DNA of 64,000 nt from Zanthoxylum bungeanum. Taxonomy: Eukaryota > Streptophyta > Magnoliopsida > Sapindales > Rutaceae. The translations under genes were made by a program, and so were the position numbers. Numbering within the stretch: the stretch's first letter is position 1; every line of letters starts with the position of its first letter. Below are positions 1-64,000 of the stretch, one piece after another. Under the pieces are notes generated by a model. It ran no database searches, was not told where the DNA came from, and saw nothing but the letters and a program-made list of their open reading frames with translations. The stretch covers positions 28,878-92,877 of the forward strand of contig SKCR01034771.1 of assembly GCA_019454045.1 (NCBI GenBank), given 5' to 3'.

Positions 1-201
1 GCTAAAGGGTCAACCCTTTAGCACCTAAATAGAATTTCGACCCTAAAGGTTATAGCGTCGAATCGAATTTCGACTCTAAAGGGGTAAAACCTTTAACATC
101 AAATTTTAATTTCGACGCTCGAACAACTATTTCGTCGCTAAAGGTGCAACCTTTTAGCGTCGAAAAAAAATTCGACGCTAAAGGTCCATTTTCTTGTAAT
201 G
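1..201. mobile_element. CACTA (En/Spm) transposon terminal region
   Basis: The first 190 bases consist of degenerate direct and inverted copies of a motif close to TTTAGCGTCGAA / TTCGACGCTAAAGG, as in the subterminal repeats of plant CACTA transposons. The block ends at 189-201 with TTTTCTTGTAATG, which differs by one base from TTTTCTTGTAGTG, the reverse complement of the canonical CACTACAAGAAAA terminus. A 3-bp target duplication such as TCA (202-204) would be expected, but the other end lies outside the window. No transposase sequence is visible. Confidence 0.6.
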
Positions 202-1566
202 TCATTATTATATCAAAAAATTAAATTAATAAATATATTAAATAAGAAACATATTATAATAAGAATACATTAAATTTCAAAATTAAAATATCTCTAAAAT
301 TAAGTTTTATCATTAAAAATTAAAATAAGAAACTTATATATCTATATATAAAAGTTAAATATTTTAAAGATCTCTCAACGCACCACGTATGCGACTCAAT
401 TTTTTAATAGGAAAAATAAAATAATATTAATTAAATATTAAATTAAACTATCATATTCCTAATATATATATTAAAAAAAATATTACAAATTGATCTATCT
501 CATTCCTAATCAAATATTAGCATTGAAACAAAACTATCATCACTTGTTAATCAAATATTAATCGCCTCACATGGAAAATCTTAATGTGCAGGTCTCGAAT
601 TCTTCTCCCTCTTTTTTGTCAAACAAGGATGCTTACTTATATATTCAAATACAACATATTATTAACACTTTATTCCTTCAATTTGTGGCCACAATCTCAC
701 TCTCCTCTGCAGCAACATATTAACCTCCATTGTTGGATCTGCCCTCTCCATTGCAGCAACATATTAGCCTTCACTTTAGGATTTGCCTCCCATTTTCTCC
801 ATTGCAGTAATTAATTTTGGAATTTATTGGGAAGAATCAAGGTATTGAAATATAATTAGAATAAATCTTTATGATTCATAGGCATGAGAAACAACCAACA
901 ACACCATTTCAATACACAAATTTCATTACAAAAGTAATTATTTTCCCTTATCTCAAAATTAATCAAATAAGTAAAAGAGATTTACATGAATGAACGAATC
1001 AATAAAGGTAAATTCATATCTAATCTTAAGAACTAAAAGTTGTTTTCCCTTATCTCAAGATTAATAGATCATGAAAATTTCCTAATATTATGTCATGGCA
1101 GTGATTTATCACCGATTAAATCTGCTTAGATTTATAAGTACTAATCCTCATATGATACAATTCTTATAAAAGTATTTATTAAAAAAAAAAAAAAATAAAC
1201 TAATAAGTCTATTTTTTTTCAACCAATGAAATTGAAGGATTCCTGGAAGTAAATATATTGATACATGCAAATCCATTTCTATAAAAACATAAAAATCAAA
1301 AGAGAAATTGAGCTTTCAAAATCTAATTTTTCACACAAAATAATAAACTCGTACAAAGTAGGAACCCTATGCTAATTTAAATAATAGTATCATAACATAA
1401 TAAACCTTGAGCTTTTACCTTCAAAAAAGAACCTTAATCTGTTATGGCTGCATCGTTTGGCTTGACACTTTTCGGGAAAGAAAGAGGTCACAGAGAATTT
1501 GAACTCTAAATCTCTTGTATCAAACCAAACCACATTGATCTAAACTAGTTTATTTAATAAATGAAT
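202..1566. other. AT-rich non-coding stretch
   Basis: Strongly AT-rich DNA with short homopolymers, for example a run of A near 1180-1195. A 76-codon open frame at 584-814 lies over short imperfect repeats of a GCAGCAACATATTA-type motif and has no recognisable protein features. I see no gene here. Confidence 0.5.
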
Positions 1567-1908
1567 ATCAATGTTTTAAAAACCAAACCGATTATTGAAT
1601 CGGTAATATAAAAAAGTTAATGGATCAGTAGTTCAATCGGTTAAATCGTTATGATTGAACAGATAGAACCATCATAAATAATTTTAATTAATTAAAATTA
1701 ATAAAAACATATTTATTTTTATTTTCTGCTTTTAAAACAAAATGTGTTCAAAATTGATCAGGTCAATTCACTGATTTTGATTGATTTTAATTAGTTTTAA
1801 TTTGACCGATTTTTTAATCTTAATTATTATAATTCAATTAGACGAGAATGAAAAGTTGGTTCCCGATTCGACTAATTCAATAGCGATCTATATTTTAAAA
1901 ACATTGAT
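1567..1908. mobile_element. MITE-like inverted-repeat element
   Basis: ATCAATGTTTTAAAAACC at the left end is mirrored on the other strand by ATCAATGTTTTTAAAA at the right end, about 340 bp apart. Between them lie degenerate AACCGATT/AATCGGTT motifs, and the interior has no coding potential. Both flanks show GAAT, a possible short target duplication. A fragment of similar composition appears near 31018-31065. The superfamily is not assigned. Confidence 0.4.
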
Positions 1909-2122
1909 GAATACATGTCCTTTCATCATAGCAACAAGTAGGCAAAATTAAAAGGGCCCGAGGACATGCACAAGAATAAGATAATCGTATGGAACATTAT
2001 TATTTAAGCAGATGATGAAATTGGTGACCGCACTTTCAAGAACTTGTCACCGGTCATCATTACGGGCTAGTCCTCTAGAGAAATTACACTTCAGAAGAAT
2101 TAATATCGAGTACACGTGTTTA

Positions 2123-2295
2123 GTCTCCAAAAGAGATAGTTTGGTAGTATACGGTTCATGACCTCACTTTGAGGTTTTCGGTTCGAATCTAGGGAGTGTA
2201 TTTCTTGTAAGAGTCTGAGACAGTTAGGGATTTTACCTGCTGCATTTAAACCCGAAATAGATGATTTGAAAACGATTTAGAAGGAGAAAAAAAAA
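2123..2295 (+). mobile_element. tRNA-derived SINE with 15-bp TSD
   Basis: The body begins with a tRNA-like head: a box-A-like segment around 2136-2150 and a clear box B GGTTCGAATC at about 2180. It ends in an A-rich tail at about 2281-2295. The flanks are direct repeats of 15 bp, GAGTACACGTGTTTA at 2108-2122 and GAGTACACTTGTTTA at 2296-2310, with one mismatch. A tRNA-like head, A-tail and long target-site duplication together are diagnostic of LINE-mobilised SINE insertion. It encodes no protein. Confidence 0.75.
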
Positions 2296-2705
2296 GAGTA
2301 CACTTGTTTAAGCAAAATGTAATCATGCTATCTCTTAACCTTATAATATGCCCATTACTTTCTTTCTTAGTGCTTCTCATTATAAGATTCAAAAAACGCC
2401 ATTATTCAATACACTCCATAATTGACATGTTTTTTTAATTGATTTTTGGAAATTATCAGCATTCCTCTCGATCTTTTACAAATATTCTAAAAATATATAT
2501 ATATTTTTTTAAACTTATCAGCGGTCCACCATAAGTTTTTAAAAAGTGACATTTTTTACTTGAAAAATTAGCAATTGTGAATATTTAGTAGCCAAAAATT
2601 AGTTATGAAAATGACAATTTTACACCTTAAAAATAACAATTTGGGTGGAAAATGTCAAATTTTCATAGCTGATAAATTTTCAATCAAGATTCGGGATATT
2701 TTTCT

Positions 2706-2773
2706 TCCCGAATCCTATACTGAATGATATAGGATTCCAAATTTTGAACGAGATTATAGATACTTTAAACAAT
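2706..2773. repeat. hairpin-forming direct repeat, copy 1
   Basis: This about 68-bp segment starts CCCGAATCCTATACTGAATG and ends TACTTTAAACAAT. It recurs at 3187-3253 in the same orientation, about 480 bp downstream. Its right arm is diverged (GAGATTATAGAT) compared with the second copy. Confidence 0.6.
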
Positions 2774-3186
2774 GTCAAACTCCAGAATTATCGGTATGAG
2801 GGACCGGTATGGAGTAGCCCAGTTCCAGATGTGATGTAAAACTACTCAGAACAGAGCAGGGGCACAAGTATGCCAGTGTGGGGGATCGGTATGCCGGTTC
2901 CAGTACAGAAATTTCAAGATTTGAAGGTTTAAAATATTTTGCACATGACCCTAATGCATCTATATGAATGTGTATGAGTCCTTTGAGCTTACAGTACTTG
3001 AATTATTGACTCTCTTAAAATGAGAGCCCTAAGCTAAGACTATACTTGTTTCTTCGTTAGGCGCTTGAATCTTCACATCCATTTGCTTCGAATTTTTTTG
3101 TAATGCTCGTAAATGTGCGTCAAAGTCTCTTGTTTTGCACCATCAAAATCCATCATTTAGTTCAATGGCGCTAACATATATTTCAT

Positions 3187-3253
3187 CCCGAATCTCATAT
3201 TGAATGATATGGGATTTCAAATTTTGAACGAGATTCGGGATACTTTAAACAAT
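3187..3253. repeat. hairpin-forming direct repeat, copy 2
   Basis: Second copy of the 2706-2773 repeat. Here the arms are perfect inverted repeats, ATCCCGAATCTC and GAGATTCGGGAT, so the copy could fold into a hairpin with a loop of about 30 bases. This may be a tiny MITE or a segmental duplication. Confidence 0.6.
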
Positions 3254-4940
3254 ACGTCAATAATTCTTGACAAAAGAATCTTTTCGAATCCCGACTCAAT
3301 TTTTTAATTAAAGTAAAAGATCATTTTAAATCCCTATTGAATTTTTTAATCAGAAAAGGATTAAAAATCATGGCGGCATACCCTTAATCCTACTTAAGAT
3401 ATTCATGGATTTGCAAAGCTATATATAAATGTACCACTACTGAAACTAATCTGTAGGTTATTTATCAAAGCCGACAAAATTTGATGTCATCACCATGAGC
3501 TTAATGGAGAAGACTTAAAATGATTAGACCAGATAGTGACTTCTCTAATTACAGTAGCTTAAATTCAACAGAAGTATTTGTCAAGATTAAGAGGATTGAT
3601 AATGTAGCTTTACTTCTAAACTCTCAAGTAATTTGGACCTCAAATATATAATAAATATCATTGTTCACACAGATACTAATTAATTAACCAGCAAGTAATG
3701 TACAAGATATATAAGGCTTGCGTCAATATAAATTTCTTACAATACAAGTCAATAATCAAATCACATAAGCTTAATATTTTCAATTCCTAATATCATATAT
3801 TAAGAAAATAATATACTTATATGCTAAGAATTTTTCTCTCCATTTAACCAAAAAAATAAAAATAATAGCATTACAGTGAAAGAAAAGACAGATGAGTGGG
3901 CATAAAGAAGCAGACCCAGCAACTATAAGATTCTCCTTGAATCCTTGATCAATCCCTATTGCCTTCATGGTGGTGGCCTCAAAGGAAATTAAGGAATTGT
4001 GTTTATTACATACAATAGTGGCATGTTAAATCATCATCATCATACTTGTGGTTTTAATTCAAATGGGTCATGCCCTAAAAACTATTCATTTTAGTTGATT
4101 CCCAATCCGCAGCTTTCAAATTAAGTGTGTTTTTGAAAATTAAAGAGAGTCTAAATTATGTACGAGGAATTTAAAGTTTCCCAATTGCCCCTCTCTTTTG
4201 ATGGGCATATGCCCTCTAAAGCTAAAAGTTGTTGGCTCCATTGTAACTGGCACTTAATTATTCATGATCACATGATAATCAATATCCTTAATCAAAATTC
4301 ACAACCAAAAAAAAAAGAGAGAGAGAGAAGAAGCAGCTTTGAGAGATTTTTTAAGCCCTCATCACATATATTTACAATTTCGGGGCCTAAGACTTATAAG
4401 ATTCGAATCTATTTTAATTATTAAATAAATTTAAAATAAAGATAGATAAAACAAATATATTCCAATTAAGAATTTTATTCCAACTAAGAAATATACGCGG
4501 GTCCGCAAACGGTGTATATTTATTAAATATTTTGTTATTTTTCTAACATATCTAACCCTAACAATAACACTTTAAAAGAAACAAAACAAAACCCTATGCT
4601 TTTGGTCAAGCTCTATATATTGTTTTAGCATTATACTTAATGTGAATAACTATATATTAATTATGTAATTTTAATTTAATTATGTGTTTAGATTATGAAA
4701 TTAGTAAAATTGATTATGTGTGATGTTTTAGCATTAATCATATTTTATTAATTTGTTATGCCGCTAGATTTTAAGCATTCAAGTAAATTTATTTATCAAT
4801 TATTTTTATATTTAATTTGAAATTAGGTCAAAAACTCAACTCAACCCAACCTGAAAATATACAGTTTTGGTTGGGTTAGATTTTTCCTAACCCGACCAAT
4901 GCACACCTCTAACCAGTCTGATTCATAATAGAAGGCTATA

Positions 4941-4980
4941 ATGTATATGTGTGTGTGTCTATATATATATATATATATAA
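4941..4980. repeat. GT/AT microsatellite
   Basis: An imperfect (GT)n tract runs directly into a (AT)n tract. It is a simple sequence repeat with no other signal. Confidence 0.85.
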
Positions 4981-5036
4981 ATTTTGGAAACCCCATCGTC
5001 AAACCACCCATTCCGGGCTAAAGCGGGGCAGGTAAA

Positions 5037-6568
5037 TGTTGGGGTTTTGACGGGGGGGCAGCGGAAGCTCACGGTTTGGGTGAAATCGTAAATTTAAAAC
5101 TTTTTAAATTACTGAATAAATTATTCAATATACAATATGAATAATTTATTCATATTTCACCTAAACATATTTATTCGATATCAAATAACGATATAAATAA
5201 CGAAGAAATGTCGCGAAATTTTTACGAAAATATTTTTCCGCAAAATGGCATAAAACGCGTTTTTGACTGAACCGACCACCCAATGCACATGAGGGCTGCC
5301 CAGGTCAGCCCCAATAGTACTAAGACAGTTCACGGGCTACCCGACTGTTTGGGCATCCGTCACCCGGTTGGCTCAAAAGTCACCCGATAACGCCATTTTT
5401 CGCATATTTCAACTCCGAAACAATTTCCGGCAATTGTTCCAACTCCTAAAACACATCCAATACATTCATATGATATTATTTTCATCACCATAAACCCAGA
5501 ATTTCCAGATCTGATCCGGAAACAAAAATGTCAATTTTTCATGCTTTAATCCAATTTTCTTAACATTAATCAAATTAACCACAACACCAATCCAAGCCAC
5601 CACAAATGAAGCACCCAAGAACAATTCTAGGCATTACAAGTGTGGTCATAACACTATAGAATGACAACATATCATCAAATGATCAAATTGAATAATTATT
5701 ACAATAATATCATTCAAATCAACTTCACACATGCACCAAGCCTTCAATTCCATCCTCCAAATCAAAAAGCCTCAATTTCTAAGAAGTCAAGAACCCTAGA
5801 ACTACTCTAGTAAATCAAGAACAAGAAACTAATTTTCTAAACTTAAGAATATTAAAGATTACCTCTTAATCTTCAATTTTCCTCAAGCTTTTTCTTGATT
5901 TTTTTCTTCATTTTCTTCATTGTTTCATTAAACAAAAATTGGAGTATTTGGAGGATGTGTATTTCAACCTTGGAGGATGAACCAAGAGAAAACAAAAAAA
6001 TTTTAACTTAAAACAACCCATGACCGACTTTTAGGGGTAGTGGTTTGGTCATTTTCTAAATTTAATCCAATTAAATAAAAGTAAGCTTTATGTTAGCAAA
6101 TCATATTTGCACACATTAAGCTCAATTAAAATATGCCACATGTAACCAAAAATAATTAAATATTGTTCATAACAATTATGAAAAATAATATCATTTAATT
6201 ATTCAATTATTTAACATTTAAATATCTAAATAATTAATTAATAGAATTATTATCATATATGTATTTTTATTTACATTAAATAACAAATACATATATTAAG
6301 GGCATGTGTCAAAGTCTCATTTGACAATTAATTAATATATATCAAATACAAATACACATTAATTATTAATTGACCAAAATCCCCGAAAGCATGTGTTTTC
6401 GTTTAACCGTTTAAACAATTCGAATTAACTCATTTAATCCGATGAAGTATTATGAATAACCTGTATTATTCATAACGCGTTGCCCAAGTGCTCAACGAGT
6501 ACACTTCATATTGTAGGACTCTCTAAGTTTAGGTTTATCCGTCACGAAATCCAATTTCGTGTCCATAA
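5037..6568. other. older repeat remnant, segment 1 of 3
   Basis: Non-coding sequence opening with TGTTGGGGTTTTGACGG, an LTR-like TG start. It is AT-rich in the middle. It stops at the 5' LTR of the copia element at 6569 and appears to continue beyond that element at 18605. It could be part of an older LTR, but I cannot identify its family. Confidence 0.35.
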
Positions 6569-8473
6569 TGTTGGACAATTATGACCCATAGTGTCACTAT
6601 TTGTAAAAGACATTGTGGTTTTTGTACAAATTAACTATATGACAATGGAAATTGCATTTTCATTTTGTAATTTGATTACTTAAATATATAAATGATAAAG
6701 TCCTTATGATTAGTTCCGGATTATTAGATATGAGACAATATCAATCCATAAAGGTTTAATCATTAAATATCCCTTGTCGTAGTATTATCGAGACTGGACA
6801 TCGATAATGCGGAAAAGACTAGTATTGCACTTGTGCGTGTTATGGAAGCGTAACAGTATAGTTCTCATATATTTAAGTATTGGATACTTATGCAAGTGTG
6901 AGGAGGTTGTATTTACCGATGGTATGGAAACAGCTTCGCTCCGGATAGACCCCGCGGAATCCCATTGGTAGTATGACTATGTGTCTATGGGAATCCGCAT
7001 CAGGGTATGTGTATTTGGTCTTAACCTGAGACTTGCATCGCTAGTACTTGCGAAAATCAATACGCTTTGGTTTTGGTCGTCCATGACTTTAACAGGTTAT
7101 GCGTACGCCTATTCTGGGTTTATTGAGAATCGTAGTGTATTGGGTGTGATGTCAAGATGGGAGTATCGCTTCAGTCATATGGAGATGATGATCACGCAGG
7201 GATACAAAACTGGTACTCTAATGGTTGCAACCATCGGGATAATATGACATGGTCATGATTATCCGATTAAAGAGACTAGTTGTTTGTGATCCGATATATG
7301 CTTCGTACGGGCAAACACTTTTCCAGCCCTAGGCCTTGCATGTGACATCCAATACTGAATCGCAATACGCAATACTACGTATACTACGCCTGACATAGAT
7401 TATATATTCCTTTAAGAATATTTCTGGAGAATTGGGTAGGCACAGTGCTTTGCTAGAAGCCAACCATGTCCCGTAAATCAGTAAAAATATGGTACGAGGT
7501 ACGCACGTGTTCGGATAGTCCGACGACCGGATTTACTGCCAACATATCCAGGGATCTCATTGGTCGCTTCCCGAAGATTCACCGATGACGTATGATTCGA
7601 ACATAATTAATCTAGGATTAATTGCGGAGAGATTTTATCTGGGATAAAATACTATTTGAATTTGAAGAGAGAGAACGATTAATTTGGAATTAATCGATAA
7701 AATAATATATTTGATATATTAAATGAAATTGGATTTCGACACGGAATTAAAATTGGATTTTAATTCGGACGAATGAATTAATTCGCGAGCGACGTGAATA
7801 ATAATTTTCCTAGGCATAATTATTTAATTAAATTTGATTTAATTACGTCGCAACGAAAAATTCGTTAATTCGGAATTAACGAACCCGAGCCCGGGATGTG
7901 TTTGCGGGCCCACTCAGATTTTGAGTTAAAGTCGGGCCCACAAGTCACATCGTATGTCACTTCAGTGATGGAAGTCTTGTCAACTTTGAGTGATTGACAT
8001 CTAGTCACTATTGGTGATGGAGTAGTTGGGAGCAATTAATTCTAATTTCCCTCCAAAATTGTTTTAACTTTTTGGAAAAGCATATACCAAAAATTGGATT
8101 TGACTTTTGGGAATGGTAATTGTTTTAGAAACAAAAACAAAAGGAAAAAGAAAACTATCCCTCTCTCTCTCTAATATTGCCGAAACTTGCAAGAACCAAA
8201 AGGAAATTTTGTAGCAATTTTTGCTAAGCTAGCACTTGAAGAATCATATCAAGGTGATAGGGAACTTTTCCCATTGAGCTTGGAATCAATCTTAAAGCTT
8301 GGAGCTTGGAGATCAACTTCAAAGTGGAGATCTTAGAGGACTTCTCAAAGGCAAATTTTGTTTACAACGCATCCTACAACCGTTCTTTGTAAGTATGTTT
8401 CCGCCATTCTTACTTCTTGTATTCACATGTTTTATGCTTAAAATGATCTTGGGAATGCCTTAGAAACCCAACA
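6569..8473 (+). repeat. 5' LTR of plus-strand copia element
   Basis: 1905 bp, from TGTTGGACAATTATGACCC to ACCCAACA. It is a close match to 16682-18604; over the first 115 bases I count about five differences. Diverged members of the same LTR family occur at 10111-12102 on this strand and at 31281, 36741 and 43975 on the other. A CT-rich tract at 8158-8172 precedes the U5-like end. An 88-codon frame at 6981-7247 recurs in the other copies. Confidence 0.93.
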
Positions 8474-8475
8474 AA

Positions 8476-8489
8476 TGGTATCATGGAGC
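8476..8489 (+). other. primer-binding site, initiator-Met tRNA type
   Basis: TGGTATCATGGAGC lies two bases after the 5' LTR. It matches the TGGTATCA core that pairs with the 3' end of initiator methionine tRNA, the usual primer of plant copia elements. Confidence 0.85.
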
Positions 8490-10110
8490 CTATTTGAGCA
8501 TGAAGTTTGATTAGGGTTTATATACTAAAATTTGGGTATTTTTGATTTGAGCATGTTTTAATCAAATTGTTTGTTTGAGTATGCTTGTATGTTGATAACT
8601 TAGAGTTATACATGATCAATTTTAAGAAAAATTAATTGGATTAATTTTCCCCAATATTTAGGGCTTAGCCGAATCTTAATGAACCCTAATGTCATGGTAA
8701 TTTTTTGTTTTTTAAATCATTGGATGAGTTTAAAGACTTGGGATATATTGATTTGTGATTTAATCGGATTGAAATCGAAATCGGATATAAAATCCTTCAA
8801 ATTGCTGTGACTTGAGAAACATGAAATGAGTTGATTTTGGTTTCAATAATGTTGGACATGTGTTGAAAAATTAATGCATGATTAATTGATTAAATTGATA
8901 TTTTGGAAATGTTAATTTAGATAATTAATTAGTGCAATACACTTTAATTAATTAAATTATGAAATTTGGAATATTAGAATTTAATTAATTGGGCTTAATT
9001 TGGAATGGGGCTAAAAATGTTGTCTTTGGGCCTAATGAGCTTGGTTGGGACAAGTTGGTTTAGGACATTGGATTGGATCTAAATTGGGCCTAAACCATTC
9101 CATTAAGTCCAAATATAACAAATGGGCCTTTAAACATTAAATGGACCTAATGGGCCAAAATTGATTTCTTGGCAAATAGGGTGATTCCTTAATTGGGCCT
9201 TGGTATTTGGGTTTGACCCATATTGACCAAAGCCCATGCCTTAAGAAATTAATTAAAAGCCCATTGGACTTTAATTAAATGAACATTGGATGTTAATTGG
9301 GCTTTGAGACCCATTAAGATTAGATTTAGAATCTAAGTCGTAAAGGCGCATTAAAAAGTGTAATTATTTAATTTGGAATTAAATATAGAATTAGTATTGA
9401 ATACAAATTAAATTAGATTTAAAATTGTAGTTCGATTAATTCAAGAATTCGTACTTTGAGTACTTATTCTTAAACGAGTTGGACTTGCGCAAATCAAATC
9501 GTTGTTTGAACATTGGATGATCACTTTATTCAAAGATTAATTAATTAGATTAGATTAGATTGAATAACATACTTTGTGTGAATACATGGATGTGTTATAT
9601 GAATAATGTATATCAGATGGATATTAGAAGGGAAATGGCAATTTTGGAAATTGTTGTAAATTTAGAATTTATTAAATTGGACCCGCGTGTCCAGCCTTAT
9701 CTCTCGATTCTTTGTAATTCTCTTCTCACCTAATTCCCCTCAATGTTAATGAGGTTTCTTTAATTGTATTATGTAATTGGGTAGAAGTTAGAATAGTGCT
9801 AGCCGGGGAGAGGAAATGAAGTGATTTGTTCTAGGAATAATTTGTGAGATATTCATCTGCATATCATTATTAATTTATTTACCACGCCTTATTATGCTTT
9901 TAGAATGCATGCTTAAGGGTGTATGATGAGACCTAATCAAAGATAATAAATTGGTTGCCAATTTACGCGAAAAACCCTCAACAAATATTAAGCGTTTTCC
10001 TTCCATTGAGTGATTCATTCTCAAGATCCAAGATTGGCACTGGTTTGTTGGCCAAAGTCAAGACCTTTGTCCATCGCGTATGTGTTTGAATCATGAAGGC
10101 TTTGTTCCAT
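8490..10110 (+). other. copia untranslated leader, first part
   Basis: AT-rich non-coding leader with many TGGGCC/GGGCCT-type repeats between 9000 and 9310. It is interrupted at 10111 by a solo LTR and resumes at 12108. No open frame of note. The same leader, reverse-complemented, is present at about 42380-43960 in the minus-strand copia element. Confidence 0.7.
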
Positions 10111-12102
10111 TGTTGGAGAATTATGACCAATAGCTTTACTATTTGTACAGATCATGGTGTTGTTGTACAAATTAACTATGTGACAAAGAAGATTGCACTC
10201 TTATCATTTGTGATTAGATCACCTAGATATATAAATGATATGAGGTCCCTATGATTTATTCCTGGATTGAGAATGATATGAGACAGTATCAATCCATGAA
10301 GGATAAATCATTAAATATCCCTAGTCAGAGTATTATCGAGATTGGACATCGATGAATGCGTAAAAGACTAGTATTACACTTGTGCGCGTTGTGAGGACAC
10401 AACGGCATAGTTCTCATATATTTGGGTATATGATACTCATGCAAGTGTAATAGGAGGTTGTGTTTTACCGATGGTATGGGAAACAGCTTCGCTCTGGATA
10501 GACCCCCTCGGAATTACATTGGTAGTATGACTATGTGTCTATGGAAGTCCGAAATCAGGGTAGGTGTATTTGGTCTTAACCTGAGACTTGCACCGCTAAT
10601 ACTTGCGACAATCAATATACTTTGGTTGCGGTCATCCAGGGCTTTAACAGGTTCTGTGTACGCCAATGCTGGGTATATTGAGAATCGTAGTGTGTTGGGT
10701 GTGATGTCAAGACGGAAGTGTCACTCCAGTCATATGGAGTTGATGATCGCGTAGGGATACAGAACTGGTTCTCTAAAAAGGTTGCAACCGTCGGGATAAT
10801 ATGACTTGGTCGTGATTATCCGATAATAAAGAGACTAGTTCTCGTAATCCGATATATGTTTCGTACGGGGCATACAATGTACCAGCCCCAGGCCTTGCAT
10901 GTGATCATCCGATACTGGATCAAAATACGCAATACTACGTATACTACGCCTGATATAGATCCTTTATTCCTGTAAGGATATTTCTGGAGAATTGGGTAGG
11001 CATGGCGCTTTGCTAGAAGCCAACCTTGTCTTGTAAATCGGTACAAACGTAGTACGAGGTACTTACGTGTTCGGATACTCTGACAACCGAATTACTGTCA
11101 ACATATCCGGGGATCTCATGGGGCTTTTCCCAAAGATTCACCGATGACGTATGACTCGCACTTTAATTAATCTGGGATTAATAAGATGAGAGAGAAAATT
11201 AATCTGGGATTAATTGCGGAGATATTTTATCTGGGATAAAATATCAATTAAAATGAGAGATAATGATTAATTTGGAATTAATCGATTAAATTAATATATT
11301 CGATATATTAAACGAAATTGGATTTCGACGCGGAATTAAAATTAGATTTTAATTCGGGTGAACGAGTTAATTTAGAATTAATTCTTTAGCGACGTGAATA
11401 GTGACTTCGCTAGGCGTAATCATTTAATTACGTCACAACGAAAAATTCGTTAATTTGGAATTAGCGAACCCGAGCCCTGGATTATTTGCGAGCGCATTCG
11501 CATTTCGAATTCGAGTGCGGCACGCAAGTCAAATCAAGCGTCAAATCACTTATCACTTTGAGTGATGTGACTTGACAACTTGTGATTGATGTGATTGAGT
11601 GATGTGTGTGGTTGATTGCTTTGACTTTTGGAACCAAAATTGTGTATTTGATTTTGGAAATCAATTACCAATTTTAAATTAACAAATTTATCTCTCTCTC
11701 CTCCATCTCTTCTTCATCTCACGCCCTTGGGGCTGTGTATTTCTTCTGTTCTTGGCAGTGAACTGCCGTGAGTCTTGAAGAATAATTGGAAGCAAGTGCT
11801 TGGTTTTTGTGGCAAAATCAAGAGAGCTAGCACTCCGAGAGACATCCGAAGGTGATAGGGAAGTCCACAATGAGCCGAAAATTTTTTGACGAAGCTTGGA
11901 GCTTGTTCAAGGACCTCAAAAACCGAAAATGGTGATGACAGAAACTGCCACTTCCGAGCAGTCCATGGAGGCAGAAAGTTCGAATTTTCTTGCCTCCCGC
12001 ATCGCTCAACTGATCGATGTGAGTATTCCGCGACTTTCTCGATTATATTCACACATGTTCATGCTTGTTTATTGATCCTTGGGACCTTAGTAAACTCCAA
12101 CA
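10111..12102 (+). mobile_element. copia solo LTR nested in copia leader
   Basis: 1992 bp, from TGTTGGAGAATTATGACC to AACTCCAACA, with perfect 5-bp target duplications TCCAT at 10106-10110 and 12103-12107. It is homologous to the surrounding element's LTR but clearly diverged, so it belongs to a sister subfamily. No internal region is present, which indicates LTR-LTR recombination after insertion. The unoccupied target survives in the minus-strand copia element near 43070-43120, where the flanking sequences are contiguous, independently confirming the borders. Confidence 0.93.
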
Positions 12103-12107
12103 TCCAT

Positions 12108-12681
12108 ATCGTATGTCTTGTCCAAGTTGTGATTTGTTGGCCAAAGTCAAGATCATTTCTTGTCCATCGACATCGATTACGAAGCTTTCCAAAGTCAATG
12201 GTTCCGCTTAAATGGAATCATTAAGCTTGTTGTACAAAAGCCAAGGCTTAGTTGATTCAGCGGAAAAGGTTAGGAAAATATATTGGATATATTGGCAGAT
12301 ATATTGTATATATGTTTCGGACTTGGAGGTCCACCTACCGGATCTAGGAATTGGATGAGATCTAATTGATCTTAGAGATCTACCTAGTTAAATATCATAC
12401 AGCTTGTTGGCCAAAGTCAAGGTTGTGTGTTATTTAACGGGATCCTAGCCCACTAGGAAACTAGGTTTCCCGAGTACTCAACAGAGGGTTAGAGGCTCGT
12501 CGAAAAATAGTGGGAGGCCAGTATTGAATTTACAATTTCGTTCAAATACTTGGCTTTACGCGCTTTCAAAATATTTCGTCAATTATATTTATTAGTTGGA
12601 CTAATATTTTATTATTTTTCTTGTAACAGTTAGACTGTACCCATACATCGTTAATTGAATAGTTTGACTATTGCAATTAAG
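12108..12681 (+). other. copia untranslated leader, second part
   Basis: Non-coding leader between the nested solo LTR and the gag start. It contains the phrase TTGGCCAAAGTCAAG three times in the leader (near 10050, 12140 and 12410), a dispersed repeat also seen in the minus-strand copy. No gene. Confidence 0.65.
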
Positions 12682-15600
12682 ATGACAGGAAAGTTAAGCA
12701 TTAGAGATATTATCATTGGCGACAATGTCTTTAATGGCACAAACATTCAAGATTAGGACATGAATCTCAGGATTTTCCTGGGATCCGAGAAGTTGCTCTA
12801 CATTATAGAGAGACCTCTTGGGCCTAAGCCTAGATCTGATCAGATAGTTGAGCTAGAGCTTTGGAAGACTCATAGCGATGACAACTTCACTACTCAATCT
12901 ATAATGCTTGCTGCTATGACTCAACAATTCTGTCATCAAAACAAGGGATTGGATCCCTATAACATGATGGTGAAGTTGCATGATCTTCATCGATCTAATT
13001 TTAGATCGCAGAGATATGAGTTACAGAAGAAGCTCTTTCGTGTTCGCATGTCAGAGGGTACATCTGTTGAGCACCATGTGTCACAGATGATTGCTGACAT
13101 TGAGCAGCTGGGACAGATAGGCATTATCTTCGAGGCTAAGACTTCAATAGATTTGATCTTATAGTCTCTCCCCGACACTTGGAGTGGGTTCATCATGAAC
13201 TACAATATGATGAACCAAGACCAAACTCTTGGAGAGTTGATGTCCACACTACGCGAAGTAGAAAAAGAGCTCCTAAAGAGCAAGAAGTGTGAGGCGCACT
13301 TCGCTTCAACATCTCAGACTCCGAGGGCTTGGCCCAAGGCGACTGGAGGTGTAAAGAAGAAGAAGAAGAAGAAGAAGAAGAAGAAGAAGAAGAAGAAAGG
13401 CAAGGCCAAATCATCAAAACCTTCTGGGAAGGGTAAGGAAAAATCCCAAGATGTATGTCTGCAGTGCGGGAAGCGGGGTCACTGGAAGCGTGACTGCCGC
13501 GAGTACAAGGCACACATGAAGGAAATTAAAGCGGACAAGGCACCGGCTTCAGGTATGTTTGTTATAGAAATAAACATGTCTACTACTAGTTTTAAAAATT
13601 GGATTTTCGATTCTGGTTGTGGTACTCATATATGTACTGATGTGCAGGATCTGCAGATTAGCAGGAGACTGGCCTCAGGAGAGATTGACCTCCGCGTTGG
13701 AAATGAGACACAAGTCGTTGTTTTGGCCGTTGGCACTTTTGTTTTGGAACTACCCTCGGGGCATGTACTTAAATTTACAGACTGTTATTATGTACCTAGT
13801 TTGACTAGGAATATTATTTCTGTATCTATGTTAGCCCAATGTGGGTATACTTTTGTATTTAGAAACACTGGGTGTTTTATGTATAAAAATGATATGGAGA
13901 TTTGCACTGCTGATGTAAATAATGGTCTCTATATTTTGAATATAAATCAATCTCAAACATATAATGTAACAAATAAAAGGCTTAAACTAAGTAACAAAGA
14001 TGAAGCTTATATGTGGCATTATCGTCTGGGACATATTAACAAGACTCGCATATCCACACTTTCGAATAGTGGGGGTACTTGGGCGGATTTGATCCAAATT
14101 CATATGACATCTGCGAATCTTGTTTATTAGGCAAAATACCTAAATCATATTTTAGCGGTAAAGGAGCACGTGCCACCGAACTGTTAGCCCTCGTTCATAG
14201 TGACGTATGTGGGCCCATGTCTAGCTAGGGTAGAGGTGGATATGAATACTTCGTAACCTTTACGGATGATGCATCGCGTTATGGTTATGTGTATCTTATG
14301 AGACACAAGTCGGAAACCTTTGAGAAATTCAAAGAGTTTCGACACGAAGTAGAAAAACAAACCGACAAAAGTATTAAGACATTACGGTCGGACCGTGGTG
14401 GCGAATACTTAAGAAATGAGTTTCTTGATTACTTGAAAGAATATGGTATTCTTTCACAGTGGACTCCTCCCAGAACACCGCAATTAAACGGTGTGTCCGA
14501 ACAGAGAAACTGAACTTTGTTAGACATGGTAAGGTCTATGATGAGTCGCACAGAGCTACCTATTTCCTTATGGGGATATACATTGAACATTGCAATACTT
14601 ATTTTGAATAAGGTTCCGTCAAAGTCTGTTCAACAGACACCATATGAAATATGGACGGGAAAGAAACTGGGTTTCTCATTCCTGAAGATTTGGGGATGAT
14701 GGGCATAAGTCAAACGTTTGGAAGGTACCAAACTAGAACCCAAATCGGATAAATGCCTATTTGTAAGATATCCTAGGGAAACCAAAGGATATTACTTCTA
14801 TCACCCACAATAGAACAAAGTATTTGTTGCTCTACATGCGGTTTTCCTTGAGAAGGAATTCCTAAATGCAGTGGTAAGTGGGAGGAAAGTAAAACTCGAT
14901 GAAAATCGGAGTGATACTGTTCCTGGCATAGAATCCTTAACGGAACATGAACAGTTCATCAGAGATGAAATTGTACCACAATCTTCGAATACACAAGAAC
15001 CATGTAGGTCGGAGAGAGTCAGAAAACAACCTGAGAGGTATGGGTTTCTAATCTCACCTCATGTGGATATCAATCTTATTGAGGAAGATGAACCGGCTAC
15101 GTATGAGGAAGCGATACAAGGTATCGACTCTGGTTTATGGCAAGATATTATGAATTCTGAAATGGATTCCATGTACACCAACCAAGTTTGGACACTGGTT
15201 GATGCACCAGAAGGCGTAAAGCCTATTGGTTGCAAATGGGTCTTCAAGAGGAAGACCGACATGGATGGCAACATACAAATGTACAAAGCTAGGCTTGTAG
15301 CGAAAGGGTATCGTCAACGACATGGTGTCGATTACGATGAAACTTTTTCACCCGTTGCCATGATTAAATCCATTCGGATTATGCTTGCTATTGCTGCATA
15401 TTTCGATTACGAGATATGGCAGATGGACGTCAAAACCGATTTCCTTAACGGAAACCTTTTGGAGGATGTTTATATGCAACAGCTTGACAGTTTTTTCGTA
15501 CCTAGACTTGCAAATAAGGTTTGTAAGTTAAATCGATCCATTTATGGATTGAAGCAAGCATCGCATTCTTGGAACCAACGTTTTGATGAGATCATAAAAG

Positions 15601-16667
15601 AATATGATTTCGTTCAAAAAGAGGATGATCCTTGTGTATATAAGAAGGTTAGTGGGAGCGCACTGACATTCATTGTCCTTTACGTTGATGATATATTGCT
15701 TATTGGCAATGACATTCCCATGTTAACATCGGTGAAAGCTTGGCTTTCATTAAAATTCTCCATGAAGGATTTGGGAGAAGCAGCCTTTATTCTGGGAATA
15801 AAGATCTACCGGGATAGATCTAGAAAACTGCTTGGACTCTCCCAGAGCACGTACATTGAAAAAGTGTTGAAGAGATTCAACATTGATCATTCCAAGAGGA
15901 GACTGTTGCCAATGTCACATGGCGTCACTCTATCTAAGGACATGTGTCCTAAAACTCAAGATGAGAGAGACAACATGAGTCAGATCATGTTCACCTCGGC
16001 AGTCGGATCAATCATGTATGCCATGATATGTACGCGACCTGATGTCTCGTATGCTTTGAGCATGTGTAGTCGTTATCAGGCCGATCCAGGTGATGGTCAC
16101 TGGATGGCGGTTAAGAATATCCTTAAGTATCTTAGACGAACTAAGGATGCTTTCTTAATCTATGGAGATGGAGAACTTGAGGTAACTGGGTATACCGATG
16201 CAAGTTTCCAAACCGATAAAGACGACTGCAAGTCACAATTCGGGTACATATTTTGTTTGAATAACGGAGCAGTAAGCTGGAAATCTTCCAAGCAAGAGAC
16301 TGTTGCCGATTCAACAACATAAGCGGAGTACATTGCTGTAGCTGAAGCAGAAAAAGAGGCAGTTTGGATCCGTAAATTCCTAATTGGATTAGGAGTAGTT
16401 TCGTTAGCAGCTGAGCCTGTTCCATTGTATTGTGACAATAACAGGGCTATAGCGCAGGCTAAGGAACTGCGGTCTCATCAACGATCCAAGCATGTTCTTC
16501 GACGTTTCCATCTGATTCGTGAGATCATAGATCGTGGCGATGTGAAGATCGAGAAGGTCGCATCAGAGGACAACATTGCAGATCCGCTGACGAAAGCTAT
16601 TCCTCAGCAAAAGTTTGAGCGACATTTACATAGTTCAGGTGTTAGATGCTTGAGTGACTGGCTATAG
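12682..16667 (+). pseudogene. copia gag-pol polyprotein, broken
   Basis: Gag starts at ATG 12682 (MTGKLSIRD). In order: gag; a 16-lysine tract; CCHC zinc knuckle at 13456-13497 (CLQCGKRGHWKRDC); protease motif FDSGCGTHIC near 13606; integrase HHCC region (MWHYRLGH, CESC) and core ending near SEQRN; RT with QMDVKTDFLNG and YVDD at 15681-15692; RNase H with YTDASF, AEYIA and LYCDNNRA. It ends at TAG 16665-16667 just before the polypurine tract. Lesions: stops at 12754, 13162, 14226, 14511, 14697, about 14706, about 14811 and 16320, and a +1 frameshift near 14070 in a G run. In Ty1/copia these products make the capsid, cleave the polyprotein, reverse-transcribe RNA and integrate the cDNA. None can be made intact here. 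Confidence 0.93.
13353..13400 (+). repeat. (AAG)16 microsatellite in copia gag
   Basis: An in-frame run of about 16 lysine codons just upstream of the gag zinc knuckle. It is a trinucleotide expansion within coding sequence. It also creates a spurious serine-rich frame on the other strand. Confidence 0.9.
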
Positions 16668-16670
16668 GCC

Positions 16671-16681
16671 AAGTGGGAGAT
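16671..16681 (+). other. polypurine tract
   Basis: AAGTGGGAGAT directly precedes the 3' LTR and follows the pol stop by three bases. It is the plus-strand priming site for reverse transcription. The minus-strand element has the same sequence at 38736-38746. Confidence 0.85.
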
Positions 16682-18604
16682 TGTTGGACAATTATGACCC
16701 ATAGCGTCACTATTTGTAAAAGACATTGTGATTTTTGTACAAATTAACTATATGACAATGGAAATTGCATTTTATCATTTTGTATTTTGATTACTTAAAT
16801 ATATAAATGATAAAAGTCCTTATGATTAGTTTCGGATTATTAGATATGAGACAATATCAATCCATAAAGGTTTAATCATTAAATATCCCTAGTAGCAGTA
16901 TTATCGAGACTGGACATCGATAATGCGGAAAATACTAGTATTGCACTTGTGCGTGTTATGGAAGCGTAACAGTATAGTTCTCATATATTTAAGTATTGGA
17001 TACTTATGCAAGTGTGATAGGAGGTTGTATTTACCGATGGTACGGAAACAGCTTCGCTCCGGATAGACCCCGCAGAATCCCATTGGTAGTATGACTATGT
17101 GTCTATGGGAATCCGCATCAGGGTATGTGTATTTGGTCTTAACCTGAGACTTGCATCGCTAGTACTTGCGACAATCAATACGTTTTGGTTTTGGTCGTCC
17201 AAGACTTTAACAGGTTCTGCGTACGCATCTTTTGGGTTTATTGAGAATCGTAGTGTATTGGGTGTGATGTCGAGACGGAAGTATCGCTTCAGTCATATGG
17301 AGATGATGATCACGCAGAGATACAGAACTGGTACTCTAATTGGTTGCAACCATCGGGATAATATGACATGGTCATGGTCATCCGATTAAAGAGACTAGTT
17401 GTTTGTGATCCGATATATGCTTCGTATGGGGCAGACACTTTTCCAGCCCCATGCCTTGATGTGACATCCGATATTGGATCGCAATACGCAATACTACGTA
17501 TACTACGCCTGACATAGATTATATATTCCTTTAAGAATATTTTTGGAGAATTAGGTAGGCACGGTGCTTTGCTAGAAGCCAACCATGTCTCATAAATCAG
17601 TAAAAACGTGGTACAAGGTACGCACGTGTTCGGATAGTCCGACGACCGGATTTACTGCCAACATATCCAGGGATCTCATGGGTCGCTTCCCGAAGATTCA
17701 CCGATGACGTATGATTCGAACATAATTAATCTAGGATTAATTGCGGAGAGATTTTATCTGGGATAAAATGCTATTTGAAGAGAGAGAACGATTAATTTGG
17801 AATTAATAAATAAAATAATATATTTGATATATTAAATGAAATTGGATTTCGACACGGAATTAAAATTTGATTTTAATTGGGGCGGACGAATTAATTTAGA
17901 ATTAATTCGCGAGCGACGTGAATAATAATTTTGCTAGGCATAATTATTTAATTAAATTTGATTTAATTACATCGCAACGGAAAATTCGTTAATTCGGAAT
18001 TAACGAACCCGAGCCCAGGATGTATTTCCGGGCCCACTTGGATTTTGAATTAAAGTGGGGCCCACAAGTCACATCGCATGTCTCTTCAGTGATGGAAGTC
18101 TTGTCAACTTTGAGTGATTGACATCTAGTCACTATTGGTGATGGGAGTAGTTGGGAGCAATTAATGCTAATTTCCCTCCAAAATTGTTTTAGCTTTTTGA
18201 AAAAGCATATACCAAAAATTGGAGTTGACTTTTGGGAATGGTAATTGTTTTAGAAACAAAAACAAAAAGGAAAAAGAAAATTCTCCCCCTCTCTCTCTCT
18301 AATATTGCCGAAACTTGCAAGAACCAAACAAGAAAATTTTGTAGCAATTTTTCCTAAGCTAGCACTTGAAGAATCATATCAAGGTGATAGGGAAACTTTT
18401 CCCATTGAGCTTGGAATCAATCTTAAAGCTTGGATCTTGGAGATCAACTTCAAAGAGGAGATCTTGGAGGACTTCTCAAAAGCAAATTTTGTTTACAACG
18501 CATCCTACAACCGTTCTTTGTAAGTATGTTTCCGCCATTCTTACTTCTTGTATTCACATGTTTTATGCTTAAAATGATCTTGGGAATGCCTTAGAAACCC
18601 AACA
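16682..18604 (+). repeat. 3' LTR of plus-strand copia element
   Basis: 1923 bp, TGTTGGACAATTATGACCC to ACCCAACA, the partner of 6569-8473. It carries a 96-codon frame at 17099-17389 equivalent to the one in the 5' LTR. It ends beside an A run, leaving no clean target duplication. Confidence 0.93.
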
Positions 18605-19046
18605 AAAAATTCACCCACTCATGAATTATGACGACCACGGATAATCTCGCTAAACTATACAAGTCGAGGTTATTGCATACGTATAATCTCTCTGTCACAG
18701 GTTATCCATATTATACCTGAGATATAGATAACAACGTCAAATCCTTATGGTATAATATAGTCAATTTTCAAATTTACGATCTCTAAATGACACTCGGAAC
18801 TTGTCCGAAGTTATATCACGGCCATGGATTTACTAGATCGCAAACATGTGTAGGATATCTATGACATTTACACAGGACTGATGGATTCTATCTTGATATG
18901 CACTGGATATCATGAGTATCAGTCCACATCCAACTTATAGGCGGAGGTCTGATCTAAATAGATCGGTGACGTGACTGCCATTAAAGTATGGAGAATAACT
19001 CATATATCCACTATGGTATCTCAAGTCGAAATACCACTATGCTCAC
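18605..19046. other. older repeat remnant, segment 2 of 3
   Basis: Non-coding. It lies between the end of the copia element and the start of the TR-GAG-like element. Its right edge carries the CTCAC target duplication of the latter, so it was contiguous with 30592 onward before that insertion. No open frame. Confidence 0.5.
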
Positions 19047-19710
19047 TGTAGGCATTGCATTTTTGCATGTGAAACCCGATGATGAGTCTCAGTTGGAGGC
19101 ACTACCTTTTTAGTCGAGGAAGTTGCGGGAAACGGTTGTCGGAAGGGAATCGGCATTTCATTAAATTTTATCCGCATGTTTAGCTCCAAGCTCGCTCGTT
19201 GGACCTCCGTTTTAAAGCACATTTGGCCTAAAAAAACCCTGAACCATTTAACTTTGGCCCAAACCAACTCACCAAACCAACACAACACCTAGCCCACCAA
19301 GAGAGGCCCACACGCCCATAGCCCCTAAAATACACACAAATTAAATCAAATATTAATTAAATCAAATATTAATTAAATTAAATATTAACTAAATAAAATA
19401 TTAATTAATTGATATACCAAATTAAATAAAACATAAAATATAATTATACCAAATTAAAATATTGTAACTTCCTAACTTAAAATATTATATACTAAATTAA
19501 AGAAATATTATGCCTAATTAAAATCAATCATAACCAATTAAAAATATTGACTTCCTAATCTAACAAATTAAATGCCTAATTAACACCAATCAAATATTCA
19601 ACCTTCCTAATTCACCAAAATTTGTCCCCCCAATCAATCAAATCATTTCCATGTTTGACACCAAATCCAATCTATTCCTTGTGAGATAAGGGGAAGCCCT
19701 AGCCCTTGTC

Positions 19711-19718
19711 TATATAAG
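19711..19718 (+). promoter_or_regulatory. TATA box in LTR
   Basis: TATATAAG sits in an otherwise GC-moderate context about 665 bp into the LTR and is repeated at 27709-27716 in the 3' LTR. It is the best candidate for the element's core promoter, with transcription expected about 30 bases downstream. Confidence 0.55.
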
Positions 19719-20899
19719 CAAGCCAAAACCAAAGCCATTCCCCTCTCCAATCTCTCACTCACGGCCAAAACAATCAAGAACAATAAACCCTAGCTCGCCT
19801 ATCTTCATCTTCCTTGACCTCTCACATTCACGCATATTCACCCTTGAAACACAAAGAAAATAAACCTAGTGAAGTCACGCCCAAAGCACAAACAAAGACG
19901 GCAAAAGCTACTCACCCACGTAAGCCACTGCCCTTTCACCATCAACACAAAGCACTCACGCCTAACCCTCACTCAAACCCTCAATTCCACTGCCCCACTC
20001 AGCAGCCATCAAAAAAGCTCATAAACAATAAACCACTAAACAAATCAAGGTGAAGACAAAATAGCCACATGAAGCCATGCAACTCCCCACACGTCAACAT
20101 ATAAGCCTCTCACGAGAGCAACAAACGCATTAGCCTTATGCCCTTTAACCAACACATACATATACACGTCCTTCTTACATCTGCACACACGGCACCTACA
20201 CCAAAAGACAACACAGCCCTCTATCACCTCTGACCGAATGCCATACAATAGCAAGTAACCAGTGCCCTAAAACTGCCACCCAAATAAGCCTTAAACAGTC
20301 CTCGAATAAGCCCAAAATTGCACCCCGAAACTACCCAAAACAATCCCCCGAACAGCCCTCCAAAACACCCAAAACAGTAGCCTAAATTACCAAACACAGT
20401 GACCAAAATACGGCAGCAATACGGCAGCAAAACATCAGCAAAACGGAGTGAAAACAGTAGCTTGAGCAGCGAAACAGTGAGGTAAAACGCAAACCAGTGA
20501 ACCAGAAAAATTGAGGAGCTTTAACCCTTCCGATCTCCGTGAAACGCGAGTCCGAAAGTCGACAAAAAAGGTTAGACCTGAGGGTAATTTTCACATCCGT
20601 TTTCAGTTGTATTTTTATTATTTATTGAGTTTCGTTTGCATGATTATTATGGAATGATGTATGTTGTGGCCCTTGAAGAAAATGAAAAGGGTGTCGCCTC
20701 TCGTGGTATATCGGATGGAAACCCGGACATAAATTTCATAGCCGATTTCGAATGGACAGTAGTATGATATGTACTCGGGATACAACTCCACGTACCGCTT
20801 GAGTAAACGACACATTCTTTTGTTTTATGTTGCTTTGATTTACTTGTTATTTGTCATTTAAATTCCGTACGTTATTTGTTTATGCATGATGTGATCGAG

Positions 20900-21591
20900 C
20901 GCATGGGCTTAGTAAGTTGAATTAAAGGTCCCCTATTTTGAGGGGTTAAAATCCTTTATCACGATGCTTTACCGCGCCGATTGATGTATATTCAGTTGAA
21001 TGTAAGATGTGTTCAATCGGGTATACGAAGCCGATATTATGGTCTTTATTTTTTATATGCATTGTGTTAATTGCGAATGGGCTTAGTAAGTGCGATGAAA
21101 GGTCCTCTAATTGAAGAGGTTAAAATCCTTTACCACGATGCTTCGCTGCGCCGGATATCTTTGTATTCACTTTAGTTTTAAATATATGCGTTGTGTTAAT
21201 TGCGCATGGGCTTAGTAAGTGCGATGAAAGGTCTTCTAATTGAAGAGGTTAAAATCTTTTACCACGATGCTTCGCCGCGCCAGATATCTTTGTATTCACT
21301 TTCGTTTCATATATATGCATTGCATTAATTGCGCATGGGCTTAGTAAGTGCGATGAAAGGTCCTCTAATTGAAGAGGTTAAAATCATTTACACGATGCTT
21401 TGCCGCGCCGAATAAGGTGTATTCCATTGAGTGTGAGATGTGTTCAATCGGATACGCGAAGCCCGATATCATTTTCTTTACTTTACATATGCATTGTATT
21501 ATGTGCGCATGGGCTTAATAAGTGGGATTAAAGGTCCTCTATATTTAGGGGTTAAAAGCCTTTACCACATGTTTTGCCGCGCTTCTTGCCA
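20900..21591 (+). repeat. five-copy tandem hairpin block, 5' LTR
   Basis: Five imperfect units of about 130-170 bp, each containing GCATGGGCTTA, then a GGTCCTCT...AGAGGTT hairpin, then a TTTACCACGATGCTT phrase. The units begin near 20900, 21072, 21203, 21336 and 21505. Stem bases change between units in a way that keeps pairing. The block is repeated in the 3' LTR but absent from the LTR of the minus-strand relative. Confidence 0.8.
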
Positions 21592-22559
21592 TGGCATTTA
21601 TCTTTTAGCACATCATTGCTCTACTCAAGCATGTATTATGAAATCCCATATAGTCATCCTTATCTTTGTACGCATCATAATGAAAAGCACATTTATTCCA
21701 TTGGTTGCATCATTTACCTTAGTCTTGGCTTAACATATTACAATCCATATATCCATGTTATGATAGCATTTGAGTATTATTTCTTGTGGTATATCGGATG
21801 GAAACCCAGACATAAATTTCGTAGCCGATTCCAAATGGACGGTAGTGCGGTCTGTACTTGGAATTCAATTCCACGTACCACTTGGAAAAGTGCTCACATG
21901 TGTGTTTGTGTCCATATTAGTTATCTTCTTTTGCACCGCGTCATAGCATGCTTACTTTAATGCCTAATTGCATCCTTAATTGTCTTTTTGCATTATGTAC
22001 TTAGTTGACTCTTTTATTTACGCATGGACATGTAATGACTATTTGTTTATGCTTCCGCACGTATAAGTATGATATGTCTATGAAATCACATGTTTGCCAT
22101 TATTTGATTCGCTTTTATGTGTACTTGCGTGGTTAGTGTGTGCTTGTGTATCCATGAATACAATATGCCAATGAAGTTGTATGTTCGTTGCTACTTTGAC
22201 GTACTTTCAAGCATGCAATCTTAGATGTAATATATATGCAAATTTAGGTGTAAGTTTTATTTTTGCGCATATGAACTTAGAAGCATGATACTCTTGGAAA
22301 TAAGTGTTACTTAAGCTTGATTAAATTATTACACAAATCATTTCATTACAAGTGACATAAGTAAGGGACCATTCCGAACCCAACGATTTGAGGTCTTCCC
22401 TTGCGAGGGGTGAGTGCGGCCTTAAATCTCATTTTTCCGGTTCACACTGGGTGGCGACTCCATTATTCTCCGGTTTAGTCTCCCGTGGCTACTCCGTACT
22501 CCCGACTAGGCCGCGAGCCTAGAACAGCATGCGTCGTCCAGTTTCTGTGTCCCACAGTC

Positions 22560-22575
22560 TGGCGACTCCACTGGG
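22560..22575 (+). other. primer-binding site
   Basis: TGGCGACTCCACTGGG begins three bases after the LTR. The same PBS, inverted, is at 61067-61083. It is of the type reported for Ogre/Tat-like plant gypsy elements; I have not verified which tRNA it pairs with. Confidence 0.7.
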
Positions 22576-23701
22576 ATAGAGAATCGGCCCCGAAATAATG
22601 TCTTGTAATATTATGATTTGTGCTTTAATTAATTGTGTCTACTGTGAGTTAAAAGAGGTTTAATCAAAGGCATATTGTTTAGGCTGGGTAATGGTTTGGT
22701 GTCTTCCTTCACTCGCTACCTTTCTAGAAGGAAAAGTTGTGAAGGCACCTAGATAATCATCTACTTGTAGCCTATTGTGACATACTATTCTGGAGGACTT
22801 GTTGCTTATTCCTGTCACCAAGAGATAAGAGCCTAAGAGGCTTGGGTACTTAAGAGAGCCTCGCTCAACCCTCCATCTGGGGAATCTGCAACAAGAAATC
22901 CATTTGACAGTTAGTCACACACCATAACTCGTTGGCATGTACTGTAAGGTATAAAAAATGTGCGCTCACTTGGTCGCTCGAACCCTTGAGTGGGGAGACC
23001 TAGTTGTGGGTAATCCTTCGCCAGCGAGAGTCTTTGTCTACACTCCCGCAAACCCACACGTAGACCCAAATTGTATGGCCTATAGCAACTATTTCCTTGT
23101 GCTTGTGGACCATCCTCACTTGGATACAGTTGGGCTTCTTGTCAGAAATGCGAGTTGTTGGGCCATTTAAACTGGGACGAGTTCATATCCTATGACGATT
23201 GGGCCAAAAGCTTCTGAAATGTTGATGGGCCACTCATTAGAAATTATTTCTGTATGCTTTTGTTTGGGAACATTGTCGTTTGGATCCATTCAGACCTTTT
23301 GTCATGAGGTATGGGCTTGTTGGGCCATTTAAACTGGGACAAGAACATATCTTATGATGATTGGGCCAAAAGTATCTAAAACGCCAATGGGCCATTATAT
23401 GTTTGTGTTTAGAAACATTATCATTTGGATACGGTTGGACTTCTTGCCATGAGATGTGAACTTGTTGGGCCATTTAAACTGGGACGAGTTCACTCCTATG
23501 ACAGTTAGCCCAAAAGCTTCTAAAATTATGATGGGCCGATTTGTGTGAGAATTTTAATGAGTTGATATATTCCTTGTATCACATGCATCTCGTCCACCTC
23601 ATGCATACATGCATCATGCTAACCCTTGTGTTCAAAAAGCCATCATAGATTCCCGTTGGGTTAGGGGAGATGGAAGACACACCAAGAGACCAATAACAAA
23701 T
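22576..23701 (+). other. leader of TR-GAG-like element
   Basis: Untranslated leader. It holds a three-copy tandem repeat at about 23115-23540 marked by GTTGGGCCATTTAAACTGGG at 23157, 23319 and 23464. A short frame from 23609 could extend gag upstream, and its start is also preserved in the minus-strand relative at 60410-60466. Confidence 0.65.
23115..23540 (+). repeat. three-copy leader tandem repeat
   Basis: Three units of about 145-162 bp, each including GGATACAGTTGG-like and TTGGGCCATTTAAACTGGG phrases. Non-coding. Confidence 0.75.
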
Positions 23702-24905
23702 ATGAGTGGATCAGAAAACGAGGTATCCCGGATAGATCAGTTGGAAAACGGTTTCGCCAAGATTACCGAACAGTTGCAAGCCTTGACTACCACCATGGCA
23801 AATATGGTTGTACCCCGTGCTAGGGAAGTTCTGAAAATGTGAGGCGCGAGGAGCCTCTGAATGGGTTGGGGGATGATATCCCCACTTTTGATGATGACAT
23901 GGCAGAGTATGCAACAGGCAGAGTGATTGGGTCTCAGGCAGAATTTCAGAAGCTTCGGGATCAGGTCGAGACAGTTACCCGTAAAATGAGGGGTAAACAT
24001 GAAGAGTTATTAGATTATGAGGCAATGACCTTCGGAGAACAGCTGCCAGCTCAGTTTAAAATGCCCGACATGGCCAAGTTTAATGGGAATGGAGACCCGA
24101 GAGTCCATCTGCAGTAATATGTCTCAGTCATGAGTTCAGTGGGCCTATCACAGCGCCAAGTCCAAAAGATGTTTGGGATGTCACTCGATGGGGCACCTGT
24201 GGTTTGGTATCATAGCCTTGAGAAGAAGGTTAAGGAAGATTGGAGGGAACTAGTTGATGCTTTTCTGAAGCAGTATGTTACAGACTTAGAGATTGACTTG
24301 TCACTCCGTGATTTGGAGAACACTAAGCAAAAGCCAGAGGAAAGTTTCAAAGAGTATGTGGATCGCTGGAGAAGCCAGCTTTTGAAAATGTAGACTCGGC
24401 CTTCAGAGAAAGACCAAATTAAAATGATCATCAAGGGAACCAAGCCCTCTATTTATGGTAAGCTGAAGAGGATGACTTCAATGATTTCTGATTTTCGACA
24501 GTTGAGGGAAACTGTCATGGATATTGAGGAAGAAGAGGCTGAAAATAGAAAGTTTTATGGCCAGAATAGAAGAACTTTTGGGGGCCTTCTGAGACCAAGC
24601 CCGCTGCTACCGAGGTCGCTACCGTCAAGAACAGGCGATTCTCCAATCTTGGTAGACCTTTGTCAAATGTACTTGAAAAGCTGAAAATGCAAGGACTTCT
24701 AAAACCTTTGGAACCTAGGCCATTTCCGAACCATGTGCCACCATACCTCAACCTAAACCAGTATTGTCACTTCCATCAAGAAAAAGGCCATGACACCGAC
24801 AACTGTACCCGCCTTAGGCATGAGGTCCAAAACCTCATTGACTCCCATAAAATACCCAATCCAGAAAAAGAACAACCCAACACACACATGAACCCTCAAC
24901 CATAA
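23702..24905 (+). pseudogene. Tat-lineage gag, broken
   Basis: Starts at ATG 23702 (MSGSENEVSRIDQLENG), with a possible upstream in-frame start at 23609. A capsid-type retrotransposon gag region follows, with FNGNGDPRVHLQ, APVVWYHSLE and FKEYVDRWRSQ. Next is a CX2HX4HX4C zinc-knuckle variant (CHFHQEKGHDTDNC), the form seen in Tat-clade gags. Lesions: frameshift near 23840, stop at 24115-24117, stop at 24391-24393 and a second frameshift near 24590. Intact, the protein would form the particle that packages element RNA. The zinc knuckle, close to the usual end of gag, is not followed by any protease. Confidence 0.88.
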
Positions 24906-25560
24906 AGCCACTCAACCACCCAGGCTTCTTGCATTGAGATAAGGGATAACAGTGAAGAACCATAGGCCAAGGAAGAAGGCAATGTTGCGAATGATGAAGT
25001 TATTCCTCCTAGTTTATTTGATCCTGCATTTTTAATAAAGACATTGATTTTGTCTATTTGTTCGAACCTTTTTGATAATAAAGACGTTCATTTCGCTGAA
25101 TCTCTTCTGCAATATGAGTATATTTGAGAAAAGCATTCAACCTTGGTACTATGAAATTCAGTGATGTTTATAACACGGGGAATCCTCGGAATAAGCAAGC
25201 AGAAAAAGATAAGGTAGTCATTCAGAAATTGGGAAATAGGGGCAGTAAGAATATCAGACTTGGAAGGGAATTAGTTCACCAAGCCGATCAACGTAGACAG
25301 ATTGAAGCAGTGGCTTGCCTGCGGAAAAGAAGACTGAGCAGTCACCAAGAGAATTGGCAGAAGACCTAACCCGACGGGATAGGAACATTCATGCATGCAT
25401 ACACGTAACACATTTTGCATCCTTTTGTGTTTGTTTTGTTTTGTGTTCACAGGTTTTGAAGAAGAGAAGAGAAAGCGACAAAGAACAAGCTAATCAGAAA
25501 CGGTAAAAAGCACAGTATCGGATTTGGGTAATAATCCTAGGGTTGAGGCCCATTTGAGTT
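24906..25560 (+). other. post-gag region without pol
   Basis: Contains one 81-codon frame (25124-25369, MRKAFNLGTMKF) of no recognisable family, perhaps a degraded gag extension. 25353-25485 is homologous to 59079-59215 of the minus-strand relative, showing that both elements share this 3' non-coding sequence. No RT or integrase motif in any frame. Confidence 0.5.
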
Positions 25561-25564
25561 TGAG

Positions 25565-25950
25565 TTTTGGTATGACACTCTGGGGGCGAGGCCCACATTA
25601 GCATCAACATCAGTCTTGCCGGATATAGCAATCTGGGGGGCGAGGCCCACGTCATTATCAGTAGCTTGGGGACGAGTCACAGGGTTGAGGCCCATATCAG
25701 TATCAGTTTGGGGGCGAGGCCCACATCAGTATCAGTCTGGGGGCGAGGCCCATATCAGTATCAGTCTGGGGGCGAGACCCATATCAGTATCAGTCTGGAG
25801 GCGAGGCCCACATCAGTATCAGTTTGGGGTGAGCCCCATATTAGTATCAGTCTGGGGGTGAGGCCCACATCAGTATCATTTGAGGGCGAGGCCCACGTTA
25901 GTATCAGTTTTGGGGCGAGGCTCACATCAGTTTGAGGTCGAAGAACCACT
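25565..25950 (+). repeat. tandem array A (about 32-bp units)
   Basis: Units of the form GGGGCGAGGCCCACATCAGT plus ATCAGTCT, about twelve imperfect copies. Translating it gives a periodic QYQSGG-type artefact, not a protein. The minus-strand relative has a homologous array in the same position and orientation relative to the element. Confidence 0.88.
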
Positions 25951-25954
25951 ACAT

Positions 25955-26940
25955 TAGTAACATTTTCGGGAACAAGGCCCAGGGGAATAAAGCCCACATT
26001 CAACACAGTTCGGGAATAAAGCCCACAGTCAGCTAAGATCAGGGAATAAAGCCCACATTCAATGCAATTCAGGAACAAAGCCCACAGTCAGCTCAGATCG
26101 GGGATAAAGCCCACATTCAGTACAATTCAGGAACAAAGCCCACAGTCAGCTCAGTTCGGGGATAAAGCCCACATTCAGTACAGTTCGGGAACAAGGCCTA
26201 GGGAATAAAGCCTTCAATCAGTACAGTTCGGGAACTAGGCCCACAGTCAACATAATTCGGGAATACAGCCCAGAGGAATAAAGCTCTCTCTCAGCACAGT
26301 TCGGGAATATAGCCCAGGAGAATAAAGCTCTCTCTCAGTACAGTTTGGGAATACAGCCTATGAGAATAAAGCTCTCTCTCAGCACAGTTCGGGAATATAG
26401 CCCAAGAGAATAAAGCTCTCTCTCAGTTCGGGAATACAGCCTAGGGGAATAAAGCCATCTCTCAACACAGTTTGGAAAAAATCCTAGAGGAATAAAGCCC
26501 ACCTTCAATATAGCTCGGGAACAAGGCCCAGGGGAATAAAGCCATCTCACAACACAGTTTGGAAAAAAGCCTAGAGGAATAAAGCCCACTTTCAAAGCAG
26601 TTCGGGAATACAGCCCAGGGGAATAAAGCCCTATTTTAACACAGTTCATGAATACAGCCCAGGGGAATAAAGCTCTATCTTAACATAGTTCGGGAACAAG
26701 GGTCAAGGGAATAAAGCCCACTTTCAAAGCAGTTCGGGAACAAGGCCCAGGGGAATAAAGCCATATCTTAACACAGCTCGGGAATAAGGCCCAGGGGAAT
26801 AAAGCCATATCTCTACACAGTTCGGGAAAAAAGCCTAGAGGAATAAAGCCCACTTACAAAACAGCTCGGGAATAAAGCCCAGAAGAAGAAAGCTCTCTCT
26901 CAACGCAGTCCGGGAATAAAGCCCAAAGGTCAAAGCATCT
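25955..26940 (+). repeat. tandem array B (about 55-65-bp units)
   Basis: Imperfect units built from CAGTTCGGGAATAAAGCCC and AGGGGAATAAAGCC phrases, roughly 15-18 copies. It follows array A directly and ends about 120 bases before the polypurine tract. Confidence 0.88.
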
Positions 26941-27046
26941 CAGGATAACAAGTAAGTTAAGCAACAGCTGGCGAGCCAGGTAAGTAGAAATACACTGCAT
27001 AACTTTGATAGGATTATTCAAAGTCACACACTGCACAAGTCCCATC

Positions 27047-27060
27047 AAAGTGGGGGCGAC
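27047..27060 (+). other. polypurine tract
   Basis: AAAGTGGGGGCGAC abuts the 3' LTR. The same tract, inverted, is at 56864-56877 beside the minus-strand relative's LTR. Confidence 0.75.
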
Positions 27061-30000
27061 TGTAGGCATTGCATTTTTGCATGTGAAACCTGATGATGAG
27101 TCTCAGTTGGAGGCACTACTTTTTTAGTCGAGGAAGTTGCGGGAAACGGTTGTCAGAAGGGAATCGGCATTTCATTAAATTTTATCTGCATGTTTAGCTC
27201 CAAGCTCGCTCGTTGGACCTCCATTTTAAAGCACCTTTGGCCTAAAAAAACCCAGAATCATTTAACCTTGGCCTAAACCGACTCACCAAACCAACACAAC
27301 ACCTAGCCCACCGAGAGAGGCCCACACGCCCATAGCCCCTAAAATACACACAAATTAAATCAAATATTAATTAAATTAAATATAAACTAAATAAAATATT
27401 AATTAATTGATATACCAAATTAAATAAAACCTAAAATATAATTATACCAAATTAAAATATTGTAACTTCCTAACTTAAAATATTATATACTAAATTAAAG
27501 AAATATTATGCCTAATTAAAATCAATCATAACCAATTAAAAATATTGACTTCCTAATCTAACGACTTAAATGCCTAATGAACACCAATCAAATATTCAAC
27601 CTTCCTAATTCACCAAAATTTGTCCCCCCTATCAATCAAATCATTTCCTTGTTTGACACCAAATCCAATCTATTCCTTTTGAGACAATGGGAAGCCCTAG
27701 CCCTTGTCTATATAAGCAAGCCAAAACCAAAGCCATTCCCCTCTCCAATCTCTCACTCACGCCCAAAACAATCAAGAACAATAAACCCTAGCTCGCCTAT
27801 CTTCATCTCCATTGACCTCTCACATTCACGCATATTCACCCTTGAAACACAAAGAAAATAAACCTAGTGAAGTCACACCCAAAGCACAAACAAAGACGGC
27901 AAAAGCTACTCACCCACGTAAGCCACTGCCCCTTCACCATCAACACAAAGCACTCACGCCTAACCCTCACTCAAACCCTAAATTCCACTGCCCCACTCAG
28001 CAGCCATCAAAAAAGCACATAAACAATAAACCATTAAACAAATCAAGGTGAAGACAAAATAGCCACATGAAGCCATGCAACTCCCCACACGTCAACATAT
28101 AAGCCTCTCAAGAGAGCAACAAACGCATGAGCCTTATGCCCTTTAACCAACACATACATATACACATCATTCTTACAGCTGCACACACGGCACCTACACC
28201 AAAAGACTCACACAGCCCTCTCTCCACCCACCAACCGACAACACAGCCCTCTCTCACCCCTGACCGAATGCCATACAATAGCAAGTAACCAGTGCCCTAA
28301 AACTGCCACCCAAATAAGCCTTAAACAGTCCCCGAATAAGCCCAAAACTGCACCCCGAAACTACCCAAAACAGTCCCCCGAACAGCCCTCCAAAACACCC
28401 AAAACAGTAGCCTAAATTACCAAACACGGTGACCAAAATACGGCAGCAATACGGTAGCAAAACAGCAGCAAAACGGAGTCAAAACAGTAGCTTGAGCAGC
28501 GAAACAGCGAGGTAAAACGCAAACCAGTGAACCAGAAAAATTGAGGAGCTTTAACCCTTCCGATCTCCGTGAAACGCGAGTCCGAAAGTCGACAAAAAAG
28601 GTTAGACCTGAGGGTAATTTTCACATCCGTTTTCAGTTGTATTTTTATTATTTATTGAGTTTCGTTTGCATGATTATTATGGAATGATGTAAGTTGTGGC
28701 CCTTGAATAAAATGAAAAGTGTGTCGCCTCTCGTGGTATATCGGATGGAAACCCGGACATAAATTTCATAGCCGATTTCGAATGGACGATAGTATGATCT
28801 ATACTCGGGATACAACTCCACGTACTGCTTGAGTAAACGACACATTCTTTTGTTTTATGTTGCTTTGATTTACTTGTTATTTGTCATTTAAATTCCGCAC
28901 GTTATTTGTTTATGCATGATGTGATCGAGCGCATGGGCTTAGTAAGTTGAATTAAAGGTCCCATATTTTGAGGGGTTAAAATCCTTTATCACGATGCTTT
29001 TCCGCACCGATTGATGTATATTTGGTTGAATGTAAGATGTGTTCAATCGGGTATACGAAGCCGATATTATGGTCTTTATTTTTTATATGCATTGTGTTAA
29101 TTGCGCATGGGCTTAGTAAGTGCGATGAAAGGTCCTCTAATTGAAGAGGTTAAAATCCTTTACCACGATGCTTCGCCGCGCCGGATATCTTTGTATTCAC
29201 TTTTGTTTTATATATATGCGCTGTGTTAATTGCGCATGGGCTTAGTAAGTGCGATGAAAGGTCCTCTAATTGAAGAGGTTAAAATCCTTTACCACGATGC
29301 TTCGCCGCGCCGGATATCTTTGTATTTACTTTTGTTTCATATATATGCATTGCATTAATTGCGCATGGGCTTAGTAAGTGCGATGAAAGGTCCTCTAATT
29401 GAAGAGGTTAAAATCCTTTACCATGATGCTTTGCCCGCCGAATAAGGTGTATTCCATTGAGTGTGAGATGTGTTCAATTGGATACGCGAAGCCCGATATC
29501 ATTTTCTTTACTTTATATATGCATTGTATTATGTGCGCATGGGCTTAATAAGTGGGATTAAAGGTCCTCTATATTTAGGGGTTAAAAGCCTTTACCACGA
29601 TGTTTTGCCGCGCTTATTGCCATGGCATTTATCTTTTAGCATATCATTGCTCTATTCACGCATGTATTATGAAATCCCATATAGTCATCCTTATCTTTGT
29701 ACGCATCATAATGAAAAGCACATTTATTCCATTGGTTGCATCATTTACCTTAGTCGTGGCTTAACGTATTACAATCCATATATCCATGTTATTATAGCAT
29801 TTGAGTATTATTTCTTGTGGTATATTGGATGGAAACCCAGACATAAATTCTGTAGCCGATTCCGAATGGACGGTAGTGCGGTCTGTACTTGGGATACAAT
29901 TCCACGTAACACTTGGAAAAGTGCTCACATGTGTGTTTGTGTCCATATTAGTTATCTTCTTTTGTACCACGTCATAGCATGCTTACTTTAATGCCTAATT

Positions 30001-30586
30001 GCATCCTTAATTGTCTTTTTGCATTATGTACTTAGTTGACTCTTTTATTTACGCATGGACATGTAATGGCTATTTGTTTATGCTTCAGCACGTATAAGTA
30101 TGATATGTCTATGAAATCACATGTTCGTCATTATTGATTCGCTTTTATGTGTGCTTGCGTGGTTAGTGTGTGCTTGTGTTTCCATGAATACAATATGCCA
30201 ATGAAGTTGTACGTTCGTTGCTACTTTGACGTACTTTCAAGCATGCAATCTTAGATGTAATATATATGCAAATTTAGGCGTAAGTTTTATTTTTGCGCAT
30301 ATGAACTTAGAAGCATGATACTCTTGGAAATAAGTGTTACTTAAGCTTGATTAAATTATTACACAAATCCTTTCATTACAAGTGACATAAGTAAGGGACC
30401 ATTCTGAACCCAACGGTTTGAGGTCTTCTCTTGCGTGGGGTGAGTGCGGCCTTAAATCTCATTTTCCCGGTTCACACCGGGTGGCGACTCCATTATTCTT
30501 CGGTTTATTCTCCCGTGGCTACTCCGTACTCCCGACTAGGCCGCGAGCCTAGAACAGCATGCGTCTTCCAGTTTCTGTGTCCCACA
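27061..30586 (+). repeat. 3' LTR of TR-GAG-like element
   Basis: 3526 bp, TGTAGGCATT to TGTCCCACA, the partner of 19047-22556. It has a TATA box at 27709-27716 and the hairpin tandem block at about 28930-29620. A 173-codon frame at 29470-29991 is not conserved in the 5' LTR, where a one-base difference breaks it. Confidence 0.92.
28930..29620 (+). repeat. five-copy tandem hairpin block, 3' LTR
   Basis: Counterpart of 20900-21591. All five hairpins are retained. Confidence 0.8.
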
Positions 30587-30591
30587 CTCAC

Positions 30592-31280
30592 TCAACTCGA
30601 GAAGATTCCTATTGACGTTGGTGTACCATCTATTAGGAAATCTTCAGTGAGTCGTTCAGTGTTTATCAAATAAACACCTACATGTCTATACGAGTCTCCC
30701 GAGACTCATGGTTCATTGGGATAAAGCATCAGACCAAGTCACAATATACGACATATACTGGTCTCAGTGGATTTTACTAACCAACCCGTGTTAGTAAATA
30801 TTGACCAGAAACTTTATTTAAGGATATACAACTTATAGTGACGCTTCCCAATGTCAATGACAAACTACGTTGTAACTGCGCACTACGTTGTAAATCCTAG
30901 GGTCTTTGTCTAATATACACATATTAATAAACCAGATTTAGTTTTAATCTAATCATTAGGGTGAGCTTGAGACTATGCATGACTAAATTATGGTTGGGAC
31001 TTTATATGAATATAAATCTAATACCGGTGATTGAACCGATGATCCAAAAAATTCAATGGGTCAGTAGTGAAGTCTTTTTCAGATTTATCATTTAATGTAC
31101 GTCTTTCACCATTTCATAGACGTCTTCTGTATCTAAAAGACGTCAAATCCAAACGACGTGAGACACGACATGTGAAGAGCCGCGACACGTGTCAACATCT
31201 TGAGCACCGTTTATTTCAAATAAACGGTATGATGGGGGAGTGGATGTAGGTGCATAAATTTAACCCTGCCATGAAGGACA
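30592..31280. other. older repeat remnant, segment 3 of 3
   Basis: Non-coding. It continues segment 2 if the TR-GAG-like element is removed. It ends at a copia solo LTR. A small stretch near 31018-31065 resembles part of the MITE-like element at 1567. No gene seen. Confidence 0.45.
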
Positions 31281-33286
31281 TGTTGGGAAATCTCTAAGTC
31301 CCGAGGATCGATTATCAAGCATAAAACAACATGTGAATACATCGAGGAAGTTGCGGAATACTTACAACGATCGGTTGAGCGATGCGGTGAAGAACAAAAA
31401 CTTTTTAAGCCCTTTGAGATGGCTCCAAGGCTCTTGGGTTCACTGGTTTTTCTTCTCCATTTTCGGTCCATGTGTGGTTCCATCAAGCTCCAAGCTTTAG
31501 CTGAAATTCCATGCTCACATGTGCGATTTCCCTATCACCTTCGCAAGACTCCGATGTGTGCTAGCACTCTTGATTTTTGCCACAAAAATCACTCTATGCT
31601 TCTCCTTTAATTTTTGGTGAAACATAAAACTTGAGGAAGAAATACAGCCCATGGCCGAGAGAGAGAGGAAGAGAAAATGAGAGAAAGTTTTATGTGTTGT
31701 GTTAGTTGAATTGATTTCAAAAATCAATAATAAACATATACCAAATTTTTATAAAAAGCTTTCCAAAAGTCAACACAAAATTTGGCTCCAAAATGGCATT
31801 AAATGCTATCAACCAACTCACATAATCACAAGTGACATGTTGTCAATCACTCAAAGTGACTAGACATCACATCAATCAAAGTGACTAATGATTTGACGCT
31901 TGATGTGACTTGCGGACCGCACTTGAATTCGAAATACGAGTGCGCTCGCAAATACTCTCGGGCTCGGGTTCACTAATTCCAAATTAACAAATTTTCTGTT
32001 GCGACGTAATTAAATAATTATGCCTAGCAAAATTACTATTCACGTCGCTAACGAATTAATTCTAAATTAACTCGTTCGCCCGAATTAAAATCTAATTTCA
32101 ATTCTGCGTCGAAATCCAATTTCGTATAATATATCGAATATATTATTTTATCGATTAATTCCAAATTAATCGTAATCTCTCTTTAATTAATATTTTATCC
32201 CAGATAAAATTTCTCTGTAATTAATCACAGATTAATAAAGTGCGAGTCATACGTCATCGGTGAATCTTCGGGAAGCGACCCATGAGTTCCCCGGATATGT
32301 TGGCAGTAAATCCGGTCGTCGGACTATCCGAACACATAAGTATCTAGTACTACGTTTGTACCGATTTACAAGACAAGGTTGGCTTCTAGCAAAGCGCCAT
32401 GCCTACCCATTTCTCCAGAAACATGCTTACAGGAATAAACGATCTATATCAGGCGTAGTATACGTAGTATTGCGTATTTCGATCGAGTATCGGATGTCAC
32501 ATGCAAGGCTTGGGGCTGGAAATATGTCTGCCCCGAACGAAGCACATATCGGATCTCTGGTAACTAGTCTCTATAATCGGATAAACATGACCTAGTCATA
32601 ATATCTCGATAGCTGCAGCATATAAGAGAACCAGTTGCGTATCCTACGTGACCATCATCTCCACTATGACTGGAGTGATACTTCCGTCTTGACATCACAC
32701 CCAACACACTACGATTCTCAATATACCCAGCAGAGGCGTACACAGAACCTGTTAAAGCCCTGGACGACCTAAAACCAAAGTATATTGATTGTTGCAAGTA
32801 TTAGCGGTGCAAGTCTCAAGTTAAGACCAAATACACCTACCCTGATTTCGGACTTACATAGACACATAGTCATACTACCAATGGAATTCCGAGGGGTCTA
32901 TCCAGTGCGAAGCTGTTTTCCGTACCATCGGTAAAACACAACCTCCTACTACACTTGCATGAGTATCCCATACCCAAATATATGATAACTGTGACGTTAT
33001 GCCCTCACAACGCGCACAAGTGTAATACTAGTCTATTCCGCATTATCAATGTCCAATCTCGATAATACTACGACTAGAGATATTTAATGATTAAACCTTC
33101 GCGGATTGATATTGTCTCATATCATCTCAATCCAGAAACTAATCATATGGACCTCATATCATTTATACATTTTGGTGATCTAATCACAAATGATAAGAGA
33201 TCACTCTCTTTTGTCACATAGTTAATTTGTACAACAACACCATGATCTGTACAAATAGTGATGCTATGGGTCATAACTGTCCAACA
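31281..33286 (-). mobile_element. copia solo LTR, minus orientation
   Basis: 2006 bp, reading TGTTGGGAAATC to ACTGTCCAACA on the plus strand. It is the reverse-orientation form of the copia LTR family seen at 6569 and 43975. The flanks are GGACA (31276-31280) and TGACA (33287-33291), a 4/5 match consistent with a slightly mutated target duplication. No internal region is attached on either side, so it is a solo LTR. Confidence 0.85.
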
Positions 33287-33291
33287 TGACA

Positions 33292-33565
33292 TGTGTTTAT
33301 GATACAAATGAATCTTCCTCATCAAACTATTGCAGTGGGCTTGCCACAATAAGAGATTGGTTCAATTAGGGAAGGACATCTGTCAATGCACATCTATGCT
33401 ACTAGATAGGCGGATTTAGAATACCTTCTAGCGTCCACTCACTCCGGAGTCAATCCATTCTGGAGGGACACTACCCATCCCTCCGAGATAGCAAATGGAC
33501 AAGTGTCAACCGAGTGACACCTTAGCACTATTCATCATATAAATATCAAAAATCTCGTATGAGTA

Positions 33566-33599
<34 letters not shown>

Positions 33600-34250
33600 C
33601 TGGAAGGGGGGGGGGGGGGGAGTGATTAATTAATTCATAGCAACAACATCAAATATTTATTGCAAATTATTGATAATTAAAGGGAGGAGGATTCTAATTA
33701 AAGAAGAGTCATTCACACTTGCAGGACCAATCACTCACTGAGCTCGAGGGAGGAACCATATTACAATTGATACCCAAATTCTCGTATCTGGCACAATCAC
33801 AACAAGTAAAACCCAAGACTCTCTTTCTATTTCACTTTTAATTATACTTTCACTGCCTTCACTGATGATTACGGAAAACTAATAACAATATCCCTAAATT
33901 TATGTTAACCTAATCCCCGTAACAGTCTCATTTTAGCCTCATTTTAGGCCCCATAAAGGCCCTAAAGCTGCTCCATAACAGCCCTCGTAAGTGTTCCGTT
34001 TTAGCCCATTTTAGGGCCCAAAACTGCCCTAAAATTGTCCCTGTGATAGTCCATTTTAACCCCATTTTAGGCTCCGTAACCACTATAAAAATGCCCCGTT
34101 ACGTCCCCTATAACAAGCCATTTTACGGCCCTAACACTAATACCTGAACTAACCCTAAACAAGCCCTGACAGCAATCTTCCATAAAATAACACTAACTCT
34201 AACATTGTTTTTTTCCTTTTTACAACAATTATAATAATATTAACAACAAC
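33292..34250. other. non-coding spacer with homopolymers
   Basis: T30 at 33570-33599 is followed by G15 at 33606-33620. 33905-34140 is a degenerate repeat of CCATTTTAGGGCCC / CCCCGTAACAG phrases. No open frame of interest. Confidence 0.6.
33905..34140. repeat. degenerate TTTTAG/CCCC repeat block
   Basis: Roughly 25-35-base imperfect units alternating CATTTTAGGCCCC-like and CCCTAAAACTG-like phrases. The period is irregular and the origin unknown. Confidence 0.5.
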
Positions 34251-34566
34251 TAGGGATGACAAAAAATCCCGGACCAGACCCTAGAAGTAGAGGTCTGGCT
34301 CGAGTGCAGGCTCGAATCGGGCTTAGCACATTAAGCGCAGGCCCGGGTTTAAAAAAATATATTATATATATATATTTTTTATTTATATAATAAATATTAT
34401 ATATTTTTATTTTTATATAATAAATCATATTTATATATAATTTTTTATTATTAAAAAATCGGGCGGGCCGGCCCGGGATTTTCCCAAGCCCGGGCTTTAA
34501 AAAATATTTCCGGGTCAGGCCGGGCTTATCATAACCTAGGTCCGGCCCGACCCATTGCCACACTTA
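34251..34566. mobile_element. hAT-type MITE 1
   Basis: 316 bp, TAGGGATGACAAAAAATCCC to GCCACACTTA. The ends are GC-rich, with palindromic GGGCCGGCCCGGG-type motifs, and the centre is AT-rich. The flanking 8-bp duplication ACAACAAC / ACAACAAT (34243-34250, 34567-34574) has one mismatch and is typical of the hAT superfamily. No transposase, so it is non-autonomous. Confidence 0.75.
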
Positions 34567-34662
34567 ACAACAATAATATTAAAATTCAAAAATTAATAAA
34601 AAAATTTAAATTATAAATAAATAAAGAACAAAAATCCAATGCCTAAATTTCTCGATGGCTGG

Positions 34663-34938
34663 TAGGGATGGCAAAAAAGTCCGAGCCCGATCCGGCCCGC
34701 CCAGACTTTGGCCCGGTCCAGGAGTAAAAAATAGCACATTAAACCATGGCCCGAGATTAAAAATATTATATTTATATTTATAAAATAAATTATATATATA
34801 TAATAAATTAAAAATATATTAATTTTTTATTAATAAAAAATTGAACCGGACTTTTCCCAAACCCAGACCAAAAAAAATTACCGAACTCAGACCAGACTTA
34901 TCAAAATTTGGATCCAGTCCAACCCATTACCACTTGTA
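34663..34938. mobile_element. hAT-type MITE 2
   Basis: 276 bp, TAGGGATGGCAAAAAAGTCC to TTACCACTTGTA. It is flanked by a perfect 8-bp duplication ATGGCTGG at 34655-34662 and 34939-34946. Same family as MITE 1 but more diverged in the GC-rich ends. Confidence 0.85.
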
Positions 34939-34946
34939 ATGGCTGG

Positions 34947-35532
34947 TGGCGATTTCTTGCGACTAATGGCTTGTCTGCTGATGAGAGAGACCGAGAGAGA
35001 ATACGAGACAGAGAGAGGGAGGAGGGGGAAATGAGGTTGTGTCACTTGTGTGACCCAATTCCCAGATTAACCTTATTTTTATTAATGAAAATATCTGATG
35101 GTAAATTTATCGAACATAAATTTGTTGCTTTGTAAGAGGTGCCTTAATTTGGCTCTAGTTTTAGAAACATATATATTTCGTCATTATATTATAGGTAATC
35201 TAATACGTGACATCATAAATTGGAACCTTTGTTATTGACGGACTATTACCAAACAAATTTCATCGATAAATCTCTCACTTAATATATGCGCCATTTATTT
35301 TAATTTTATTTGAATACAACAACAATTACCGACGAAAAATAATCTATTGCTAATCTCCATGGCTATTTCAGTACTATTTTTTTTTTTTTTAATCTCTCAC
35401 TTAATATATGCGCCATTTATTTTAATTTTATTTGAATACAACAACAATTACCGACGAAAAATAATCTATTGCAAATATCCATGGCTATTTCAGTACTATT
35501 TTTTTTTTTTAAGTAAAGAGGGGATATTTAAC
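34947..35532. other. non-coding spacer with tandem duplication
   Basis: A GAGA-rich tract lies at about 34983-35030. 35269-35390 is duplicated in tandem at 35391-35510 (unit about 120 bp, near-identical, each ending in a T run), suggesting a recent slippage-type duplication. No gene. Confidence 0.7.
35269..35510. repeat. tandem duplication of about 120 bp
   Basis: Two near-identical copies starting AATCTCTCACTTAATATATG, at 35269 and 35391. Confidence 0.85.
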
Positions 35533-35860
35533 TAAGGTGGCAATGGGCCGGGTTCGGGCCGGGTTTAGGAAAAAAAAGTCTGGGCCCGGGAAAATCCTGA
35601 CCTGTGTGTCTTCCGGGCCGAGCCCGGGCTTTTTTCTGGTCCGTTTTTTTAAAAAAATTAAAAATATACAAATACAAAATATATTCCCAATATGTGCAAA
35701 AACATTCACAAATAAATCACAAGTTTCATCGATAAATTAACAATTTAAATGTTACAAACAAATAAAAATGTTACAAACATATTAAAAAATATACATATAT
35801 GTTTTTTTTTTTTTTAGCTCGGGCCGGCCCGGGCAAAAAATGTAAAGCCCGGCTCGGGCC
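35533..35860. mobile_element. hAT-type MITE 3, right end missing
   Basis: Begins TAAGGTGGCAATGGGCCGGG and contains the same GC-rich palindromes as MITEs 1 and 2. It is cut at 35860, where the Athila-type LTR begins. Its missing terminus should lie on the far side of the gypsy array, outside the window. Confidence 0.7.
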
Positions 35861-36740
35861 TGATGAGTGGTAAATGTATCACTATTTCCCACTCATTTGA
35901 CCTAATATTTTGTATATATTCTTGAGTTTTGTGAATATTTTGATGTGTTTTGTGTTATTTTGTAGATAAATAAAGTTTCAGAACTCTCTGGAATTGATTC
36001 ATGGCCAAAACAGTGAAAAAGGACAACAAATGGCAAAAATATCATTTGGCGTGTCGCGACGGACTCCACGCGTCGCAACGCCTATCGTGCGCTGGCCTAT
36101 GCTATTTTACGTCGCTTCATGCTAAAATGCGCCGTACCACTTGTCACAATCTGAGAAATCGGATAACATGTGCAGGCCACGTGTCAACATCTCAGCGATT
36201 CTGCTAACGTTAGTCGTGCCACATGTCGCCATCAAATGTTTCCGACAATCACCATAGCCACGTGTCATCCATGTGTCAGCCACGTAGGCGTCCACATCAG
36301 CTACATGCCAAGTCATTGTGCCACGTCATCACCACGTCATCATCAGCCAACCATCGCGAGACATGTGTCACAATCTTATGGTGCCGACAATCCACATCGC
36401 CACGTGTCGCCAAGTCATTGCCACATCACTGGATTAGACGTAACCGAGCCTGAAGTGTGTTCTAATCCCACTTGAATTTTGAATTTAATTGGGTGGGACC
36501 CACCACTCACATCACTTGTCAAAGGTGATGGTGGTAGTTGGCAAAAAGTAAATGGTTTTTTCAAACCACTAGCTTTTATCCAACATGGTTTTTGAAACCA
36601 GTATAACACACACTTATTTTGGAAACAATAACTATTCATCTCTCCCATTTTTTCCTCTCTTGGCCGAATGGGTTTCTTCTTGGAGGAGAAATTTTTTCTT
36701 TCAATTTTGTTCTTGCTAGCACATAAAGGAGTGAATCAAG
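35861..36740 (+). repeat. Athila-type LTR, first copy, left part
   Basis: Begins TGATGAGTGGTAAATG after GGGCC. It is matched by 50371-51461. The left part (to about 36440) is unrelated to the copia LTRs here. From about 36446 it resembles the downstream third of the copia LTR family: CCCACTTGAATTTTG, TGCTAGCACATAAAG and GGTGATAGGGAAAC phrases in the same order. It is split at 36740 by a minus-strand copia insertion and resumes at 45972. Confidence 0.85.
36177..36409 (+). promoter_or_regulatory. cluster of G-box/ABRE-like motifs in LTR
   Basis: CCACGTGTCA occurs at 36177 and 36258 and CCACGTGTCG at 36400, interspersed with several CCACGTCA and ACATGTGTCA variants. CACGTG with ACGTGTC is the classic plant G-box/ABRE core bound by bZIP and bHLH factors. 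The second LTR retains TCACGTGTCA (50716) and CCACGTGTTG (50939). Confidence 0.45.
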
Positions 36741-38735
36741 TGTTGGGTTTTCTAGGTCTTCCCAAGATCAATTAAGCAATGAAAACATGTGAATACATCA
36801 AAGTAAAATTGCGGAAATACTCACTTTGATCGGATTTGCGATGCGTAGAACACAAAAACAATTATGCTCCTTCCTTGAAGCTCTCGGCCATGCCCCTCTT
36901 TTGTGCTCCATGTTTGATTTTCAAGCTCCAAGCTTTGAGAATGGATTTCATGCTCATGAATGGGTTTCCCTATCACCTTTGTTTGACCCCTGGATGTGCT
37001 AGCATCTTGGAAAATTTTCCACAAATTCTTTCCTTGGCTTCTTGTTATTCTCGGCAAAGGAGAAAAATAAAAGAGAGAAAAATGGCCCTTGGCCGAATCT
37101 TGAGGGAGAGAGAGAGGGAGAAGATGAAGTTGTGTGTTTGGTTGTTTGATTTCAAAAACAAATACCAAAATCCCACTTTTAAAAAAAAAAAATGGTACAA
37201 GACTTTAAAGTCTTCCAACAACTCACATCAATCAATGATGACAAAGTGTCAATCACCAAAAGGTGATAAGACATCTATCACTTGAATGACTAATGATGTG
37301 ACGCGTGATGTGACTTGTGGGCCCCACTTGATTCGAAATGCAAGTGAGCCCGCAAACACTCCTGGGCTCGGGTTCGCTAATTCCGAATTAACGAATTTTC
37401 CGTTGCGACGTAATTAAATCAAATTTAATTAAATAATTATGCCTAGCAAAATTACTATTCACGTCGCTAGCGAATTAATCTAATTCTAAATTAACTCGTT
37501 GCCCGAATTAAAATCTAATTTTAATTCCGTGTCTAAATCCAATTTCGTATAATATATCGAATATATTATTTTATCGATTAATTCCAAAATAATTGTTCTT
37601 TCTCTTTACATAATATTTTATCCCAGATAAAATATCTCCGTAATTAATCATAGATTAATTTTCTCTCTCTAAGAATTAATCTCAGATTAATTATGTGCGA
37701 GTCATACGTCATCGGTGAATCTTCGGAAAGCGACCCATGAGATCCCCGGATATGTTGGCAGTAAATCCGATCGTCGGACTATCCGAACACGTACATACCT
37801 AGTACTACGTTTTTACCGATTTACAAGACATGGTTAGCTTCTAGTAAAGCACCGTGCCTACCCAATTCTCCAGAAATATTCTTAAAGGAATATGTAATCT
37901 ATATCAGACGTAGTATACGTAGTATTGCGTATTGCGATCCAGTATCGAATGTCAAGTGCTAGGCCTGGGGCTGGAATTGTGTCTGCCCCGTACGAAGCAC
38001 ATATCAGATCTCTGGTAACTAGGCTCTATAATCGGATAATCATGACCTAATCATATTATCCCGATGACTGCAGTACTAAAGAGTACTAGTTCCGTATCCT
38101 GCGTGATCATCATCTCCATATAACTGGAGTGATACTTCCATCTTGACATCACACCCAATACACCACGATTCTCAATACACCCAGAAGAGGCGTACACAGA
38201 ACCGGTTAAAGCCCTGGACGACCAAAACCAAATTATATTGATTGTCGCAAGTATTAGTGGTGCAAGTCTCAGGTTAAGACCAAATACACCTACCCTGATT
38301 TGGACTTCCATAGACACATAGTCATACTACCAATGGAATTTTGAGGGGTCTATCCAGAGCGAAGCTGTTTCCGTACCATCGGTAAACACAACCTCCTATT
38401 ACACTTGCATGAGTATCCAATACTCAAATATATGAGAACTATGTCGTTATGCTCCCACAACGTGCACAAGTGCAATACTAGTATATTTCACATTATCGAT
38501 GTCCAATCTCGATAATACTCCGACTAGGGATGTTTTAATGATTAAACCTTCATGGATTGATACTGTCTCATATCTTATCAATCCGGAACTAATCATATTG
38601 ACTTTTATCATTTATATATCCCGATAATCTAATTACCAATGATAAAAGAGCAATTTCATTTGTCACATAGTTAATTTGTACAACAACACCATGTTCTGTA
38701 TAAATAGTAATGCTATGGGTCATAATTGTCCAACA
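36741..38735 (-). repeat. 3' LTR of minus-strand copia element
   Basis: 1995 bp, plus-strand reading TGTTGGGTTTTC to AATTGTCCAACA. It pairs with 43975-45966. Confidence 0.92.
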
Positions 38736-38746
38736 ATCTCCCACTT
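38736..38746 (-). other. polypurine tract
   Basis: ATCTCCCACTT on the plus strand is AAGTGGGAGAT on the element's coding strand, identical to the tract at 16671-16681. Confidence 0.85.
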
Positions 38747-38754
38747 GGCCTATA

Positions 38755-41700
38755 GCCAATCACTCAAGTGTCCTACACTTGAACTATGTACGGTTCGCTC
38801 AAACTTCTGCTGAGAAAAAGCTTTCGTCAGCGGATTTGCAAAGTTATCATCTGATGTGATTTATTCGATCATCACTTCGCCACGATGTATGATCCGAACG
38901 AATCAGATGAATAATTGAAGTATATACTTGGATCGTTGATGAGACCAATAATTCTTTAGCCTGTGACTGTAGCCTAGCTCAGTTGCTAACAGAACTACAC
39001 CTAATCTGATTAGGATTATTATAGATCCAATGGCTTCTATTGCTGCCTCAGCTGTAGTAGCAATATTCCGTTTGTTGTTTATTCGCGCAACAATATCTTG
39101 CTTGAATATTTCCAGCTCACTGTTCCGTTATTCAAACTATATAGTACCTTTATTACGACCTATAGTCGTTATTGTCGGTTTGGAAAATTGCAGTAGTGAA
39201 CCCAGTCACTTCAAGTTCTCATTCTCCATAGTTTAAGAAAGCATCCTTAGTTCATCTAAGATACTTAAGGATGTTCTTAACATCAATCCAGTGACTATCA
39301 CTTGGATTGGCCTGATTGTGACTCCATATACTCAAAGCATATGAGACATCAGGTCGCGTACATTTATTTCAATGTATGAGTACTCAGAGAGTATCAAAAA
39401 ATTTTAGATCTATCCGAGTAGATCCTTATTCCTAGAATAAAGTTGTCTCTCCCAAGAATTCTACGGAGAATTTTCATGAAAGCCAAGCTTTCACCGATTG
39501 TATTATGGGAATGTCATTTCCAAGAAATGATATATCATCATTTTATAGGACGATCACTGTCAGTGCACTCCCATTAACCTCCTTATATACACAAGAATCA
39601 TTTTCGTTTTGAATTAAATCATATACCATTATGATTACATCAAAACGATAGTTCCAATAATGCAATGCTTGCTTCAATCCATAAATGGATCGAATTAACT
39701 TACAAACCTTGTTTGCTTGTTTAGGTACGACAAAATCATCAGGATGTTGTAAATATCCTCCAAAAGGTTTCCGTTTAAGGAAAACGATTTTGACGTTCAG
39801 CTGCCATATTTCATAAATGAAACATGCAGCATCAGCAAGCATTATCCAAATCGATTTAACCATGGCAATGAGTAAAAGGTTTCGTCGTAATCGACACAAT
39901 GTTGATAACGATACCTTTCCGCTACAAGCCTAGCTTAGTACGTTGTAATGTTGCCATCCATGTATGTCTTCCTTGAAGACTTATATAGTACCAATATGCA
40001 CAATGCCTTCCGGTACAACAACCAGTGTCCAAACTTAGTTGGTATACATGGAATCCATTTTTAAAATCATGGCACTTTGCCATAATAGGGAGTCGATACC
40101 TTGTATCACTTCCTCATACGTAGTCGGTTTGTCTTCCTCAATAAGATTGACATCTTTACGAGGTGAGATCAGAAACCCATACCTCCCAGGTTGTTTTCTG
40201 ACTCTCTCCGACTTGCGCGGTTCTTGTGTAATCGAAGATTGTGGTACAGTTTCATCCCTGATGAACTGTTTGTGTTCCATTAAGGAATCGGTGCCTGGAA
40301 CAGTATTACTCCGATTTTCATCAATTTTACTTTCCTCCCACTTACCACTGCATATAGGTATTCCTCTTAGGAAAACCGCATGGAGAGCAAAAATTAAATT
40401 GTTCTCTTGTGAGTTGTATAAGTACTATACTTTGGTTACCCTAGGATAACCTACAATTTAGGCACTTATCCGATTTGGGTTCTAGTTTGGTATCATCCAA
40501 ACGTATGCCTAGCATTCCCAAATCTCAGGAATGAGAGAAAACCATGTTTCTTTCCTGTTCATATCCAATATGAAGTCCGTCTAACAGATTTTTATGGAAC
40601 CTTTTTCAAAATAAGTTTTGCATTGTTTAATGTGTATCCTAGAAGGAAAATGGTAGCTCAGAGCGACTCATGATTAACCTAACTATGTCCAACAAAGTTC
40701 GGTTTCTCTGTTCGGACACACCGTCAAATTTAGGTGTTCCGAGAGGAGTCCTTTATGAAAGAATACTATACTCTTTCAAATATTCGAGAAACTTATTGCT
40801 TAAGTATTTTCCACCACGGTCTAACCGTGAAAGTTTTATACTTTTAGCCGATCTGTCTGTTTACTTCGTGTCGAAACTCTTTGATTTTATCAAAAGTTTC
40901 TGATTCGTGTTTCACAAGAAACACATAACCATAACGCGATGCCACATCCGTAAAGGTTACGAAGTATTCATATCCACCTATAGCCTAGCTAGATATGGGC
41001 CCACTTACGTCACTATGAACTAGGGCTAACAGATCGGTGGCACTTTCACTTTTACCAAGTAAAAGGTGTTTTAGGCACTTTGCCTAATAAACTAGATCCG
41101 TAGACATCATTTGAATAGGATCAAATCCGTCCTAGTATCTACTCTTCGAAAGTGTGGATATACGAGTCTTGTTAATTGTGTCCCAGACAACAATGCCACA
41201 AATAAGTCTCATCTGATTAATTCAATTTGAGCTATTTGTTTGTCATGTTATACGTTTGAGATTCATTTATATATTCAAAAATAAAACACTGTTATTCACA
41301 TATAATGTACTTATCTCAATATCATCTTTATAAAATAAAATAATTTAGTGTTCTAGAATATAAATGTATACCCGCAACGAGTTATACTCTGATATAGATA
41401 TAATGTTTCTAGTCAAACTAGGTATATTATAACAGTTTCCTAATTTAAGTACACACCCGAAGGGTAGTCCCTAAACTTAGGTTTCTACGGTTAAAACAGG
41501 ACTCTCGTCCCGTTTCCGATTTGCAGATCAATTTCAACTGAAGTCAGTATCCTGCTAATCAGCAGATTCCTTACATCAGTACATATCTATGTACCACATC
41601 TAGTATCAAAATCCAATTCTGAAACTAATAGTGAACATGTTTATGAAAAACATACTTGAAGTCGGAGCCTTGCCCGTCTCCACTTCCTTCATGTCTGCCT

Positions 41701-42378
41701 TGTCCATACGGCAGTCACGCTTCCAGTGACCCCTTTTGCCACAATTTAGGCAGACATTTTGGGATATTCCCTTTGTCTTCCTAGATGACTGTGATGATTT
41801 TTGCCTTTGCCCATTTTAGAAGCTCTGGCTTTGCCTCATAGAGCATAGCCATCAACTCTCCAAGAGTTTACTCTTGGTTCACAATGAACCTGCCCATCAT
41901 TCGGGTAGAGACCATAAGATCAAATCTTTGGTAGTCTCTTCCATGTAGGTAATGCCCAGCTAACCCAGCTGATCGATGTCAGCAATCATCTGCGACACCT
42001 AGTGCTCGTCAGATGTACCCTCTGACATACACGAGCTAAAGAGCTTCTTATGCAATTTATACTTCTAAGATCTATGAAGATCTTTAATTTCAACATCATG
42101 TTATAAGGATCTAATCCTTAATTCTGACGACGGAATTAAAGAGTTATTGCAGTAAGCATAATGGATTGAGCACTAAAGTTATCATCACATGAATATTCCA
42201 AATATCATGTTCTACTATTTGCTCAACTCCAGGCGTAGGCCGGGAGGTTGTTATATCAAATAGAATAACTTCTCAGTTCCCAGGACTATCCTAAGGTTTT
42301 ATTCCCAATCTGAAAATTGGAGCCGTTTAAAGATATTTTCACCCAGGATAATTTTCTAAACGCTAATCTTTCAGTTAT
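38755..42378 (-). pseudogene. copia gag-pol polyprotein, heavily broken
   Basis: Read on the minus strand. The gag start is near 42378, where the homologous ATG has become ATA. Gag fragments follow to about 41760, and a CCHC knuckle (CLNCGKRGHWKRDC) lies at about 41709-41754. Integrase relics cover about 41150-40500. A linker (40280-40035, open for 81 codons, EHKQFIRDE, SERVRKQPGRYGFL) is followed by RT (39899-39543, open for 118 codons, KSIWIMLA, LIRSIYGLKQA). RNase H relics run from about 39300 to 38800. Numerous stops and frameshifts separate the pieces. Homology to 12682-16667 is clear throughout. Confidence 0.88.
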
Positions 42379-43960
42379 CTTGATTGCTATAGTCCAACTA
42401 TCGAATCAACGATTTCAGGTACTATTGAGTATAATGATTACTATAGTCTAACTATATAATCAACTATAATTTGATTATTTAAATTCAAATATATTGATTA
42501 CTATAATCCAATTATATAATCAACTATAAATGAAATAGTTTGAATACAGTCCAACTGTTTAATTAAAACAACGATTAAATATTAGTCCAACTAATATATT
42601 ATTAATTAATAACGAAAAATAAAATGAGCGCATATTGGAAAGTATCTAAACGAAATTGCAAATTTAATACTTGCCTCACACTATTTTTCGGCGAGCCTCT
42701 AATCCTCTGTTAAGTACTCGGGAAACCTTATTTCCTAGTGGGCTAGGATCCCGTTAAATAACACACAACCTTGACTTTGGCCAACAAATTGTATGATATT
42801 TAACTAGATATATCTCTAAGATCAATTGGATCTCATCCAATTCCTAGATCCAGTATGTGGACATCCAAGTCCGAAAGATATATCTAATATATGCCAATAT
42901 ATCCAATATATTCCCTAACCTTTTTCATCTGAATCAACTAAGCCTTGGCTTTGGCACAACAAACTTAATGATTCCAGTTAAGCGGGACCCATTGACCTTG
43001 GAAAGCTTCGTAATCGATGTCGATGGACAAGAAGTGATCTTGACTTTGGCCAACAAATCACAACTTGGACAAGACATGCGATATGGAACAAAGCCTTCAT
43101 GATTCAAACACATCCGCGATGGACAAAGGTCTTGACTTTGGCCAACAAACCAGTGTCAATCTTGGATCTTGAGAATGAATCATTCAATGGAAGGAAAAAC
43201 GCTTAATATTTGTTGAGGGTTTTTCGCGTAATTGGAAACCAATTAATTATCTTTGATTAGGTCTCATCATACACCCTTAAACATGCATTCTAAAAGCATA
43301 ATAAGGCCCGATAAATAAATTAATAATGATATGCGGATGGATATTTAAAACAACTTGTTCCTATAACAAATCTCTCCATTTCCTCTCTCCCGCTAGCACA
43401 AATCTTACTTCTACCCAATTACATAACACTTCTAAAGAAACCTAATTTACATTGAGGGGAATCGGTGAGAAGAGAAATACAAAGAATCAAGAGGTAATAG
43501 GCTGGACACGCATGTCCAATTTAATAAATTCTAAATTTATTACAACAATTTCCAAAATTGCCAATTACACTAATTAATCATGCTAATCATCATCAACACA
43601 TGTCCAACATTATTGAATCAAAAATCAATTCATTTCCATGCTTTATTGCTCACGGCAATTTAGGGTTTTTAAAAATCGATTTCGATTTCAACCCAATTAA
43701 ATCTCAAATCAATTTATCACATGGCTTCCAACTCATCCAATGATCAAAAAACAAAAATAACCATGACTTTAGGGCATTGTACACATTCGGCCAAGCCAAA
43801 CATTTGGGGAAAAATTAATCCAATTCAATTTTCATCAAATTGATCATGCATAACTCTAAGTTATCATCATTCAAGCATATTCAAACAATCAATTTCATCA
43901 AATCATGCTCAAATCAATTTTACCAAAATTTTACCCTAATTCAATTTCATGATTAATCAA
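42379..43960 (-). other. untranslated leader of minus-strand copia element
   Basis: Non-coding. It includes a local expansion of ATTGATTACTATAGTCCAAC-like phrases at about 42420-42540 and the TTGGCCAACA/CTTGACTTTGGCC phrases shared with 12108-12440. Around 43070-43120 it preserves the unoccupied target of the solo LTR that lies in the plus-strand element. Confidence 0.7.
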
Positions 43961-43973
43961 GGCTTTGATACCA
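43961..43973 (-). other. primer-binding site, initiator-Met tRNA type
   Basis: The plus strand reads GGCTTTGATACCA, which is TGGTATCAAAGCC on the coding strand, one base from the LTR. Confidence 0.85.
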
Positions 43974-43974
43974 T

Positions 43975-45966
43975 TGTTGGCTTTTCTAAGTCTTCCCAAG
44001 ATCAATTAAGTAATGAAAACATGTGAATACATCAAAGTAAGTTACGGAAATACTCACTTTGATCGGATTTGCGATGCGTAGAAAACAAAAAATTTCCTGC
44101 TCCTTCCTTGAAGCTCTCGGCCATGCCCCTCTTTTGTGCTCCATGTTTGATCTTCAAGCTCCAAGCTTTGAGAATGGATTCCATGCTCATGAATGGGTTT
44201 CCCTATCACCTTTGTTTGACCCATTGGATGTGCTAGCATCTTGGAAAAATTTACCACAAATTCTTTCCTTGGCTTCTTGTTATTCTCGGCAAAGGAGAAA
44301 AACAAAAGAGAGAAAAATGGCCCTTGGCCGAATCTTGAGGGAGAGAGAGGGAGAAGATGAAGTTGTGTGTTTGGTTGTTTGATTTCAAAAAACAAATACC
44401 AAAATCCCACTTTTCAAAAAAAAAAATGGTACAAGACTTTAAAGTCTTCCAACAACTCACAGCAATCAATGATGACAAAGTGTCAATCACCAAAAGGTGA
44501 TAAGACATCCATCACTTGAATGACTAATGATGTGACGCGTTATGTGACTTGTGGGCCCCACTTGATTCGAAATGCGAGTGGGCCCGCAAACACTCCCGGG
44601 CTCGGGTTCGCTAATTCCGAATTAACGAATTTTCCGTTGCGACGTAATTAAATCAAATTTAATTAAATAATTATGCCTAGCAAAATTACTATTCATATCG
44701 CTAGCGAATTAATTCTAAATTAACTCGTTTGCCCGAATTAAATTCTAATTTTAATTCCGCGTCGAAATCCAATTTCTTATAATATATCGAATATATTATT
44801 TTATCGATTAATTCCAAAATAATCGTTCTCTCTCTTTAAATAATATTTTATCCCAGATAAAATATCTCCGTAATTAATCATAGATTAATTTTCTCTCTCT
44901 AATAATTAATCCCATATTAATTATGTGCGAGTCATACGTCATCGGTGAATCTTCGGGGAGCGACCCATGAGATCCCTGGATATGTTGGCATTAAATCCGG
45001 TCGTCGGACTATCCGAACACGTACGTACCTAGTACTACGTTTTTACCGATTTACAAGACATGGTTGGCTTCTAGCAAAGTATCGTGCCTACCCAATTCTC
45101 CAGAAATATTCTTAAAGGAATATATAATCTATGTCAGGCGTAATATACGTAGTATTACGTATTGCGATCCAGTATTGGATGTCACATGCAAGGCCTAGGG
45201 TTGGAAAAGTGTCTGCCCCGTACGAAGCATATATCGGATCACAAACAACTAGTCTCTTTAATCAGATAATCATGACCATGTCATATTATCCCGATGGTTG
45301 CAACCAATTAGAGTACCGGTTCCGTATCCTGCGTGATCATCATCTCCATATGACTGGAGTGATACTTCCATCTTGACATCACACCCAATACACCACGATT
45401 CTCAATATACCTAGAAGAGGCGTACACAGAACCGGTTAAAGCCCTATACGACCAAAACCAAAGTATATTGATTGTTGTAAGTATTAGCGGTGCAAGTCTC
45501 AGGTTAAGACCAAATACACCTACCCTGATTCGGACTTCTATAGACACATAGTCATACTACCAATGGAATTCCGAGGGGTCTATCCAGAGCGAAGCTGTTT
45601 CCGTACCATCGGTAAACACAACCTCCTATTACACTTGCATGAGTATCCAATACCCAAATATATGATAACTATGTCGTTATGCTCCCACAACGTGCACAAG
45701 TGCAATACTAGTCTATTACGCATTAGCGATGTCCAATCTCGATAATACTCCGACTAGGGATTTTTTAATGATTAAACCTTCATGGATTGATACTGTCTCA
45801 TATCTTATCAATCCGGAACTAATCATATGGACTTTTTTCATTTATATATCCCGATACTCTAATTACAAATGATAAAAGAGCAATTTCCTTTGTCACATAG
45901 TTAATTTGTACAACAACACCATGTTCTGTACAAAATAGTGATGTTATGGGTCATAATTGTCCAACA
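43975..45966 (-). repeat. 5' LTR of minus-strand copia element
   Basis: 1992 bp, TGTTGGCTTTTC to AATTGTCCAACA on the plus strand. Close match to 36741-38735. Confidence 0.92.
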
Positions 45967-45971
45967 TAAAG

Positions 45972-46148
45972 GTGATAGGGAAACTCACCCGAGAGTTTGG
46001 AACTCGATTTCAAGCTCCGAGATACTACATCCAAAGGAATTTTGAAAGCCTAAAACTGATCAATGTGAGTTTTTTCCGCAACTTTCTTTGATTAATTCAC
46101 ACACGGATCACTCTTAGAGATCCTTGGCATGTTCTAGGAACACTAACA
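45972..46148 (+). repeat. Athila-type LTR, first copy, right part
   Basis: Continuation of 35861-36740 beyond the copia insertion, ending GAACACTAACA. The end resembles the CA terminus of the copia LTR family in its wording (TTCACAC, GATCCTTGG, CTAACA). The LTR would be about 1057 bp without the insertion. Integrase-upstream pol sequence starts in the next base. Confidence 0.75.
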
Positions 46149-47608
46149 TACTTTTTCTGCAAGAATTTGATGTGGAGATCAGATACAGGAAATGGACAGA
46201 AAATCAAGTGGCATATCATTTATCGAGACTCGAGAATGGTGATACAGCTGGAAAAGAACTAACAATCAAAGAAACTTTTCCAGATGAACTGTTGTTTGCC
46301 ATGAAACAAAAAGAAGTCCATTTGTATGATGACTATGTCAACTACATAGAGTCAGGAAAATGGCCGTTGGAATGGACAACTCAGCAACGGAAGAAATTCT
46401 TCAAAGAAGTCAAGCATTATGTCTGGGACGAGCCATACCTATTCAAACGTTGTGCTGATCAATTATTGAGATGTTGTGTTCCACAGGAGGAGGTCAAAAA
46501 TGTTCTGCAACACTGTCATTCATAACTATATGGCGGACACTTCAGCGGAAACAAAACAGCAGCCAAAGTCCTACAATCAGGTTTGTTCTGGCCCACTCTT
46601 TTTAAAGATGCTTATCTTTTTGCTCTTCAATGTGACAGGTGCCAGAGAACGGGAAATATCTCAATGAGAAATGAATGACCTATGCAGAACATTCTAGAAG
46701 TGGAGATATTTGATGTGTGGGGGATTGATTTTATGGGACCCCTTGTTCCATCATTCGGAAACCTGTACATACTGGTTGCAGTAGACTACGTCTCAAAATG
46801 GGTTGAAGCAATTGCACTACCATCCAATGATTCAAAAGTGGTGATTAAATTCCTTAAAAAGAATATTTTCACTCGCTTCGGAACACATTGGGATATTATC
46901 AACGATGGTGGCACACATTTCTGTAACAGATACTTTGATGCACTCCTATCCAAATACGGAGTTACTCATAAGGTTGCCACTGCTTACCATCCACAGTCAA
47001 ATGGACAAGTTGAAGTTTCAAACAGGGAGATCAAAAGAATCTTGGAGAGATCTGTTGGATCAACAAGGAGGGACTGGTTTACAAAACTGGATGACGCATT
47101 ATCGGCCTACCGGACAGCTTACAAAACATTAATTGGTATGTCCCCATATCGAATGGTGTTTGGGAAAACATGCCAGCTGCCAGATGAGCTTAAACACAAG
47201 GCGTACTGGGCACTGAAAATGTTGAATCTTGATCCACAAGCTGCAGGGGAGAAAAGACTCCATCAACTCAACAAATTGGAGGAATTTCGCCTACAGGGTT
47301 ATGAGCATGCCAGATTATACAAAGAAAAGACCAAAAAATGGCATGATCGAAAAATAGTGCGCAAACAACTTGAACCAAGACAGCAGGTGTTGTTATACAA
47401 TTCAAGGTTGAAACGTTTCACTGGAAAGTTGAAATCAAGGTGGTCAGGACCATTTGTGATCACTCAGGTTTTACCATATGGAGCTGTTGAGTTACTGGAT
47501 CCCAACACCAACGAGACATTCAAAGTGAACAATCAGCATGTCAAGCACTACTGGGGAGAATCATTTGAACGACAGAATGAAAGTGTCACACTTTCAGATC
47601 CAGCCTAA
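46149..47608 (+). pseudogene. Athila-type RNase H tail and integrase, unit 1
   Basis: A single reading frame with two in-frame stops (46523-46525 and 46676-46678). It opens with the end of RNase H (FLQEFDVEIRYRK, HLSRLENGD). The integrase zinc-binding HHCC region follows (HCHS, GGHF, CDRC). The DDE core has Asp in WGIDFMGP, Asp in INDGGTHF and Glu in [11 protein letters not shown], all present. The C-terminal domain ([15 protein letters not shown]) runs to TAA at 47606. No chromodomain, consistent with Athila. An ATG at 46124 lies inside the LTR and is probably not a natural start. Integrase would insert cDNA into the genome. The core from 46682 to 47608 is open for 308 codons. Confidence 0.9.
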
Positions 47609-47716
47609 GGTTTGGGCAGTCACGCCTAGCTGACGACATTAAACTTAGCGCTAGCTGGGAGGAAACCAATGCAATTTATGTATATATTGTGATTTGGTGT
47701 GTTTAGTTTTTACAGT

Positions 47717-47731
47717 TTAAGTCATTTCAGG
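47717..47731 (+). promoter_or_regulatory. candidate 3' splice site before small ORF
   Basis: A T-rich run ending CATTTCAG|G stands immediately before ATG 47732. The same sequence precedes the copy in unit 2 (53052-53059). It is a plausible acceptor for producing a spliced downstream mRNA; no donor has been identified. Confidence 0.35.
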
Positions 47732-48196
47732 ATGGAACAAGCTCTCACAAATCTTCACAAGCAATTTCCTTCTCTCCCTCAAAAATCTTTGATGAAAGTC
47801 TACAAAGTTCGCTTGGAACGGATGAGACTACTGATGATCAAAGGTATTTCTACTGATATTCGTTGGATTATTGAAGCACGGGTCCGATTGGCAGGTGAGT
47901 CTTCTAATTCTTTTATTTCACATCTGTCTGGTTTAGGAAGAAGCACCTACGCTAAAAAGAGAAAAGCTAAAAGAATGTGTGTTTGCTGTAAATGTGCTCG
48001 TATGTTTTGTGATACTTGTTGTCGTTCTTTAGGAATGGTGTCTGATAACCATGAAGATAAGATTAATTTCATTAGGGATGGGTTGAGTAAGGATTCTTTG
48101 GATGACATATCTAAGACTCTTGAGGCGCATCCCAGTAGATATGTGTATCACGAAATTCGCGTGTTATATACACAATTCCAAAAAGAAAGACAATAG
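47732..48196 (+). CDS. cysteine-rich basic ORF; carlavirus NABP-like?
   Basis: 154 codons from ATG 47732, right after a TTTCAG|G acceptor-like site (an upstream in-frame ATG exists at 47699). Residues 67-81 are strongly basic (GLGRSTYAKKRKAKR). A cysteine cluster follows with C85-x2-C88-x4-C93-x2-C96 and extra Cys at 83, 86 and 97, then an acidic tail with NFIRDG near 112. It is not a known retroelement domain. The order of helix-rich N-terminus, GRS-x-YA basic patch, paired CxxC and a downstream FI-x-x-G recalls the nucleic-acid-binding protein of carlaviruses. However, the spacing between the Cys pairs is shorter here, so this is a weak, unverified resemblance. It could equally be a captured plant zinc-binding protein. 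The position between integrase and LOG matches the env-like slot of Athila elements. Confidence 0.45.
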   Translation: MEQALTNLHKQFPSLPQKSLMKVYKVRLERMRLLMIKGISTDIRWIIEARVRLAGESSNSFISHLSGLGRSTYAKKRKAKRMCVCCKCARMFCDTCCRSLGMVSDNHEDKINFIRDGLSKDSLDDISKTLEAHPSRYVYHEIRVLYTQFQKERQ

Positions 48197-48465
48197 TTAA
48201 GTCTCGGGAACCTGACTCAAAAAGACCCTGTTTGCCAATTTATAAGAAAATTGGATGGGAAGCTTGTCCCTGACACATAGACGTCATTCAAGCCGCTACT
48301 TTTCTTGTAAATATTATATCCATTTGTCTTTTCCTAATAATTGTAATTTGTTTTTTTGTTTTCTTATATTTTCTCCGATAAGATCCAGACCTTTTTGACC
48401 TTTCACGATTTATTTACTGTTTAACTAATTATTATCATTTGGCCGGTACTAGTGCTATTATTTTT

Positions 48466-48481
48466 TACTCACTCTTTTCAG
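48466..48481 (+). promoter_or_regulatory. candidate 3' splice site before LOG, unit 1
   Basis: A pyrimidine-rich stretch ends CTCTTTTCAG|GTG, 50 bases before the LOG ATG at 48532. It is conserved at 53714-53729 in unit 2. Confidence 0.35.
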
Positions 48482-48531
48482 GTGTTATAAATTCAATTCA
48501 TCATTGCACTTTTGAAGGCATCCAGATAAAA

Positions 48532-49187
48532 ATGGAAGCCACTTCAAGAATACGAGTTGAAAATATTTGTGTATTTTGTTGTACTAGTGTTGGAACTAAG
48601 CCACAATACATAGCAGCAGCACAGGAATTTGGTCGAGTCTTAGCTGAAAGGAATATGCACTTAGTATATGGCGGTGTCAATCTTGGTCTAATGCGGATCG
48701 TTTTAAAGGCCGTACAGGATGGAGGCAGTCAAGTTCTAGGAATCATCCTAAAACCTTTGGTGGAGGCGAATCTGATATGACCATCAAACAGAGAGGAACT
48801 AATTGTGCTAGGTATGTCTGAATGACTGGTAGAAATGATTAACCGTGTTGATGCATTTATTACTTTGTCAGGTGGTTTGGGCACATTAGAGGAATTTTTT
48901 ACAGTGTTATCTTGGGCGAACCTGAACATACACCAGAAACCACTTGGACTATTCAACGTTGAAGGATTTTACTGATTTTCTTTGTGTATTTCTTGATGAT
49001 GCCCGGAGAAATGGGTTCGTGTCAAAACCTTTAAAAGAACTCATCTTCACTGCCAGAACTGCCCCAGATTGAATTGATCAAATCTTAACCTTTGAACCAC
49101 AAATTGACCGTATCATTTCCAAGATAAAATGGTCTGATGATGATTGTGGTAAGAAACGTCGGATAAATCTGGATCTTAACATTTAAT
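48532..49187 (+). pseudogene. captured LOG-like gene, unit 1, broken
   Basis: Homologue of plant LONELY GUY enzymes, which release active cytokinin bases from riboside 5'-monophosphates. The N-terminal RVENICVFCCTSVG and LVYGGVNLGLM are clear. Lesions relative to unit 2: Gly83 codon is a stop (48778-48780), the Arg98 codon is a stop, a one-base insertion follows near 48972 (FNVEGFY), and a further stop lies near 49067 after ARTAPD. The C-terminal tail (KKRRINLDLNI) is still recognisable up to TAA 49185-49187. No introns interrupt the gene, unlike ordinary plant LOG genes, so capture through an mRNA is likely. Confidence 0.85.
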
Positions 49188-50370
49188 TTCCCTTTAGAAT
49201 TTCAGCTAACCAGGTACTATCTTCTAAACTCATGCTTCTACTTTTTAAGATATTGGGGACAATGTCTCATTTAGGTTTTGGGGTGAGGAATAGTTGACTA
49301 GTATCTTGTTATTTTCTTTTATCTTGTTATTTTCTTGTTTTTATTTTTAGTCCAAATTTTTTTGAAAAATACAAAAAGTTTACAAAAATAAAAAAAAAAA
49401 TATTTTGTGTTTTTAATTTGATTAATCGGGTGAAATTGGTGTGAGATAGCTATGTAAGGAGTTTCCACTCCTGAGACGTATCTCAACCTATTTCGGAACA
49501 AGTTAATTTTTTTTATTTCCTTTTTTTAATTATTTAATTTGTGAATTCTCCATAAAACTAACAAAAATGGATCTTCATATGTTCAGTTGACAGGTATTAT
49601 CAACATACATGGTAACATACGGACATGAGCTGTAATTGAAAAGTTTGTAATATTCAGTGCTCTAGTTTAATTGGAAGAAGCATCTAAAAAGATATAGGAT
49701 ATAAAAAAAAACATATGAGATTCGGGTTATTAAGTCTGTAGGGTTGTCTTAACACCTAGTGCCCTAAAGCCAACTGGTTTGGGAGTCATTGGCCTAAAGC
49801 TCGCTACATAGATGGAAGATATTGTATATAAATAAAAAAAATTCAAAAAGAAAGAAAAAAATCAGAAAATTTATTCCATTGCTGCAAAAAGGTGTGAATT
49901 CTGATAAAACTTTAGGACAAAAATATTACTCTCTTCTCAACTGCACTTGTGACTATTGTAGGCAAAATGAGTTGATTAATATTTTGTTGGCTCTATATTA
50001 GGAGAATGGTAAATATAATCGAAGAATTTACTTATTCAGTAATTTAGAAAGAAACAAAACAACTATTCACTTGGAGTAGAAGTTTCACCTGTTTAGTCAC
50101 TAACTTCTTTATTCTCTTTTCTCTTGTCTTTTTGCTTCTGTGTGCATTAGTTTTACTATCTTTTTACTTTTGTAAAATGTTTGTGGGTATCGTTGCTGTA
50201 AGCCCTCACGAGATTAACACTCGTCCACTAGGGACACCTAGGGGTTTAAAGGCTTGTTGCATATGCTAAATCCAACCATGATCCCAACGAAAGTGGCTTA
50301 GCTTAATTGTTTATGTTATTTTATTTTGTTGTTTTGCTCGAGGACTAGCAAAATGTTAGGTTTGAGGGTG
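49188..50370 (+). other. Athila-type 3' untranslated region, unit 1
   Basis: Non-coding. It contains an internal polypurine-like TTAGGTTTTGGGGTGAGG near 49272, a second such site near the end, and GCTCGAGGACTAGCAAAATG at about 50336, a phrase I recognise from Athila-group 3' regions. The terminal polypurine tract AGGTTTGAGGGTG (50358-50370) abuts the LTR. Confidence 0.7.
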
Positions 50371-51461
50371 TGATGAGTGGTAAATGTATTTTAGGGGTGT
50401 GATTAGTGGTAAATGTATCACTATTTTCCACTCATTTGACCTAATATTTTGTATAGATTCTTGAGTTTTTTGAATATTTTGATGTGTTTTGTTTTATTTT
50501 GTAGATAAATAAAGTTTCAGGACTCTCTGGAATTGATTCAGGGCTAAAACAGTGAAAAAGGACAACAAAGGGCAAAAATGTCATTTGGCGTGTCGCGACG
50601 CACTCCATGAGTCGCAATGCCTAACGTGCACCGGCCTGTGCTATTTGGCGCCGCTTCATGCTAACATGCGTCATGCCACTTGTCACAATCTGAGAAATCG
50701 GATAATATGCGCAGGTCACGTGTCAACATCTCAGCGATTCTGCTAACGTGTGCCGTGCCATGTGTCGCCATCAAATGATGCTGAAAATCACCATAGCCAT
50801 GTGTCGTCCATGTGTCAGCCACGTAGGCATCCACATCAGCTACATGCCAAGTCATTGTTCCACATCATCACCACGTCATCATCAGCCAACCGTCGTGTGA
50901 CATGTGTCACAATCCTATGGTGCCGACAATATACATCGCCACGTGTTGCCATGTCATTGCCACATCACCGGATTAGACGTAACCGAGTCCGAAGTGTGTT
51001 GTCTAATCCCACTTGAATTTTGAATTTAATTGGGTGGGACCCACCACTCACATCACTTGTCAAAGGTAATGGTGGTAGTTGGCAAAAAGTAAATGGTTTT
51101 TTCAAAAATCACTTGCCTTTATCCAATGTGGTTTTTGAAACCATATATAACACATACTTATTTTGGAAACAATAACTATTCATCTCTCCCATTTTCTTCT
51201 CTCTTAGCCGAATGGGTTTCTTCTTGGAGGAGAAGTTTTTTCTTTCAATTTTGTTCTTGCTAGCACATAAAGGAGTGAATCAATGTGATAGGGAAACTCA
51301 CCCGAGAGTTTGGAACTCGATTTCAAGCTCCGAGATACTACATCCAAAGGAATTTTGAAAGCCTAAAATGGATCAAGGTGAGTTTTTTCCGCAACTTTCT
51401 TTGATTAATTCATACACGAATCACTCTTAGAGATCCTTGGCATGTCCTATGAACACTAACA
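50371..51461 (+). repeat. Athila-type LTR, second copy
   Basis: 1091 bp, TGATGAGTGGTAAATG to GAACACTAACA, uninterrupted. A 29-bp duplication of the polypurine/LTR boundary at its left edge (TGATGAGTGG at 50371, TGATTAGTGG at 50400) explains most of the length difference from copy 1. It contains the intact version of the site where the minus-strand copia element entered copy 1. It is followed directly by unit 2 pol. Confidence 0.88.
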
Positions 51462-52922
51462 TACTTCTTCTGCGAGAATTTGACGTGGAGATCAGATACA
51501 GGAAAGGGACAGAAAATCAAGTGGCAGATCTTTTATCGAGACTCGAGAATGGTGATACAGTTACCAAAGAACTGACAATCAAAGAAACTTTTCCAGATGA
51601 ATTGTTGTTTGCCATGAAACAAAAAGAAGTCCATTGGTATGATGACTATGTCAACTACATAGTGTCAGGAAAATGGCCGTTGGAATGGACAACTCAGCAA
51701 CGGAAGAAATTCTTCAAAGAAGTCAAGCATTATGTCTGGGACAAGCCATACCTATTCAAACATTGTCTTGATCAATTATTGAGACGTTGTGTTCCACATG
51801 AGGAGGTCAACAATGTTCTGCAACACTGTCATTCATCACTATATGACGGACACTTCAGCGGAAACAAAATTGCAGCCAAAGTCCTACAATCAGGTTTGTT
51901 CTGGCCCACTCTTTTTAAAGATGCTTATCTTTTTTCTCTTCAATGTGATAGGTGCCAGAGAACGGGAAATATCTCAAGGAGAAATGAAGTACCTATGCAA
52001 AACATTCTGGAAGTGGAGATACTTGATGTGTGGGGGATTGATTTTATGAAACCCCTTGTTCCATCATTCGGAAAAACCTGTGCATACTGGTTGCAATAGA
52101 CTACGTCTCAAAATGGGTTTACGCAATTGAACTAATATCCAATGATTCAAAAGTGGTGATTAAATTCCTTAAAAAGAATATTTTCACTCGCTTCGGAACA
52201 CCTAGTGCTATTATCAACGATGGTGGCACACATTTCTGCAACATATACTTTGATGCACTCCTATCCAAATACGAAGTTACTCATAAGGTTGCCACTGCTT
52301 ACCATCCACAATCAAATGGACAAGTTGAAGTTTCAAACAGGGAGATCAAAAGAATCTTATAGAGAACCGTTGGATCAACAAGGAGGGACTTGTCTACAAA
52401 ACTGGATGACGCAATATGGGCCTACTGGACAGCTTACAAAACACTCATTGGTATGTCCCTATATCGAATGGTGTTTGGGAAAGTGTGCCAACTGCCAGAT
52501 GAGCTTAAACACAGGGCGTACTGGGCACTGAAAAAGTTGAATCTTGATCCACAAGCTGCAAGAGAGAAAAGACTCCATCAACTCAACAAATTGGAGGAAT
52601 TTCGCCTACATGCTTCTGAGAATGCCATATTATACAAAGAAAATACCAAAAAATGGCATGATCGAAAAATGTGAGCAAACAACTTGAACCAAGACAGCAG
52701 ATGTTGTTATACAATTCAAGGTTGAAACTTTTCACTGGAAAGTTTAAATCAAGGTGGTCAGGACCATTTTTGATCACTCAGGTTTTACCATATGGAGCTG
52801 TTGAGTTACTGGATCCCAACACCAACGAGACATTCGAAGTGAACAGTCAGCATGTCAAACACTACTGGGGAGAATCATTTGAACGACACAAAGAAAGTGT
52901 CACACTTTCATATCCAGCCTAA
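51462..52922 (+). pseudogene. Athila-type RNase H tail and integrase, unit 2
   Basis: Same content as 46149-47608. The RNase H tail and the HHCC domain are better preserved here: open to 52099, with CHSSLYDGHF and CDRCQRTGN intact. A two-base insertion near 52072 shifts frame at the start of the DDE core. A stop at 52360-52362 and a frameshift near 52672 break the rest. The second catalytic Asp (INDGGTHF) and the Glu ([11 protein letters not shown]) remain recognisable at 52205-52350. Not functional. Confidence 0.9.
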
Positions 52923-53059
52923 TGTTCGGGCAGTCACGCCTAGCTGACGACGTTAAATTTAGTGCTAACTGTGAGGCAACCCATGAAATTTGTGTATATA
53001 TTGTGATTTGGTGTGATTTATTTGGTGTGGTTAGTTTTTGCAGGTTAAGCCATTTCAGG

Positions 53060-53443
53060 ATGGAACAAGCTCTCGCAAATCTTCACAAGCAATTTCATTC
53101 TCTCCCTAAAAAACCTTTGATGAAAGTCTACAAAGCTCGCTTGAACAGATGAGACTACTGATGATCAAAGGTATTCCTACTGATATTCGTTGGATTATTG
53201 AAGCACAGGTCTGATTGGCAGGTGAGTCTTCTAATTCTTTTATTTCACATCTGTCTGGTTTAGGAAGAGCTAAAAGAATTTGTGTTTACTATAAATGTGC
53301 TCGTATGTTTTGTGATTCTCGTTGTCGTTCTTTAGGAATGGTGTCTGGATGACATATCTAAGACTCTTGAGACGCATCCCATTAGATATGTGTATCATGA
53401 AATTCACGTGTTAAATACACAATTCCAAAAAGAAAGACAACAG
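53060..53443 (+). pseudogene. cysteine-rich ORF, unit 2, decayed
   Basis: Copy of 47732-48196. It has a one-base deletion near 53147, a small deletion that removes the basic GRS-x-YAKKR patch near 53266, and a larger deletion after GMVSG near 53345. The original stop codon is changed to CAG. It has clearly lost coding ability while the neighbouring LOG copy stayed open. Confidence 0.75.
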
Positions 53444-53713
53444 TTAAGTCTCGGGAACCTGACTTAAAAAGACCCTGTTTGCCAATTTATAAGAAAATTG
53501 GATGGGAAGCTTGTCCCTGACACATAGACGTCATTCAAGCCGCTACTTTTCTTGTAAATATTATATCTCTTTGTCTTTTCCTAATAATTGTAATTTGTTT
53601 TGTTGTTTTCTTTTATTTTCTCCGACAGGATCCAGACCTTTTTGACCTTTCACGATTTATTTTACTGTTTAACTAATAATTATCATTTGGCCGGTACTAG
53701 TGCTATTATTTTT

Positions 53714-53729
53714 TACTCACTCTTTTCAG
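53714..53729 (+). promoter_or_regulatory. candidate 3' splice site before LOG, unit 2
   Basis: TTTACTCACTCTTTTCAG|G, 50 bases before ATG 53780, equivalent to the site at 48466-48481. Confidence 0.35.
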
Positions 53730-53779
53730 GTGTTATAAATTCAATTCATCATTGCACTTTTGAAGGCATCCAGATAAAA

Positions 53780-54310
53780 ATGGAAGCCACTTCAAGAAGA
53801 CGAGTTGAAAATATTTGTGTATTTTGTTGTACTAGTGTTGGAACTAAGCCACAATACATAGCAGCAGCACAGGAATTGGGTCGAGTCTTAGTTGAAAGGA
53901 ATATGCACTTAGTATATGGCGGTGTCAATCTTGGTCTAATGGGGATCGCTTCAAAGGCCATACAGGATGGAGGCAGTCAAGTTATAGGAATCATCCTAAA
54001 AACCTTGGTGGAGGCGAATCTGATAGGACCATCAAACGGAGAGGAACTAATTGTGCCAGGTATGTCTGAACGACTGGTAGAAATGATTAACAGTGCTGAT
54101 GCTTTTATTTCTTTGTCAGGTGGTTTGGGCACATTAGAGGAATTTTTTATAGTGTTATCTTTGGCGAACCTGAACATACACCAGAAACCACTTGGACTAT
54201 TCAACGTTGAAGGATTTTATGATTTTCTTTATGTATTTCTTGATGATGCCCGGAGAAATGGGTTCATGTCAAAACCTTTAAAAAAACTCCTCTTCACTGC
54301 TAGAACTGCC
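53780..54310 (+). pseudogene. captured LOG-like gene, unit 2, codons 1-177
   Basis: Intron-free LOG family gene, open for 177 codons until the nested element. Visible family features: CVFC at 13-16, LVYGGVNLGLMG at 44-55, Arg98 in MSERLVEM (usual MHxRKAxM), and SGGLGTLEE at 113-121 in place of PGGYGTxEE. The catalytic Arg and Glu121 are thus retained, but the motif proline is Ser and the Lys after Arg98 is Leu. [15 protein letters not shown] matches the nucleotide-binding core of the family. LOG proteins cleave cytokinin riboside monophosphate to free base plus ribose 5-phosphate in the cytosol. The frame also extends upstream to 53600, but ATG 53780 fits the family. With the last 40 codons at 63627-63749, total length is 217, normal for LOG. 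The only break is the insertion at 54311. Confidence 0.88.
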
Positions 54311-56863
54311 TGTAGGACACAGAAATCGGCGACGCTGTTCTAGGCTCGCGGCCTGGTCGGGAGTACAGAGTAGCCCGCGGGGGACTAAACCGGAGAATAA
54401 TGGAGTCGCCACCCAGTGTAAACTGGGAAATGATTTAAGGTCGCACTTACCCCTCGCAAGGGAAGACCTCAAACCGTTGCGTTCGGAATGGTCCCTTACT
54501 TATGCCACTTGTAATGAAAGGATTTGTGCAATAATCTAACCGAGTCTACGCAACATACATATGCAAGAATAACCTACATCTAAGTTCGCACACAACATAT
54601 ACCTAAGTTTGCATAAGACCTATATCTAAGTTTGCATGCATAAAAGTAAGTCGGAATAATGGCAAGCACACAATCTCATGAATACATTAAATTAATACAT
54701 GTGGAAACATAGATAAATCATGCATAAAATAACATACTAAAAAGCTAAACCATCCATAAAAATAACAGACTAAATAATTAAATCGTGCGTAAAAATAACA
54801 TACTAAACAATTAAATCATGCGTAAAAATAACATACTATTTCTAATAAACAATGAATAAACACATGATCGGATGAAACGAAATATGTGTGTCTCTCAAGC
54901 GGTATGTGGCATTGTATCCCAAGTACATACCGTACTACCATCCATTCGGATTCAGCTACGAAATTTACGTCTGGATTTCCATCAGATATACCGCAAGAGA
55001 TAACCGTATTTCATTCATCCCATAGCCACAATTTTCATGAATCCATAATATACATGTGAAGAAATAATACTAAATAACAAAAAAGAACGGGAATAAATAA
55101 AAAAGGGGTTCCCTCAGGTCTAACTACTTAAGTCATGTCTTAGAAGTGCATTACGCGGTTGTCGGAAGGGTTGGTGCTCCGCGACTTTTCCGATTTACTG
55201 AATTTCTGTTTTCCTTTGTCGCCTCGCTGTTTTGGGTTGTTGTTTCCTCTGTTTTTGCTGCTATTTTCTGGTGTTATTTTTTATAGTTGTTTGTGGTTTT
55301 GGATGCATTTTTTGGTGGCTGGTTTGTGGTTTTGGGTGCAGTTTTTAGTGGACTGGTTTACGGTTTAAAAGGTGCAGTTTTGTGGGTTAGTTTTGGTCGG
55401 TTTGGTCAGTGAAGTGAGGTGCTGTTCTGGTTGCTATTGGCGTGAATGTGAATGAGTTGATGGGTGTGCGTGAATGGGGTGTTTATGTTCGGCCATGAGG
55501 GTTTTTTGTTGTTCACGGTCAGTGGGATGTGTTTGTTGATTTTGACACGAGGTCGTGCGTGAGGTGAGAGCTTTTAGGGTTGCTTTGTGCGTGTATTTAA
55601 GAGGCTGTTTGAAGGGCTTTGTGCATCTATTCAGGAGGCTGTTTGAAGGGCTGCCGAGTGTTTTTAAATGAGAGGGGTTGAGCGTGTGCTTATGTAGGTT
55701 TGATCCGGCTTGTGGGTTTTTTGAAGGCTATAGGTTGTTAACGTGAGCTGAAAGTCTTCACGTAGTCTGCATGAAGAGGCAGTTTAGTCGGTTGAGGGAG
55801 AGAGAATGTGGCGTGCGTGAGGTGAGGGCCTTTAGGGTTTTTATGGTGATGGTGCCGTGTTTCCAGAGAGAGAGATGAAGGTCTGCGTGAGGGGAGGGCC
55901 TTTAGGGTTTTTGTGGTGATGGTACCGTGTTTCCAGAGAGAGAGAGAGTGCCGTGATCTGTCTTATTGCTGAGTGAGAGAAGAACCGTGAATGACCAGGG
56001 TTTGTTGTTTTTGTGGAGTGGCGTGGAAGAAGAAGGTTAGGCTGTGAACTGTTTGGGTTTTGTTGTTGCTGAGGTTGAGAGGATGAGAGCTCGTGTGGCT
56101 TTAGCTATTAGGGTTTTTTCTTTTTTTGGTTTCTGAGAGAGAGGGGGCATGAGAGAGCTCTAGGAGGGGAATGGGCTTGGTTTAAGGTCCTTTTTATAGG
56201 AGAGGGTTGAGGTTATCCTTGTATGGGAATGGAAAGAAATGTGTAATTATGGAGGAAATCTCTAATTAGTGTGTCATAAGGAAAAATCTATTTGTTTTAG
56301 GAAGGTAATTTGTAGGATTTGATTTGATTTTATTTAGTTTAGGCATGTGATTTAATTTAATTAGGAAGGTGATTTATGAGATTTGATTTGATTTCATTTA
56401 GTTTAGGAATGAGATTTAATTTAATTCTTTTAATTCGGGAATGTGATTTGTGAGATTTGATTTGATTCTTTTAATTCAGGAAGGTGATTTATTTAGATTT
56501 CTTTAATTCGGGAAAGTGATTTATTTAGATTTTAACTTGTGTTTAATGTGTTTGCATATTTTTGGATGTGATTTAATGGGCTTGGAGGCTTTATGGGCAT
56601 GTGGTTGGAAGGCTTGGGCATGTGGTTGGTTGTTTTGGTGGGTTTGGTATCGATTGTGGGGGGGGTTTTGGGCCAAGGATAAGTTCTAAAACAGAGGTTC
56701 AACGAGCAAACCCGAAGCTAAGCAAACGAATTGAGTCCAACAAGATATTGATTTCTGGATTTCCCTTCCCACGTCTGTTTCCCGCGACTTCCGCAACTTA
56801 AAGAGCAGTGCCTCCGTACGAGGCTCATCATTGGGACTTATATGTAAAAATGCAGTGCCTACA
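54311..56863 (-). repeat. 3' LTR of minus-strand LARD
   Basis: 2553 bp, plus-strand reading TGTAGGACACAG to GCAGTGCCTACA. It is shorter than the TR-GAG LTR because it lacks the hairpin tandem block. A TATA box on the minus strand (TATAAAAA) lies at 56191-56198. Confidence 0.92.
56191..56198 (-). promoter_or_regulatory. TATA box in LARD LTR
   Basis: TTTTTATA on the plus strand, TATAAAAA in the element's direction. It is conserved at 62968-62975 in the other LTR, where it would act as the promoter of the element. Confidence 0.5.
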
Positions 56864-56877
56864 GTCGCCCCCACTTT
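56864..56877 (-). other. polypurine tract of LARD
   Basis: GTCGCCCCCACTTT on the plus strand, the exact inverse of the tract at 27047-27060. Confidence 0.75.
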
Positions 56878-57049
56878 GATGGGACTTTTGCAGTGTGTGA
56901 CAATGACAATCCTACCAAAGTTATGTAATGCATTTTTACTTACCTGGCTCGCCAGCTGCCGCTTGAGTTGCTTGTTGCTTCGAACTGAGTTGATCTGGTG
57001 GTGTGGTGCTGCGACTCCTCAGGTTCATCCCTGCAATATGTTGTGATCT

Positions 57050-57570
57050 CTAGGAATCACTACCGAACTAAGCGCCATTTCCGGCATGCTAAACCTCATT
57101 TACGAGGCGTCTCTGATGTGATCGTGGTCCATTTCCGAACTGTGCTCCATTTCCGGAGTGCCATTTTCGTCATGCTAAACCTCATTTCCGAGGCGTCACT
57201 GATGTGATAGTGGTCCATTTTCGAACTGTGCTCCATTTCCGGAGTGTTATTTTCGGCATGCTAAACCTCATTTCCGAGGCGTCGCTGATGTGATAGTGGT
57301 CCATTTCCGAACCGTGCTCCATTTCCGGAGTGCCATATTCGGCATGCTAAACCTCATTTCCGAGGCATCGTTGATGTGATAGTGGTCCATTTCCGAATCA
57401 TGCTCCATTTTCGGAGTGCCATTTTCGGCATGCTAAACCTCATTTCCGAGCCGTCGCTGATGTGATAGTGGTCCATTTTCGAACCGTGCTCCATTTTCGG
57501 AGTGCCATTTTCGGCGTATGATGTGATATTGGTCCATTTCCGAACCGTGCTCCATTTCCATAGTACCATT
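57050..57570 (-). repeat. tandem array of about 86-bp units
   Basis: About six units built on CATGCTAAACCTCATTTCCG and GTGCTCCATTTCCGGAGTGC (plus strand), with spacing near 86 bases. Open frames here are periodic artefacts. It has no counterpart in the TR-GAG-like element. Confidence 0.85.
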
Positions 57571-57574
57571 TCTA

Positions 57575-59066
57575 GCGTCTGATGTGGGCCTCAACCCTGG
57601 GACTCATCCCCAAAAACTGATGCTGATGTGGGCCTCGACCCTGAGACTCATCCCCAAAACTGATACTGATGTGGGCCTCGCCCTATGACTCATCCCCAAA
57701 ACTGATACTGATGTGGGCCTCGACCCTGAGACTCATCCCCAAAACCGATACTGATGTGGTCATCGACCCTGAGACTCATCCCCAAAACTGATACTGATGT
57801 AGGTCTCGACCCTAGGACTCATCCCCAAATCTGAAGCTGATGTGGGCCTCGCCCCTGGGACTCATCCCCAAAACTGATACTGATGTGGGCCTCGACCCTG
57901 GGACTGATCCTCAAAACTGATACTGATGTGGGCCTCGACCCTAGGATTCATCCCCAAAACTGATACTGATGTGGGCCTCGGCCCTGAGACTCATCCCCAA
58001 AACTGATACTACTGTGGGTCTCGACCTTGGGACTCATCCCCAAAACCGATACTGATGTAGGCCTCGACCTTGGGACTCATTCCCGAAACAGATACTGTTG
58101 TGGGCCTTGACCCTGGGACTCATCCCCAAATCTGATAATGATGTGGACCTCGACCCTGGGACTCATCCCCAAAACCGATACTGATGTAGGCCTCGACCTT
58201 GGGACTCATTCCCGAAACAGATACTGTTGTGGGCCTTGACCCTGGGACTCATCCCCAAATCTGATACTGTTGTGGGCCTCGACCCTGGGACTCATCCCCA
58301 AAACCGATACTGATGTAGGCCTAGACCCTGGGACTCATTCCCGAAATATGGGCCTCGACCCTGGGATTCATTCCCGATGCTGCTGATAACATGGTCCTTG
58401 ACCCTGGGATTCATTCCCGAAATTGCTTATAATATAGGTCTCGACCCTGGGATTCATTCCCCTGGGATTCATTCCCGAAACTGCTGATAGTGTGGGCCTC
58501 GACCCTGGGATTCGTTCACCTGGGATTCATTCCCGAAACTACTGATAATGTGGGCCTCGACCCTGGGATTCATTCCCGAAATCGCTGACAATGTGGGCCT
58601 CGACCCTGGGATTCATTCGCGAAACTGCTGATAGTGTGGGCCTCAACCCTGGGATTCATTACCCTGGGATTCATTCCCGAAACTACTGATAATGTGGACC
58701 TCGACCCTGGGATTCATTCCCGAAACCACTGACAATGTGGGCCTCGACCTAGGGATTCATTCCCCTGGGATTCATTCCCGAAACTACTGATAGTGTGGGC
58801 CTTGACCCTGGGATTCATTCCCGAAACCGCTGACAATGTGGGCCTCGACCCTGGGATTCATTCCCCTGGGATTCATTCCTAAAACTGCTGATAGTGTGGA
58901 CATCGACCCTGGGATTTATTCCCCTGGGATTCATTCCCGAAAATACTGATAATGTGGGCCTCAACCTTGGGATTCATTCCCGATGCTGCTGATAACATGG
59001 GCCTCGACCCTGGGATTTATTCCTGAAATTGCTTATAATATGGGCCTCGGCCCTGGGATACATTCC
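57575..59066 (-). repeat. tandem array of about 43-60-bp units
   Basis: More than 25 imperfect units of GATGTGGGCCTCGACCCTGG plus GACTCATCCCCAAAACTGAT (to about 58350), then CTGGGATTCATTCCCGAAAC variants. In element orientation this reads as the GAGGCCCACATCAGTATCAG array of 25565-25950 followed by a GGGAATGAATCCC relative of array B. Confidence 0.88.
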
Positions 59067-59078
59067 CCAAAACTGCTT

Positions 59079-59215
59079 GTCTTTGCCGCTTTTTCCTTTT
59101 CTTCAAAACCTGCGAACAAAAACAAGACAAAAATTACGTGTATGTGACGTGTATGCATGTGTGCATGAATGTGTTTCCTATTCCGATGGGTTAGGTCTTC
59201 CTTGTGCTCCTTGGT
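59079..59215 (-). other. post-gag segment shared with TR-GAG-like element
   Basis: Homologous, in reverse complement, to 25353-25485, including the GGTTTTGAAGAAGAG-like and AAGACCTAACCC phrases. It marks the downstream edge of the gag replacement. Confidence 0.65.
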
Positions 59216-60409
59216 GTCATTTGCCTATAACTGTCTTTGGTCGCCCTCTGGGCCTGCTTATAGTTTCTTTTTGCCGGTTCTTTTCTGGTGATTGGTCAGT
59301 CCTCTTTATTCTCATTTGCTCAAGTTATCGTTGTGTCCCTTATTTACGGGGTGGTAGACTGGTCGCCCCCAGTCTTGATTTAGCTTTCTGCTCTCCGCTG
59401 CTTGCATTAGGTCAAGGTGGACCACACGGTATGGCATTCAACATCATCATATTATATCACATGCTACGAAGTAGTCCCAATAGTTACACATATTATTGCC
59501 CTCAAAGAATGCCCAGTATTGAAACCAGAGAACCTTCAAAACATTCAACGCAACTCAAATCCAAGTCTTTGAATAAATGATCTAAGCTAGACTCAAAGTG
59601 TGTGTGTGCAAAGATTCATTTGCAGATTCATCCCCAGATAAGCAAACTCAATGATTTTGTCAAAAAATGGGATCAATGGGTCAAACCAACCTAGATGTCT
59701 CAATTATGCCTGCAATTGCTTTTATGTGCTCAATGTGGTGTGGTTTTCTTTCTCTTTTGTCTCTTTCTTTTTCTTTTCATTTTGAACCTTTTTTTTTCTT
59801 TTTTTTTTTTTTTTTCTTTTTTTTCCAACACACCTACCCTTTAAGGTAGCATTTCTCCTCATAGTGGTCCTAATACTCGCCCATGGGTAGCTTCACGCTT
59901 ATCGGTTATAAGTGGTTCAATTCTTTTCCTTAGAGACTTTTCTTTAATTTTCAACCATACCACACGTCATAACATAACCAAATCAAGATAGACATCTAAG
60001 CAAACGGTCATTCACCGACCTACAATTTCTTCGACTAGTCACCTTACCAACTACTCAGGTTTTCATTGCTAAGAACCTATAGTGAAGTGTTTACGAGTCT
60101 AACATAGATCAATCACGCAAAGTATCAGATAAAAGCACATCAAGAGTTTATCGTTTCTAAGATTTCTCCCTAAAGCAATCGATTTCATCATCGGGCTTAT
60201 GTCTAACTATTAAGGACTAAGAACAGTTTTCTTTTTTTTTTTCTTTTCTTTCTTTTTTTCCTCTTTTTTTTTTTCTTTTTTTCTTTCTTTTTTTTTTTCT
60301 TAAGGCCCTCATATGGTCTTTCTATTCTTGCCAGTAAATTTTTATGTTCTCGATTTCCTTTTCCCCAATATCCATGTTTGCTAAACTCTTCTTGACAAGT
60401 CTTTTTTTT
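59216..60409 (-). other. unrelated segment replacing gag in LARD
   Basis: No similarity to gag of the TR-GAG-like element. It contains T-rich tracts at about 59788-59824 and a T/C tract at about 60226-60300. A 183-codon frame on the opposite strand (59029-59580) partly covers array sequence and has no family signature. The origin is unknown; it could be a captured fragment or a deletion-filler. Confidence 0.5.
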
Positions 60410-60466
60410 CCTAACCCAACGGATATCTATGATGGCTTTTAAGACACATGGGTTAACATGATGCAT
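60410..60466 (-). pseudogene. gag upstream stub in LARD
   Basis: Nineteen codons, MHHVNPCVLKAIID through WVR, match the extension upstream of gag at 23609-23665 in the TR-GAG-like element. Downstream the homology ends abruptly and lysine-rich microsatellite translation takes over. Confidence 0.6.
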
Positions 60467-61066
60467 GTATGCATGAGATGCATGAGATGTGTGCGATGTA
60501 CGAGATATAATATGCATGTGGTTATCAAAAGCATAAAGGGTGGCTTCTATTGGTCATACAACTACGATTCACATGCGGGCTTATGAGAGTATAGACAAAG
60601 GCTCTCGCCGGCGAAGGGTTGCCCACAACTAGGTCTCCCCACTCAAGGGTTCGAGCGATCGAGTGAGTGCGCATTTTGTATACCCTAAGGTACGTGCCAA
60701 TGAGTGATGATACATGACTGACTATCAAATGGATTTCTTATTGCAGATTCCCCAGAGGGAGGGTGGAGCGGACTATCTTAAATACCCAAGCCTCTTAGGC
60801 TCTTATCGCCTTGGTGATAGGAATAAACAATAGGTCCTCCAAATAAGTCCATCACGGTAAGCTTCGAGTAAATGATTATCTAGGTGCCTTCACAGCTTTT
60901 CCTTTCAGCTATATAAATGTAGTGAATGAAGGAAGACACCAAACCATTACCTAGCTCTAATAATGCCTTTGATTAAACCCTTTGGTCCTAACCCACTTGC
61001 AGAGACGGTTAAATAAAGCGAAAATCACAAACATTATAAGACATTATTTCGGGGCCGATTCTCTAT
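60467..61066 (-). other. leader of LARD
   Basis: Non-coding leader homologous to 22576-23110 of the TR-GAG-like element, including the ACCCTTGAGTGGGGAGACC stretch. The three-copy TTGGGCCATTTAAAC repeat is absent here. Confidence 0.65.
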
Positions 61067-61083
61067 CCCCAGTGGAGTCGCCA
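61067..61083 (-). other. primer-binding site of LARD
   Basis: CCCCAGTGGAGTCGCCA on the plus strand gives TGGCGACTCCACTGGGG in element orientation, the same as at 22560. Confidence 0.7.
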
Positions 61084-61086
61084 GAC

Positions 61087-63621
61087 TGTAGGACACAGAA
61101 ATCGGTGACGATGTTCCAGGCTCGCGGTCCGGTCGGGAGTACGGAGTAATCCGCCGGGGACTAAACCTGAGAATAATGGAGTCGCCACCCAATGTGAACT
61201 GGGAAATGATTTAAGGCCGCACTCACCCCTCGCAAGGGAAGACCTCAAACCATTGGGTTCGGAATGGTCCCTTACTTATGCCACTTATAATGAAAGGATT
61301 TGTGCAATAATCTAACCGAGTCTACGCAACATACATACGCAAGAATAACCTACATCTAAGTTCGCACACAACCTATACCTAAGTTTGTATAAGACCTATA
61401 TCTAAGTTTGCATGCATAAAAGTAAGTCGGAATAATGGCAAGCACACAATCTCATGAATACATTAAATTAATACATGCGGAAATATAGATAAATCATGCA
61501 TAAAATAACATACTAAACAGCTAAACCATGCATAAAAATAACAGACTAAACAATTAAATCCTGCGTAAAAATAACATACTATTTCTAATAAACAATGAAT
61601 AAACACATGATCGGATGAAACGAAATATGTGCGTCTCTCAAGCGGTACGTGGAATTGTATCCCAAGTACAGACCATACTACCGTCCATTCAGATTTGGCT
61701 ATGGAATTTACGTATGGATTTCCATCCGAAATACCGCAAGAGATAACACATATTTCATTCATCCCATGGCCATAATTTTCAAGAATCCACAATATACATG
61801 CGAAGAAATAATACTAAATAACAAAAAAGAACGGGAATAAATAAAAAAAATGGTGCCCTCAGGTCTAACCTCTTAAGTCGTCTCTTAGAAGTGTGTTACG
61901 CGGTTGTCGGAAGGGTTGGTGCTCCGTGACTTTTTCGATTTACTGATTTTCTGTTTTCCCTCGTCGCCTCGCTATTTTGGGCTGCTGTTTCCTCTATTTT
62001 TGCTGTTGTTTTCTGGTCGTTATTTTTGGTTGTTGTTTGCGGTTTTGGATGCAGTTTTTGGTGGACTAGTTTGCAGTTTTAGGTGCAGTTTTTAGTGGAC
62101 TGGTTTGTGGTTTAAAAGGTGCAGTTTTACGGGTTAGTTTTGGTTGGTTTAGTCAGTGAAGTGGGATGTTGTTCTGGTTGCTATTGGCGTGAATGTGAAT
62201 GAGTTGCTGGGTGTGCATGAATGGGGTGTTTACGTTCGGCCATGAGGGTTGTTGTTGTTCACGGTCAGTGGGTTGTGTGGGTTGATTTTGACACGAGGGC
62301 GTGCGTGAGGTGAGGGCTTTTAGGGTTGCTTTGTGCGTGTATTCAGGAGGTTGTTTGAAGGGCTTTGTGCGTGTATTCAGAAGGCTGTTTGAAGGGTTTT
62401 GGCGTGTATTCAGAAGGCTGTTTGAAGGGCTGCCGAGTGTCTTTGATGAGAGGGGCTGAGCATGTGCTTATGTAGGTTTGATCCGGCTTGTGGGTTTTGT
62501 GAAGGCTAGGGGTTGTTAACGTGAGTTGAAGGTCTTCACGTAGTCTGCACGAATGGGCAGTTTAGTCGGTTGAGGGAGAGAGAATGTGGCGTGCGTGAGG
62601 TGAGGGCTTTTAGTGTTTTTGTGGTGATGGTGCCGTGTTTCCAGAGAGAGAGATGAAGGTGTGCGTGAGGGGATGACCTTTAGGGTTTTTGTGGTGATGG
62701 TATCGTGTTTCCAGAGAGAGAGAGTGGCGTGATCTGTCTTATTGCCGAGTGAGAGAAGAACCGTGAATGACCAGGGTTTGTTGTTTTTGTGAGAGTGGCG
62801 TGGAAGAAGAAGGTTAGGCTGTGAACTGTTAGGGTTTTGTCGTTACTGAGTTTGAGAGGAGGAGAGCTCATGTGGCTTTAGCTATTAGGGTTTTTTCTTT
62901 TTTTGGTTTCTGAGAGAGAGGGGGCATGAGAGAGCTCTAGGAGGGGAAAAGGCTTGGTTTAAAGTCATTTTTATAGGAGAGGGTTGAGGTTATCCTTGTA
63001 TGGGAAGGGAAAGAAATGTGTAATTATGAGGGAAATCTCTAATTAGTGTGTCATAAGGAAAAATCTATTTGTTTTAGGAAGGTAATTTGTAGGATTTGAT
63101 TTGATTTTATTTAGTTTAGGCATGTGAGTTAATTTATTTAGGAAGGTGATTTATGAGATTTGATTTCATTTCATTTAGTTTAGGAATGAGATTTAATGTA
63201 ATTCTTTTAATTCAGGAAGGTGATTTGTGAGATTTGATTTGATTCTTTTAATTCGGGAAGGTGATTTATTTAGATTTCTTTAATTCGGGAAGGTGATTTA
63301 TTTAGATTTTAACATGTGTTTAATGTGTTTGCATATTTTTGGATGTGATTTAATGGGCTTTGAGGCTTTATGGGCGTGTGGTTGGAAGGCATGGGCATAT
63401 GGTTGGTTGTTTTGGTGGGTTTGGTGCGGATTGCGGGGGTTTTGGGCCAAGGATAAGTTCTAAAACAGAGGTTCAACGAGCAAACCCGAAGCTAAGCAAA
63501 CGAATTGAGTCCAACAAGATATTGATTTCTGGATTTCCCTTCCGACGTCTGTAACTTAAAGAGTAGTGCCTCCGCACGAGGCTCATAATTGGGACTTATA
63601 TGCAAAAATACAGTGCCTACA
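61087..63621 (-). repeat. 5' LTR of minus-strand LARD
   Basis: 2535 bp, the partner of 54311-56863. TATA box on the minus strand at 62968-62975. Confidence 0.92.
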
Positions 63622-63626
63622 CTGCC

Positions 63627-63749
63627 CCAGATTTAATTGATCAAATTTTAACCTTTGAACCACAAATTGACCCTATCATTTCCAAGATAAAATGGTCTGA
63701 TGATGATTGTGGTAAGAAGCGTCGGATAAATCTGGATCTTAACCTTTAA
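63627..63749 (+). pseudogene. captured LOG-like gene, unit 2, last 40 codons
   Basis: After the CTGCC duplication the LOG frame resumes in phase (PDLIDQILTFEP) and runs open to TAA 63747-63749, ending KKRRINLDLNL. It matches 49063-49187 of unit 1. The tail LDLNL fits the LxLxL pattern of EAR-type motifs, although similar basic-plus-LDL tails may simply be normal in some LOG clades. Confidence 0.85.
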
Positions 63750-64000
63750 TTTCCCTTTAGAATTTCAGCTAACCAGGTACTATCTTCTAAACTCATGCTT
63801 CTACTTTTTCAGACATTGGGGACAATGTCTCATTTAGGTTTGGGGGTGAGGAATAGTTGACTAGTATCTTTTTATTTTCTTGTATCTTGTTATTTTCTTG
63901 TTTTAATTTTTAGTCCAAAATTTTTTGAAAAATACAAAAATCAAAAAAATATTTGTGTTTTTGTGTTTTTAATTTGATTAATCGGGTCAAAAAAAATATT
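63750..64000 (+). other. Athila-type 3' untranslated region, unit 2 (partial)
   Basis: Near-identical to 49188-49430 and including the internal polypurine-like TTAGGTTTGGGGGTGAGG near 63834. The window ends before the next LTR. Confidence 0.8.

Follow-up and report, generated by a model that had tools for sequence, protein, structure and literature searches.

Two stretches of one gypsy-type retroelement

The window, i.e., the whole 64,000-nt stretch of Zanthoxylum bungeanum DNA that we analysed, contains in its right part two stretches of one gypsy-type retroelement, referred to here as units A and B (Table 1). Unit A starts at position 45966, while unit B consists of 51279-54310 and a tail from 63622. 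Both units display the same order of genes, an integrase followed by an ORF resembling nucleic-acid-binding proteins (NABPs) and a homologue of the plant cytokinin-activation gene LOG. The two units are 92.1% alike across the integrase and into the beginning of the ORF behind it (45966-48044 and 51279-53347) and 95.8% alike over their last part (48099-49063 and 53346-54310).

As for pol, the integrase core is recognized in unit A (Pfam rve, 2.5e-14 on 46682-47608) and the integrase zinc-binding domain in unit B (Pfam H2C2, 1.2e-8 on 51437-52099), each domain being found in one unit only because the pol of each unit is broken. Across the two units together, H2C2 and rve are thus present at the 3' end of pol and before the 3' LTR, which is the Ty3/gypsy arrangement. 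Since rve is the sole Pfam match in 46682-47608, with no chromodomain after the integrase of unit A, the element would in this one respect fit the Athila clade, to which it had initially been likened. Upstream of this, Pfam returned no match on 46124-46525; we take portions of unit A pol to be an RNase H tail, an integrase zinc finger, and a GPF-type C-terminus, assigned by eye. A single tblastn probe of the window for the reverse transcriptase of the element gave no match in the units.

The stretch of ~900 bases between the units, which has a second copy elsewhere in the window, is most simply an LTR, and the sequence just ahead of it is, by eye, a probable polypurine tract. The internal part of unit B begins right after this probable LTR, at an element position that matches the start of the similarity in unit A. 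We infer that A and B are copies of one deletion derivative, which was later duplicated, perhaps via LTR-LTR recombination.

Table 1. Features of units A and B and of the element nested in unit B (positions in the window)
Feature	Position	Strand	Evidence
Unit A, gypsy pol (3' end) with two in-frame stops	46124..47608	+	Pfam rve on 46682-47608; frames read
Unit A, NABP-like ORF	47732..48274	+	Open to stop 48194-48196, homology on to 48274
Unit A, 3' splice-site-like sequence	48462..48481	+	Top of 143 kept AG sites; 50 bases ahead of LOG ATG
Unit A, LOG homologue, broken	48532..49183	+	tblastn with P0186 in two frames (68% and 61%)
Unit A, probable polypurine-tract region	50358..50373	+	By eye
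Probable LTR between units (3' LTR of A)	50374..51282	+	92% identical copy at 35861-36743; exact ends inferred
Unit B, frameshifted gypsy pol (3' end)	51437..52940	+	H2C2 on 51437-52099; frames read
Unit B, NABP-like ORF, broken	53060..53521	+	tblastn with P0143, P0130, P0139 in three pieces
Unit B, same 3' splice-site-like sequence before LOG	53710..53729	+	Third of 99 kept AG sites, level with second
Unit B, LOG homologue, open over its first 177 codons	53780..54310	+	Pfam Lysine_decarbox 2.5e-30
Target-site duplication CTGCC, left copy	54306..54310	+	5 bases flanking nested element
Another LTR element inside unit B LOG	54311..63621	+	LTRs, target duplications
Target-site duplication CTGCC, right copy	63622..63626	+	5 bases flanking nested element
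Unit B, LOG C-terminus, basic patch and LxLxL tail (63714-63746)	63624..63746	+	Frames, tblastn

The initial annotation had assigned the entire interval 46149..64000 to the two units. However, about half of it (54311-63621) is a foreign element of 9.3 kb that splits the LOG homologue of unit B, and the CTGCC duplications together with its own LTR pair rule out that it is part of the LOG-bearing element. Its LTRs (54311-56863 and 61087-63621, of 2553 and 2535 bases) are 93.8% alike, with a K2P distance of 0.065. The region 57071-59062 contains tandem arrays with a spacing of 43 and 86 bases; the nested element, which has few ORFs, looks like a non-autonomous one with long LTRs.

Other repeats lie further upstream. 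A Copia-type element occupies 12760-16322, with a Retrotran_gag_2 gag and GAG-pre-integrase and RVT_2 domains, and inverted repeats of this part are found at 39-43 kb. At 19045-30433, there is a repeat in two copies ~8.0 kb apart, 96-97% alike in their best-matching stretches, parts of which resemble the LTR of the nested element in inverse orientation; the single ORF scanned in it gave no Pfam match.

The ORF between integrase and LOG

An ORF in the integrase-LOG interval, at 47732-48196 in unit A, had been left out of the initial annotation. Its product is matched by the Pfam models Carla_C4 (2.6e-4) and Viral_NABP (1.7e-5), both above the gathering scores, with 21.3 and 25.4 bits against PF01623 and PF05515, for which the curated cut-offs are 20.9 and 23. 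Homology extends beyond the stop, the relative P0130 being aligned by tblastn over 47732-48274 at 71%. The corresponding ORF of unit B is degraded by stops, a frameshift, and an internal deletion of ~55 bases relative to A. Searches recovered 61 homologues at E<=0.01 among 82 candidates, with 43-83% identity. By our own patterns, and many of the 61 sequences being fragments, the cysteine motif CX2CX4CX3-4C is found in 47, a GxSxYAKKRRA-type basic stretch in 41, and both in 35.

The best reading of these similarities is that the ORF is related to the cysteine-rich nucleic-acid-binding proteins of plant viruses. An origin without viral kinship, in which the element evolved its own nucleocapsid- or env-like protein and arrived by convergence at a basic stretch followed by a zinc finger, is improbable in our view. 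It would account for best single-protein E-values of just ~1e-5 to 3e-8, for a cysteine spacing tighter than in carlaviruses, and for the fold comparison, in which the poor AlphaFold model (pLDDT 57) gave no viral match at E<=0.001. Against such convergence stand a window ORF that exceeds the curated cut-offs of two Pfam models, and a family of 32 (31 relatives and the window ORF) in which Carla_C4 is matched by 31 members (best 1.9e-7) and Viral_NABP by 25 (best 3e-8), all at E<=0.01. Moreover, among the 32 non-significant viral matches in the fold search, 11 bear names of Betaflexiviridae viruses, and seven of these are among the first eight. Comparing the NABP profile with the PDB yielded nothing convincing, the best match being a cullin at 0.044. 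Neither a single NABP nor the NABP alignment picked up a relative in IMG/VR, and a plasmid collection gave none either.

A broken LOG homologue in each unit

An intron-free LOG homologue downstream of the integrase in each of the two units, as proposed in the initial annotation, was confirmed by Pfam and by tblastn with the relative P0186 (217 aa). This protein aligns along 48532-49183 in unit A, in two frames, and over 53780-54310 and 63612-63746 in unit B, with no intron in the homology. Since LOG is found in both A and B, it was there before the duplication of the units, which is also what had been suggested. The motifs reported for both units, in contrast, are only partly shared: LVYGG and GGLGTLEE, a form of GGxGTxEE, can be read in A and B, while the MSER motif with Arg98 is intact in B and reads MSE-stop in A.

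Neither gene is functional. In unit A, there are stops at codon 83 and at the Arg98 codon, a frameshift near 48960-48978, and further stops after it; its open part still matches Pfam SLOG cluster4 (1.1e-7), and the basic tail at 49151-49183 ends in INLDLNI. Unit B, which contains a LOG/lysine-decarboxylase-like domain, retains Arg98 and Glu121, the catalytic residues of the LOG phosphoribohydrolase, but residues G17, G49, P113, and W128, nearly invariant among its relatives, have all been replaced. Comparison of A with B gives dN/dS values of 1.1 for the integrase (85 changes), 4.8 for the NABP-like ORF (18 changes, one synonymous and 17 non-synonymous), and 1.9 for LOG (22 changes, three synonymous and 19 non-synonymous), which rest on small numbers of changes and bear on the dead window copies only. 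These values match the expectation for unconstrained decay, without purifying selection in the window copies. Both window copies are dead.

Relatives of the LOG homologue

With the unit B piece as query, 939 of 1234 candidate proteins were retained at E<=0.001. Among the best 120 of these 939, the nearest relatives show 82-84% identity, those from Populus, Xanthoceras, Reevesia, and Paulownia 47-56%, and some clusters hold dozens of member sequences. A first tree, built from 37 rows with two bacterial ones among them, placed the 33 element-type rows in one group with a support of only 90/92. In a second tree of 48 rows, 22 rows, which are unit B and 21 database proteins that we chose by hand, form one side of a branch supported at 100/99. 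This single group is joined to Arabidopsis LOG3 and LOG8, the only host plant LOGs included, and these 24 rows are separated from 24 bacterial LOGs at 100/98. A bacterial donor is rejected by this tree, with its two host plant LOGs. The phylogeny with host genes that had been called for thus puts the element LOG on the plant side, while two host sequences do not pin down the donor within plants. Its lack of introns and its place beside plant LOGs, opposite the 24 bacterial rows, make it likely that the element LOG was captured from a plant mRNA, in line with the mRNA intermediate initially envisaged.

The structure predicted for P0186 (pLDDT 85.8) adopts the LOG fold, its best PDB match being Arabidopsis LOG3 (2a33; E 9.6e-23, rmsd 1.0). 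The active site is mostly kept among 93 full-length relatives: Glu121 is found in 92, Glu120 in 91, and Arg98 in 85, the remaining eight having Gln instead (P0189, P0192, P0198, P0199, P0200, P0204, P0208, and P0288). By contrast, just nine of the 93 keep the Lys99 of host enzymes. The Gln98 relatives, whose ORFs are still open, are perhaps enzymatically dead, and, given Gln98 and the rarity of Lys99, catalysis may have been changed or lost in some element-type LOGs.

These relatives bear directly on whether the captured genes are passengers, i.e., whether LOG and the NABP-like ORF were acquired by template switching and have no role in element or plant, with intact copies only a few generations away from their masters. 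We regard this as unlikely, yet it finds backing in the broken state of both window copies, in their dN/dS values, and in the loss of Arg98 in some relatives. What disfavours it is that open LOG relatives of ~217 aa have diverged to a median pairwise identity of 59% and a minimum of 44% with most active-site residues kept, and that the NABP homologues are likewise diverged; divergence this deep without constraint should yield stops, with the proviso that a protein database favours open ORFs and so biases the openness of the relatives. For the lineage at large, the diverged open relatives therefore speak against passive hitch-hiking by way of argument rather than test. The initial annotation had taken a dN/dS of about 1 as the mark of hitch-hiking; the window copies give it, but they are dead copies only, and the open relatives argue otherwise.

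NABP and LOG as a pair

Evidence that LOG relatives reside in retroelements is direct only in the window and indirect in one Citrus gene model, P0180. Residues 1-56 of this model are 91% identical to the NABP P0143, while residues 55-93 and 79-147 match LOGs. Another protein, P0173 (205 aa), has a NABP as its second half according to Pfam and, by eye, the start of a gypsy reverse transcriptase as its first half; a deletion in some other element may have created this junction. Together, P0180 and P0173 suggest that the NABP-LOG pair probably characterizes the lineage of the element, beyond the present locus. The NABP P0172 and the LOG P0104 share the same longest contig size of 12,891 bases, which is suggestive only: by eye, at least five short sizes (650, 905, 1018, 1080, and 1110) also recur between the NABP and LOG lists, as expected by chance, so that many short agreements and one long one make for weak evidence of linkage.

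It is quite improbable that the relatives in Populus, Xanthoceras, Paulownia, and other plants represent a cellular LOG subfamily, with capture limited to the window element and its near kin. Several of them are indeed annotated as ordinary genes (e.g., LOGL10 in Populus), and pol was not seen beside them. However, the clusters with dozens of members resemble repeats, as do the sets of nearly identical gene models in Xanthoceras and Paulownia, and P0180 unites NABP and LOG pieces. In addition, YgdH domains have been reported within Gypsy consensuses of Citrus and Populus (PMC9289625). This suggests that some Populus, Xanthoceras, or Paulownia genes annotated as LOG or LOGL10 may be transposon genes.

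As for expression, both units have the same 3' splice-site-like sequence ahead of LOG. It ranks high among the AG sites kept by a simple home-made pyrimidine score, whose filter removes AG sites close behind another AG. A splice acceptor ahead of NABP is unsupported by the same score, the sites before the NABP ATG ranking 49th of 143 in A and 27th of 99 in B, with none prominent. Env-like genes usually sit as sense ORFs behind pol and ahead of the 3' LTR, and spliced messages have been reported for some of them (PMC7264820).

A C-terminal LxLxL tail

Unit B LOG ends in INLDLNL, a terminal LxLxL as in the EAR motif, which unit A (INLDLNI) lacks. An LxLxL motif at most three residues from the C-terminus is found in 73 of the 93 full-length relatives and is absent in 20; 75 conform to a laxer pattern, and also 75 to a pattern with two Lys/Arg ahead of the motif. 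Chance rates are 3.6% when the last 16 residues are shuffled and 0.7% when the whole protein is shuffled, and the 73 rows share ancestry, so that their number measures conservation rather than 73 independent events. In the P0186 model, residues 202-217 fall below a pLDDT of 50. The rows without the motif include the Xanthoceras group, which branches off close to the root of the LOG group in the trees, and the motif may thus have been gained later within the group. With its basic patch and terminal LxLxL, the LOG tail resembles an EAR-type repression motif, which binds corepressors, joined to a possible nuclear signal; this resemblance is a lead rather than a test.

A model for the NABP-LOG module

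We favour, with somewhat more confidence than doubt, the view that A and B are decayed copies of one derivative that arose by deletion within an old Ty3/gypsy lineage of plants, and that the 3' region of this lineage carries a NABP and a LOG from plant mRNA as a module serving the element, through RNA protection and cytokinin. The lineage is best read as an old gypsy lineage of eudicots, with a NABP of a kind also found in RNA viruses. The two-gene module takes the place of the usual env-like ORF, its first gene encoding a small basic, cysteine-rich protein like the nucleic-acid-binding proteins and silencing suppressors of carlaviruses and their kin. Both ORFs would be translated from spliced 3' transcripts. 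The NABP-like protein would bind element RNA or small RNAs and shield them from silencing, while LOG would release cytokinin from its ribotide in the cells that express the element. The freed cytokinin may then favour dividing cells, in which the element could multiply and from which it could enter the germ line. The least certain step is the last, in which the basic LxLxL tail would direct LOG into the nucleus, where a corepressor of the TOPLESS type would be its partner.

A bolder version seems doubtful to us, and about as improbable as the passenger scenario. It would have a gypsy lineage spread throughout eudicots carry the module for a long time under selection, as a viral-type silencing suppressor and a LOG with a nuclear corepressor tail, the NABP having passed between virus and retroelement; a single element would then act on RNA silencing as well as on hormone-controlled cell division. 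Hormone enzymes that are a fixed part of a retroelement are rare but on record, and here there is in addition a protein of the silencing-suppressor class of RNA viruses. If selected, the NABP-LOG pair would allow one to test how a transposon influences the silencing and the cell division of its host, and would be a link through which RNA viruses and retroelements exchange genes.

Comparison with known systems

Contrary to the initial belief that a LOG-bearing retroelement was undescribed, LOG in gypsy elements is already known, while the NABP neighbour and the LxLxL tail are the part added here, within the literature searched. In the titles and abstracts searched, which leave most subscription journals and the 2011 report outside, there was no report of NABP-like ORFs in retrotransposons, nor one that links an EAR motif to LOG and LTR retrotransposons. 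The 2011 report (Steinbauerova, Genetica) reportedly described two Athila-like elements with similarities to LOGL4. A YgdH (LOG) domain has since been published for Gypsy consensus sequences from two Citrus species, C. sinensis and C. clementina, and, under a laxer filter, from Populus trichocarpa, a finding placed by its authors in line with Steinbauerova et al. 2011 (Alvarado-Marchena 2022, PMC9289625). As in the window, a LOG-type domain is thus inside a gypsy element of eudicot hosts; the accessible text of that report mentions neither a viral-type NABP neighbour nor an LxLxL tail. Gypsy elements of orchids with an AlkB-type RNA demethylase are likewise a combination of gypsy and captured enzyme, the latter differing from LOG and having its activity shown in vitro; AlkB-type proteins are also found in plant RNA viruses (PMC9289625).

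Compared with Arabidopsis LOG3 (2a33) and LOG8 (1ydh), element-type LOGs have a common fold, the GGxGTxEE motif, and Arg98/Glu121, with a median identity of 48% to LOG3 and 44% to LOG8. Unlike in these host enzymes, the Lys after Arg98 is mostly gone, and the basic LxLxL tail sits past the portion that can be aligned with them. The element NABP shares with the nucleic-acid-binding proteins and silencing suppressors of carlaviruses and their kin in the Betaflexiviridae (PF01623 and PF05515) a basic GxSxYAKKRRA-type stretch followed by a cysteine cluster. It differs from them in its size of ~182 aa, in its conserved LGNLTxKDPVCQF tail, and in being borne by a retroelement.
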